Shown here: positions 1-60,000 of the stretch, piece after piece
How positions within the stretch are numbered: the first letter of the stretch is position 1
How the letters are laid out: every line of letters begins with the position of its first letter
DNA from: Bolinopsis microptera
Taxonomy: Eukaryota; Ctenophora; Tentaculata; Lobata; Bolinopsidae
DNA: 60,000 nucleotides
Reading direction: 5' to 3'
Assembly: GCF_026151205.1 (NCBI RefSeq)
Contig: NC_087072.1
Coordinates: forward strand, 17,563,669-17,623,668
Translations under genes and position numbers: made by a program
The notes under the pieces: model-generated
What the model was told of the DNA's origin: nothing
The model's input: the letters and a program-made list of their open reading frames with translations, nothing else
Databases searched by the model: none

Positions 1-2
1 AC

Positions 3-1901
3 GCATATAGAGAGATAACGAACTCCAATCAGTTAGGCAACTCTGAAATGCAAGTTCATCATCATCTTCGTCCATCGAAAACTAAAGAGATTAATGGTCA
101 TATTCAAAGCCTTGCCGAATACATCAGCTTACAGGGTAATCCTTTCCTCCAAGAAAATCATGGTCAAGTTAAAAACATTGTAACGCAAGTTTATGCAGAT
201 AAATATATCGCTGATCAACATTGCCAATTCTTCGAACAAGCAGAAGAAAAATATAGTGAATTTCACAAGCTTGTGTATGTTGATAAGACCAGGCTCCTGT
301 CAGATAAGATCACAAAGCACAATCTCTTACCCATTGATCACGTACCATCAGTTAAATTTGATGACAGTTCAAAAGCAGTCAAAAAGAACGAAAAGTCTTC
401 AAGGATGGCAATTAAAACTTTGAACATAGCCAAAGAAAAGAGAGGTGATCTACGTGAAGTATTAAAGTATGATCTTACAAGGTATAGTCCTCTGTTTGAT
501 GGCATGCTCATGGAGAAGCCCAGAAAACATGAAATGTCCGGAGACGTTGAAAGCCGTGCAAAGCTGACAGTAGACGATTACAACTACCTTCCAGGTGAAA
601 GTAATTCTGTTGTTATTGACTTTATGTCTTACATCAGAGGCCAGAGTCTTGACAAGGCTGTTCTAGACCCTTCTGCGCCACTTTGTTTTAATCTAACCTG
701 GAAGCATGTCTCTTGGACATTTGGTTCCATGATTGCTGAAGCGTTTGCGAGACTTTTGAAGAACAACCCTACTGCTGAGGTGATTCATATCATTTTCGAT
801 AGCTATCTTGACTCATCCCTAAAGAGTGGTGAACGACGAATAAGACTTGCAGAAGCTAAGGGTGTGATCAGAGTTGCTATGATTAACGAAAACACAAAGG
901 TACCAGAACAAATGGGGAAGTTTTGGCCACTAAGTGACAATAAGGTGAAATTCCAACGATTCGCCAAGTCATATTTGCTACATTTGGCAAAAAGAGTAAA
1001 TAGACAATTGATAGTTAGCGGCACTGTAGATGGAGAAGATTCAATCCCAGCTCAACATCTGAACAGCGCTATGGATATTGCTGAAATATGCGAACTTCAA
1101 CTACCATTTGAAGAGGCGGATATGAGGTTAATACCACACATTCAATGGGATGTCATCAACTGTTCACGGTCTTCTGTCACTGTAATTTCTGATGATACTG
1201 ATGTCTTGATACTTTTGCTGTTCTACTTCAAACATTTTAGTCGAAAAGGACTACAAAAACTGTATCTTCAGAAGGGCCGGGGGAGCAACAAAAAGATGTT
1301 TCCTATACATACAATGTATCTGAACTTGGGAGAACAATTCTGCAAGACTCTTCTGAAAGCCCATTTGGGGACAGGTGCAGACTACCTAAGTAAGATAGGG
1401 ACTAAGAAGAGCAGCCTGAATGCCAACCCAGAGGTTGCACTGAAAGAGTTTGGAGAGAAATTTACCCTGGATGACGAGCAAATTCAAGAAGCTGAGCAGT
1501 ACTTAGTGAAGGTTGCTTCAAGCTGTCGGAGTACGTGTCTAGCAAAAACCTTTGATGAGCTCAGGGTACTAACTTGGAAAAGGACCAGTTCAGTTCTGGA
1601 ATTAGAACCTACTTCTTACTCTATCATAGAAGGACACATCAAACGATGGTGGTTTTTGTACAAAGTATGCAGTGATCTTTTAGCAATGGATTATTCCCAC
1701 CTACAACCAACAGATTTTGGTTGGGTAGATATCGAAGGCGAACTGTTTCCTTGCAAGAACTTGAACTTGCTACCTGACGATCTGTTTAAAACTTGCAAGT
1801 GCAAAACAGGTTGTCAAAAGAAAGTTTGTTCGTGCTTTAAAACAGAAGGACAATTGAAATGTACTGACTATTGTCTTTGTGTCAATTGTAAGAATAGATG
1901 A
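3..1901 (+). CDS. PIN-like protein with cysteine-rich CXC-type C-terminus (5' partial)
   Basis: The first ATG is at 48 (617 residues), but the frame is open back to the window edge, so the protein probably starts upstream. Residues numbered from that ATG: a VVID motif with D191, an FEEADMR motif with E356 and D358, and ISDDTDV with D382, D383 and D385. This spacing of acidic residues resembles PIN/FEN-like nuclease folds. The last 35 residues carry nine cysteines (C583, C585, C589, C594, C596, C605, C609, C611, C614), resembling half of a tesmin/TSO1 CXC domain. I recognise the layout (EAD, then DTDV, then an FGW-like motif, then a Cys-rich tail) from a large, multi-copy uncharacterised family in invertebrates and fish, often near transposons. 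Nuclease activity and mobility are inference. No intron, stop or frameshift interrupts it, so it looks recently functional. Confidence 0.8.
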   Translation, partial: AYREITNSNQLGNSEMQVHHHLRPSKTKEINGHIQSLAEYISLQGNPFLQENHGQVKNIVTQVYADKYIADQHCQFFEQAEEKYSEFHKLVYVDKTRLLSDKITKHNLLPIDHVPSVKFDDSSKAVKKNEKSSRMAIKTLNIAKEKRGDLREVLKYDLTRYSPLFDGMLMEKPRKHEMSGDVESRAKLTVDDYNYLPGESNSVVIDFMSYIRGQSLDKAVLDPSAPLCFNLTWKHVSWTFGSMIAEAFARLLKNNPTAEVIHIIFDSYLDSSLKSGERRIRLAEAKGVIRVAMINENTKVPEQMGKFWPLSDNKVKFQRFAKSYLLHLAKRVNRQLIVSGTVDGEDSIPAQHLNSAMDIAEICELQLPFEEADMRLIPHIQWDVINCSRSSVTVISDDTDVLILLLFYFKHFSRKGLQKLYLQKGRGSNKKMFPIHTMYLNLGEQFCKTLLKAHLGTGADYLSKIGTKKSSLNANPEVALKEFGEKFTLDDEQIQEAEQYLVKVASSCRSTCLAKTFDELRVLTWKRTSSVLELEPTSYSIIEGHIKRWWFLYKVCSDLLAMDYSHLQPTDFGWVDIEGELFPCKNLNLLPDDLFKTCKCKTGCQKKVCSCFKTEGQLKCTDYCLCVNCKNR

Positions 1902-2543
1902 ATTTAATTAAAAGTTACTTATATTTTGTTTGTTGATGTAGACTTTTTTCTTATAGTGTTTTTCTTTATTTAAATGTCGAGTCTTATTTGAACAACTTCC
2001 TCGCTTTAGAGAGCCTCTGGGAAGCAAAATTCCACGATCAATCATTTTCTCGTGTCTAAATACCTAAGGTTTGATACCCCATATGATACTACAACAAAGT
2101 TCGAAATTTCAGTATTTTGCGCCAAAAAATGGCGTAAATGGGCGTGGCTAATGCGCCACTTGAGTTAAATTTCTTCTATTTTACCCTTATTATGTTCTAG
2201 TTATACTGATGGTATCAAAACAAGCCATTTGGATCCCTCCATCAAATAATATAGACAAATTTCTAAAATTTTGGTCAAATTTTTCCCACGCTTTAAAAAG
2301 GGCGTGGTCACAGGTTTAAAGACACATAAAAAATTATCCACCCAAATTTTTTTTGAAGTGGAGACCCTAGGGAGCACAAATAACATCTCAAACCTTCTAA
2401 ACTCGCTAAGTTGTGCCAGATTTTTACCAGATACAGGATTATCATGACACATTATCACATATAACGTCCCTGAGGGCATTATAACAACAAAGTCGGTGCG
2501 ATTATAAACTAATTACACTGGTTATAACATCAGAGGCGTGGAG
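1902..2543. other. AT-rich intergenic stretch
   Basis: Noncoding sequence downstream of the PIN-like ORF. No clear AATAAA signal was seen within about 100 bases of the stop. The minus-strand frame at 2201-2479 has no similarity I recognise and is probably chance. Confidence 0.5.
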
Positions 2544-2656
2544 TTATACGCGAATCTAACTGCATGTATAATACGATTACACCAGTTATTGCACTCGGCT
2601 GCGCCTCGTGCAATTAATAGTGTAATCGCATTATACGCAGTTAGATTAGCGTATAA
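2544..2656. repeat. Hairpin with GC-rich loop (MITE-like)
   Basis: Imperfect inverted repeat. The left arm begins TTATACGCGAATCTAACTGC and the right arm ends GCAGTTAGATTAGCGTATAA. The arms of about 48 bp meet at a GC-rich turn (GCACTCGGCTGCGCCTCGTGC region, 2591-2611). The surroundings are AT-rich. A short foldback element is the simplest reading. Confidence 0.65.
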
Positions 2657-3870
2657 AACCTCAGTAAGTTAATTAACGTTGGCTGTAAATGATCCTTCCA
2701 TAAATTTAGTTTCAATTCAGGAATTATAAAATGAAATATCAACCAAAAATAGAATCTTCCACGATATTGGCAATAGCCTTGATAATATTTTGTGTCTAAG
2801 AAATGGTGCTTCTTCCCGACCAGTTAAAAATCCATTAATAAGAATAATTATAACAAACCAGTAAAAGGTTAATTTAAGGGCTACGATTGATAAAATGCTT
2901 TGTTGTCGACCAAAAAAAATACGAGCAGCAAACTATTAAAACAGTTAATTGTAAGCTTCTAGAACAAATAACCCGTCGCATCACTAAGATGTTTTCAAAA
3001 CCACTTCCAGATAGTATATCTTAATTTACGAATCACCTAATCAAGAAAACAGTTAGAGTTATGGGACTAGTTTTTTCGGTATAGTGCCGAAAAAACTAAA
3101 ATAAGTTAAGTTTTTTCATCTTTCTCTCTTCTATCAGTTTATCATAAAAAGAAACGACATGCTCTTTTTATCACAAAGTATGAGTACGCCAGAATATCAC
3201 TGTACGGGGTGCATTTAGTAGTGGTACTCCTATAATAAAAAGCTTTAAAACTCATTTTTGGGCCTATCATCCAATAAACCATCGCCTATACATAGTGATT
3301 TATTGGTTATTATACTATGTATTATAGTGGTGGTCGCCATTGTTCCCTATGTCTATTACTTTACAGAGAGTGGTGGACATTTCTTCACGCTCCTCTTAAA
3401 GCTCATAGGCTTATCCCTTGAAACAGCTCAATCACGTAACGATTGAAATGAAATGAAAAGCTTCTGAACAGAAGTGCTAGCTCAGACAATACAAGTGAAA
3501 ATGTTGTGACTGTTGTGACTGTTTGAGACTTTCCACGAAACCAGTTCCAACCTAAACAGTTTCTGAGTTTTGGAAATGAGGTCCGTTAGTATAACCAGTA
3601 AAACCAGTTTTGAGACTCAGTATTTATAGTGGTCACTGCCATAATAACGGACTGGGGAGGTTCGGCACTAATTTGATTGATAGCGAACATGTGTTGATTC
3701 CCAATCAGCTCTAGTTGGTCTCATCAAAGACTCCTGCTTACCAGCCGCTACTTCACATTCATAACATAGGATATTATACCTGTTTCTTTATAAATGAAGT
3801 TCTTCTTCAGCTCAAGATTAAGCACATGGATGGTTTCCATTGTACATTGTACAAGAACCAAACTGATGAT
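2657..3870. other. Intergenic stretch with one small hydrophobic ORF
   Basis: Mostly AT-rich noncoding DNA. A frame at 3258-3446 (62 codons, beginning with TTG rather than ATG) contains one strongly hydrophobic segment around SDLLVIILCIIVVVAIVPYV and ends ETAQSRND. It could be a membrane-anchor exon, but no splice sites or homology support it. A short GAAAT repeat lies at about 3444-3460. Confidence 0.3.
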
Positions 3871-4031
3871 TGTGTGACGACTATGTGACAACTATGTGAC
3901 AACTATGTGACGGCTGTGTGACGGCTGTGGGACGGCTGTGTGACGACTGTTTGACCGCTGTGCGACGGCTGTGTGACGGCTGTGGGACGGCTGTGGGACA
4001 GCTGTTTGACCGCTGTGTGACCGCTGTGTGG
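3871..4031. repeat. 11-bp minisatellite (GTGACGGCTGT)n
   Basis: About 14 imperfect copies of an 11-bp unit (GTGACGGCTGT with variants such as GTGACAACTAT and TTGACCGCTGT). Because 11 is not a multiple of 3, the apparent reading frame through it is a by-product of repetition. Confidence 0.85.
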
Positions 4032-4141
4032 TCATCTGCTTTAGCTGACTATTATACATATATTTTCGAAATCAAAATTTTAGTTGTTTCTGATAGAAAA
4101 GAGTAATTTCTATCAGTTGCTTTTAGTCCTATCAAAAAAGT

Positions 4142-4910
4142 TTGTTCCTAGCCGAAGTTATCGCTGTTCAAGTATGGACAGGACTAGTTATGTTGTTCAA
4201 GAAAGTGTGGGAAGATGAGAAGATTCCCGAGGATTGGTCCAAAGGTGTTATAATCATCGTTGGAAAGATAGGTGACACCTCTCATTGCGCTAACATCAGA
4301 TGCATTACATTAAGATCCACAGCCTCAAAGCTCCTGCAGATGATACTCGGGTACTGGGCAAGGCCTCTGGGGCATTCTATCAGCTTAGCAGTATATGGTA
4401 CAGTCGCAACATCAAGACTCCAACTAAAATCAGGATTTACAAAGCGGCTGTTCTCACTATACTGCTTTATGGAAGTGAGGTATGAAATACCACACAGACG
4501 CAGATGAAAAGATTTGAGGTGTTCCATCATAGATGTCTGAGGAGAATCCTGAAAATCAAATGGTTTTTATCATGTATCTAATGCTAACATCGCCTATTGA
4601 TACTTTCGTACGAGCAGCTAGACTCCGATGGTTTGGCCATGTGGTGAGGATGCCAGAAGAAAGAATACCCAACTATCTTCTGCACTGGATCCCAAAGCAT
4701 GGTAAAAGGTCAAGAGGAAGACCTCAGAAAACTGGTTGTCATGTGTCCGGGAGGATGCAGCAATCTTCACAGGTGTCGATAACATCACGATGGAAGATGC
4801 AGAACAACAAGATACAGACAGGGTTCACTGGAGAGGTCTAATACACCGGAGAAAGGAGTTACTATGTGGTGCAGGCTACTCCAACGACTAGGAGGAGACC
4901 TTTTCAAGTA
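4142..4910 (+). pseudogene. RTE-like LINE remnant, internally deleted (LINE B family)
   Basis: The first part encodes a reverse transcriptase finger region (LFKKVWEDEKIPEDWSKG, then a degenerate GDTSHCANIR-CITL segment, about 4183-4330). The frame then jumps straight to the post-RT region (GAFYQLSSIW, KIRIYKAAVLTILLYGSEV). A C-terminal block with RLRWFGHVVRMPEERIPNYL and GKRSRGRPQK lies at about 4620-4730. The palm with YADD is missing, so an internal deletion is likely, and several frameshifts are present. The same C-terminal motifs occur in the LINE B insertion at 13501-14523 and at 49640-50185. Dead copy. Confidence 0.85.
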
Positions 4911-6532
4911 CAAGTAAGTTGAGCTTCGATTTGAAATCTTGATCCTGGTCATTCCACAATCCCGCCTATGACTGCAAATGAAATATCATTTAAGACTGGT
5001 TTGCTGCTGAGCTGCATCTGCATGAAAATGGAATGATATGGTGGTTGGTGATCTTACCGCTTTACCGGGTAACCACTCCTGACTCCTTAAAATGATACGG
5101 AAGCTTACAGATTAAACGGATTAAACGGATTATAATAAACGATTCAAGAGTGACCTGCAGTTTATTGCAGAGTCTACTAGACAGCACTCTTTTGTGCACG
5201 AACAATGTCTGATATTATAATGGTTTAAGTGCTACTTTAATGATGCTTTATTCCGAGCCCTAAGCTTGGAGGAGTCTGATTTATCACATTACCATTATCA
5301 TGATTAACTATTATTCCTGGCTATTAGGAACACATTGAATTTGAACGAGCTCTGTACCCTATCTAATATCTATACCGCGATAATTTAATCAAGAAGGTTC
5401 TTTTAAATCTTATAATCTAACTTTGAGGATCATATAAATGGGTCTGAAAGTTCCTTTTTACTGATTGGATTCACCACGGCAATTCCATTCAGTATTAATT
5501 GAATGATCGGCCGCGTCATTCCGTTAATTCTAGAGGTTAGGATTTGTTGACTGGAACATAAATTGCGTTGAATAAGACCGGTTTAATACGAATTGCCTAA
5601 TAAGACCATGGTTTATACCAATTCTCACAATATCCTTAACTATACTGCAACTAGCAGTCACACCTATTTGACACATATTTAAGGATTTTAGTGTCAAAGT
5701 GTCAATAAACTACGTAACAATTCTCATGTGACTCGTTAACTACTTGCTATTGAATGGCTCATGGTTTCAAGTCTGAAGAACTCCCAGTTTTATGAAAATT
5801 GTCACAATTTTATGCTGTGAAAATGATCCACTTTTATAAATTCGAGAAAATTATGCCCGCAGAAGATATTTGGTTCTACAGTATAGTATTTTTGTGTAAC
5901 AAGGGGTGTTGACGCTTAAGAAATAAGTCATAATATATATATAAAGATATATATATAATAATCTTGACTTTAAATTAAGTCATCAACCAAGACAGATTTA
6001 ATGTGGTAAATTTCTTTCCACTAACTTATTTCGCAAAATAGAGCAAATTTTCGCAAACAAAAAGTGAGTTATGTTACTTGTGAAACAGACTAAAGTGCAC
6101 CATTAACTAAAGCTGCACTTAAAAGAATTCATTTAATGGAGATTTTACAAGCTGATGCTGTATATTTCTACCTCAATACTAAAAAGTGACGATAGTAACA
6201 AGAATAATGGTATTTTTTACACATGTTCATTAAGTGGTCTAGAGTTCTAGCTATTTCACACCATGGGAACGGTACAAGAGTGTCGAGAATCTAGCCTGCT
6301 GTTTTTAGGGCCGTTTTAATTCGACCAGCTTTCATTGGAACTGGACAGTTGTATCATTGAAATTAGAATCAGAAAATCTGTACAATATAATATGCCGATT
6401 TCCAGCACGGGCCGCATAATAGTAACAACAGTATCATACTTAATTCAGAGCTTCAGTAGCATACTTACTTCAAGATTGTCTGCTTTTGCTCATAGCTTTA
6501 TAGCGAAAGAACGAGCTTTAGACATTAGAGAA
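4911..6532. other. AT-rich intergenic stretch
   Basis: No supported gene. A short ATTAAACGG tandem (about 5112-5136) is the reverse complement of the 9-bp tail repeat of LINE A at 15567-15600, so it may be the 3' tail of a decayed copy on the minus strand. An AT palindrome lies at about 5935-5965. The frame at 6335-6538 has no recognised product. Confidence 0.45.
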
Positions 6533-8088
6533 TACTAGCAGGAACCCGTATAACCCTAAAGTGGTGTCAAGACTCAAGAGACTAAAATAATTATTACCTA
6601 TTTAATTCGCGTTTTTGACACCACTTGGGGGTCCAAATTTTGGGCTCTAAAATCACTATTCCTTGGCCAATTTTTCATTTTTTTCATGCTGATTTGGAGG
6701 CCATTAAAGCATTTGACCCAGTCAAAAAAGTTTAAGTTGTATATCATTTACGGTTTTGCGGAAAATCGTGTTTAAGTTGATGCCGTGGTGTCAGTAAAAT
6801 GGCACGGATAACTATCGTCTCGCTTTATATATACCTTACTCGGGATTATTATGACCGGGATAAAGTGGTGGGTTTAGGGTAATTTCGCCATATTTTTCCC
6901 GAACCACATTTTCACCGGTCGTTAATAAACCCGCCTACTTAGCTTTTAGGGTTCCCAAGGGGTATGGGTGCTCATATTTTAATCGTTGTCTTATATTCAC
7001 TAAAGAAGACTATTGGGACACTTGTTGTAGGTTTTTCGACTTCATTTGGCTAAAATTGCAAAAAATTCACCTTTTTGCCCAATTCTTGTCATATATCCTT
7101 ATTGTCAAATTTGATTTAAATAGGCCAATTTTTAATTTCTTAGGTATTGACTATCTCTACATAATGAAATAGGACTCAAAGTAAAAGTAACAGTTAAATT
7201 AAAACTTGAATTAATTAAAACTGATGAAAGGGATGATCCAGATGAAGATAACGAAGATGATTACAACTTATTGGAAGACTAAACAGCTCTCCCTTTATCT
7301 TAATATCGATCTGGTTGTTACGCTTCAAATGTTAAAAATTATTTTCCATCTAGTTTGATTAACCACGAATCATTATTTCTGTCTACTTTCAACAATTATA
7401 TTGATAATTCGACTTGTTTCACAAGTTTTAGCAATGCGAAAATTTCTAAACTTGCTTATCTCTAATAAGGAAATTTACATCTGAGACAAAATTTCTGAAT
7501 CTAAAATTGAAAGGTTGGACACCGGTAAAATGGCGACCGGGAAAATGTGGTGGGTTTTGAGCAATTTCGCCATATTTTTCCCGAACCATATTTTAACCGG
7601 TCGTTAATAAACCCGTCGTAATAATCCCGAGTAAGGTAGTAAGATAGTTTCTACGTCAGTAGAATTTAATTTCGATTATTGATCATTTACATTTAATTAA
7701 ATGTTTCCACTTAGTCAAAAATGCCGAGGAAGTTTAGATTAATTTGCAGGCAGTTAGGAAGTTGATTTAGGAAGCAGGATCATATAAGGAATTATATTTT
7801 TCATTAAATTATTTAAAAATCGGGTCAGTATTTACTTGTCGCATTTTGACTTAGGAAACGACTGAACTGAAAATTTCTGCCTAATCGCGGGGCTGGTGCC
7901 AGGGCTGGGTCTTGGATACTAATTAATTTGAAGACCTTTACAAATATTATGGACGACCGTGAAACCTAGAAGGTAGTAACTAATTACTCCCTGTGATTAA
8001 TTACTAGCTGCCCTTGCAAGAAAAATAAATAATTTTTGAAAAATTGAATTAAATGGACCCCCAAGTGGTGTTAAAAACGCGAATTAAA
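6533..8088. repeat. Dispersed repeat R, copy 1, interrupted by a TA-flanked element
   Basis: Begins ACTAGCAGGAACCCGT and contains a hairpin (GTGGTGTCAAGACTC to TTTTTGACACCAC, 6560-6623). It matches the copy at 17537-17850 through the segment ending TCGTCTCGCTTTATATATA. A reversed fragment of the same hairpin (GACCCCCAAGTGGTGTTAAAAACGCGAATTAA) lies at 8056-8088, so R may itself be bounded by inverted ends. No coding capacity was seen. Confidence 0.7.
6834..7636. mobile_element. Non-autonomous TA-target DNA element (CCTTACTCGGG TIR)
   Basis: Terminal inverted repeats CCTTACTCGGGATTATTA are present at both ends, flanked by TA (6832-6833 and 7637-7638). Both subterminal regions carry related sequence with TTTCGCCATATTTTTCCCGAACC and ACCGGTCGTTAATAAACCCG, and each can partly fold on itself. 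The R copy at 17537-17850 preserves the unoccupied site (CTTTATATATAGTAAGAT), which confirms the borders and the TA duplication. No transposase is visible in the 803 bp, so this is a MITE-type passenger of a Tc1/mariner-like family. Confidence 0.85.
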
Positions 8089-8420
8089 TCACAGTGCTGG
8101 CAAGCATGACCGTGCCTCTTATAATCACTATACTATTTACCCCCTTTACTATTTACCCCCTTTACTATTTACCCCCTTTACTATCCATCCCCTTTACTTT
8201 TATGGCCCCTTTACTATTATACCCCTTTACTATTATATTTATAGTATCATACCCCCTATACTATTATACCCCTTTATTTTTTCAGGCATTAAGTCTAAGA
8301 CTCATCGAAAGTAGTTCAGCAGGCATATTGTAAGTTCAAAACATTCTAATTCAATGTCAAAGATGACAGGAATAAAAAATAATTATATTTATGTGGAGAT
8401 TTTTAAGAATTTTGCATAAG
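8089..8420 (+). mobile_element. Repeat Y, truncated copy with expanded internal minisatellite
   Basis: Begins TCACAGTGCTGGCAAGCATG, the Y terminus. A block of about seven ACTATTTACCCCCTTT-type units follows (8130-8275), then the conserved core (AGGCATTAAG, CATCGAAAGTAGTTCAGCAG). The copy stops before the second Y terminus. It joins the R repeat directly on its left. Confidence 0.8.
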
Positions 8421-8678
8421 AAAGTGTCCTTTTAGAGTAACAATAGGTCGGCAAATCACAACGAGCGTGCTAATCTAGGTAAACTATAGGTAAAAATATA
8501 ATATTAATCATAAGCTAAAATGTACTAATCTTTGTATTCTAAATGGGGAAAAAGAAGAAACATTGTCAGTCAGTCGAGAAAATTGTCAGTCAGGCTATAT
8601 GGCTGCTTTGTAGATGTTGTGACTATGCTAGTAGTGGTCCCAGGCTTACGACTGGAATTGCGGTGTTAAATCGATTTA

Positions 8679-8807
8679 ATGGTACCAACGATCCACCTCC
8701 CACTTGTTGTTTGGTACTTAGCATTAATAGTGTTAGCTGTAGCCATTTATAGCAAGAATCTTAAAACAAAAGGGGATGACAAGGAAAAGAGGAAGGAAAA
8801 AGAATAA
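8679..8807 (+). CDS. Possible small single-pass membrane ORF or terminal exon
   Basis: Reads MVPTIHLPLVVWYLALIVLA and onward: a short N-terminus, one hydrophobic helix of about 20 residues, then a highly basic/acidic tail (KNLKTKGDDKEKRKEKE, stop). It is 42 codons from ATG 8679. Alternatively, CTTGTTGTTTGGTACTTAG is a plausible splice acceptor, making 8722-8807 a terminal exon of a type I membrane protein. No homology is recognised and the call rests on composition only. Confidence 0.25.
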   Translation: MVPTIHLPLVVWYLALIVLAVAIYSKNLKTKGDDKEKRKEKE

Positions 8808-9039
8808 CGGGACAAACAATTAATTAAAGTATTTATAGGAGTATTAGATATTGTAATTACAAGCTTCAATAATAAATCACTGACTAAAACTTCTAATTAA
8901 AATGACACTTGGTACGCTCGCCCATTTTCACTGGTCAGTCTGAACTTCGGTTTAGCACGTTGTACACTTATTCACCTAAGTTTCAGAATTTGTTCAGTTT
9001 AGCAGAGTTAGTACCCGTGTTTCAATAAATCAAAAGATA

Positions 9040-10007
9040 TCAGGGGAGTTCTTTAATAATGTTACGGTCATCTAGAATACCGAACTTCCTGAAAACGTTA
9101 TCATATTTCCTCAGACAACGTTTAATGCCTTTAATCAGTCTATCACGGCTATATCCTCTATCAATTAGAATTTTGAATATTTTGTGAAGATGGGAGGTAA
9201 AGATATCCAATCTAGTGCAAACATTACCATATCTAAGAACTTGACTTGAAAAAACGTTGTAGCCAACCTCGGTTGGGATGTTACTGTGAGGAAATGTAAG
9301 GGATACAACATGAAAATTAAAATCATCAGTTTTGTTATACACTGATATTTCTAGTCCTTCTGTGGAAATATTAATATTTAAATCAAGGTAGTTAATGATT
9401 TTATTATTGGAACCAGCTCGTTCCATCTCCAATGAATTAGGATAAATATCTTTAATCAATTTATGAAAGTAAAGGTAGTTAATAATAGATAAATCGTCAA
9501 CATATCGTTTATTATTGGATAATATCTTTGCTAATCCCATTTTCTTTTCCTGAAGTAAACGTTTCATATAATTAAATTCCTTTTTGCCAACATGGTGAGA
9601 TCAGCTATAGGGGAACTTGAATTTCCACCCATAGGAATACCCTTGGTTTGTATGAATACAATCCCACCGAAGACGACATAAGTGTTATAAATAATAAATT
9701 TAACAGCCTCTTTTAGGTCATCTTGACTAAAGCAGGCATGAGAATCATAGGTTTTATTGGAAAAGAAACATGTATTACTGTCTCTTTTAGAAATACAAAT
9801 ATATCTATTACGGTCTGAAAATATTAAATCAACAACTTCATTAATCATATTCTCTACTTCAATCAAGTCTAATCTGGTATAAAGAGTAGTAAAATCATAT
9901 ACTTGTATATTATAAACATCGCTATTTTTGATAGCTTCAAGGAATTCTACTCGCTCAATGTTTAATTTTGGAAAAGGTAGATCTATGTCCTGCAGTTTAT
10001 AAAAAAA
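9040..10007 (-). pseudogene. Penelope-like reverse transcriptase fragment with one frameshift
   Basis: The minus-strand frame opens at 10007 (after a stop) and shows, in order, PFPKLNIERVEFL, YDFTTLYTRL (RT motif A-like), KRDSNTCFFSNKTYDSHACF, FIQTKGIPMGGNSSSPIADL (motif B), RYVDDLSIIN (YVDD catalytic motif) and a C-terminal block with IPTEVGYNVFSSQVLRYGNV. This order and these motifs fit Penelope-like elements rather than LINEs or LTR elements. The frame changes at a run of five T (9581-9585, plus strand) between the ADL and YVDD segments, a one-base indel. The N-terminal part and any GIY-YIG endonuclease are absent. Clade assignment is not possible by eye. Confidence 0.8.
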
Positions 10008-10799
10008 CTAAAAAGGTCCGTATCAAAAAACAGCCGTATCCCAAACCGGACTCCAACCGGATTTCAAATCGAGTTTTAAATGAAACGAACGAATGCACAG
10101 AAAGGCCTTGAACATTTTTACGATGCCACTTCTTCTCCTAATCTATTTATACGTGATTGAGCATGATAGCTGTGTGCTGCAGCCAACCAATTTCTTGCTA
10201 ATAACGTGCAAACATCTTAAGAAAGGAAACCTTGCAATATTACACGCTAAATTACCAGTCAATTCACTTGGCACATGAACGTTAATAACGACTCCGCGCA
10301 AATCCCGTAGGTCTAATTAACTGAAGGTACCTTAGATAGCTTACAGTTTTACAAAGAGAACGCTAAATATGTTGGGGTAACCATTTCAACCATTCGTCCC
10401 CAATGCATCAAAACCCTAGGACGGCGCTAGGTACGTTGAAAATGGTCGGTGTGGCGTATAGTAAAAGGGTAGAGTATATCTCAAACACCCAAACTAAAAC
10501 AACAGCTGGTATTTCTATATTATGATAGTATATGATAGTGGGGAAATCAAAGAATTCTCATAGTAATTTCAGTTGTGCTTCGTGTCAACCAGCTTGAGCT
10601 CATAAATGTGCATAAATGTGCATAAATATGTCGAGCGCCTTCGATTAAATGAGTTTATGTGAATGCTGGGTGCTCATACTATGATGAATACCTATGTTTA
10701 TTTGCGAGAAACTCAAAAGATAAACCTATATTGATGTCATCATCAAGCAGTTCACGTCCGAGCCTTCTTCCACTGATAGTTAGGGAAAGAGTAAAAAGA
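10008..10799. other. Intergenic stretch with a dispersed 75-bp repeat
   Basis: AT-rich, no supported gene. Positions 10531-10606 (TATGATAGTGGGGAAATCAA to CAACCAGCTTGAGCT) closely match 47815-47886. A short CATAAATGTG tandem follows at about 10600-10630. Confidence 0.5.
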
Positions 10800-12345
10800 G
10801 TAATAAATTCGTAACAAAGGTTTCTCTACAGGAATGTGTTGTCCATGATAGTCCCAGGAACCACAAAAAATCGTTCAGCTGAAATGTTTGGGCAAACATT
10901 TTTAGAGCAAATTTTCTCCATGCACCCCTAAAAGTGGTTACCCGGCTCCCGAAGGTCTATGAGATCTACGTAGGGAGTGAAACATGACCGCATTGGCCAC
11001 ATTATGGCAGGCGAATCAGACCGATTGGGGCTTTCTTTTTCGAAATAAATTGGATTTTTCATTATACGCTCTCAATTTTACTAAAATTTCGAAAAATTAA
11101 CCTTTTATTTCAAATCATAACCTTTTATTTCAAATCATATAGAGATATAGACATGAGACATTGATTAAAGTTAGAGTTAGAATATGACACTTTTAGAGCC
11201 CTGAACACGCTCCTTCATCCCTAAATCGGCAATTGTATGAATTTTGCCTGTCAAAATATATCATGTTAATTGTTAACTGATATCAACTAACATTGTTAGT
11301 TTTGAAATCAAAATGAATCATAAAACTTCACGCTAAATGTACACACAACATGATATGTCGGGTATAGGACACTAGGGCGTAAGGAACTAGGGCGGTAGAC
11401 GCAAGAGCAGAGGACACGAAGGCGTTACTTTTCTAAAAGGGTGGACACGAGGGCGAATCACATGATTCATTTTAGTATGGAGACGAAGGCGGAAAAAACC
11501 GACTAAATGATGGTAGTTTTAACTGAGAGGATTGACGGTTTGAAATTGAGTGAACACACCTCAGTGAAATTCGTCTACCCAAAGTAAATACCCGTTTTGG
11601 TACGTACTACCCCTGATCTAAAGCCGGGTAACCGTTATAGCGTCAGCGACTGCGACATTTTGTCACATGAACATCTAGGCAGTGTTTGATTGGTCTAAGC
11701 ACGTTACCAAACCCCAAAATCTGCTGCTGAGTTGGCTGAGATATTTAAGGAAAATCTCTCAATTTTTGGCTCGTTTAAATCTGTGTGATTATTTGTCACA
11801 TCATTATATTGAAATTTACACGTGAGTAGATCCAAGACAAAAGTCAGTAATTAACTAAAATATCGAACAAATTATCGAGTTCAAATGCATTCTTCACAAA
11901 TATTGGCGATGAGCAGAACAAATAAATGTCTTCTAGTGTGGCCTCGTATTTCTAAATGACTCAGTCGCAGCTTACCACAACGAGATGTTAACTTCTCGTA
12001 GGATTCACGAAGAGGAAATATTCTGTATAAACCAAAAATTCCTTTTTAGGAGGTTACCACTTATCATATCCGTTATCCAGCATATAACCGCACAGCTCAA
12101 CCATCTCATAGTCATTCTTGACAGTAACAGCAGCTCAATAGATGTGCTCTGTTTTGATGCTCGGTCCGAATCGAATATAAGTTTCCACATATATATATGA
12201 GGAGACTTATATTCGATTCGGACCTATGTAGATCTCACAGACCTTCAGCAGCCGAGTAACAACTTTTAGGGGTGGGGCGTATGGGTGCCTGGGACTATGG
12301 ACAACATATTCCTGTAGAGAAACCTTTGTTACGAATTTATTCACA
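10800..12345. mobile_element. Inverted-repeat element V
   Basis: The left arm (10800-10985: AATAAATTCGTAACAAAGG, TTGTCCAT, CACCCCTAAAAGT, GAAGGTCTATGAGATCTACG) recurs in inverted orientation at 12222-12345, with one ~45-bp indel and several substitutions. The ~1.24 kb between the arms has no recognised protein. A duplicated target was not found. It is likely an old non-autonomous foldback or TIR element. Confidence 0.65.
12160..12226. repeat. Near-perfect short hairpin at the inner edge of element V
   Basis: GGTCCGAATCGAATATAAGT is followed, after an AT-rich loop (about 20 bases), by ACTTATATTCGATTCGGACC. The arms of about 20-22 bp match almost perfectly. Function unknown. Confidence 0.75.
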
Positions 12346-12813
12346 GATGGTCCCATGAATTTATATTCTCGCCCTAACTATGAGTTTTTTGTAGCAAAAA
12401 AAATAATTTGGAGGTTATATTGGAAATTTTGGCAGGAAACCAACATATTCTCTTAAAAGTGAGACACTTTGAAGAGAACTAAACTTCGATAGATTAAAGC
12501 AATTATCTATATCTCTTATATAAGTGGTATAACTATCAATAGCAGTAAATGGTGACGATGTCAACATCACAGTCAGCATCTTGTCTAGTCGTTGAAGTGG
12601 TTTATCAAGATCAAGCAAATTCAATAAACTGTTTTAGAATATCGGAATTAAAATAATATACATAATTATGTAAAATAGTATACAATTATGTAACAAGAAG
12701 AAATTGGATTATAGGTTCAGCAAATTGTGCCGATAGTACTCAGGAATAATTAATAGCTGTAATATGAAATATCTGAAGGGGAACCAGTAAGATCCATATA
12801 AGGACCCAGGTGC
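12346..12813. other. AT-rich intergenic stretch
   Basis: No supported gene or RNA. The minus-strand frame at 12415-12624 has no recognised product. Confidence 0.45.
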
Positions 12814-14484
12814 ATGCCCTGGACTCTTTCTCTGCAACAAACGACACATTTGTCTTCTTTATCAATACCACGACATTTAAGAGAAGCTCTCTTATACAAG
12901 ATTTGGCACTTAGGAATACAAGGCCGATTCTTCAGCTGTTTGAAACACATGTATACTAACTCATCAGCGAAAATTAAACTCTTGAACAAACTGTCAGAAA
13001 GGATTGATGTTCTTTGTGGCACAGAACAGGGTCACCCAATGTCTCCTGAACTCTTTAAGATATTTATCCATCAGCTCTCTGAAGACCTTAACGAGCTGGA
13101 AGAAGTTGAAGTGCCTATCATCAATTCGACACGAGTAACTCACTTACTCTGGGCTGATGATCTGATACTGCTTGCCCTAAATTCGATGAGTCTCCAGAAA
13201 ATGCTCAACACTCTCGAATCCTACTGCCTTGAGTGGGGCTTGTCAGTTAACATATCTAAAACAGCTATCATGGTTTTCAACCGTGCTGGGAGGATACTAA
13301 AAGAAAGCAAAAACTTCACTTACGGCCAAATATCCATCTCCTCTGTCCGAGAATATACCTACCTCGGCATAACATTTACTCTTACTGGAAGTCTGAAGCT
13401 AGCACAATTAGTGAAATTGAAGCAGAAAGCTATCAGAAGCTACTTCTCACTCAAAAGTATGATTGACCTACAGTCAATTAAGAAAACTGTGATATTTAAG
13501 GGTGATGTGCAAGGGCCCCCCATTTTTAATCTTGTACTTAACTGGGGATTAGAACTTGCAGAGACGTTTAAAAATATATCCCGTGGTTTTACTCTTCAGT
13601 ACAGACAAAGTTCCAGACAACCGGAAAAATGTGTCATTGATCTGGACTATGCTGATGACATCGCAGGAATGGATGACACTGTTGAAGGACTGCAAGAAAC
13701 TACGGACAATATTGCGAAATACTGTGGGCTCGGGGGTCTTAAGATGAACGCAAAGAAAACAGAGATCATGGTCATTGGGAAAGATACATCGCAGCACCCA
13801 CTCCCAGAGAATAGGACCATAGATATAACTGTCGATGGAAACTCTGCAAAGCAGGTCACTCAATTCACTTATTTGGGTGCCAAAATTACATCAGATGGCA
13901 AGATTGATAAAGAAATAAGTGTCAGGATTGGAAAAGCAACTGGAGCTTTTAACCAACTCAACAACATTTGGAAGAATAAGAACATAAGCATTAACAACAA
14001 AGTGCGAATCTACATCGCAGCTGTTCTTACCATTCTGACCTATGGATGTGAGATATGGAACACGACTCAAGTGCAGACAAGAAGATTGGAGTCTTTCCAT
14101 CAGTACTGCTTAAGAAGAATCCTGAGAGTGAGGTGGTTCCATCGAGTAAGTAATGAGGATGTTTTAAGAAGGGCATCAATAACTGCTCTTGCTGACATAA
14201 TAACAACAAAACGGCTGCGTTGGTTTGGACATGTCAGTAGAATGCCTGAAGATCGGTTACCCAACTATTTACTTGAATGGAAACCCAAGCATGGGAAGAG
14301 ATCAAGAGGCAGGCCTAGGAAGAGCTTAAATGATGTATTTTTTGAGGATGCTGAGCAGAGATTGGATCGGAATGGACTCACGATTGATTGTATGAGAAGA
14401 TTAGCTGCAGACCGAAAGGGATGGAGAAATGTTACCCGCCAAAGTTGTATAATACAAAGTAATGACGCAGTCGACGCAGACTAA
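12814..14484 (+). pseudogene. Chimeric 556-residue reverse transcriptase ORF spanning the LINE A / LINE B junction
   Basis: One uninterrupted frame joins two different LINEs. Residues 1-229 come from LINE A: RT segment SIPRHLREALLYKIWHLGIQ, GTEQGHPMSPE, then WADD at 113-116. Residues 230-556 come from LINE B: GDVQGPPIFN, LDYADDIAGM with YADD at 279-282, KMNAKKTE, TYLGAKI, then RLRWFGHVSRMPEDRLPNYL and HGKRSRGRPRK. The junction is at 13500/13501, exactly at the 3' edge of the left 13-bp target duplication. The product would have two partial palms and no endonuclease, so an active enzyme is very unlikely. The ORF is an accident of an in-frame insertion. Confidence 0.9.
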
Positions 14485-14523
14485 TCCTTTTGGATGGAGA
14501 TCTCGCCATGTAACATGTATGTA
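13501..14523 (+). mobile_element. LINE B (RTE-like), 5'-truncated insertion inside LINE A
   Basis: Begins inside the RT palm (GDVQGPP) and runs to a short TGTA/ATGT-rich 3' end without poly(A). It is flanked by a perfect 13-bp duplication, TGTGATATTTAAG, at 13488-13500 and 14524-14536. The strong 5' truncation plus duplication is the signature of target-primed reverse transcription. The family recurs, more decayed, at 4142-4910 and 49640-50185. The stop at 14482-14484 is the LINE B ORF end. Confidence 0.92.
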
Positions 14524-14536
14524 TGTGATATTTAAG

Positions 14537-15459
14537 CTTTTCGACGCCTTAGTTCTCCCTATCGCCTCTTACGGTTGTCAGATATGGTTACCCCAGACCA
14601 AATTCACGACGGCATTCTCTCCCGGAACAAGTTCCCTCAACTCAAGGAAATTGCCGAAGATCAGATCGAGAAAGTTCACCTCTCCTTCCTAAAGTGGACT
14701 ATAAGCGTCGGCAAAAGAACCTCCAATGCAGGAGTGTGGGGCGATACGGGTCGATACCCTCTTGCTATTGAGGCCAGTCCCCAAGTATTTAACTATGTTC
14801 GAAGACTAGAAAGCATGGAAACTTCCGGATCGGACACCCTTGTTCGACATGCTTTCACAGAACAAAAGAAAATGGGCCTATCATGGTACTCCGGCATTAC
14901 GTCGATGAATCAATTTCTGGCAGAAACGAACGAAAGGCAACTATCACCCATTCAGAAACGAGATGTTCTCCGTTCTTGCTTTAGAACGCAATGGGATGAA
15001 GAGAGACAGCTTAACAGAAAACTTGGATTTTACAATTCGATTAAATCAAGTTTTGGTAGTGAAAAATACCTCTCTCTCTATCTTCCATATAACCAGTCAA
15101 AACGACTAGCCCAAATAAGGACTAGCTCTCACCGCCTAAATATTGAAACGGGACGCCATGGACAAGTCAGAAGAAACAACATCCTAAATCGTATCTTTCC
15201 TACATGTTCCACTAAGGACAAGAACACTCTGGAGTACATGGCAGAGTTACCCTTCTTTGATCCCATAATTGAAGATGAGGTTCATGTGCTTAGAACCTGC
15301 CCCCTCTACCAAGACAACAGGGACCGCCTTAGCCCTGAAGCTAAAACCAACCTCTTCGAGGGAATGGATCTCATATTCACTCAACCAAAGCTTTTAAAAG
15401 AGATTGCTAAATTCTTAGTTAATATAGATGCACTTCGTTTCCTGAGAGACTTAGCTTAA
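14537..15459 (+). pseudogene. C-terminal part of LINE A ORF2
   Basis: Starts in the frame giving LFDALVLPIASYGCQIW directly after the right target duplication, then continues one frame over as a 294-codon open stretch (14575-15459). This includes FLKWTISVGKRTSNAGVWGD, GRYPLAIE, IRTSSHRLNIETGRHG and EDEVHVLRTCPLYQDNRDRL. The frame change near 14580-14600 marks a one- or two-base indel. The conserved post-RT region and Cys/His knuckle identify a LINE ORF2 end. No ATG belongs to this fragment. Confidence 0.85.
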
Positions 15460-15566
15460 ATCATGATATTTGTTTCTTCACGGTTTTCGTATCTGATTTC
15501 TAGGTTATGATTTCATTCTTGTATTGTCAAGCCAGGAGTGTTAGGGCTTCTCTTGACCAATTAAGG

Positions 15567-15600
15567 TTTAATCCGTTTAATCCGTTTAATCCGTTTAATT
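15567..15600 (+). repeat. LINE A 3' tail microsatellite, 9-bp unit
   Basis: Almost four copies of GTTTAATCC at the expected 3' end of LINE A. Such tail repeats are normal for several LINE clades. A reverse-complement counterpart lies at 5112-5136. Confidence 0.75.
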
Positions 15601-16526
15601 TGTAAGGTGTCCCTGATTATCTTGTGAAATGCACAGCTTTAAGCGATATTGTATTTATGAAGTGAATGTGACAATGTTGTAAATTGGAAATTTTTTGTCA
15701 ATGATATAACAAATGTGCAAATATTATATCTGCTATTAAATCTTATATGTTACCTCGGAATCAATCCGTCTCTTATATGTACAGAAAACTAGGTGTCTGC
15801 AGAGATCAACATATATATAGCTGTTTAACACCATTAAAATATAACTTTAAATTCACTCACATTGGAAATTCAGTCTACTCGTGAGAGATCTCAGATGGCA
15901 CTGCTTCACCTAAAATAACTGCAGCTCAGATGGCACTGCTTCGCCTAAAATAACTGCAGCGTCATATTGTCAATATTTCAAGGTGGTCGATAAAGAAATA
16001 AAATGAGATATAAAGTGGATTCTCGCGAGAGGGAGCACATAAGCTATTCAAGACCCAATTCTATAATTGTGTTTGTATCTGTTACCTACATCACAATCAA
16101 CATAACGTAGCAGAGTGCTTTGAATAGCTATATAGTTTATAACGTGCGTATGCTTTAATGTGAAGATTTGTGAAACGACGAAATTTCTCAAATGCAATCA
16201 TCGATGCATAACGCTGCCGTAACTAGGTATGGCTAAAATTAGGATAATAACAGAAAGGACCTGTGGTAGCAACTAACCGATACCCCGCTACTGTAACGAG
16301 TGCATATTATGAAGTTATGAAGTTATGAAACGAAGTGCCTTCATGATGGTTGTACTTGTATGTGATCTTTTTGATATGATGAGGAAAAAATAGCGTTTCC
16401 CGTGAATTGATGAGATCTATTTTATCATGGACCAAGGGAACGTTTCATTGTCCAGCTCCACGATGAAATAAACGCAGTGGACTATTACCGTAATTCTTAC
16501 GTTACCTGGGGACCCCCGGTTTAATC
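15601..16526. other. Intergenic stretch with a 36-bp duplication
   Basis: No supported gene. Two tandem copies of a ~36-bp unit (CAGATGGCACTGCTTC to ATAACTGCAG) lie at 15893-15960. Confidence 0.5.
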
Positions 16527-17440
16527 TCTACTATAATTCAAAGAATTATTTCTGATGTACGACCGCCCACGTGCAAATTAGATGAAAAATAGGAATTTAG
16601 GTAACAACCGAAAGGTTCCATAGCAACGGTGTTTTAATGCACACATGCACGTGCAAAGATTGTCATTTTGAGCGGTTTTGTGGTAATTACGTTGTGTTTA
16701 AAGTGTTTTATATTTAAATCGGCTGTATCTTCGGTTGAGATGGATATTTTTTGATGCGATTAAAACTTTCTTTCAAAGAATACTAATAGCTTCGTCCCTG
16801 TTACCACGGGCTTTCTAGTCTTTACTATAATTCAAAGAATTACTCCTGATGTTGTACGACCGCCCACGTGCAAATTATATGAGAAATATGAAGTTGCATA
16901 ATAACCATGGTAACGGGGGTTGTTGCACGCACGTGCACGTGCAAAGATTGTTTTAACGGCATTTTGATCGCTTTTGTTGTTATAAAGTTATAACGTTATG
17001 TCCAGTGCTAGCTACATTATAATCGGCTGCATCTTCGGTTGTACTGACGGATATTTTTTGATGCGATAAAAACTGACTACCAAAGAAATAGAATACTATT
17101 GCCTTCCTCCCTCTGACCACGGGTTTTCTAGTCTCTCTATTATAATTCAGAGAATTATTTCTGTATGTACGGACACTGTACGACCGCCCACGTGCAAATT
17201 ATACGCGAATTAGGAAGTTACATAGTAACCATGGTAACGAGGGTTATTACACGCACGTGCACGTGCAATGATTGTTTTAATTTCATTTTGATCGGTTTTG
17301 TGGTAATTACGTTGTGTTTAAAGTGTTTTATATTTAAATCGGCTGTATCTTCGGTTGGGATGGATATTTTTTGATGCGATTAAAACTTTCTTTCAAAGAA
17401 TACTACTAGCTTCGTCCCTGTTACCACGGGCTTTCTAGTT
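16527..17440. repeat. Three tandem units of ~300 bp
   Basis: The units start at about 16527, 16821 and 17136 (spacings near 294 and 315 bp). Each holds TATAATTCAAAGAATTA, ACGACCGCCCACGTGCAAAT, GCACGTGCACGTGCAA, ATCGGCTGTATCTTCGGTTG and GATATTTTTTGATGCGAT, and ends CCACGGGCTTTCTAG. The CACGTG motifs are conserved in all three, although neighbouring bases differ. No coding frame is shared. It reads as a short satellite array or duplicated regulatory module. Confidence 0.85.
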
Positions 17441-17536
17441 TGTTTATTAAATGGAAGATATGGCGAAGTGACAATGACAGGCTGAGCGCCGTCTAGTTTT
17501 TATTTCGAAGACACGGTCAATCTTTTATATTCACTA

Positions 17537-17850
17537 GCAGGAACCCGTCTAACTCTAAATGGTGTCAAGACTCAAGAGATTAAATAAATATTACCTATTT
17601 AATTCGCGTTTTTGACACCACTTGGGGATCCAAATTTTGGGCACTAAAATTATTATTCCTTGGCCAATTTTTTATTTTTTCATGCTGATTTGAAGGCCAT
17701 TAAAGCATTTGAACCAGTCAAAAATGTTTAAATTGTATATCATTTTTCGGTTTTTGCGGAAAGTCGTGTTAAAGTTGATGCCGTGGTGTCAGTAAAATGG
17801 TTCGGATAAACACATATATATATATATCGTCTCGCTTTATATATAGTAAG
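17537..17850. repeat. Dispersed repeat R, copy 2, with the unoccupied TA site
   Basis: Aligns with 6533-6833 from ACTAGCAGGAACCCGT to CTTTATATATA, then continues GTAAGAT, matching the right flank of the 6834-7636 element. It is therefore the empty-site paralogue. A (TA)n run lies at about 17813-17828. Confidence 0.8.
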
Positions 17851-17994
17851 ATTTTGCTAGTACGTTTATCTTATTTTGGATACGATTTCCAAATTGGCAA
17901 ATTTTTCAGCTAATTATTACATGTTCAGCGAGTTGACTTGATTTTTGTTCATAGCATTATCAGTTGTCGAAAGCCCAGGCCAAAGATTATTTTA

Positions 17995-18132
17995 TTTAAC
18001 TTTAAGGCTTAAGCAGACAAATTTTTAATAAAATTTGGTAAGATTTTGACAATTGGTATATTTTTGAAAAATATACCGATTGATAAACTCTTACAAAATT
18101 TTACTAATTATTTGTCTGCTTAAAGTTAACGT
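17995..18132. repeat. Foldback hairpin 1
   Basis: TTAACTTTAAGGCTTAAGC at the left pairs with GCTTAAAGTTAACG at the right. The inner arms contain CAGACAAATTTTTAAT-type and ATATACC/GGTATAT sequence. The total length is about 138 bp and the centre is AT-rich. Probable MITE. Confidence 0.7.
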
Positions 18133-18156
18133 TTAATAAAAAATAATTTCATCCAA

Positions 18157-18240
18157 TACCCAGTAACTCTAATCATAAAATGCCTGACAAGTTAATGTAA
18201 TTTATAACTTGTCGGGCATTTATATTAGAACTACTGGGCA
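18157..18240. repeat. Foldback hairpin 2
   Basis: CCCAGTAACTCTAATCATAA to TGCCTGACAAGTTA pairs with TAACTTGTCGGGCA to CTACTGGG, with imperfect arms of about 38 bp. It directly follows hairpin 1, suggesting nested insertions of small foldback elements. Confidence 0.7.
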
Positions 18241-18978
18241 ATGAACGCAAATATTTCGGGATTTGCACCAGTCTCAAGTTCTGATTCAGAATTAACGGAC
18301 ATGATAGCTAAAAATATGCTATTTAAAAATTGTCAGACAAGCTGTTGCCAATTATCATTTAAAATATGTCTGCATAAAAAATATCGCCCATCGATATAAT
18401 ACTACTGAGTAATAAGCCACAAAATTCGTAAAATTATGACTTCAGCTATAGCTTAATTTGCAGCGATCGATTTAATAGCGCAAAAGAACTGGCGCATAAG
18501 ATCTGAAGGGATCCTGAGCAAATTTAAACTTTAAATTAAAGTGGGTTTGACAGAGGAGGTAAGTATATTATAGCTGCTGTTTAACACGATTGCAGGCGAA
18601 CAACGTTTAGTTCACTGAAACTGGACCGTTTATTTTGAGTCCAACCAAGTGCAAAGTGAATTTTAATATGCCGGTAGCAAAGCGCATCTAAAGTTACAGT
18701 TCCTAGATACGGTGTAGTCAAGGTTAGGTTAGATAATAAACTGTACATTTATCTAAGTACGATACACTGCATAAGATTGATTGGGGAGTTCACCAGAAGT
18801 AAACTCGGTACTAACCAATTAAGTAGTGTAAGTTGGCCATTTAATTTACCATCCAAATAATGTTAAGATTTTACCATCAGGATATATTAATTCTTGATAA
18901 AGTAATTGTCTCGCCGAACCAATCCTCCCGTCAAAACATCATTCCACGACTTCTTAGAAGGCAAAAATAAAGAAAATT
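18241..18978. other. AT-rich intergenic stretch
   Basis: No supported gene. A segment at 18330-18375 (TTGCCAATTATCATT, ATGTCTGC) loosely resembles the arm of hairpin 1. Confidence 0.4.
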
Positions 18979-19784
18979 TTAAACTGCACAGTCATTCATA
19001 TTGCTATGAAAATGAGGCGATTTGATGCCAAAGAGGACCACATACCGCAAAAATATGGTAGCCAAGGTAACCGGGCCCATTATCGTGGGCACTATGGTAA
19101 CCACTACCAGGCTGCAATAACCGAAAGTTGAGACACTGCGGGGTGAATAAAATTCTATACAGCAAAAAAACAGAAGACTCCGACCACACACTCAACCTAC
19201 TGACCCTATAACATCTCCCCTCACTGCTCGTGGTGCACAAAAACATTCCAACCTATGTATGTCCCCCTAATGGGTTCCACAAGCCCAACGGTACATAGTC
19301 GGAAGAAAACCAGAGAAGCCTTGATTGCCAGACCAAGGACTGCATCAGTAGCAGCGAAATATGGATATACCTTCTCTCTTACAGTCAGCGAGCTGACAAC
19401 AAACTTTACTGTGTCTTTTAGGCATTGCCACACCACCTTTGCTATTGCATCTGCTCGCCCGTATTCACTGACACATGCCACACCTGGGTTTAGTATGAAG
19501 ATGTACGCATATTATTCACCCAATATGCGGAGATGCCTCAGTTTAGCGAGTTGAGATACAGCAGCAAACTCAAAGGAGCATGAATCAAAATCATCAGTTA
19601 CAAACCTGCCACCGTTTATCAGGGGACTATAGGGAACTGGGGAAGTATACCGCGCTTCTATAATTATACCTTCCTTTTGGAGGAATTGTTTCTCGTGGTT
19701 GGCCAGAAGTGGCATAGACAGTTTGTGAACTCCCAAAAACCAATTTACAACAATAGTCTGGCGCCGGTCCTGTCTCGATACCAA
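18979..19784 (-). other. Unassigned ORF-rich patch, possibly a decayed gene
   Basis: This patch is less AT-rich than its surroundings and has several overlapping open frames on the minus strand (19512-19784, 19221-19481, 18979-19191) and one on the plus strand (19255-19554). Read in order on the minus strand they would need frameshifts. The last frame is hydrophobic (GYCSLVVVTIVPTIMGPVTL). No motif or family was recognised, and which strand is coding, if either, is undecided. Confidence 0.3.
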
Positions 19785-20489
19785 CAGCTAACTATGTTAA
19801 TATGTATAAAGACGTTGTTAAAGAATTAGTGTGTCTCACTGACCGTACCCATACTGCTTTACTGTATTAAATAACACTTACAACGACAACAAGTTACTTT
19901 GCTTGGTATATTTTTGTAAAGAAAAATAAAATGTATTATGTTCAGATATTTAAAAAATAATTAATCTGCTATTAATATCATTAAAAAAACTAATCTATAG
20001 AAAGTTTTAGAAATAAAAAACACTTGTCAAACGTGTACAATAGGACAGAACAAGAAAAGCTAGCCGAGTATACCATCTAACAAAGTTACAGCTCGTCCAG
20101 AGATAAAGATTGACGCGGACGAGCTGTATTATTGGATTATGAAGGAGTGAAAACTAGGTGAAGCAGTGTTTCAGTCTCTGTCTCCCTTTGTATAGGTGGA
20201 CTAATATAATATAGTATAACTCTGTCTGCACCTGGGTGCCATGGGAGTCAAGGTCACTCACTGTTACCAGTGTCACACCTGGCAATAAGCTAGTTTGGAA
20301 TATAACAGCAATATGTAACAATCTCTCCAGGGCAATTGTGTGCAAACATGTAGTCAATATCAATAAAAATTATGTTGCAATTCCAATTCTGCAAATCTAT
20401 GGCTTGCATTTTTCGAATTCCTTGATTCGAATTGAAGTCATGGCGGGGTGCACCATATTTGGTTTAAAACGTGAGACTGATCCTGGTTA
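19785..20489. other. Intergenic stretch
   Basis: AT-rich in the first half. No supported gene. Short inverted GAGCTGT/ACAGCTC segments lie near 20088 and 20121. Confidence 0.4.
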
Positions 20490-20497
20490 CGGTTACA

Positions 20498-20578
20498 AGC
20501 TGATTGGTTTACGTCACGTTTCAAATAGATATGGTTCAGTGTTCACCTCAGTACAGTCAGAATGCAGATCTATATAAC
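20498..20578 (+). promoter_or_regulatory. Promoter-like cluster (CCAAT, CRE-like and TATA motifs)
   Basis: A CCAAT-box-like GATTGG (about 20502), TACGTCACG (about 20511) and TCTATATAACCC (about 20570) occur in the order and spacing expected of a TATA promoter. No gene is recognised downstream, so this may be chance in AT-rich DNA. Confidence 0.2.
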
Positions 20579-21147
20579 CCATCATAAAACGTACGAGTAA
20601 ATGAAAGAGGGACTATGAATAACTGCATTATTGCGGGTCACCAACTACTTTCTATCCATTTATTGGACCAATAAAGCAATAATATCGCTTATTAGTTTGT
20701 TCAGGACCGTTATACATAATAAATATGATCCAACACGGACAATTGATCTGCTGCCAATATAAGAATATACGAATAGCAGGCTAGGATCGTACCCATTTAG
20801 ACTCATAAACCTGTCAACTTAAATATTGGATATATAATTACCTCACATAAACAAGTAAAAAGTACTACGAAAAATTTATCCGGCCCGACGTTTGCGGCGA
20901 TCTTTCTGTCGTAAATTCTTCCTCTTACGACATGTAAATACGACGGTTTTATCGAGATACTAGTCGTATTTAGTAAATAATTTACGACAGTAAAGTGTTA
21001 TATTTACGAAAGTCCACTTTTGGTGGGGTGGACTAAAAAATCCCACTATCGAGTTTAATCGTTAAAGAAAAGTAGTTGCATTGTTCCATTTAATTAAAAA
21101 CTAATGAAAATTCATCTATATATATATGTAGAAATTGAGCGCACATT
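20579..21147. other. Intergenic stretch
   Basis: No supported gene. Several TACGAC/GTCGTA motifs occur at 20885-21010. Confidence 0.4.
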
Positions 21148-21318
21148 TCTAAGCTTATGTCTGGATTCTGGAACTGCTATGATAGTTGGAGCAGCAGAAG
21201 TGTCTAAAGCTTATGTCTGGAACTGCTATGATAGTTGGAGCAGCAGAAGTGTCTAAAGGAGGTGATAATAGCAGTGATATAGATTTACCCGGGGTGACAG
21301 ATCACAAACCAGTTATCT
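21148..21318 (+). repeat. Tandem duplication of ~50 bp in an exon-like segment
   Basis: AAGCTTATGTCTGGA plus ACTGCTATGATAGTTGGAGC to GAAGTGTCTAA is present twice (first copy 7 bases longer, about 21149-21203 and 21204-21257). The second copy reads SGTAMIVGAAEVSKGGDNSS and continues to a stop at 21318, while the first reads through the duplication into another frame. This looks like a terminal coding exon damaged by duplication, but no family is recognised. Confidence 0.35.
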
Positions 21319-21839
21319 GATATCTCAGTTGTTGTCGCACATTAGCGCTCTATTGTCCTATTTGTATATAGGGGTCTCTAATAGTTTATATAGAGGTCTC
21401 TATTAGCATATATAGAGGTCGGCAAGTGTTCTACAGATTGTGATTAGGCCCTGGCACTTGCTAGGTCCTTGAAAAATATACTATTGACAATTTAAGACTA
21501 AGTATAGTGTGCTAGATAAGTAAATATAAGGACGCTTGGTTGATCACGACCCAGAGAGCTGAGTGCTGAGTGCTAGTGTGATCATTCAGTTTGATTATAA
21601 TGGAGCTGACAAGTGCTGCCAGGTGTGCAGTTTTAGCACTAACATGATATAGATTAGGCAATCATTTTAAACTTTTAAAAATTAACCTCCTGTGTTATGT
21701 ATTAGGTTGTCTAATTTATCAGGCTTAAGTTTAGTATAACTATATTATACCATTAACTTGAAGAGTTTGATAGTAATATACTCATGGCACTGCGAATATA
21801 ATTATATGTAAATTATAAATATTGCTTTATTTTTTTAAA
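21319..21839. other. Intergenic stretch
   Basis: No supported gene. TATATAGAGGTC-type repeats lie at 21360-21420, and GAGTGCTGAGTGCTAGTG at about 21560. Confidence 0.4.
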
Positions 21840-22092
21840 GGCATTGGTGACCAGCTGCGCTTACAGGAAATAATACTTAAATCATTAAATACTCAAATAA
21901 GTCAAATATTGAAATATGAGATATACGCTAACAATAAAATCTTTGCTGCTCGTGACCGAACCTTACCACAAAACGACAATTATCAAGAAACAAATGTCCC
22001 TATACTTTTGATGCAAAAGAATCCTTTAGATCTGACAGGCTGTCAAAGATATATCTTTGACTCGCTGTCAGTTCCTGAAATTATAATATAAT
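21840..22092 (+). other. Possible exon of unknown gene
   Basis: A polypyrimidine/AG acceptor-like TTTTTTTAAAG precedes an open frame of about 84 codons (GIGDQLRLQEIILKSLNTQI and onward) ending at a stop at 22092. It is polar with mixed charges, has no recognised domain, and could be chance in AT-rich DNA. Confidence 0.25.
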
Positions 22093-23116
22093 CTAAGACT
22101 TTCAGCTCCAAATTCGAAAGAGTACAAAATAATACCTTCAGATCGGCCTAGATTTTAGTTACAAAGTCAAAACAGCAACACAGCTAACAAAGGAATGCCA
22201 CCCGGATGAATCGTTCTTAAGAAAGAACCCGCTGATCTTCAACAGCATTCAATGCTGAGCATTGACCCCCTACGTCGTGCAACAAAGTACCTGAGGTACA
22301 ATAAATTATATCAAAACTGTCAACATCGGAGCTGCTCAACACAGATTTTAGTCTGGAACTCTAAATGGTAACGGAAAGTTAAATGGGTGTCTTCCTCGAT
22401 TATAGAGTGTTTAACTGCTTACATGCTAACAGGCGCAAAATACTCTAAAGTAATAAGAAATCTAAGTAGCATCCTTAATGGAATCCTATCAGAAGACTAA
22501 ATTGTTGTTTGAACTCTGAACGAAATACTAACGGTCAAACCACAACGCAGTATATCTTTATATATTGGGTACCAAGTAATCAACCACAAAGGCTCGAAGG
22601 AACTAGAACTTAACAGGATAGGCACTAAAAGCCACTTAAACGCAGCTATAGAATATGGATATTGGTAATATAAGACATGCAAGTAATAAGTATTACTATC
22701 ATTTGTCAAAATTGACACAATATGAGCAACCTAGATCAATTTTGGACTGTTCTAGTGACTTTGTCAGGGAGTAAAAGAGCAAAAGGCAAATAACCCGAAT
22801 GAGGGCCGACCATTTAAAAACATAAGAAAGACTCAATTACGTCACAGAAAATCATCAAATAACATTAAATGATAGCAAGGTACGGTCACTACGGATTCTA
22901 AATAGTAAGTACAAATACCGAGCATACCACTTTTAGTGCATCCCACAATGTTCAGGTTCTGATCGCACTGCCGTAAAGTACTAAAGTTGTCTACTACTCT
23001 ACCAGTATTGAATAACGACTGTGCTACCAAGCCACTAGACAGTTTTTTTGGTTTTCTTGATTAAGAAGATGTGGATAATTTCGGCCAAGCAGTCACATAT
23101 CAAAAATATATATATA
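22093..23116. other. Intergenic stretch
   Basis: No supported gene or repeat. Short frames at 22497-22718 and 22842-23030 (minus) have no recognised product. Confidence 0.4.
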
Positions 23117-23118
23117 TA

Positions 23119-23887
23119 CAGGGTGGGCCAAAAGTCAGTGTGCAAACGTTGGCCTTAATAGCTCAGTCACTGAGTGCCCAATTGAAATACTTCCTTCTGG
23201 TATGACTTAGTACCACCACTGGTTCGAGGAATTTGTCAACTCGAAAAATATTCGCGTTCATTTTTTTCAAATGGAGGTTCATTTTCACATTTATTTGATA
23301 GTTTGGATAGTCGGATCAAGCTAAATGTTATTGAATTGTGTTTGGCCATTCGAATTACGTTTGTCCTGAAAGAATTAGAACTGTAGCTTCTCAGATGACC
23401 GAGATATGAAGCATAACGAGTTTATTCATTACGTGTGATCAGGTGATTGGTTTACCTAAATCACGTGATAAGGTGACCCCGTTAATTACCCCGTTAAAAA
23501 TTATGGGAATTGTTAAGGGTGCCCAATTACTGTGTCGTGTCACGGTGTCACATAATCACCCAGTCAATATTGTTAACGAGATACAGAAAATGCTTGATAA
23601 CTTCGTCATTTCTAATCCGTTTTGCCTCATGTTTTCAGATCATATGCAACATTTGATAATCTACCGTCTCTGAAAAAAATTAGGCGTTCAGCATGTTCAG
23701 AGAAAACAATATAGGTGTTTTAATATTGAATGGGTGTGGTCTAAAATATTCGAATTTTCAAATTTTGACGACGGAATCCTCGAACCAGTAAGTACAGTAT
23801 GCCATCTGCAAAGCAACAGCTCTCAAATATAAAACACGGCGGAGGTATAAGACCCAACGTTTGCACACTGACTTTTGGCCCACCCTG
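23119..23887. mobile_element. Mariner-like MITE with ~34-bp TIRs and TA duplication
   Basis: The left end starts CAGGGTGGGCCAAAAGTCAG and continues TGTGCAAACGTTGG. The right end is its exact reverse complement, closing at CCCACCCTG. TA flanks both ends (23117-23118, 23888-23889). CAGGGTG...CCAAAAG is a common Tc1/mariner (IS630) terminus. The 769-bp interior has no D,D35-type transposase that I can read, so it is non-autonomous. It was inserted next to a (TA)n run. Confidence 0.9.
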
Positions 23888-24893
23888 TATATTCGTTTTG
23901 GTCCCCGCCAATAGCTGTGCTCTATCCCAAAAAATACCTTCAAGATATTTAAGCCGCCAGTAAAGCAAGCAATGAAGATTTAATTGCCTCCCTTTTAAAA
24001 TCGTAATGCGTTTTGTACGAAGGCGTTAGCCCAAGGTGTCGCCATAAAATCAATTGCCTTAAATCTCCCTCATTTTTTGTTTTTAAAAACGGACATCCGG
24101 TATATGCCTTTTATGGTTGTTTTGAATATTGAAAGATATTCTAATTATTCTAAAGGTTTAAAAAGCTGTGGGAAGAAGAAGATCGAAAGTACAACAATTT
24201 CATATATCAAAAGCAGGAAGCCTGATAGTGATACCCAAAAAATAAATTTTTACCAACGTGGATTTAGGGAGGAATTGGAAAACAAATTAACCCAAACCTG
24301 TAATCTTATAACCCAACCCTAACCCTAATTCATACTCCCAAGTCTCATCACCCTGAAGTTTATTCCTATCAGCAGAGGTAAAATGATTTCGTAATGTTCG
24401 CTCCCTGCCCCACGACCCCATTTTATATAATTAAGTAATCCTGGACCACCCGGAGTAATATTATATCCGAGGAGTCCTAATCCTCCCCGCGTCCTAAGAT
24501 GGCGTTTCTTTTGTCTCATATATTTTATTATTCCGGTTCACTAGTTCGTCTATGCTTACAGTTACACTTTACAGTCATTCGCTCCCGCAATATTCTCGAC
24601 AAATTAATAAACTGCACCCTTTTGATCCCAGATATTACACTATTACAGCGCCCATTATGCTATAACTTTATAAGCATTAATGTAAGCTAGAAAGCTATAT
24701 AGGCCTTTAATACCTGAACCGAGCTTTACAACTTCTATACAATTAGGCCTAGGGGGTATGCTAGGATATATCGACAACAGGACACCGACAATTAAAGAAT
24801 TAAGAATGGATTTGTCCACAAAAGCAATTAGTGAAATAGGGGTTAGTAAATAGGTAACAAATAAATGCAAACTTTACATAAAATAAAGCGGAT
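23888..24893. other. Intergenic stretch
   Basis: No supported gene. A two-unit CCCTAA motif at about 24313-24326 is too short to be an interstitial telomere tract. Confidence 0.4.
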
Positions 24894-25892
24894 TACCTTA
24901 TCGGACCTTATTTGGACGGACATGCACGGACATTAAATGAACGGACATAATTATGAACGGACATTAATTAATATGAACGTTAGAAGGCATTCAAAACCAT
25001 CAAAAATCCGAATTTTTTTCATTTTTTAAAAACTTCAGCCGCTCTGACATAGTTAACCACCTTCCTTGTGTTGTTGGTTATATTAATCATATGAGCGGGA
25101 TATAAATACCTCATTTCATTTCATTTCAACGTTTTTTTAATTCAGCAAATGATTTTTAAATCCATTTTTTATACAGTAAGTAAAAAAAGCAGTAAAAATG
25201 TTAAAATGTGTGTACATGATTAGTGTCTACTATCACATGTATCATCTTCATCAAATGGGTTTTCGTGCATGAAATAGTCCATGCTTAAAGCATCAGTGAT
25301 TTATAGCTTTATGGAAACCTTTTTTTTATCAAACTACCCCGGTCCTGCATTTCAGTGTTAACTTTTACAAGCCATTCGGCGTGAAGTGGTTTTATCTTAG
25401 ACAACTTTAGGTTAACCTTAACATCACGTGGAGCTTTCCTAGCACTGTTTCATTACCTCCCCTGAGTAATATGAACTATAACAACGTCGGACAATGTCAT
25501 TGGCAACACGATTTACCGTAATTTCTAGAGGCTGGAACAAGTTTTTTATGTTGGCGGGGACTATAGCTCATAAACTATGTTGTACAGTGCCATAATTTCG
25601 TTGACGTTTTCCGCCAAGTGACCCTTGAAAACATCATACACTAGTAGAGTTTTCTGTGCCTCCGGCAGACCAAGGAGAACCTTTCCGTCGTTAACTTACA
25701 GCACAATAAAGTTCTCATAGTTGTCATATTCTGGACAAAAAGTTCGAAGTGGAAACATTTTTGAAAAAAATTCAACGGACTTTACCTTGGACGGACCTTA
25801 AATAAACGGAATTTATTTGAACGGACATTAAGATGAACGTTAGGGCCTCCAGCGTTTGATTTATGTCTGTCCAAATAAGGTCCGATAAGGTA
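24894..25892 (-). mobile_element. Pogo-like (Tc1/mariner superfamily) DNA transposon relic, copy 1
   Basis: TIRs TACCTTATCGGACCTTATTT and its reverse complement bound 999 bp, with TA as the probable target. Subterminal TGAACGGACATTA motifs are repeated. The minus strand carries the decayed C-terminal half of a DDE transposase: LPEAQKTLLVYDVFKGHLAE (about 25600-25680, likely second catalytic Asp), LSKIKPLHAEWLVKVNTEMQ (25330-25410) and MDYFMHENPFDEDD (about 25241-25283), separated by stops and frameshifts. The order and motifs match jerky/tigger/pogo-type transposases. A second copy is at 51980-54109. Confidence 0.85.
25033..25128. mobile_element. Short insertion with (CATTT)n tail inside pogo-like copy 1
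   Basis: About 95 bp (ACTTCAGCCGCTCTGACATA to ATATAAATACCTCATTTCATTTCATTTC) is absent from pogo-like copy 2 at the matching place (52100-52130). The GAGCGGGATATAAATA plus CATTT repeats resembles the extreme 3' end of a LINE or of a SINE that borrows it. No clear target duplication was seen. Confidence 0.6.
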
Positions 25893-26937
25893 TGCATTAT
25901 TTATTAAAACAATTCCTGCTCATTATGACAAAACATCGAATATGAGCACATGCATTGGTGGCTCATAATATTATCTGTAAATTAAAAGGCAAGGAACATC
26001 TCAATACAGTGCCATGAATAGTTGCAATTTTTCGCCATGACTGATTAGCTATGATGCTGAATGCTATGTCCCTAGCGCGACTAGATCCGGAAAGTGTTTC
26101 AAAAGGAAAGTTTTAAAGTGATGAGTGATCGTTCACTTGGTCGAACTTTAACTTTAAGACGCATACAAATTGAAACTTGCAGCCGGAATATTATATACAT
26201 GCAACAATATTCCCTCTCTACAACGCGATTTTTTGGTATGAATGATGTTACCTCAAACATTCGCGGGGGGGGGGGGGGGGGGACTGCGTTATGAGGATGA
26301 TAAATTTAAAATGTTCCCTCCAGTTAAATCGGGATGAAACATGTCCAAAATAACAGCGTTGTAGAGGATCACCGCGTTATTCATTAAAAGGTAAATACTG
26401 TATGTGGGAGAGAACACGACAAATGGTGCATCTGCAGAACGCCCGTATTAAATCTTTAAACCTAACAATCATTCGTAAAAGGACCTTTTATATAGGCACG
26501 TCTGCTCATTACAATGGTTTTATTTAAATATTCGGAGTCTTAAGGTTAAAGTAGAGTCGACGTTAAATAGTGGTGAATAATTTCAATACGATATAACTTA
26601 AAATAAACGAGCAGTTTGAGTATATATGCACATATATATGACATGTTATAGCAATATATTGAGCACCCATAAACGAAACATTAAACCGTCGACATTACTT
26701 AAAATTAGCTTATTTGCATTATTGCACTCGCAACTCACGCGGGGCGACCATGAATTTTGGACAATACTAAATACTCTAATAGTCTTCAGATACTAAAAAT
26801 TAGTTTATATTTGTGAAATGAATTTGTCTCTAAAGCAGCTGCAGCGACAGCTTACCTCGATAGCAAGGAATTGTTTTGAAACCTATAGCTCTATAGTATC
26901 ACACCATGAAAAACCTCTGCAGATGAGTATAATATGT
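25893..26937. other. Intergenic stretch with a homopolymer G run
   Basis: No supported gene. 26264-26282 is a run of about 19 G. It is bracketed by inverted CCTCT(CT)ACAACGC motifs (about 26213 and 26357), so it may sit in the loop of a small TIR element. Confidence 0.45.
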
Positions 26938-26992
26938 GGCTTGTATATAATCCTTATATTATAAGCTTATAAGGATTATATACAAGCCTCGC
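26938..26992. repeat. Perfect 21-bp-arm hairpin
   Basis: GGCTTGTATATAATCCTTATA and its reverse complement are separated by a 9-base AT-rich loop. Very short MITE or cruciform-forming sequence. Confidence 0.8.
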
Positions 26993-28813
26993 ATATAGGT
27001 TTTTGTTTGTTTGTTTGTGGGGCACCCACTCTACCTCAATACCAAAGTAAAAAGGTAACGTCCGCACAATGGGCTGATGTCTAATGGGGCATTGGTTGAA
27101 CGTGTACCTTAACTGTGTCCTGGTCAAGTTCGGTTATACGCTCCCGTACAAGTTATAAGGATAATAACAAAACAGTCACCTTTACGTAAGTTACGACTTT
27201 CTTCCTGCATACTGAAAATAACTGATTTGACAAACAACCCTGATTTAAAAAAGATTGGAGGTAAGAGAAGAGTTGACAACGACTTCAGATCAATACGAGC
27301 ATAATTATGTGCATTTAGCATAATTTTATGTGCATTAAGCATAATTATGTGTATTTCGCATGCCTGACAGCAAAAAACAAGGTCTCCACTCAACACTCAA
27401 AAGAAATTTAGAAATTATTATCTATTTTTAGCTTACATTTGTGAACTGAAGAGAAAAGGAAATGTCATTATTCAAGTTGGAGGAATTTCTTTCATAAGTT
27501 GAGTTTAACTGTGGGAAAGAATTGTGATCAACATAGAAATTATTCATTGTTCTGATTTTGGATTAAGATTTACTGACCTCGACATTACGAATATTCAAGC
27601 TTCCGAATTTATCAAGCTTTAAATCTCATGATAACATACTGGATATAAATTCATTTACGAAGATCCCATATCTGAAGGTTAAACGAAATTTGATAACGTT
27701 AAAGGTTTTTAATCGCTACAGTTACAATATGTCACGCAAAACTTTAAGAAATGTTTAAATATTACTTATAGTTTTAGTTATATCAGTTATAAATAAATAA
27801 ATATTAACTGGCTGTAATTAACAATCTTGTTCAGGTCATGAAACATTGTTGCTATATGAAGTTTTTGCCACTTGATGCAAATGAATAAAATCATAATTTT
27901 CATGATTAATAATCTGGAATTAATTTATTCATTAATTCATTCACATTTCACAACAAATGAAACATGAATAATAGTTAATAGTTTGCTTGATTCAGTTTAT
28001 CTGGTACTTATAAACTGGTTATACGTATAGTCAAATCAGACTGCTGAGTGCTGACCGTAACAATATGGCCATTAGCCAAATCTATACCTTGACAATTTTT
28101 ACAAGCCATCTGAAATGACAAAAACGCGGTTTCGGGGAACATTTAGATTAATGAGAAATTCGGTCTTTCCATAGCAATAGCAAAGGCTCACTGGCTCATT
28201 CACTTTAATAACAAACAACGTCTTGCATCACATTAGCTGGTGTTACAAAGAACACTGCAATCATTGATAGCTCTCTTATCTGATGCACGTACATCAGATA
28301 AGTATCGATTATAATCTTCGATATCTCATCAAATCATATGTTGTTGTCATGCACAGAAATGAGAACCGGGCTTAGGTTTTTTTCATAATCCCCGAGATTG
28401 TCAATACAATTTTGCACAACAAAAATGGACAAATGTTTTGTATATATTGGAATAGCAGATCACTATTGATTTGATTTGAAACTTTTACAAAATAGCAAGT
28501 ATACAAATGTACAGCAATTCGAACAAACATATAAAATGGGCCGAAATGTATAAATGCTAAAAAGCGTGGGTCAGTGAAACAAGTACAGAGGACAACTTTC
28601 AGAACAGGAGTTTTTTGGCCGCCCAAAGTCTCAATAACATCACCTCCACCTAGTAATAAAATTATGAAACGTGAAAAGTGTGAAACAATCAAATAATAAT
28701 GTATTTATATAATATAATTGTCTCTCAAATACAGATAACGTCCGTAAACTCTTAAAATACTCCTACAAGTACATATTATACTGATCGGTGTCCGAGAAAC
28801 ATGAATTACGTCA
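26993..28813. other. Intergenic stretch
   Basis: No supported gene. A GTTT repeat lies at 27004-27018; three GCATAATTATGTGCATT-type units lie at 27299-27360; and a CTTATCTGAT/ATCAGATAAG hairpin lies at 28276-28303. Confidence 0.45.
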
Positions 28814-29734
28814 TCATGGTGCCTTCTTAACCCGGCTACAGACCTTCCCGTTACGGATGTAGTGGTCGAGATGAGTCTGTTCAGCCCTCTTCTTCTTCAG
28901 GTCAGTTACCACGTTCTTCCTTGCTGCACGCTCTTCACTGGATCTATCAGGACAGATCCATACATCTTTGTGTGCATCAGCCATCCTCAGTCTCCCTGTT
29001 TTCATCAGAATCTGATGAACTGCTGTTGAGCTTGGGACGGTGATCTTGACTGGTCGGATAGCCGTGATACCTGGCCTCTTCCAGCCGACTCTAGTCGCTT
29101 CAAAATGAGGTTTCTCCCCGATCTCCTCCAATACTGCGGTTACCAGAGCTGGAAGCTGTTCTCCATCCTCTTCTTTCAGTCCAAACACTATCAGATTCTT
29201 GCTCCTGTCCTCCTCTGCAGCCACACTCTTCATTACATTCTTCAGAATTTTACTGTTGCAGACCGCGCCATTTGTGCTGTTCTTTTGTACAGCGGCACTG
29301 TAGCTCTTAATCCCTGTCTCCACCGTTGTTTGTACTGTCTCTTCAACTGACGTCTTAAACAACTGTAGTTGTTCGTCCTTCTGCACTAGCAACTGGTCCT
29401 GCAACCTGACCATCTTTTCCTTGTCTGCTAGTGCTTCCGTCTTGAGGCACTCAACGATTTCCATCATAGCGCTCATCTGACTACTCTGCCGTCGTACGAG
29501 GTCTGCTGCTTGCATAACCCATTCTGCCATATACCTTTTATAGATAGACGGAGACATGAGTATTTCTTGGTCCATATCTCCACGAATTTCGAAGTTTTCT
29601 AATTTCAGTTGTCTTGCCATCGAAGTGAACCATCTATCAGCACAGCCCTCTACATCTTCCTTTTCTTCATAGTTGAAATCCTTGAGTTTCTTCTGAGATC
29701 GGGTCAAATGTAAATCATCCTCCGTGGTGTACAT
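28814..29734 (-). CDS. LINE ORF1-type RNA-binding protein, intact ORF without ORF2
   Basis: 306 codons from the first ATG (29734). A GTG nine codons upstream is in frame but is not a likely start. Layout: acidic/polar N-terminus, a heptad-rich coiled coil at about residues 92-142 (ADKEKMVRLQDQLLVQKDEQ), then an RRM-like core with EEDRSKNLIVFGLKEEDGEQ (176-195), IRPVKITVPSS (226-236), DVWICPDRSSEERAARKN (257-274) and a basic tail with RNGKV. This is the usual organisation of ORF1 proteins of CR1/L2/Rex-like LINEs, which bind the element RNA as oligomers. No endonuclease or RT follows in the ~900 bp downstream on the minus strand, so this is either a 3'-deleted element or a retained, possibly co-opted, ORF1. 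Confidence 0.8.
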   Translation of the reverse strand: MYTTEDDLHLTRSQKKLKDFNYEEKEDVEGCADRWFTSMARQLKLENFEIRGDMDQEILMSPSIYKRYMAEWVMQAADLVRRQSSQMSAMMEIVECLKTEALADKEKMVRLQDQLLVQKDEQLQLFKTSVEETVQTTVETGIKSYSAAVQKNSTNGAVCNSKILKNVMKSVAAEEDRSKNLIVFGLKEEDGEQLPALVTAVLEEIGEKPHFEATRVGWKRPGITAIRPVKITVPSSTAVHQILMKTGRLRMADAHKDVWICPDRSSEERAARKNVVTDLKKKRAEQTHLDHYIRNGKVCSRVKKAP

Positions 29735-29972
29735 TGTATAGTAATGTACAAGTATACACACGCAAAGGCTTACTACGCGGTAGCAGCAAACTGAACTTAT
29801 CGCAAAGTTACAAAAGATGAAAGCACGTGAAAGCAGAACTCAATTCAACAAATTGCGGACCAGTCGGCATGAACACAAATCTCAATCGTTATTATCTGCA
29901 TTGTTATTGCAGTTCCGAAGATGAGAACTCGAGATTAGACCTCGTAGTTCATTAATAACATCATATCACATT

Positions 29973-30308
29973 CCGCCAACCTCAATTGGTAGAGCACCAG
30001 GCATGTAACTCGGAGGTTGGCGGATCATACCCGCCCCGGCACTATGCCGGCCCATGATTTTCCGAATCGCTTACCAGTGGAAATCTAGTCAATTCAAATA
30101 TCTGCTTGCTTGGTACTCATGGTCGATACAATCACAGCCCAACCAACTATACTTGATCAGACCGATTCACCTACATGTGCATACGCCATCTGGGAGCCGT
30201 CAGTTGAGCTTGCTCTCTGACTCGTGGGTTGAAAACATCGTGTACAGTACTTCGTCAGTAGTACAGTACTTCACAACGATAACCCGCCTCCCCAACCAAA
30301 TCTCTTAA
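29973..30308 (+). mobile_element. tRNA-derived SINE with 13-bp target duplication
   Basis: Perfect direct repeats ATCATATCACATT at 29960-29972 and 30309-30321 flank 336 bp. The 5' ~70 bp is a decayed tRNA: D-arm CCTCAATTGGTAGAGCA, anticodon loop CATGTAA (TGT, Thr-like), T-arm GGCGGATCATACCCGCC, then CCGGCAC. Pol III A and B boxes are recognisable but mutated. The unrelated 3' body ends ACCAAATCTCTTA without poly(A), and holds a small GTACAGTACTT duplication. The duplication exactly abutting the tRNA head makes the SINE call firm. Confidence 0.88.
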
Positions 30309-30321
30309 ATCATATCACATT

Positions 30322-30972
30322 GTCTGACTGCACGATTCTAAGTTCTAACCATTCACCCCAACAGTGACTATCTCCTCACTCTACAATCTACGAACGTGCA
30401 GATATTTAGTAGCATATACCGGGAAATATACCAATCACAGGATTTCTCTATCGTGAAGGAAGGGTCGGGAAAATTTTGGAAACTTTTACTGGCGGATTTA
30501 AAGAAAATGCGTGGATTTAGATGAATAATAATAAGCACCATCTAAACAAGTTTTTAAGAAATTTGTACCTCTCCAAGCAAACGAAAGGAAATATTGCTAT
30601 TTTGTGCTATTTTTGCCACGTTCCTTCACATCTCATGAAAAAACTTAGCATAGAGATCAAAAACATTAAGTTTCAACATTGTGGCAGTTCACACTTTAAA
30701 AAAAGTAAAGTTGGATTTTGTGTTCTATTCTTTTCGTGGTACAATATACCAAAACAGGGTTAAGTCCAAATGACTTCACAGGAAGTTCAATTACTGTCTA
30801 GCGCAACATTTCCACACCAAAAATTGAGAACACTCATGACTCGATTCTGTATTTTATTTTCAAGTCTCTGGTTTCCTGATCTCCAGAAGGCAGAGCTGCA
30901 AGATCAGCTCCTATAACCATAACTAACCCTGATTTAGTACACTCGATACACAAATTATTATTATCCTATATT
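30322..30972. other. Intergenic stretch
   Basis: No supported gene. The frame at 30521-30763 has no recognised product. Confidence 0.4.
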
Positions 30973-31478
30973 TTACCAAAACCCATAATCATGGGTAGAG
31001 TGGACCGCTGTCAGTGTCTCTCATTCCCAAACAAAAGGAAATGATATTATTTTGATTGACTGTTCTCAAATGCAAAATGATACCGAGAATGAAATCGGTC
31101 GCTCGCTTTTCCCATTCATTCACGGCTTACGAATTGTAATAAGTTTCGATTGATTACATCAATCAGATGCTGTAAAAATCTCTTTGGGTTGCGTTCGGGT
31201 CGATACCTAGTATTTCGGGGTAAGGGTGGTAGTTATTAGTATTACTTATTGAATTAGCTGAAGTTTATTGAATCTTCATTGCCGAGTACAGCTGCCTTTG
31301 GGTAGTTCTTCTTAATCTATTACAATTGTAAATGAATGGGAAAAGCGAGCGACCGATTTCATTCTCGGTATCATTTTGCATTTGAGAACGGTCAATCAAA
31401 ATAATATCATTTCCTTTTGTTTGGGAATGAGAGACACTGACAGCGGTCCACTCTACCCATGATTATGGGTTTTGGTAA
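30973..31478. repeat. Repeat X, diverged copy (X0) with enlarged loop
   Basis: Inverted arms: ACCAAAACCCATAATCATGG to GAGAATGAAATCGGTCGCTC on the left, mirrored to CCATGATTATGGGTTTTGGT on the right. The loop is ~175 bp longer than in the other copies and lies in the opposite orientation relative to Z. Arm divergence from the other X copies shows it is older. Confidence 0.85.
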
Positions 31479-32498
31479 AATATCATCTCTTTTTGATTAT
31501 AATGTCAGGGTACTTTATAAAGTCGAAATATAAACTGATATATTCATTAATAAGGAGGAAGTTTCAACGATTTCGAAATTTTTCCTTTAAAAACATTTCC
31601 TTGTGTTTAGGGAAGCATATCGGTCGATCACTGACTGAATATGCCACTTAATACTCATTCAAGTTGGCATTAAATTCATATATAATGACATTAAACTGTC
31701 GTGGCAAAGCAGAATTTGTTGGAAATCACGAATGAGCAAAATTCTCACCTTTCGCACGTGCAAACTTTGAGCAGACGTTGCGTGCGCATCCAATATTGAA
31801 TCGCCGTAAATTTTTGCATGTAATTGTTTTATATATAGCTTGATAAGCATGCAAAGTTATAAAGTATTTCAAGAAGAACTGTAATCACAACGGCACTCTA
31901 AAGTTGACAGAAAATGACGAAAACAGCAATTTTCAGTGATTTTAGCGATTTTCTATCAATTTGGGCGTGTCCCAACGTGTGCAACTTTTCGATTTTCAAC
32001 ATTAAAACTAGCCTAATGCACAATTTATACCTATAGGAAGCAGAACTGAGCTCCACAACCCAAGGCATGGCCAAACACCAGAGAATACTAAATCGCAAAA
32101 TTGACGTTTTTATAAAATAATTCTTCAAAAAAGCACAAGCTTCAATGACGAATATCTTTATGAAGGAGCAAGCTAGAAAAATTTTCCGGTAGATTTTCAG
32201 AATGCTTGAACAATTATCTAAGGTGAAAATTTCCTTAGATTTTGAATAAAATTACTCCTTAATGGTTTAAAATTAATTTTAAAAGTTATTACTTTGTCAA
32301 AAATCAAGTTTTAAAAACGGATAACTTGATGACGTCATTAAGGGGTGTTTATGACGTCATATAATTTTTTTATACAATGTAAACTTAAGTATAAACAATT
32401 ATTTGCAAGACCTGTGGTCGGAAATGGCTGTATCTTTTATACTTTTGAATCAATGGACAATTAAATACAGGCTACAATTGACTGGCAAAGCGTCTATC
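31479..32498 (+). repeat. Repeat Z, diverged copy (Z0)
   Basis: Starts ATCATCTCTTTTTGATTATA, as after the other X copies, and ends AATTGACTGGCAAAGCGTCT. It is about 1 kb and noncoding, with many substitutions relative to the palindrome copies. Confidence 0.85.
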
Positions 32499-32518
32499 CC
32501 TGAATATATATGTATATA

Positions 32519-33055
32519 TCACGACAATCTATCGTAAAACAGGGGTTCTAGAAAACCCACTTCCCGATGCTCCTGAAACCTGAAACTTTTTTGCAGTCGA
32601 TTTGGTCAACGTCTAGACGCCCTGAAAAATTTCAGATCTCTAACTCAATTTTAACATGGTTTTTAAGGCACCTGAATATGGCGATTTTGGGTTTTTTACC
32701 GAATTTCGTATAACAGTGCTGGCGAGTATTTTATGCAAATTTCTTAAAAATCTCAACATAACTATTTTTTATTCCTGTCAGCTTTGACATCAAATTAGAA
32801 TGTTTTGAACTAAAAATAAATCTGCTGAACGACTTCCGATGAGTCTTAATGCCTGAAAAACACCTACCGGAGGCGGCGGCCTTCGGCCGCCGCCTCCGGC
32901 CGGAGTGCACGCTTCGCGTGCACGAAAGAGGCTTCCGACGAGTACCAAAGGGGTTATAATAGTAAAGGGGGTATAATAGTAAAGGGGGTACAATAGTAAA
33001 GGGGGTACATAGTATACCCCCAATAAAGACACCGCTCGTGCTTGCCAGCACTGTG
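32519..33055 (-). mobile_element. Repeat Y, copy Y0, with minisatellite and GC-rich insert
   Basis: Bounded by TCACGACAATCT (left) and CCAGCACTGTGA (right), i.e. a Y element on the minus strand. It joins Z0 through an AT-rich (TATATG-like) spacer. It contains about four GTAAAGGGGGTATAATA units (32950-33020) and the extra GC-rich double hairpin at 32867-32923. Confidence 0.85.
32867..32923. repeat. Two adjacent GC-rich hairpins, both with TTC loops
   Basis: CCGGAGGCGGCGGCC-TTC-GGCCGCCGCCTCCGG (15-bp perfect arms, 32867-32899) is followed by GTGCACGC-TTC-GCGTGCAC (8-bp perfect arms, 32905-32923). Neither is present in the other Y copies. Very GC-rich in an AT-rich setting. Confidence 0.9.
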
Positions 33056-34107
33056 ATAACTATTATAAGGCCTGATCACGTAGCTGGAGTTCTTGTGACG
33101 AGGCAACATAATACACGTTACGAATCTGATCACGTGACCAAGGTTCTGCGAATCAAGGTTACGTGATAGGATCAGTGGTCACGTTACCTCATTAATTCCT
33201 TGTATGACACAAGTAGCTTAATTGGGCTGTTCTCTTAATATTAATTGGGCATTTGGGCAATTCATATCTCAATGTAGAATTTGATACTCGTGTTAAGAGA
33301 ATGCTTCACGTAATCAGCGCAATAAACAGAACGAAATGCTTTTTGAATATAGAGAACTCATAGTCCCTTGATACCACACTCCTTATATAGTAGTTAGTAC
33401 ATATTATATAGCACATCAACTATTTAACCAACATTTTCCCAGCCTTTCCTTCATCGTTGCAATTATCCGATCCAAATGGTAAGAAGCTGATTGTCGTTTG
33501 ATTCGGGGATGATGTAATGCGACGGAGGAATTTAAATTACGTAGCCTGGCATTCCGTCATATCTTCAATCGGTTATCAGTGTTTATGAACACTAAGCCTG
33601 TGTAGTGGTTCCCTGTGGTATTGGGAAAATTATTAACTATAATTCTCTTTGCCATATATGCGGAAGTTTAATCAAAATTCGGTAACGGCCTAGCTAGCTG
33701 CATCATAATTTATCACAAGCTCACAAGCTCATAAGATCACTCGCCGCGGCGCCGATGATTTTTGATTTTTTAGAGGAGGGTCCGGCCTGAACAAAAAGAT
33801 GTTTTGGTCACGTGACAGGTAAGTAAAACACGAATTCGCTTGTTAACTTTAAGGGCTAAGGTTTGGGTAAGGGTTATAGTTACTATAGGGTTATCATGGT
33901 GAGGGTTAAAGGGCTTCGATGAGATCCTTTCTTTCGGTTACTAAGCAGTAAAACCCAAGTCACGTGACAGTGCAACCGCGTGCACGCACGGTCGCGCGCA
34001 CGGTGCGCAGAAATATATCATGCAATTGCATATTCTATAATGAACCACCTGTCAAGTGTCAACTAATGTAAAAATAATTAAAGTGGAGTATAGGTAAATA
34101 TATAGTA
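33056..34107. other. Unique stretch left of the giant palindrome
   Basis: No supported gene. Several TCACGTGAC/GATCACGTGAC palindromes (about 33076, 33131, 33808, 33959) and a GC-rich CGCGTGCACGCACGGTCGCG tract (about 33978-34010) are present. TGGAGTA at 34084-34090 also occurs inverted just beyond the right palindrome edge. Confidence 0.45.
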
Positions 34108-34108
34108 T

Positions 34109-34434
34109 ATTTGACCAAAACCCATAATCATGGGTAGAGTGTACCGCTGCCAGTGTCTCTCTTTTCCAAACAAAAGGAAATGATATTAATTTGAGGAACA
34201 GTCCGCTAATGCAAATTGATACCGAGAATGAAATCGGTCGCTCGCTTTTTCAAATCAATAAGCTTTATTACAATTCGTGAGCCGTGATCGAATGGAAAAA
34301 GCGAGCGACCGATTTCATTCTCGGTATCAATTTGCATTAGCGGACTGTTCCTCAAATTAATATCATTTCCTTTTGTTTGGAAAAGAGAGACACTGGCAGC
34401 GGTACACTCTACCCATGATTATGGGTTTTGGTCA
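34109..34434. repeat. Repeat X, copy X1 (hairpin)
   Basis: A 326-bp foldback: TTGACCAAAACCCATAATCA at the left, TGATTATGGGTTTTGGTCAA at the right, arms of ~140 bp with few mismatches, and a loop with AATAAGCTTTATTACAATTC. Confidence 0.92.
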
Positions 34435-35446
34435 AATATCATCTCTTTTTGATTATAATGTCAGGATAATTTACACAGCTAGTCGAAACTTCATTAACAA
34501 GGAGGTAATTTCGACGATTTCGAAATTCTGCCTTTGAAAACGTTTCCTTGTGTTTAGTTAGGTATATCTGTCGATAACCGACTGAATATGGCACTTTTTA
34601 CTCATTCAAGTTGGCATTAAATTCATATATAATGCCATTTAAATATCGTGGAAAGCAGAATATATTCGAAATCACGAATGAGCAAAATTCTCACCTTTCG
34701 CACGTGCAAACTTTGAGCGGACGTTACGTGCGCATACAATATTGAATCATCGTAAATTTTTGCGTAGTGGTATTTAACATATAGTTTGATAAGCATGCAA
34801 AGTTTCAGAAGATTTCAAAAAGAACTTGGATCACAACGGGACTCCAAAGTTGATAAAAATCGTGAAAATCAAAATTTTTAGTGATTTTAGCTATTTTAAA
34901 TCAATTTGGGCGTGTCCCCACGTGTGCAACTTTTCGATTTTTAACTTTAAAACTAGCCTATAACACAATTTACACCTTTAAGAAGCAAAATTGAGCTCCA
35001 CAACCCAAGGGATAGCCCAACACCAGAGAATACTAATTCACAACTTTTGTGTTTTTATAAAATTATTCTTCAAAAAAGCACTAACTTCAACAGCAAATAT
35101 CTTTATGAAGGAGTAAGGTAGGAAACTTTTCCGGTAGATTTTTAGAATGCTTGAACAATTATCTAAGATGAAAATGTCCTCAGATTTTGAATAAAATTAC
35201 TCTTTAATGGTGTAAAATCGATTTGAAAAGGTGTTGTTTTGTCAAAAATCAAGTTTAAAAAACACTTAAATTGATGACGTCATCAAGTGATGATGATGAT
35301 GATAAATTATTTTTCAATATAAAGTAAACTAAAGTATAAACGATTATCTTTAAAACCTGTGGTTCGAAATGACTGTATCTTTTATACTTTTGAATCTACG
35401 GACACTTAAATGTAGGCTACAATTGACTGCAAAAAGCGTCTATATA
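34435..35446 (+). repeat. Repeat Z, copy Z1
   Basis: About 1 kb, noncoding, from ATATCATCTCTTTTTGATTA to GACTGCAAAAAGCGTCTATA. It is followed about 450 bp later by its own inverted copy (35896-36899), so Z1-core-Z1' is a ~2.5-kb palindrome. Confidence 0.9.
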
Positions 35447-35448
35447 TA

Positions 35449-35868
35449 TCACAATGCTGGCAAGCATAACCGTTGCCCTTATATTCACAACACTATTTAC
35501 CCCCTATACTATTATATCCCCTTTATTGTTTTCCAGGCATTAAGACTCATCGAAAGTAGTTCAGCAGGTATATTTAAGTTCAAAACATTCTAATTCAATG
35601 TTAAAGATGACAGGAATAAGAAATAGTTATGTGGAGGTTTTTAAGAAATTTGCGCAAAATACGCGCCAGCATGTTATACGAAATTAGGTAAAAAACCCAA
35701 AATCGCCATATTCAGGTGCCTTAAAAACCATGTTAAAATTGAGTTAGAGATCTGAAACTTTGCAGGGCGTCTAGACCTTGTCCAAATCGACTGTTAAAAA
35801 ATTTCATGTTTCAGGAGTATTGGGAAGTGGGTTTTCTGGAACCCCTGTTTTACAACAGATTGTCGTGA
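35449..35868 (+). mobile_element. Repeat Y, copy Y1
   Basis: 420 bp from TCACAATGCTGGCAAGCA to ACAGATTGTCGTGA, inserted at the AT-rich core between Z1 and Z1'. It has two CCCCTATACTATTATATCCC-type minisatellite units and an AT-rich run next to its TGTCGTGA end. Confidence 0.88.
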
Positions 35869-35895
35869 AGTATAGTATATAATATGTATATATGT

Positions 35896-36899
35896 ATAGA
35901 CGCTTTGGCAGTCAATTATAGCCTACATTTAAGTGTCCATAGATTCAAAAGTATAAAAGATACAGTCATTTCGAACCACAGGTTTTAAAGATAATTGTTT
36001 ATACTTTAGTTTACACTATATTGAAAAATAATTTATCGTCATAATCATCACTTGATGACGTCATCAATTTAAGTGTTTTTAAAACTTGATTTTTGACAAA
36101 GTAACAACTTTTCAAATCGATATTACACCATTAAAAAGTAATTTTATTCAAAATCTGAGGACATTTTCATCTTAGATGATTGTTCAAGCATTCTGAAAAT
36201 CTACCGGAAAAGTTTCCTACCTTACTCCTTCATAAAGATATTCGCTATTGAAGTTAGTGCTTTTTTGAAGAATAATTTTATAAAAACACAAAAGTTGTGA
36301 ATTAGTATTCTCTGGTGTTGGACCATCCCTTGGGTTGTGGAGCTCAATTTTGCTTCCTAAAGGTGTAAATTGTGTTATAGGCTAGTTTTAAAGTTAAAAA
36401 TCGAAAAGTTGCACACGTGGGGACACGCCCAAATTGATTTAAAATAGCTTATATCACTGAAAATTGTTATTTTCACGATTTTTATCAACTTTGGAGTCCC
36501 GTTGTGATTCAAGTTCTTTTTGAAATCTTCTGAAACTTTGCATGCTTATTAAACTATATATTAAATACCACTATGCAAAATTTTACGGCGATTCAATATT
36601 GTATGCGCACGCAACGTCCGCTCAAAGTTTGTACGTGCGAAAGGTGAGAATTTTGCTCATTCGTGATATCGAATATATTCTGCTTTCCCACGATATTTAA
36701 ATGGCATTATATATGAATTAAATGCCAACTTGAATGAATAAAAAGTGCCATATTCAGTCTGTTATCGACAGATATACCTACCTAAACACAAGGAAACGTT
36801 TTCAAAGGTAAAATTTCGAAATCGTTGAAATTACCTCCTTATTAATGAAGTTTCGACTTTGTAAATTATCCTGACATTATAATCAAAAAGAGATGATAT
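35896..36899 (-). repeat. Repeat Z, inverted copy Z1'
   Basis: Reverse complement of Z1 with scattered substitutions (clearly more diverged from Z1 than the big palindrome arms are from each other), running into X2 at 36900. Confidence 0.9.
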
Positions 36900-37230
36900 T
36901 TGACCAAAACCCATAATCATGGGTAGAGTGAACCGCTGCCAGTGTCTCTGATCTTTTCCAAACAAAAGGAAATGATATTAATTTGAGGAACCGTCCGCAA
37001 ATGCAAATTGATACCGAGAATGAAATCGGTCGCTCGCTTTTCCCATTCATTCACGGCTTACGAATTGTAATAAAGCTTATTGAATGGGAAAAGCGAGCGA
37101 CCGATTTCATTCTCGGTATCAATTTGCATTTGCGGACGGTTCCTCAAATTAATATCATTTCCTTTTGTTTGGAAAAGATCAGAGACACTGGCAGCGGTTC
37201 ACTCTACCCATGATTATGGGTTTTGGTCAA
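36900..37230. repeat. Repeat X, copy X2 (hairpin)
   Basis: Same foldback as X1, but the loop is reverse-complemented, consistent with being the mirror end of an X-Z-Z'-X unit. A few extra bases (GATCTTTTCC) are present symmetrically in both arms, so the arms have been homogenised. Confidence 0.92.
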
Positions 37231-37250
37231 ATATATATATATATATATCT

Positions 37251-37672
37251 TCACGACAATCTGTTGTAAAACAGGGGTTCCAGAAAACCCACTTCCCGAT
37301 ACTCCTGAAACATGAATTTTTTTTTACTGTCGACTTGGACAAGGTCTAGACGCCCTGCAAAGTTTCAGATCTCTAACTCAATTTTAACATGGTTTTTAAG
37401 GCACCTGAATATGGCGATTTTGGGTTTTTTACCTAATTTCGTATAACATGCTGGCGCGTATTTTGCGCAAATTTCTTAAAAACCTCCATATAACTATTTC
37501 TTATTTCTGTCATCTTTAACATTGAATCAGAATGTTTTGAACTTAAATGTATCTGCTGAATTACTTTCGAAAAAGTCTTAATGCCTGGAAAACAATAAAG
37601 GGGATATAATAGTATAGGGGGTAAATAGTATTGTGAATATAAGGGCGACGGTAATGCTTGCCAGCATTGTGA
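37251..37672 (-). mobile_element. Repeat Y, copy Y2
   Basis: 422 bp from TCACGACAATCTGTTG to CCAGCATTGTGA, joined to X2 through a (TA)n run. Together with Y3 it flanks segment U in inverted orientation. Confidence 0.88.
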
Positions 37673-38026
37673 TAAGTACTCTATTTTCATATTATTAATA
37701 TTTACAGTTACAATTATATCACGCGCTATACTCTTGTGATCCAGGTGCTTGGTAATTCTAAGATTTTAATCGCTGTCCCCTTTGACAAATTGGCTGCCCC
37801 CAATTGAATTGAAAAGTCGTGAAGCCAATTCATTCATAGTAGTCGCAAAGTATCATCATTCAATATATGTATTGATTCACGATGTCAATCCTTCGCAGCT
37901 CGGTGAGGCACAGTGGTGCATCTCGCCGATCTACTGGTTGCGAGAAGCATTATTTGATGCGCGCGCGACCCAGTAGTGCATCGCGCTACAAATATATGTA
38001 TCATCATTAATATGTAACAGCTGTAT

Positions 38027-38116
38027 ACAGTGAAAAATCCTGATTTACCGCAAACCTGATTTGCCGCTGGTCTCTCCTTCCCCCAAACTCCGCGGTAAAT
38101 TAGGATTTTACTGTGT
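38027..38116. mobile_element. Small MITE with ACAGTRAAAATCC termini
   Basis: Inverted termini with GATTTACCGC/GCGGTAAAT inside. A related fragment (AAACCCCGATTTACCGCGGAGTTT) is at 58552-58575. The termini resemble pogo/tigger-type non-autonomous elements. Confidence 0.6.
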
Positions 38117-38935
38117 ATTTACAGCTGGTATGAATTTTATTGAAACTAACGACCAATCAAACTAATTACTGGTTTATAAATATTAACATAGTAAAGTATT
38201 TGAGTCTAGTCACAATACGAACCATGTCACATAAGAGTGATACATTTATACGTCAAACTCCAACATTCTTCCCTCTAGGCTACAGATTGACACTTTCGTA
38301 ATATACCATCACATCGTAATTGAAGGAACATACACAATCGCGAGCATATTTTCTTATAGTTTAACTGTTGGTATCTTCTAGTGAGCAGCCGCATAAGTGA
38401 TCCTAAAGTGCAAATGTGTGTCACAATCTACCAATTTCATTGCATTTTCGTGGCTTTACGGCCGAGTGAGTTGCTGCTTATACTGGACATAGAACGATTA
38501 TAAAGTCGAACTTATCTGATATCGTTATTTTGACATTCTGTTATAAGTGATGACGCGGTCGCGGTTATGAATTCCAGAATTCGTATCAAAGTATGGAAGA
38601 TGGTATCTATAATTGGTGGCCGTACTATTTGTACATCTCAACTCGTTAGATGTTGTAGTAAACAGACTTACAGTTGTCCTGTTCACGCCTATATCAGGAA
38701 ATTGCGGTCTAATTAATCTCAAAAGACCGGGAAACGCTGAAAATTACTCACTTTTACTTTTAGTTTGACGACTTTTTCTACTTATCCGGGGATTGTTACA
38801 TTTTAATAGTGCCCCGTAAAGCACTTGAAATGTTCGCAACTTTTTACATTTATATACGGGGAGAAGAGGCAGTGTATTACTTATTACTGTTGTTACGTTC
38901 GGAGATAGTTGCCAAAATTATATCGTACGACTAGT

Positions 38936-39005
38936 AACAGTTCCCCATTACCCAGTACAGTTCCCCACTACCCAGTACAGTTCTCCACTACCCAGTACAG
39001 TTCTC
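38936..39005. repeat. 20-bp tandem repeat (ACAGTTCCCCACTACCCAGT)
   Basis: About 3.5 copies, mirrored exactly at 41772-41841 in the right arm. Confidence 0.85.
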
Positions 39006-39952
39006 CCATTAGAAAGGGTGTGTTTTGGCCACCTTGTAATAGCTTGTACATACAAAAACTATATGATAGTTAAAAGCGTATGATAAATCAGCATTGGTTT
39101 TGAACTGGAGCGGCTCACTGATTGAGTGATCACTGATCATATCGCCGCACGTGCGTCATACTATCACAAATCTACTTTTTACTGGTCAACAGTGCGGTCC
39201 CGTGTAATATCGCATAATTAAAAATTGGACGTTTTACTTGAGTGATCGAATTTGCAACAGAGCAGATTGAGATTTACTTGTACTCTTCTAGTTCTATAGC
39301 GTTTATTAATCGTATTTTGTGGGATTGCTCGGTTGTGTATATTATGCTCTTTTTGTTGTTTCGTAAAGACCTGTCCGATCTATGTTTCTTTCAAATTATA
39401 CATACCTACTCGAGTTTAGCATTTTAAAAATGATTCTCCATCCTTTCCTACATTTTCAGAATTCATTTTCATTCCCATTTAACCTGACGGGCGAAAAGGT
39501 GGGTCGTTAAAAGTTCAAAAATACGAATAAGAATACACCAATGGCAATATAATTCCACTTTTTTGGCAATCATGTTTCATCGTCACGCAAAGTGCGTGTT
39601 TCTAATTTTGGCGTGATCACGATCAACAACTTAGAGTATCAGTAAATCGTATTTTCTGTAAATTTTATTTTCTGCAGTTCTCTTTCGTCTGTGCAAAAAT
39701 TGTAGTTCTTAGAGTCAAATTAATTGTGTTATTTGATAACTTATTCCTGAATTTTGTTTTTTAGTTGAGAAGGTTTGAAAAGTTAAAACTAAAAAACAAC
39801 GTGCTATATAATGAAATAAGATCTTGATGCAATGTTAGTAATATTTTGGACTCCTAAATAGAGGTCGAGTGTCGACCGAATTAAAAATTCTGATCACATT
39901 CCAAGTCCTACATTGCATTATTGGTATTAAAAGCATCACCACATATACTATA

Positions 39953-40374
39953 TCACAATGCTGGCAAGCATTACCGTCGCCCTTATATTCACAATACTAT
40001 TTACCCCCTATACTATTATATCCCCTTTATTGTTTTCCAGGCATTAAGACTTTTTCGAAAGTAATTCAGCAGATACATTTAAGTTCAAAACATTCTGATT
40101 CAATGTTAAAGATGACAGAAATAAGAAATAGTTATATGGAGGTTTTTAAGAAATTTGCGCAAAATACGCGCCAGCATGTTATACGAAATTAGGTAAAAAA
40201 CCCAAAATCGCCATATTCAGGTGCCTTAAAAACCATGTTAAAATTGAGTTAGAGATCTGAAACTTTGCAGGGCGTCTAGACCTTGTCCAAGTCGACAGTA
40301 AAAAAAATTTCATGTTTCAGGAGTATCGGGAAGTGGGTTTTCTGGAACCCCTGTTTTACAACAGATTGTCGTGA
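39953..40374 (+). mobile_element. Repeat Y, copy Y3, at the palindrome centre
   Basis: Same 422-bp sequence as Y2 in reverse orientation. Its TGTCGTGA end reaches the central AT run. Confidence 0.88.
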
Positions 40375-40402
40375 AGATATATATATAAGTATATATATAT
40401 CT
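40375..40402. repeat. AT-rich centre of the giant palindrome
   Basis: AAGATATATATATAAGTATATATATATCTT region. AG at 40388-40389 is the only unpaired pair. Two Y termini meet here tail to tail. Confidence 0.9.
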
Positions 40403-40824
40403 TCACGACAATCTGTTGTAAAACAGGGGTTCCAGAAAACCCACTTCCCGATACTCCTGAAACATGAAATTTTTTTTACTGTCGACTTGGACAAGGTCTA
40501 GACGCCCTGCAAAGTTTCAGATCTCTAACTCAATTTTAACATGGTTTTTAAGGCACCTGAATATGGCGATTTTGGGTTTTTTACCTAATTTCGTATAACA
40601 TGCTGGCGCGTATTTTGCGCAAATTTCTTAAAAACCTCCATATAACTATTTCTTATTTCTGTCATCTTTAACATTGAATCAGAATGTTTTGAACTTAAAT
40701 GTATCTGCTGAATTACTTTCGAAAAAGTCTTAATGCCTGGAAAACAATAAAGGGGATATAATAGTATAGGGGGTAAATAGTATTGTGAATATAAGGGCGA
40801 CGGTAATGCTTGCCAGCATTGTGA
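40403..40824 (-). mobile_element. Repeat Y, copy Y3' (mirror of Y3)
   Basis: Reverse complement of 39953-40374. Confidence 0.88.
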
Positions 40825-43104
40825 TATAGTATATGTGGTGATGCTTTTAATACCAATAATGCAATGTAGGACTTGGAATGTGATCAGAATTTTTAATTCG
40901 GTCGACACTCGACCTCTATTTAGGAGTCCAAAATATTACTAACATTGCATCAAGATCTTATTTCATTATATAGCACGTTGTTTTTTAGTTTTAACTTTTC
41001 AAACCTTCTCAACTAAAAAACAAAATTCAGGAATAAGTTATCAAATAACACAATTAATTTGACTCTAAGAACTACAATTTTTGCACAGACGAAAGAGAAC
41101 TGCAGAAAATAAAATTTACAGAAAATACGATTTACTGATACTCTAAGTTGTTGATCGTGATCACGCCAAAATTAGAAACACGCACTTTGCGTGACGATGA
41201 AACATGATTGCCAAAAAAGTGGAATTATATTGCCATTGGTGTATTCTTATTCGTATTTTTGAACTTTTAACGACCCACCTTTTCGCCCGTCAGGTTAAAT
41301 GGGAATGAAAATGAATTCTGAAAATGTAGGAAAGGATGGAGAATCATTTTTAAAATGCTAAACTCGAGTAGGTATGTATAATTTGAAAGAAACATAGATC
41401 GGACAGGTCTTTACGAAACAACAAAAAGAGCATAATATACACAACCGAGCAATCCCACAAAATACGATTAATAAACGCTATAGAACTAGAAGAGTACAAG
41501 TAAATCTCAATCTGCTCTGTTGCAAATTCGATCACTCAAGTAAAACGTCCAATTTTTAATTATGCGATATTACACGGGACCGCACTGTTGACCAGTAAAA
41601 AGTAGATTTGTGATAGTATGACGCACGTGCGGCGATATGATCAGTGATCACTCAATCAGTGAGCCGCTCCAGTTCAAAACCAATGCTGATTTATCATACG
41701 CTTTTAACTATCATATAGTTTTTGTATGTACAAGCTATTACAAGGTGGCCAAAACACACCCTTTCTAATGGGAGAACTGTACTGGGTAGTGGAGAACTGT
41801 ACTGGGTAGTGGGGAACTGTACTGGGTAATGGGGAACTGTTACTAGTCGTACGATATAATTTTGGCAACTATCTCCGAACGTAACAACAGTAATAAGTAA
41901 TACACTGCCTCTTCTCCCCGTATATAAATGTAAAAAGTTGCGAACATTTCAAGTGCTTTACGGGGCACTATTAAAATGTAACAATCCCCGGATAAGTAGA
42001 AAAAGTCGTCAAACTAAAAGTAAAAGTGAGTAATTTTCAGCGTTTCCCGGTCTTTTGAGATTAATTAGACCGCAATTTCCTGATATAGGCGTGAACAGGA
42101 CAACTGTAAGTCTGTTTACTACAACATCTAACGAGTTGAGATGTACAAATAGTACGGCCACCAATTATAGATACCATCTTCCATACTTTGATACGAATTC
42201 TGGAATTCATAACCGCGACCGCGTCATCACTTATAACAGAATGTCAAAATAACGATATCAGATAAGTTCGACTTTATAATCGTTCTATGTCCAGTATAAG
42301 CAGCACCTCACTCGGCCGTAAAGCCACGAAAATGCCATGAAATTGGTAGATTGTGACACACATTTGCACTTTAGGATCACTTATGCGGCTGCTCACTAGA
42401 AGATACCAACAGTTAAACTATAAGAAAATATGCTCGCGATTGTGTATGTTCCTTCAATTACGATGTGATGGTATATTACGAAAGTGTCAATCTGTAGCCT
42501 AGAGGGAAGAATGTTGGAGTTTGACGTATAAATGTATCACTCTTATGTGACATGGTTCGTATTGTGACTAGACTCAAATACTTTACTATGTTAATATTTA
42601 TAAACCAGTAATTAGTTTGATTGGTCGTTAGTTTCAATAAAATTCATACCAGCTGTAAATACACAGTAAAATCCTAATTTACCGCGGAGTTTGGGGGAAG
42701 GAGAGACCAGCGGCAAATCAGGTTTGCGGTAAATCAGGATTTTTCACTGTATACAGCTGTTACATATTAATGATGATACATATATTTGTAGCGCGATGCA
42801 CTACTGGGTCGCGCGCGCATCAAATAATGCTTCTCGCAACCAGTAGATCGGCGAGATGCACCACTGTGCCTCACCGAGCTGCGAAGGATTGACATCGTGA
42901 ATCAATACATATATTGAATGATGATACTTTGCGACTACTATGAATGAATTGGCTTCACGACTTTTCAATTCAATTGGGGGCAGCCAATTTGTCAAAGGGG
43001 ACAGCGATTAAAATCTTAGAATTACCAAGCACCTGGATCACAAGAGTATAGCGCGTGATATAATTGTAACTGTAAATATTAATAATATGAAAATAGAGTA
43101 CTTA
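40825..43104. other. Segment U' (mirror of U)
   Basis: Reverse complement of 37673-39952. The two mismatches seen (42306, 42336) fall here. Confidence 0.7.
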
Positions 43105-43526
43105 TCACAATGCTGGCAAGCATTACCGTCGCCCTTATATTCACAATACTATTTACCCCCTATACTATTATATCCCCTTTATTGTTTTCCAGGCATTAAG
43201 ACTTTTTCGAAAGTAATTCAGCAGATACATTTAAGTTCAAAACATTCTGATTCAATGTTAAAGATGACAGAAATAAGAAATAGTTATATGGAGGTTTTTA
43301 AGAAATTTGCGCAAAATACGCGCCAGCATGTTATACGAAATTAGGTAAAAAACCCAAAATCGCCATATTCAGGTGCCTTAAAAACCATGTTAAAATTGAG
43401 TTAGAGATCTGAAACTTTGCAGGGCGTCTAGACCTTGTCCAAGTCGACAGTAAAAAAAAATTCATGTTTCAGGAGTATCGGGAAGTGGGTTTTCTGGAAC
43501 CCCTGTTTTACAACAGATTGTCGTGA
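43105..43526 (+). mobile_element. Repeat Y, copy Y2' (mirror of Y2)
   Basis: Reverse complement of 37251-37672, including the same T9/A9 homopolymer length. Confidence 0.88.
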
Positions 43527-43546
43527 AGATATATATATATATATAT

Positions 43547-43877
43547 TTGACCAAAACCCATAATCATGGGTAGAGTGAACCGCTGCCAGTGTCTCTGATC
43601 TTTTCCAAACAAAAGGAAATGATATTAATTTGAGGAACCGTCCGCAAATGCAAATTGATACCGAGAATGAAATCGGTCGCTCGCTTTTCCCATTCATTCA
43701 CGGCTTACGAATTGTAATAAAGCTTATTGAATGGGAAAAGCGAGCGACCGATTTCATTCTCGGTATCAATTTGCATTTGCGGACGGTTCCTCAAATTAAT
43801 ATCATTTCCTTTTGTTTGGAAAAGATCAGAGACACTGGCAGCGGTTCACTCTACCCATGATTATGGGTTTTGGTCAA
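43547..43877. repeat. Repeat X, copy X2' (mirror of X2)
   Basis: Hairpin identical in reverse to 36900-37230. Confidence 0.9.
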
Positions 43878-44881
43878 ATATCATCTCTTTTTGATTATAA
43901 TGTCAGGATAATTTACAAAGTCGAAACTTCATTAATAAGGAGGTAATTTCAACGATTTCGAAATTTTACCTTTGAAAACGTTTCCTTGTGTTTAGGTAGG
44001 TATATCTGTCGATAACAGACTGAATATGGCACTTTTTATTCATTCAAGTTGGCATTTAATTCATATATAATGCCATTTAAATATCGTGGGAAAGCAGAAT
44101 ATATTCGATATCACGAATGAGCAAAATTCTCACCTTTCGCACGTACAAACTTTGAGCGGACGTTGCGTGCGCATACAATATTGAATCGCCGTAAAATTTT
44201 GCATAGTGGTATTTAATATATAGTTTAATAAGCATGCAAAGTTTCAGAAGATTTCAAAAAGAACTTGAATCACAACGGGACTCCAAAGTTGATAAAAATC
44301 GTGAAAATAACAATTTTCAGTGATATAAGCTATTTTAAATCAATTTGGGCGTGTCCCCACGTGTGCAACTTTTCGATTTTTAACTTTAAAACTAGCCTAT
44401 AACACAATTTACACCTTTAGGAAGCAAAATTGAGCTCCACAACCCAAGGGATGGTCCAACACCAGAGAATACTAATTCACAACTTTTGTGTTTTTATAAA
44501 ATTATTCTTCAAAAAAGCACTAACTTCAATAGCGAATATCTTTATGAAGGAGTAAGGTAGGAAACTTTTCCGGTAGATTTTCAGAATGCTTGAACAATCA
44601 TCTAAGATAAAAATGTCCTCAGATTTTGAATAAAATTACTTTTTAATGGTGTAATATCGATTTGAAAAGTTGTTACTTTGTCAAAAATCAAGTTTTAAAA
44701 ACACTTAAATTGATGACGTCATCAAGTGATGATTATGACGATAAATTATTTTTCAATATAGTGTAAACTAAAGTATAAACAATTATCTTTAAAACCTGTG
44801 GTTCGAAATGACTGTATCTTTTATACTTTTGAATCTATGGACACTTAAATGTAGGCTATAATTGACTGCCAAAGCGTCTAT
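43878..44881 (+). repeat. Repeat Z, mirror of Z1'
   Basis: Reverse complement of 35896-36899. Confidence 0.9.
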
Positions 44882-44908
44882 ACATATATACATATTATAT
44901 ACTATACT

Positions 44909-45328
44909 TCACGACAATCTGTTGTAAAACAGGGGTTCCAGAAAACCCACTTCCCAATACTCCTGAAACATGAAATTTTTTAACAGTCGATTTGGACAAG
45001 GTCTAGACGCCCTGCAAAGTTTCAGATCTCTAACTCAATTTTAACATGGTTTTTAAGGCACCTGAATATGGCGATTTTGGGTTTTTTACCTAATTTCGTA
45101 TAACATGCTGGCGCGTATTTTGCGCAAATTTCTTAAAAACCTCCACATAACTATTTCTTATTCCTGTCATCTTTAACATTGAATTAGAATGTTTTGAACT
45201 TAAATATACCTGCTGAACTACTTTCGATGAGTCTTAATGCCTGGAAAACAATAAAGGGGATATAATAGTATAGGGGGTAAATAGTGTTGTGAATATAAGG
45301 GCAACGGTTATGCTTGCCAGCATTGTGA
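44909..45328 (-). mobile_element. Repeat Y, copy Y1' (mirror of Y1)
   Basis: Reverse complement of 35449-35868. Confidence 0.88.
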
Positions 45329-45330
45329 TA

Positions 45331-46342
45331 TATATAGACGCTTTTTGCAGTCAATTGTAGCCTACATTTAAGTGTCCGTAGATTCAAAAGTATAAAAGAT
45401 ACAGTCATTTCGAACCACAGGTTTTAAAGATAATCGTTTATACTTTAGTTTACTTTATATTGAAAAATAATTTATCATCATCATCATCACTTGATGACGT
45501 CATCAATTTAAGTGTTTTTTAAACTTGATTTTTGACAAAACAACACCTTTTCAAATCGATTTTACACCATTAAAGAGTAATTTTATTCAAAATCTGAGGA
45601 CATTTTCATCTTAGATAATTGTTCAAGCATTCTAAAAATCTACCGGAAAAGTTTCCTACCTTACTCCTTCATAAAGATATTTGCTGTTGAAGTTAGTGCT
45701 TTTTTGAAGAATAATTTTATAAAAACACAAAAGTTGTGAATTAGTATTCTCTGGTGTTGGGCTATCCCTTGGGTTGTGGAGCTCAATTTTGCTTCTTAAA
45801 GGTGTAAATTGTGTTATAGGCTAGTTTTAAAGTTAAAAATCGAAAAGTTGCACACGTGGGGACACGCCCAAATTGATTTAAAATAGCTAAAATCACTAAA
45901 AATTTTGATTTTCACGATTTTTATCAACTTTGGAGTCCCGTTGTGATCCAAGTTCTTTTTGAAATCTTCTGAAACTTTGCATGCTTATCAAACTATATGT
46001 TAAATACCACTACGCAAAAATTTACGATGATTCAATATTGTATGCGCACGTAACGTCCGCTCAAAGTTTGCACGTGCGAAAGGTGAGAATTTTGCTCATT
46101 CGTGATTTCGAATATATTCTGCTTTCCACGATATTTAAATGGCATTATATATGAATTTAATGCCAACTTGAATGAGTAAAAAGTGCCATATTCAGTCGGT
46201 TATCGACAGATATACCTAACTAAACACAAGGAAACGTTTTCAAAGGCAGAATTTCGAAATCGTCGAAATTACCTCCTTGTTAATGAAGTTTCGACTAGCT
46301 GTGTAAATTATCCTGACATTATAATCAAAAAGAGATGATATT
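45331..46342 (-). repeat. Repeat Z, mirror of Z1
   Basis: Reverse complement of 34435-35446. Confidence 0.9.
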
Positions 46343-46668
46343 TGACCAAAACCCATAATCATGGGTAGAGTGTACCGCTGCCAGTGTCTCTCTTTTCCAA
46401 ACAAAAGGAAATGATATTAATTTGAGGAACAGTCCGCTAATGCAAATTGATACCGAGAATGAAATCGGTCGCTCGCTTTTTCCATTCGATCACGGCTCAC
46501 GAATTGTAATAAAGCTTATTGATTTGAAAAAGCGAGCGACCGATTTCATTCTCGGTATCAATTTGCATTAGCGGACTGTTCCTCAAATTAATATCATTTC
46601 CTTTTGTTTGGAAAAGAGAGACACTGGCAGCGGTACACTCTACCCATGATTATGGGTTTTGGTCAAAT
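46343..46668. repeat. Repeat X, copy X1' (mirror of X1)
   Basis: Hairpin identical in reverse to 34109-34434. It ends the palindrome. Confidence 0.9.
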
Positions 46669-46669
46669 A

Positions 46670-47437
46670 CTCCATCAACAATAATGGCTGCTTATTTCTT
46701 TACATACTGAACCGCAAAATGGGGACAAAAGAAGCTTCTAGAATGATGTAATAGTAGTATTATAACTATCGATGATATCATATTATGATGATTAGCGAAT
46801 TCACGTGAATTATCAAGAGTATCACTTTTTCGCAGAATATCATATTTTAAAAGTCTGATATTGAGTACTTCTTAAGAAAAAGGAAAGTTCATTTGGGTAA
46901 AAGCGTCTACTCACTACTATTATATAACTGATCACGCAACATTTTTTGCGCAGGGCTTCAAGTTTAGGGGTTGAATACTTTCCCTGGAATGAACAATACG
47001 CTTATTTGAGTACGATTTCTACGGCCAGCTCAAAATCTTATGATCATTCGAATAAGTGTATAGTAATACTATGAGATCTTTATAACATTTCTACGTAGAC
47101 TGTAAAAATCATTAAAATAGTTTCTCAGGAATGAACAGGACACAAATTTCAGTAAACCTCGCCCAATTAATCATGGCTATATCAACAATTTTGCACTCAC
47201 GGAGAATCTTCAAGGATTTCCCTGCAGCCCAAAATTCAACATAGGTGAATTTTCACACTATCTTTGAAATCAAAATCCAATTTTCCACCCTTGCATATTC
47301 CTATTGGAAAATCTGTAAGTATGAAAAATTACGAAATTATGCCTAAATTTGTTGTGACTTGTTTGTTTGTTTGTTTATAGAACCTGTCACGTCCCAATCT
47401 CGAACTGGAAAATGACGTAACTCAATTCGGAGTGTGA
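46670..47437. other. Unique stretch right of the giant palindrome
   Basis: AT-rich, no supported gene. A GTTT repeat (47362-47377) precedes a TTTATAG acceptor-like site at about 47380. Confidence 0.4.
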
Positions 47438-47888
47438 ATACGGGTGGTACCTGCAAGAGTATTCATTAAGCATTTAGAGCTCTGTTGTGACTTTGATCAG
47501 GTCCAAAAATCAACTTTTCAGTTGGCTGAGCACAATTTTGAGGGCATCAAAAACTGCACAAGAATTTTGAGAAGTACCAAGTATCAAAACAATTTGATGT
47601 TACGATATAATTACAGCTACAAATCACAAGAAATACCTGAGGTATATCCTCTCAATGAAACAAATGATTTTGGTAATTCTTAGAACTCTGGATCTGATCA
47701 CCAGCTTGTCAGTTGTCTGCTAAATGGTTTCAGTCATAGCACTGACACTCAAGAAACATTTCAAATACCTCACTCAAGAAACGTGCAACCAGCCCCTGGA
47801 ACATTCTATATGAATTATGATAGTGAGGAAATCAAAAAAATGCTTATAGTAATTACAGTTGTGCCTCGCGCCAGCCAGCTTGAGCTTT
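47438..47888 (+). pseudogene. Possible decayed exon, one in-frame stop
   Basis: An open frame of about 80 codons (FDQVQKSTFQLAEHNFEGIK and onward) meets TAG at 47681-47683 and then continues open for another ~67 codons to TAA at 47886 (SGSDHQLVSCLLNGFSHSTD to ASQLEL). No ATG opens it. The final ~75 bases recur, more decayed, at 10531-10606. It may be a repeat-borne coding remnant. No family is recognised. Confidence 0.35.
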
Positions 47889-48921
47889 AAATGCTCAGAA
47901 GATGATTTCAGATTAAAATGTGTCCACGTTGCTAAGGCACTGCTTTTCAAGTTGAGTTGATAATAGTTCCAGACAGTCTCATTGGATAGTGATTAGTGAA
48001 AGTGTGAAATTTCATCAAGGTTTATTGGTAGAAACGGTCCATTCTACTTTATTCTACTTTACTTCTCGGACTCTAGCTCTATAAAAGTCTAAACAGCATA
48101 ACTAGAATCAAGTATAATATCCACTATTCTGGATCGTCCAAACCCCGCTTTAATGGGGTGTCCAATTCACTAATTCAAATTGCACTAATATTTTACACAG
48201 GTACATACTATACTCTAAAATAAAACAACTCTGAAACATCACATGATAGTAACTTTTTCGTCACATGATAATGATAGTTACTATTTCGACACATGAAAGT
48301 CACTATTTTGTTTTAAGATCAGTGAACTTCTATGAGTATATAGCTGGATTGAACAAATTAGCTGATGATTATAAAACGTAAATAAATAAAACGTAAATAA
48401 AAAAATTAAATATTCTGTTACAGTGTTTGGTCTCCACTCGGCTCTAGCACACGTTCTAGCACACGTTAATCACGGCTCTGAAACAAGTTGCAACCCCTTT
48501 TCGCGCGCGGCGGCAAAAGGCCGGCTCTCTCTCTCTCTCTCCGGCCGAGGTATACAACGTGTAGCAAGCTCTAGCAGAGGCTCAGTAGAAATTTCAGACA
48601 AACTACAATTAGCTTTGCCTTTATATCAAACTATAATAAACAAATACTGTGCATTATAAAAACTAAACATCCCTTCCAATCAATCCTGTCCTCAGAAACA
48701 TCTTTGAAGGCGTCTAACCTTAACTATAAATTTGATTGTGTTATACAAATTAATTTGATTTCGCCCCAAATCAAAGAGATTTTGAAAGGACCCCCATGGC
48801 CCTGTAAACAAATTTACAGTTGCGGAGCTGCTAGCAGTTTAAAACAATTCCCACAACTAGTCATTTTAGCAAGTTTTCTAGTCTAGTAAGTTATACGGAC
48901 GGACATAATAATAAAGACGGA
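47889..48921. other. Intergenic stretch with a CT-repeat hairpin
   Basis: No supported gene. GGCCGG-(CT)n-CCGGCC at about 48520-48545 forms a short GC hairpin beside TTCGCGCGCGGCGGC. An open frame across it (48423-48659) has no recognised product. ACATGATAGTAAC-type short repeats occur at 48240-48300. Confidence 0.4.
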
Positions 48922-49634
48922 TATAATACGGGGCCACTTCTTGTTTGTAGTTATGAGATTTCTAGGATGCCTGTCATGTGGAGTGTGGATTATATTGGCC
49001 AGTTAGTCATAAATTCAGATTTAGATGAGATTTCTAATTTAGGACTAGGTAAATTACTCTAATTTTCTAATTAGCGATTATAATCGCTTAATGAAAAAAT
49101 TAAGTCAACTGCGGTCAGAAACAAATCTGGCCAGCTGATTGCAGACCCCCAAAAGCAGAAAGAAAGGAACACTTTTCTGAGTTATTAAATCTTCCCCCGC
49201 AAGAAGCTAATATCTCAAACCCAAACAACATCCCTCCCCAACCCAGGTTCAAATACCTCCCTCATTCAAACCTAGACAACATCCCTCCCCAACCCTGGTT
49301 CAAATACCTCTCTCATTCAGACCTAAACAACATCCCTCCCCAACCCTGGTTCAAATACCTCTCTCATTCAGACCTAGACAACATCCCTCCCCAACCTTGG
49401 TTCAAATACCTCTCTCATTCGGACCTAGACAACATCCCTCCCCAACCCAGGTTCAAATACCTCTCTCATTCAGACCTAGACAACATCCCTCCCCAACCCT
49501 GGTTCAAATACCTCTCTCATTCAGACCTAGACAACATCCCTTCCCAACCCTGGTTCAAATACCTCTCTCATTCAGACCTAGACAACATCCCTCCCCAACC
49601 CAGGTTCAAATACCTATAATACGGGGCCACTTCT
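48922..49634. repeat. 20-bp direct repeats flanking a minisatellite-bearing segment
   Basis: TATAATACGGGGCCACTTCT is present at 48922-48941 and again, identical, at 49615-49634. The 673 bp between holds AT-rich sequence and the 51-bp minisatellite. This may be a long target duplication around an insertion, or a local segmental duplication whose interior later changed. Confidence 0.75.
49226..49614. repeat. 51-bp minisatellite, about 7.6 copies
   Basis: The unit begins CAACATCCCTCCCCAACCCT and continues GGTTCAAATACCTCTCTCATT. The length of 51 (17 codons) keeps one frame open with a 17-residue repeat (VQIPLSFRPRQHPSPTL), but no start context or gene surrounds it. Copies differ by only a few substitutions, so expansion is recent. 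Confidence 0.92.
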
Positions 49635-49639
49635 AGAAC

Positions 49640-50185
49640 TCTCACCTCTGCGGCATTCTATCAGCTCAGCAGCATTTGGCACAGTCGCAACATTAAGACA
49701 GCAACTTCGATTAGGATCTATAAAGCGGCTGTGCTAACTATACCTAAAGTAAGTATACTACTGTATGGAAGTGAGCTATGGAATACCAGACAGACGCGGA
49801 TGAAAAGATTTGAGGTGTTCCATCAATGATACTTGGGAAGAATCCTGAAGATCAAATGATACTACCATGTATTTAACGCTGACGTACTCAAGCGGGCCAA
49901 CATCACCCCTGTTGATATTTTGTTGATGGTTTGGTCATGTGGTGAGGATGCCAGAAGTGAGAAGAGTCGAAGAGAGAATGCCCAATTATGTTCTGCGCTG
50001 GATCCCAATCCACGACAAAAGGTTCAGAGGCATGCCTCGCAAGAATTGGTTATCGTGTGTCCTAGAGGATGCGGCAATTATCATGACAGGTGTCGATAAT
50101 ATCACAATGGAAGCTGCAGACTGCAGAGCAAATACCTTATTACATGAAATTTGTGCGAGGTGTTTACTGCACTGCTATTAACAAC
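49640..50185 (+). pseudogene. RTE-like LINE 3' remnant (LINE B family)
   Basis: Decayed post-RT region: GAFYQLSSIW-like segment at 49655, RIYKAAV-like at 49715, then RMPEVRRVEERMPNYVLRWI and PRKNWLSCVLEDAA (49939-50075) ending at about 50185. Multiple frameshifts and stops. It begins right after the right 20-bp direct repeat. Confidence 0.8.
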
Positions 50186-50770
50186 TACTGTTAAGTGAAA
50201 TTTATATACAGTACCTAGTGCAAAAATAATTATAAAAAAGAACCTGATAATAAGATTCAAATAAATTATGAGACCAAGAAAAACAAAGCATCGCATTTCT
50301 AAACTGAACTTAAACATACTTTAGTTTAGTAAATATATTTTAAGAATTTAGAGCTTCTCCGAATCAGATTGTGACAAATTGAATAAGTATGTCTTTAAAT
50401 CTGTTTTCAACTGAAAGTACTGAAGCCTTAACCCAGTTTAATATGCATATCCTAAGAATAAAGCTTCTTCTGCAATTCCAAAGCATATTATGACTTATTG
50501 AATAAGTATGCATTTAAAATAATTTTAAACGGGTGACAGACAACTGAACCCAATTGAACCTAGTTCCCACGCAGTTTTCAAATCCCAAAACGACAAAGCT
50601 GAACCCAGGTCATATCACATTTCACACCGAAATCGGAAATACGACAACTGAACCCAACGATCGGATTTTATTTTCCCAAGCTACCCTGTCTAGGAAACGT
50701 CCAAATTGGGTTCAGTTGTCCGGTAACCTTTTAAACATATCTAGTACTTGAACTTCCACTGTATACCTTA
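50186..50770. other. Intergenic stretch
   Basis: No supported gene. A degenerate ACAACTGAACCCAA motif recurs between 50540 and 50725, including one inverted TTGGGTTCAGTTGTC. Confidence 0.45.
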
Positions 50771-50933
50771 GGGGTCGTTCACATATTACGTAATCAGCCA
50801 AGGGGGAGGGGGTTTCCAAATGATTACACTGGTGTAATTTTGACACAATAGCTGTATATGTGTAAAACTGATTACGGAGGGGGGGGGGATAAAAATTGTC
50901 CAGAAAGTGATTACGTAATATGTGGACGACCCC
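50771..50933. mobile_element. MITE M, copy 1
   Basis: Termini GGGGTCGTTCACATATTACG and CGTAATATGTGGACGACCCC are near-perfect inverted repeats bounding 163 bp. The interior has one GGGGGAGGGGGTTTCCAAATGA segment and a G-rich run. I know this GGGGTCGTCCACATATTACGTAAT-type terminus as widespread in animal genomes; the superfamily is not settled here. Confidence 0.85.
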
Positions 50934-51084
50934 AATTATCTTTACTTTTATTTGCCAACCATGATTAGCGTTGTTTCATATCATTTCATACCTTGAAAGT
51001 ATTTAACTTAATGAAGTTTAAAGTTTGAACTAGACTTAAGATTGTCTTTGGTATGTTTCACGTATATAGTAGTATAAGGACAGA

Positions 51085-51155
51085 CAGACCCGTCAAAGGA
51101 TTTTTGACGTTTTTGAGTCCCATTAGGTGCCCTTTATGACTGACCAACTTTTGCT
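51085..51155 (-). repeat. Short dispersed repeat S, copy 1
   Basis: The segment from CAAAGGATTTTTGACGTTTT to CTGACCAACTTTTG is the near-perfect reverse complement of 56968-57032. It lies beside repeat K here and beside element W there, so it may be the edge of a larger element. Confidence 0.7.
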
Positions 51156-51495
51156 GTACTATCATTTTAATGATTTCAATGTGAATGATGAATCATTAGG
51201 GTTAAGATAATCACATTTGTAATAAATGAAACCTCTCTGTACCGTCAATCGTACTAATCTAAATTCTAAACCGGCCTACCTGGATTACCAGACCTCTTAT
51301 TTTCCTCAACAATCAGACCGAGTTGTGCAAGAAATGTGATTTATCATAGCTCATATTGCATTTGGTGGGTGATGCAAGTACATATCGAGCTGTATCCAAT
51401 CACAATACGACACAATACGTGTATATGATATGGTCCCTAATGCGGTATATGAAACGTTCTATACCGGGGTGTTTCTATACCGTACACTTCTCGTT
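51156..51495 (+). repeat. Repeat K, copy 1
   Basis: Contains AGGGTTAAGATAATCACATT, ACCGGCCTACCTGGATTACC, TTGTGCAAGAAATGTGATTT, TACATATCGAGCTGTATCCA and GGTATATGAAACG. Inverted at 55045-55384 with about 10-15% differences. Short open frames in both copies share a few residues but look noncoding. Confidence 0.8.
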
Positions 51496-51979
51496 TCTCC
51501 TGCTGCAAGAAACTGTCTTTTTACTTCACAATATCCGGATTCCAAATCAACATCCTTATTCCTTAATTATGATAACATTAACAATCCTTCCTGGTCTGTC
51601 CCGTTATTTCTAAGACGTATAATTTCCAAGAAATCCTGACTCTCCTCGAACTGATCATTTATTTAACTTGTACTTGATTAGGTCTCCTCAATCATTCGAG
51701 TGGCCTGCACCAATGATTCACGTACTCTAGTTCGACAAATAGTTTCTGCTTGTGATCCAACGGCTATTACCGGGTCCTCATAATAGGATCACAGGGTTCA
51801 ATGGCAGATTAAACGATTTTCTGACATCTAGCAACCAGCGGTTAGAAATTCCACAACCTTTCAGTATAGTTTTAATTCTCCTGTTTGCCACTCAGTTCTG
51901 GTCTAGCAAACAGGAAAATAGATTGATATTCGACTGTTTCCGGTTCAGCAGCCAAATTTCTAGACCGGTACTCGGTTAC
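51496..51979. other. Intergenic stretch
   Basis: No supported gene. It lies between repeat K and pogo-like copy 2. Confidence 0.4.
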
Positions 51980-54109
51980 TACCTTATCGGACCTTATTTG
52001 GACGGACATTAAATGAACGGACAAAATTATGAACGGACATTAATATGAAATTGAACGCTAGAAGGCATTCAAAACCATCAAAAATCCGAATTTTTTTCTT
52101 TTTTTTTTAAACTTTTTTTTATGTCAGCAAATGATTTTCAAATCCATTTTCATATAGTAAGTAAGAAAAGCAGTCGTTAAGCAGTAAAAATGTTAAAATA
52201 TGTGTACATGATCAGTGTCTACTATCACGTCATATCATCTTCATCAAATGGGTTTTCGTGCATGAAATAGTCCATGCTTAAAGCATCAGTGATTTATAGC
52301 TTTATGGAAACCTTTTTTTATCAAACTACCCCGGTCCTGCATTTCAGTGTTAACTTTTACAAGCCATTCGGCGTGAAGTGGTTTTATTTTAGACAACTTT
52401 AGGTTAACCTTAACATCACGTGGAGCTTTCCTAGCACTGTTTCATTACCTCCCCTGAGTCAGAGTAATATGACTATAACAACGTCGGACAATGTCATTGG
52501 CAACACGATTTACCGACAGACCAAGGAGAACCTTTCCGTCGTTAACTTAAGGCACAATAAAATTCTCATAGTTATCATATTCTGGACGAAAAGTTCGAAG
52601 TGGAAACATTTTTGAAAAAAATTCAACGGACTTTAACTTGGACGGACCTTAACGGGGGGGGGGGGGGGGGGGGGTTCACCCTGATTTTTTTGTGAAACTT
52701 GGTTTCGAGATAGCAGTTGACCAACAAACTAGGACCGGTGACCAAACTTTTGAGGGGGTCCCGGACCCAACCGCCCAACGGTGCCCGCGGGGCAGCCACA
52801 CCCACACATTTGGTCCAAATTAGGCCCAATTTAGCCAAATACCCTGAACATGCCCAAAACCCAGATTTTAGGTGCTTTACTTGTAGCTAGTGATCCCTTG
52901 AACTCGTATATGAAATTTCATCAAGATTGGATAAAAAATGACTGAGTTATGAGCCAAAAACCATATAACCATATTTGGGCATACGCACCTAATTTGATCG
53001 AATTTGGCCCATAAATTGGTTAAATATCAATATTTTTGAATGAAACCAACTTTATATGAAAGGTAAGCCTAAACTACACATTCTCTATGATTTTCAGCCC
53101 AATATCTACCTAACTGTGGATTCTGTGTTCAAATAATCGCAAAAAATGAACAAAATCGCCCATATCTTAGTTCGCGATATTTGCGAAACTGACTTCGCTC
53201 AAAACAATAGAACTCAATAGGGTTTCAATATTTTTTCATGAAATTTTCAGAATCAACGTAGAATTGTCTCATGACCTTAAGTTTTGAAACAGAATTTTGA
53301 GTTAGGCCTTTAAAAAATTTGGCGGCCAAATTCTGAAATTTGCCGGCATTTTTCAGAATTTGGCCGCCAAATCTTTTTAAAGGCCTAACTCAAAATTCTG
53401 TCCCAAAACTTAAGGTCATAAGACAATTCTACGTTGATTCTGAAAATTTCATGAAAAAATATTGAAACCCTATTGAATTCTATTGTTTTGAGCGAAGTCA
53501 GTTTCGCACATATCGCGAACTGAGATATGGGCGATTTTGTTCATTTTTTGCGATTATTTAAACACCGAATCCACAGTTAGGTAGATATTGAGCTGAAAAT
53601 CATAGAGAATGTGTAGTTTAGGCTTACCTTTCATATAAAGTTGGTTTCATTCAAAAATATTGATATTTAACCAATTTATGGACCAAATTCGACCAAATAT
53701 GGTCATATGGTTTTTGGCTCATAACTCAGTCATTTTTTGTCCAATCTTGATGAAATTTTATATACGAGTTTAGGGGATCACTAGCTACAAGTAAAGCACC
53801 TAAAATCTGGGTTTTGGGCATGTTCAGGGTATTTGGCTAAATTGGGCCTAATTTGGACCAAATATGGGCGTGGCTGCCCCGCAGGCACCGTTTGGCGGTT
53901 GGGGTCTGGGACCCCCTCAAAAGTTCGGTCACCGGTCCTAGTTTGTTGGTCAATTACTATCTCGAAACCAAGTTTCACAAAAAAATCAGGGTGAACCCCC
54001 CCCCCCCCCCCCCCTTAAATGAACGGACTTTATTTGAACGGACATTAAGATGAACGTTAGGGCATCCAGCGTTCAATTAATGTCCGTCCAAATAAGGTCC
54101 GATAAGGTA
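51980..54109 (-). mobile_element. Pogo-like DNA transposon relic, copy 2, interrupted by element W
   Basis: Same TIRs as copy 1 (TACCTTATCGGACC to GGTCCGATAAGGTA) and the same internal sequence (minus-strand remnants of the KPLHAEW and NPFDED motifs at about 52240-52400). Relative to copy 1 it lacks the (CATTT)n insert and ~150 bp including the VYDVFKG-coding region. Element W (52653-54014) sits inside it at a TTAA that is intact and unoccupied in copy 1. Confidence 0.85.
52653..54014. mobile_element. Element W, copy 1: 1.36-kb palindromic element with G-run termini and TTAA duplication
   Basis: TTAA at 52649-52652 and 54015-54018 flank it. The left end is C then about 21 G followed by TTCACCCTGATTTTTTTGTG; the right end is CACAAAAAAATCAGGGTGAA followed by about 19 C. 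The two ~670-bp halves are inverted copies (several percent different) meeting at about 53335 in GGCGGCCAAATTCTGAAATT / AATTTGGCCGCC. No coding capacity. The TTAA target recalls piggyBac, but the termini are unusual. Confidence 0.9.
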
Positions 54110-55044
54110 GTGATCGTTTGTGATAATATAAAGTGTGGTATGTGGTAGATATTTATATAGCGTAGGTACTTTATAATCTAGATCTAATTCTATAAAACGG
54201 AGTACGAGTTATACCACGTTAGTCTTTTATCTCTCCGCTAAGTCTACAATTCTGCTGACTAACATAACAATTGAGTATGATACTGATAGTATGAGGTCAA
54301 TTAAATGTTCGTAGGTATGGATCATAGAGATTACATTTACACGTTATAGTTGAACAGCATGAGACAAGTGGAAAACAAACAAACGAATAAATTTCAAGCT
54401 CATAAAGGATCGTTGCTTGAGATCGGAGATTTCAAAACTTTAGTTTGACAGTCGATTGTCGAAGTTCTTTTGTCGAACTTTAGTATGAGTCGAACTCGAG
54501 TCCAGGTAGCGCAGTTCGAAGGAGTCGAACCTTAGGATTTGTCGAACTACAGTACGTGTCGAACTAGAGTGCGTGTACCTGATTAGAGTGCGTGTACCCG
54601 CACCAATGAACTCCCGTTTGTGTCGTATCATCTCCCTTCAGTGTTTGCGGTCACTAGCCATCTCGCTCGCTCCTTCTATAAATCTAGATCACAGTGTTCA
54701 GTGTTTCCTGAAAACGCTGTGTTTCCTGAACTCATTTAAGTGAATTAATTATTACCGTTTCTTTGATACCCCTTGCCCGACGCCCGTATCTAAATCTCAC
54801 CTTACCCGTATCTTACGCTTGTTAATTTTAGCCGACCCTGACATAATATGGGGGTGATTTGAGGTAGGTATCTCGCATAGCGAATGAAGCGGTATGCAGT
54901 ACAATACAAAACAAGTCCCATTAGATGTTGGAAGGTGTATTTACACTTGCTTCCTAGCTGTTCCTTGGATTCCCTGGTATTTTCTTGCCTTCTTCGAGCT
55001 GTAAATGAGCCATGAGGCCAAGTAGACGTTTCGTGATAAACTTT
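54110..55044. other. Intergenic stretch with scattered GTCGAAC motifs
   Basis: No supported gene. GTCGAAC(T) recurs about seven times at 54450-54570, alternating with AGTGCGTGTACC units to about 54600: a degenerate short tandem. A CAGTGTTTCCTGAA duplication lies near 54690-54730. Confidence 0.5.
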
Positions 55045-55384
55045 AAAAACCTCTCTATACCGAGCCTCTCGCGGTATAAAAGTATAAAGCGTTTCATATA
55101 CCGTATTAACGGCCATACTATACTCACGTAATAATTGTGTCGCATTGTGATTGGATACAGCTCGATATGTACTTACATCACCCACCAAATGCGATATGAG
55201 CTATGATAAATCACATTTCTTGCACAACTTGGTTTGATTGTTGATGAAAAGAAGAGGTCTGGTAATCCAGGTAGGCCGGTTTAGATTAGCACGATTGACG
55301 GTACAGAGAGGTTTTATATATTACAAATGTGATTATCTTAACCCTACTGATTCATCATTGAAATCAATAAAATTATAGTACAGC
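55045..55384 (-). repeat. Repeat K, copy 2 (inverted relative to copy 1)
   Basis: Reverse-complement match to 51156-51495. The pair bounds a ~3.5-kb interval that holds pogo-like copy 2. Confidence 0.8.
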
Positions 55385-55876
55385 AGGCTATCGGTTCGAT
55401 CTTGAATGTGCCTTTGGTGCAGTTTCTGTGAAAATCGATAAGGCTGTACTGTAAATTGTAATTAATTATGAAACTCTAATATCGTGTGGTTAACATTTTT
55501 CAATTTCAGTTTCAGACCTTTCCACTTAAAGTAATTCCTGATTACTAAATTCTGCCGAGATTTACTGAACTCAAACTACAAATATTGGTGATTTTATTAT
55601 TCTTGAAACGAAAAATTCGTGGATTTTTTATAAGAATTTTTTTCCACGTTTCATGCAATTAAATCACTTTTGGTGGAAACAAAAATATTTTGAAATTTGT
55701 CCGTCTCGAAAAAATATTTAAGTGAAAAATGTTTCTAAAAACTACTTTTATCCGTGTTTTACGCTATTCCGATCATTTTGAGCAAATAAAAAAATTTTAA
55801 ATCTTTGCTAATTAGCTAATTGATAATTATCCATCTAACTGATTGTCTGACGTAAAAATCGTCTTCACAAGGTGTG
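55385..55876. other. AT-rich intergenic stretch
   Basis: No supported gene. Confidence 0.4.
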
Positions 55877-56852
55877 AGAGATAGCAGTTGACCAACAAAC
55901 TAGGACCGGTGACCGAACTTTTGAGGGGGTCCCGGACCCCAACCGCCAAACGGTGCCCGCGGGGCAGCCACGCCCATATTGTGGTCCCTTGAACTCGTAT
56001 ATGAATTTTGAGTTATGAGCCAAAAACCATATGACCATATTTTGGCATACGCACTAAATTTGATCGATTTTGGCCCATAAATTGGTCAAATATTAAGTTT
56101 TGTATTGGAATTTTGAGTTAGGCCTTTAAAAAAATTTGGCGGCCAAAAAATGTCGGGCAAATTTTGGAATTGGCCGCCAAATTTTTTTAAAGGCCTAACT
56201 CAAAGTTCCAATACAAAACTTAAGGTCGAAATGCGATTCTACGTTGATTCTGAAAATTTCATGTAAAAATATTGAAACCCTATATTGAGTTCTATTGTTT
56301 TGAGCGAAATCAGTTTTGCAAATATCGCGAACTGAGATATGGGCGATTTTGTTCATTTTTTGCGATTATTTGAACTCAGAATCCACAGTTAGTTAGATAC
56401 TGAGCTGATAATCATAGAGATCGTGTAATATAGGCTTACCTTCCATATAAAGTTGGTTTCATTCAAAATATTGATATTTGACTAATTTATGGGCCAAAAT
56501 CGATCAAATTTGGTGCGTATGCCCAAATATGGTCGTATGGTTTTGGCTCATAACTCATTCATTTTTTGTCCAATCTCGATGAAAATTCATATACGAGTTC
56601 AATACAAGGGACCACTAGCTACAAGTAGAGCACCTCAATTCTGGTTTTTTGGGCATGTGTTCAGGGTATTTAGCTAAATTTGGCCTAATTTGGACCCAAT
56701 ATGGGTGTGGCTGCCCCGCGGGCACCGTTTGGCGGTTGGGGTCCGGGACCCCCTCAAAAGTTTGGTCACCGGTCCTAGTTTGATGGTCAACTGCTATCTC
56801 GAAACCAAGTTTCACAAAAAACCCCCCAGGGTGACCCCCCCCCCCCCCCCCC
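55877..56852. mobile_element. Element W, copy 2, left end truncated
   Basis: Matches W from GAGATAGCAGTTGACCAACA through the central GGCGGCCAAAAAATGTCGGG palindrome to the right terminus CAGGGTGA plus about 18 C, then TTAA (56853-56856). The left half is ~400 bp shorter than the right, and the left G run and TTAA are missing, so the copy was deleted on the left. Confidence 0.85.
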
Positions 56853-57182
56853 TTAATCTGCGCTGCAACCTTTTATGATGTTCACAACTAAAGATATTCG
56901 ACAAACAAAAAAGGTGGTAAAAAGTGGTAAAAGTGGCAAAAAGTGGCCTTAAGACACGTCGAAAAGTTTGGAAAAGTTGGTCAGCCATAAAGAGCACCTA
57001 ATGGGACTCAAAAACGTCAAAAATCCTTTGGAAGCTACTACAGACGGATTTGTCTGTACTAGTAATAGTATCTCAATCTGCAATGACAAATAAATGATCA
57101 TGGTTTATGTGCTGCTAATACTAATAATAATAATAATATTAATCGCCAGTCTTGATTTAAAACATATTTGCTACAGCTACAG
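56853..57182. other. Intergenic or intronic stretch with dispersed repeat S, copy 2
   Basis: 56968-57032 (CAAAAGTTGG-like to CAAAAATCCTTTGG) matches 51085-51155 inverted. AAAGTGG repeats lie at 56910-56950 and an AATAAT run at about 57118-57140. The final bases (TTTGCTACAGCTACAG) form the acceptor of the following exon. Confidence 0.6.
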
Positions 57183-57689
57183 GGTCTGATATCCTAGGTA
57201 AAACTAATGTAAAAGCTTATGTCCCAGGCATGTCAATATCCCGTTTAACCACACTATCCATATTGTTTGTTGAACCAGTTTTATGCGAATCATGTGGATG
57301 GAAAACTGAATTCGTATTCAGCGCCACTGTAGCTGTATTCTTGTTCTTCACTACTCTCTTCTTCTTTTACAAGTGGATCAAAGTTTACAGGTAGGAACAG
57401 TTAAGCAGATATTGGTTAATTAGATTTTGAGTCGAGATTTTAAAACATAAAATCTGATGTCGTTTGTCAAGACGTTAAATTTATTCATAAATTATAAATT
57501 CGAAATCGAATGCTAAATTTTCATATTAAGTTTAATAAATATGATTTCAATTGATATAAGTATATTAATTATATTGCCTACAGGTCGATGAGGAGAGCTA
57601 AAAATAACTGTGAAAAGGAAAAAACTAGAGCTGATAAGTTGGAAGGGGAGACAAGCTCACAGGACTCGGAGACTGAGAAACTAACTTAA
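57183..57689 (+). CDS. Last two exons of a single-pass membrane protein gene (5' partial)
   Basis: Exon 57183-57390 is preceded by the acceptor CTACAG and followed by a GTAGGA donor. Intron 57391-57583 ends TTGCCTACAG. Exon 57584-57689 ends in TAA. Spliced, one frame runs through both exons (split codon AG|G). It encodes about 45 residues with EPVLCESCGWKTEF (two Cys), a transmembrane helix (FVFSATVAVFLFFTTLFFFY), a basic stop-transfer (KWIKVYRSMRRAK), and a charged ~35-residue tail ending SSQDSETEKLT. The topology suggests a type I protein with extracellular Cys and a cytoplasmic tail. Upstream exons must lie left of 57183 but were not found. Family not recognised. Confidence 0.65.
57391..57583 (+). 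other. 193-bp GT-AG intron
   Basis: Donor CAG|GTAGGA, acceptor TTGCCTACAG|GT, AT-rich interior, phase 2. The frame is preserved only when this interval is removed. Confidence 0.65.
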
Positions 57690-57742
57690 ATCTGTTGTAT
57701 CCGGTCCTCTGATCGGCTACAGTGTACAACTCTTTGGAGTTT

Positions 57743-58150
57743 GGGGTCGTTCACATATCAGTATTAGTATTACGTAATCAGCCGAGGTAAGGGGGGAGGG
57801 GTATCCAAATGAGGGGGTATCCAAATGAAGGGGGTATCCAAATGAGGGGGGTATCCAAATGAGGGGGCTATCCAAATGAGGGGGTATCAAAATGAGGGGG
57901 TATCCAAATGAGGGGGTATCCAAATGAGGGGGTATCCAAATGAGGGGGTATCCAAATGAGGGGGTATCCAAATGAGGGGTATCCAAATGAGGGGGTATCC
58001 AAATGAGGGGTATCCAAATGAGGGGGGTATCCAAATGATTACGCTAGTGTAATTTTGATACAATAGCTATGTGTAAACAAATTATGGAGGGGGAGGGGGT
58101 TAAATTTACAATTTGTCCAAAAATTGATTACGTAATATGTGAACGACACC
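57743..58150. mobile_element. MITE M, copy 2, with internal minisatellite expansion
   Basis: Termini GGGGTCGTTCACATATCAG to TACGTAATCA and TGATTACGTAATATGTGAAC match copy 1, but the element is 408 bp against 163 bp. The difference is the tandem array 57790-58037. It lies just past the stop of the two-exon gene, probably in its 3' UTR or flank. Confidence 0.85.
57790..58037. repeat. 16-bp minisatellite (GGGGGTATCCAAATGA), about 15 copies
   Basis: The units vary only in G number and rare substitutions. The same segment is present once in MITE M copy 1 (GGGGGTTTCCAAATGATTAC), so the array arose by expansion inside the MITE. The minus-strand frame through it is a by-product. Confidence 0.92.
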
Positions 58151-58154
58151 TAAT

Positions 58155-58250
58155 TAAATTACCGGACTTTACTTAATTGGACATTAATTGGACGCTTGAG
58201 GCCTTAGCGTTCATTTTAATGTCCGTTCAAATAAAGTCTGTCTAACTCTA
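58155..58250. mobile_element. Small hairpin derived from pogo-like termini
   Basis: ACCGGACTTTACTTAATTGG to GGACGCTTGAGGCCTTAGCG to ATGTCCGTTCAAATAAAGTC folds on itself and shares the GAACGGACATTAA(A/G)ATGAACG subterminal motif of the pogo-like elements. Probable deletion derivative. Confidence 0.6.
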
Positions 58251-58744
58251 AGTCAAAACTCGTTGAAATTATTTTCCCAAACGACAAACGTATTGTCCAG
58301 GATAATGATATGACTACTTTTTAATTTCGGTCAATTTCAATTTATTTCATTAAATAATATCAACATTTTTACTGCTTTACGACTGATTTTCTTGCTTTCT
58401 GTATTAAAAATCGATTGATTATTTGAGGTAAATGAGATTTATAATGTTATAGGTGTCAGGTGATAAGTCAATAATCATAGAGTAAGTTATAAATGAGATT
58501 TCTAATGTAGAATTTGTAGATTGTAGGTGTCACAATAGTCACATACAATAAAACCCCGATTTACCGCGGAGTTTCAGGGGAAGGACAAGATTATTAAAAT
58601 GGGAAATAATTTTAATGGAAAACGATTTAAAAGGGAAACATTTAAATTGCAGATGTGGTTACGTCTTAGCTGAATCATTTTAATAAGGCAAAATTCCCGG
58701 CTTGGGATAGCAAGCGGTTAGTTCCAGACAATTATATTAGCAAT
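58251..58744. other. AT-rich intergenic stretch
   Basis: No supported gene. A fragment (AAAACCCCGATTTACCGCGG, 58551-58570) is related to the MITE at 38027-38116. Confidence 0.4.
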
Positions 58745-59069
58745 TTGACCAAAACCCATAATCATGGGTAGAGTGAACCGCTGCCAGTGTCTCTCTTTTC
58801 CAAACAAAAGAAAATGATATTAATTTGAGGAACCGTCCGCAAATGCAAATTGATACCGAGAATGAAATCGGTCGCTCGCTTTTCCCATTCAATAAGCTTT
58901 ATTACAATACGTAAGCCGTGAATGAATGGGAAACGCGAGCGACCGATTTCATTCTCGGTATCAATTTGCATTTGCGGACGGTTCCTCAAATTAATATCAT
59001 TTTCTTTTGTTTGGAAAAGAGAGACACTGGCAGCGGTTCACTCTACCCATGATTATGGGTTTTGGTCAA
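58745..59069. repeat. Repeat X, copy X4 (hairpin)
   Basis: TTGACCAAAACCCATAATCA to TGATTATGGGTTTTGGTCAA, 325 bp. The loop has the same orientation relative to the following Z as in X1-Z1. Confidence 0.92.
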
Positions 59070-60000
59070 ATATCATCTCTTTTTGATTATAATGTCAGGA
59101 TAATTTACACAGTCGAAACTTAATAAGGAGGTAATTTCAACGATTTCGAAATTTTACCTTTGAAAACGTTTCCTTGTGTTTAGGTAGGCATATCTGTCAA
59201 TAACAGACTGAATATAGCACTTTTTACTCATCCAAGTTGGCATTAAATTCATATATAATGCCATTTTAATATCGTGGGAAAGCAGAATATATTCGAAATC
59301 ACGAATGAGCACAATTCTCACCTTTCGCACGTGCAAACTTCGAGCGGACGTTGCGTGCGCATAAAATATTGAATCACCATACATTTTTGCATATTGTTAT
59401 TTAATATATAGTTTGATAAGCATGAAAAGTTTCAGAAGATTTCAAAAAGAACTTGGATCACAACGGGACTCCAAAGTTGGTAAAAATCGTGAAAATAACA
59501 ATTTTTAGTGATTTTAGCTATTTTAAATGAATTTGGGCGTGTCCCCACGTGTGCAACTTTTCGATTTTCAACTTTAAAACTAGCCTATAACACAATTTAG
59601 ACCTTTAGGAAGCAAAATTGAGCTCCACAACCCAAGGGATGGCCCAACACCAGAGAATACTAATTCACAACTTTTGTGTTTTTATAAAATTATTCTTCAA
59701 AAAAGCACAAACTTCAATAGCGAATATCTTTATGAAGGAGCAAGGTAGGAAAACTTTCCGGTAGATTTTCAGAATGCTTGAACAATTATCTAAGATAAAA
59801 ATGTCCTCAGATTTTGAATAAATTTACTTCTTAATGCTTTAAAATCAATTTGAAAAGTTGTTATTTTGTCAAAAATCAAGTTTTAAAAACATTTAAATTG
59901 ATGACGTCATCAAGTGATGATGATGACGATAAATTATTTTTCGATATAATGTAAACTAAAGTATAAACAATTATCTTTAAAACCTGTGGTTCGAAATGAC
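59070..60000 (+). repeat. Repeat Z, copy Z4, cut by the window edge
   Basis: Follows X4 exactly as Z1 follows X1 and is still aligned at the last base (AACCTGTGGTTCGAAATGAC). Whether a core and inverted Z follow lies outside the window. Confidence 0.9.

Follow-up and report, generated by a model that had tools for sequence, protein, structure and literature searches.

A 12.6-kb palindrome in Bolinopsis microptera centred on the microsatellite of a Helitron-like element and probably formed by fold-back synthesis

Results

The window analysed here is a 60,000-nt stretch of Bolinopsis microptera contig NC_087072.1, and coordinates are window positions unless another contig (C3, C4 or C5) of the 264.65-Mb assembly is named. 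The near-perfect 12.6-kb palindrome described in the original prediction is present in the assembly, and recomputation confirmed its arm pairing: the arms, 34108-40388 and 40389-46669, are 6,281 bp each, the paired positions sum to exactly 80777, and there is no net indel between them. Beyond 34108 and 46669 the pairing ends abruptly. An arm match this good over 6.28 kb cannot be due to chance. The earlier figure of only two mismatches was an undercount, since 27 of the 6,281 paired positions differ. Three of these are isolated substitutions (36168/44609, 38441/42336 and 38471/42306); the remainder are the pair at the axis (40388/40389) and 23 positions within one 31-bp block (37050-37080 in the left arm, 43697-43727 in the right). 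This block is an exact inversion, in one arm, of the loop of an inner palindrome, the 3'-terminal palindrome of the nested element X2 described below. The outermost A module is identical between the arms (0 of 1,342 positions differ). The context of the 36168/44609 substitution, compared with other X copies for its polarity, matched none of the loci remaining once 13 that cover this locus were dropped.

The arms are built of repeats. Module A is 1.34 kb long and module B 0.44 kb; both recur inside each arm and at many places in the assembly, and together they form a dispersed element of ~1.8 kb, here called X. Both outer edges of the palindrome and its centre fall in copies of X. The original prediction saw the palindrome itself and missed that its ends and centre are transposon parts. 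On the right, the B half of a broken X element, X3' (40389-40824, minus strand), is followed by U' (40825-43104, minus strand) and then by X1' (43105-46667, plus strand), which is interrupted by X2' (43546-45328, minus strand), another X element nested in its (AT)n. The left arm holds the counterparts: X1 (34110-37672, minus strand, with its 3' end at 34110) containing X2 (35449-37231, plus strand), U (37673-39952, plus strand), which differs from U' by 2 substitutions, and a B half abutting the axis (39953-40388, plus strand). Both outer edges lie 2 bp beyond X termini, at Helitron 3' ends. The B of X1 is 99.5% identical to the central B, so that the X copies flanking U would be close relatives able to recombine.

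The axis, 40388/40389, falls in the (AT)n microsatellite of X (40377-40400), which here consists of 11 AT-alternating bases, AG, and 11 more AT-alternating bases, giving a self-complementary turning point. The spacer is accordingly 2 bp (AG) or, read on the other strand, possibly a 4-nt ACTT loop. The normal A-(AT)n-B arrangement gave 324 exact matches (161 + 163) in the assembly, against three loci with B-(AT)n-B. The other two such loci, L046 and L047, are perfect 62- and 72-bp palindromes at the X (AT)n; at L046 the short inverted copy continues as a different X-type module instead of returning to its own X.

X is best read as a non-autonomous Helitron. It begins TCACAATGC after A, and thus has a 5'-TC (at 43105 in X1'), and it has a 3' hairpin with a 6-bp stem and a 4-nt loop, 10 nt from the end, as folded with RNA parameters. 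Insertion is between A and T without target duplication: among the 13 loci listed, 9 of 9 intact A ends and 13 of 13 B ends fit, and the nested insertion in L051 has a known empty site. These features, together with a likely Rep/PIF1 relative in the genome, are shared with Helitrons as outlined in PMC4778049. X departs from that description in its 3' end, which is not CTRR but GGTCAAA (ending at 46667 in X1'; GGCTAAA in the relative on C4), and in having an (AT)n inside the element and, at its 3' end, a 331-bp palindrome whose loop is found in either orientation among X copies. The C4 relative has B (positions 179-442, 92%) and A (309-1342, 89%) ~10.4 kb before a frame with Helitron_like_N and PIF1, as judged from two pieces read 7.4 kb apart; stop-free Helitron frames of more than 3,000 aa occur in the assembly. 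The oyster Cg_HINE and Helentron non-autonomous elements likewise have an internal microsatellite and a palindrome near the 3' end, and HINEs are described as having subterminal inverted repeats and, in many cases, central repeats resembling satellites (PMC7492417).

Several other classifications were considered and set aside. Module A is not a TIR transposon, as the minus-strand matches of its first ~331 bases are the self-match of the palindromic stretch. U plus B would make a DNA transposon with 442-bp TIRs, but B accompanies A elsewhere, and at E<=1 none of the 10 ORFs from the palindrome, 6 of them wholly in U, had a Pfam match. L051 (C3:2977863-2981157) resembles a second fold-back, but its 1,524-bp identical arms are an X inserted into an X; L050 is not a single palindrome but a group of X modules lying in either orientation.

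U, the 2.3-kb middle of the arm, was matched whole only at the two arms among the matches listed (best 40 of 2,283 candidates), and part of query bases 187-353 is a dispersed repeat. A diverged relative of U's first ~95 bp, absent from that list, was recognised beside a match to the right flank. That flank, R (46668-48100, plus strand), was queried from 46670 to 48100; query bases 1-244 match C5:19059201-19059452 (75%), and the match continues into the start of U. This diverged paralogue on another contig, L062, spans the junction of U' and R in one alignment of 359 columns with 270 identities (75%), lacks X1', covers only ~95 bp of U, and shows a gap of 6 bases right at the junction, the X1' insertion site. 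L062 is, judged from its sequence, an empty site for the right outer element, and the end of U' adjoining X1' reads there as contiguous with an ancestral flank. The right arm is therefore probably the original, X1' included, and the left arm the copy. The left flank, L (33060-34109, plus strand), gave among the matches listed (best 40 of 846 candidates) only its own locus and a dispersed repeat within query bases 5-291, and no paralogue bearing on the adjacency of L and U.

Discussion

We propose, with a probability of about 0.6, that the palindrome is a germline inverted duplication formed by fold-back synthesis at the (AT)n of a non-autonomous Helitron. The ancestral order would have been L, X3' (3'-A-(AT)n-B-5'), U', X1' (5'-B..A-3', with X2' nested) and R. 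The sequence itself shows the modules, the (AT)n centre, the two edges at Helitron 3' ends and, in a paralogue, the end of U nearest X1' running on into R, whereas the break, the priming by fold-back and the former neighbourhood of L and X3' are inferred. A chromosome break or fork stall inside the (AT)n of X3' may have freed a right-hand end whose self-complementary AT run folded onto itself and served as a primer for DNA synthesis, and B, U' and X1' would then have been copied over 6.28 kb as far as the 3' end of X1'. The new end, itself X sequence, would then have been joined to what remained of X3' on the left, probably via homology in the A module, leaving L adjoining the copied Helitron 3' end. 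Supporting this sequence of events are the rarity of B-(AT)n-B junctions relative to normal ones, the paralogue without X1', and the three substitutions and flipped loop that set the arms apart. Fold-back is an established route to inverted duplication (PMC3907307; PMC9199198), and healing of fold-back ends near repeats is reported for yeast (PMC10164571).

Some observations count against fold-back synthesis. Published fold-back duplications keep a spacer (PMC3907307), and the 2 bp found here are shorter than the spacers described there. In addition, a random join within an A of X3' differing by ~0.5% would have left a few differences in the outermost A, which is identical in the two arms; the alternatives are a join close to the outer end, an X3' whose A was already identical, or later conversion. 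Weighing on the same side are the limits of the L062 alignment (75% identity, a gap at the junction and only ~95 bp of U), the lack among the matches listed of a paralogue bearing on L-U adjacency, and L046, where the inverted copy does not return to its own X. Arm-to-arm gene conversion could also have helped to keep the arms alike.

Near-identical spacerless arms are the usual look of fold-back artefacts, and the assembly contains many dispersed X copies (324 exact junctions), so a fold-back read (from a missed adapter or an amplification chimera) or a mis-join through X might have made a false second arm. A fold-back read, however, would carry on with the right flank reverse-complemented, whereas the X terminus that closes the left arm is followed by different DNA; moreover the turning point is the X microsatellite and not a random place, and the arms are not identical. 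An assembly or library artefact is for these reasons unlikely, if the least unlikely of the alternatives. Of the three readings first offered, recent inverted amplification is thus favoured over assembly foldback by the (AT)n centre, the edges at Helitron ends, the polarity given by the paralogue and the differences between the arms. Somewhat less probable again is a history in two steps, with a spaced inverted X-U-X duplication preceding deletion of the spacer between the (AT)n runs of facing X copies. Large palindromes tend to lose their spacers, and an (AT)n run repeats itself in both direct and inverted orientation, which should make deletion between runs easy; this history nevertheless requires two events and does not by itself explain why both outer edges are at X termini.

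The Helitron machinery might instead have produced the copy, the transposase copying a strand from X3' through U to X1', stopping at the X1' 3' terminator and joining the strand back inverted. Consistent with this, the strand that was copied terminates in a hairpin-bearing Helitron 3' end joined to T, the long Helitron frames noted above are present in this assembly, and read-through capture by Helitrons is known (PMC4778049). The Helitron products described in the same text start at 5'-TC, whereas the copy here starts inside (AT)n, and the events described there include no inverted join at the donor site; we therefore think this improbable. Bolder, and to us a long shot of similar standing, is the idea that X-family Helitrons carry their own fold-back switch, in which copying turns at (AT)n and stops at the next Helitron 3' end, so that rolling-circle transposition would repeatedly leave inverted copies of neighbouring DNA, ~30 bp to 6 kb long, as a side product. 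The same transposon terminus at both ends could suggest a foldback transposon (FB/Galileo type), the whole 12.56 kb with 6.28-kb terminal inverted repeats having inserted as a unit that should occur en bloc in several places. This is contradicted by the lack of another whole U among the matches listed and by L062, where the end of U is contiguous with R without X1', and since both ends are Helitron 3' ends we give it almost no credence.

The fold-back duplication proposed here can be compared with known rearrangements. Palindromic AT-rich repeats (PATRRs) are break sites known for translocations; an AT-rich self-complementary break site is common to them and to this locus, where the outcome is an interstitial inverted copy. 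Fold-back inverted duplications (Hermetz et al. 2014, PMC3907307; PMC9199198) also have a short inverted turning point, explained by a self-paired broken end priming synthesis. The human cases described there are large, accompany terminal deletions, translocations or rings, and retain a spacer at normal copy number, whereas the palindrome here is 6.3 kb per arm and interstitial, has a 2-bp centre and would have been rejoined at a transposon end.

Spacerless palindromes this large are rarely preserved. Among the matches listed from titles and abstract openings of the open-licence literature, none described a Helitron (AT)n fold-back palindrome. The fold-back process is already known; what is unusual at this locus is how clean the footprint is, and the direction of the process is readable from it. 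Because the turning point, the rejoining point and the probable original arm are all visible, a single genome is enough to follow a fold-back event. The locus points to the microsatellite carried by an abundant Helitron as a possible break-and-copy site, and the X family, with more than 300 exact junctions, offers material for testing this idea.

Structure of the palindrome

The original prediction placed a palindrome at 34108-46669, and its position and axis (40388/40389) were recovered exactly on recomputation. Only two mismatches had been reported between the arms (34108-40388 and 40389-46669); in fact 27 of 6,281 paired positions differ. Three are isolated substitutions and one is the centre pair; the other 23 lie in one 31-bp block (37050-37080 / 43697-43727) that is exactly inverted between the arms. 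Self-comparison showed that this block forms the loop within a ~330-bp inner palindrome, and divided the arm into modules A (1.34 kb), B (0.44 kb) and U (about 2.28 kb).

In searches of the genome (264.65-Mb assembly, 232 contigs, the window lying on contig C1) and in 44 loci fetched from it, including nine that are the palindrome locus itself, A and B proved to be commonly neighbours, often as A-(AT)n-B, a dispersed ~1.8-kb element termed X. Matches recur on contigs C1-C13, eleven of which are 15.2-26.2 Mb. Genome-wide, the junction pattern matched exactly at 161 places on the forward strand and 163 on the reverse strand, two of them the X2 junctions of the palindrome, against 0 for the reversed control. 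Among the best 40 of 2,283 first-look candidates scored, whole U matched the two palindrome arms only, in a search that can miss diverged relatives and did miss one (L062, on C5); U bases 187-353 contain stretches of dispersed repeat.

From left to right, the left half comprises the left flank L (33060-34109), X1 in reverse with its 3' end at 34110 and a second copy, X2, nested in its (AT)n, then U, then the 5' half of an X as far as (AT)n, and the axis. The right half is its mirror image, with the X1' 3' end at 46667 followed by the right flank R (46668-48100). Because X 5' halves meet at (AT)n, the axis is the microsatellite of an X lacking its A half on either side.

More X sequence lies in the window at 30968-32862 and 58743-60000, one stretch diverged (about 85%) and one cut by the window end. 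The window also holds a 556-aa ORF with an RVT_1 (reverse transcriptase) match and a sub-threshold DUF6451 match (12814-14484), a 617-aa ORF without a Pfam match at E<=0.001 (48-1901), and tandem arrays of a 51-bp unit (7.7 copies, 49225-49615) and a 16-bp unit (14.9 copies, 57798-58038).

X as a probable non-autonomous Helitron

Judged from its sequence, X is most plausibly a non-autonomous Helitron. Its ends were inspected in 13 of the 44 fetched loci; the A end was intact in nine, in all of which an A nucleotide stands before TTT(G/T)ACC, and the B end was GTGA then T in 13/13. In locus L051 one X lies inside another, which reveals the empty site (GAAATGATA|TTAATTTGAGG): insertion was at A|T, without duplication. 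Taken in the opposite reading direction, X starts TCACAATGC and finishes ACCCAT-GATT-ATGGGT-TTTGGTCAAA, with the 3' hairpin 10 nt from the element end. The ends, hairpin and A|T insertion agree with Helitron features described in PMC4778049, but the X end differs from the CTRR end given there. Both outer edges of the palindrome lie at Helitron 3' ends. The opposed nested copies of L051 (C3:2974500-2984499, 3364-6658) themselves give 1,524-bp arms at 100% identity, microsatellite included; L050 (C1:8643400-8653399) is a cluster of A and B modules of either orientation that includes an inverted pair of 1,785 bp, 99.7% alike.

The Helitron_like_N domain had 41 matches in the B. microptera assembly and 0 in 14 control genomes. 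One of these, on C4, belongs to a frame that combines Helitron_like_N with PIF1 and has 1,529 aa within the piece read; the end ACCCAATTTATTGGGT-TTTGGCTAAA follows downstream. An X junction lies ~10.4 kb upstream of this match, made up of positions 179-442 of B (92%) and 309-1342 of A (89%). Junction and frame, read in two pieces 7.4 kb apart, are inferred to form one element. A putative autonomous Helitron 3' region in L059 (C4:4806000-4815999, 6104-7482) ends in 212-bp perfect inverted repeats, and at C2:4687865-4715399 Helitron matches and X junctions recur at ~16.65-kb spacing, a possible tandem duplication.

Origin of the arms

A search with R (46670-48100) matched C5:19059201-19059452 from query base 1 at 75%. 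Past this match, the sequence of the fetched locus, L062, is neither X nor L: it runs on into the first part of U (82% over 95 columns), and no further U similarity was found beyond it. When the flanks of X1' in the window were joined, they aligned with L062 across the site in one alignment (359 columns, 270 identities), of whose 35 gap positions six fall exactly at the junction, making the X1' insertion site approximate. Since L062 reads R straight into U, this end of U adjoined R before X1' inserted. The same contiguity contradicts an insertion of the whole palindrome en bloc between the two flanks. By this comparison of sequences, the right arm is probably in place and the left arm the copy. 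The search with L yielded no informative paralogue among the best 40 of 846 candidates scored.

A probable fold-back inverted duplication

The palindrome is most likely a fold-back inverted duplication, a known kind of rearrangement. In the shortest history, the chromosome would have broken, or a fork stalled, within the (AT)n of the X left of U' (the right-arm U), letting the AT run fold back and prime synthesis; copying would have returned through B, U' and X1' as far as the X1' 3' end, and the new end would have been joined to the remaining, left-hand piece of that X. Three loci genome-wide have a B-(AT)n-B pattern: the large palindrome and two small ones, L046 (62 bp) and L047 (72 bp), both perfect palindromes that likewise turn at (AT)n. 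L047 repeats the large palindrome's topology in miniature, with the A of an X on one side of its short inverted copy and the (AT)n-B of that X on the other; in L046 the copy continues instead into another X-type module. Two points count against the fold-back model. No difference separates the outer A modules (0/1,342), although the copies of X that took part may have been ~0.5% apart (B modules are 99.5% alike), and the published fold-backs of PMC3907307 keep a spacer.

That the second arm is not real, and the palindrome an assembly artefact, seems unlikely to us: the flanks differ on the two sides, three substitutions and a flipped loop set the arms apart, and the axis sits at a repeatable place. 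If both arms exist, the flipped loop and substitutions mean that each has altered separately since they formed. Among 81 A-module matches in fetched sequence, drawn from overlapping loci with the window itself among them, the tested loop motif was in one orientation in 22, in the opposite one in 18 and missing from 41. Both orientations thus occur among dispersed copies, which suggests that loop flips of the ~330-bp Helitron 3' palindrome reflect recurrent hairpin-mediated inversion. The large palindrome, most likely a fold-back duplication, carries an unusually readable Helitron footprint.
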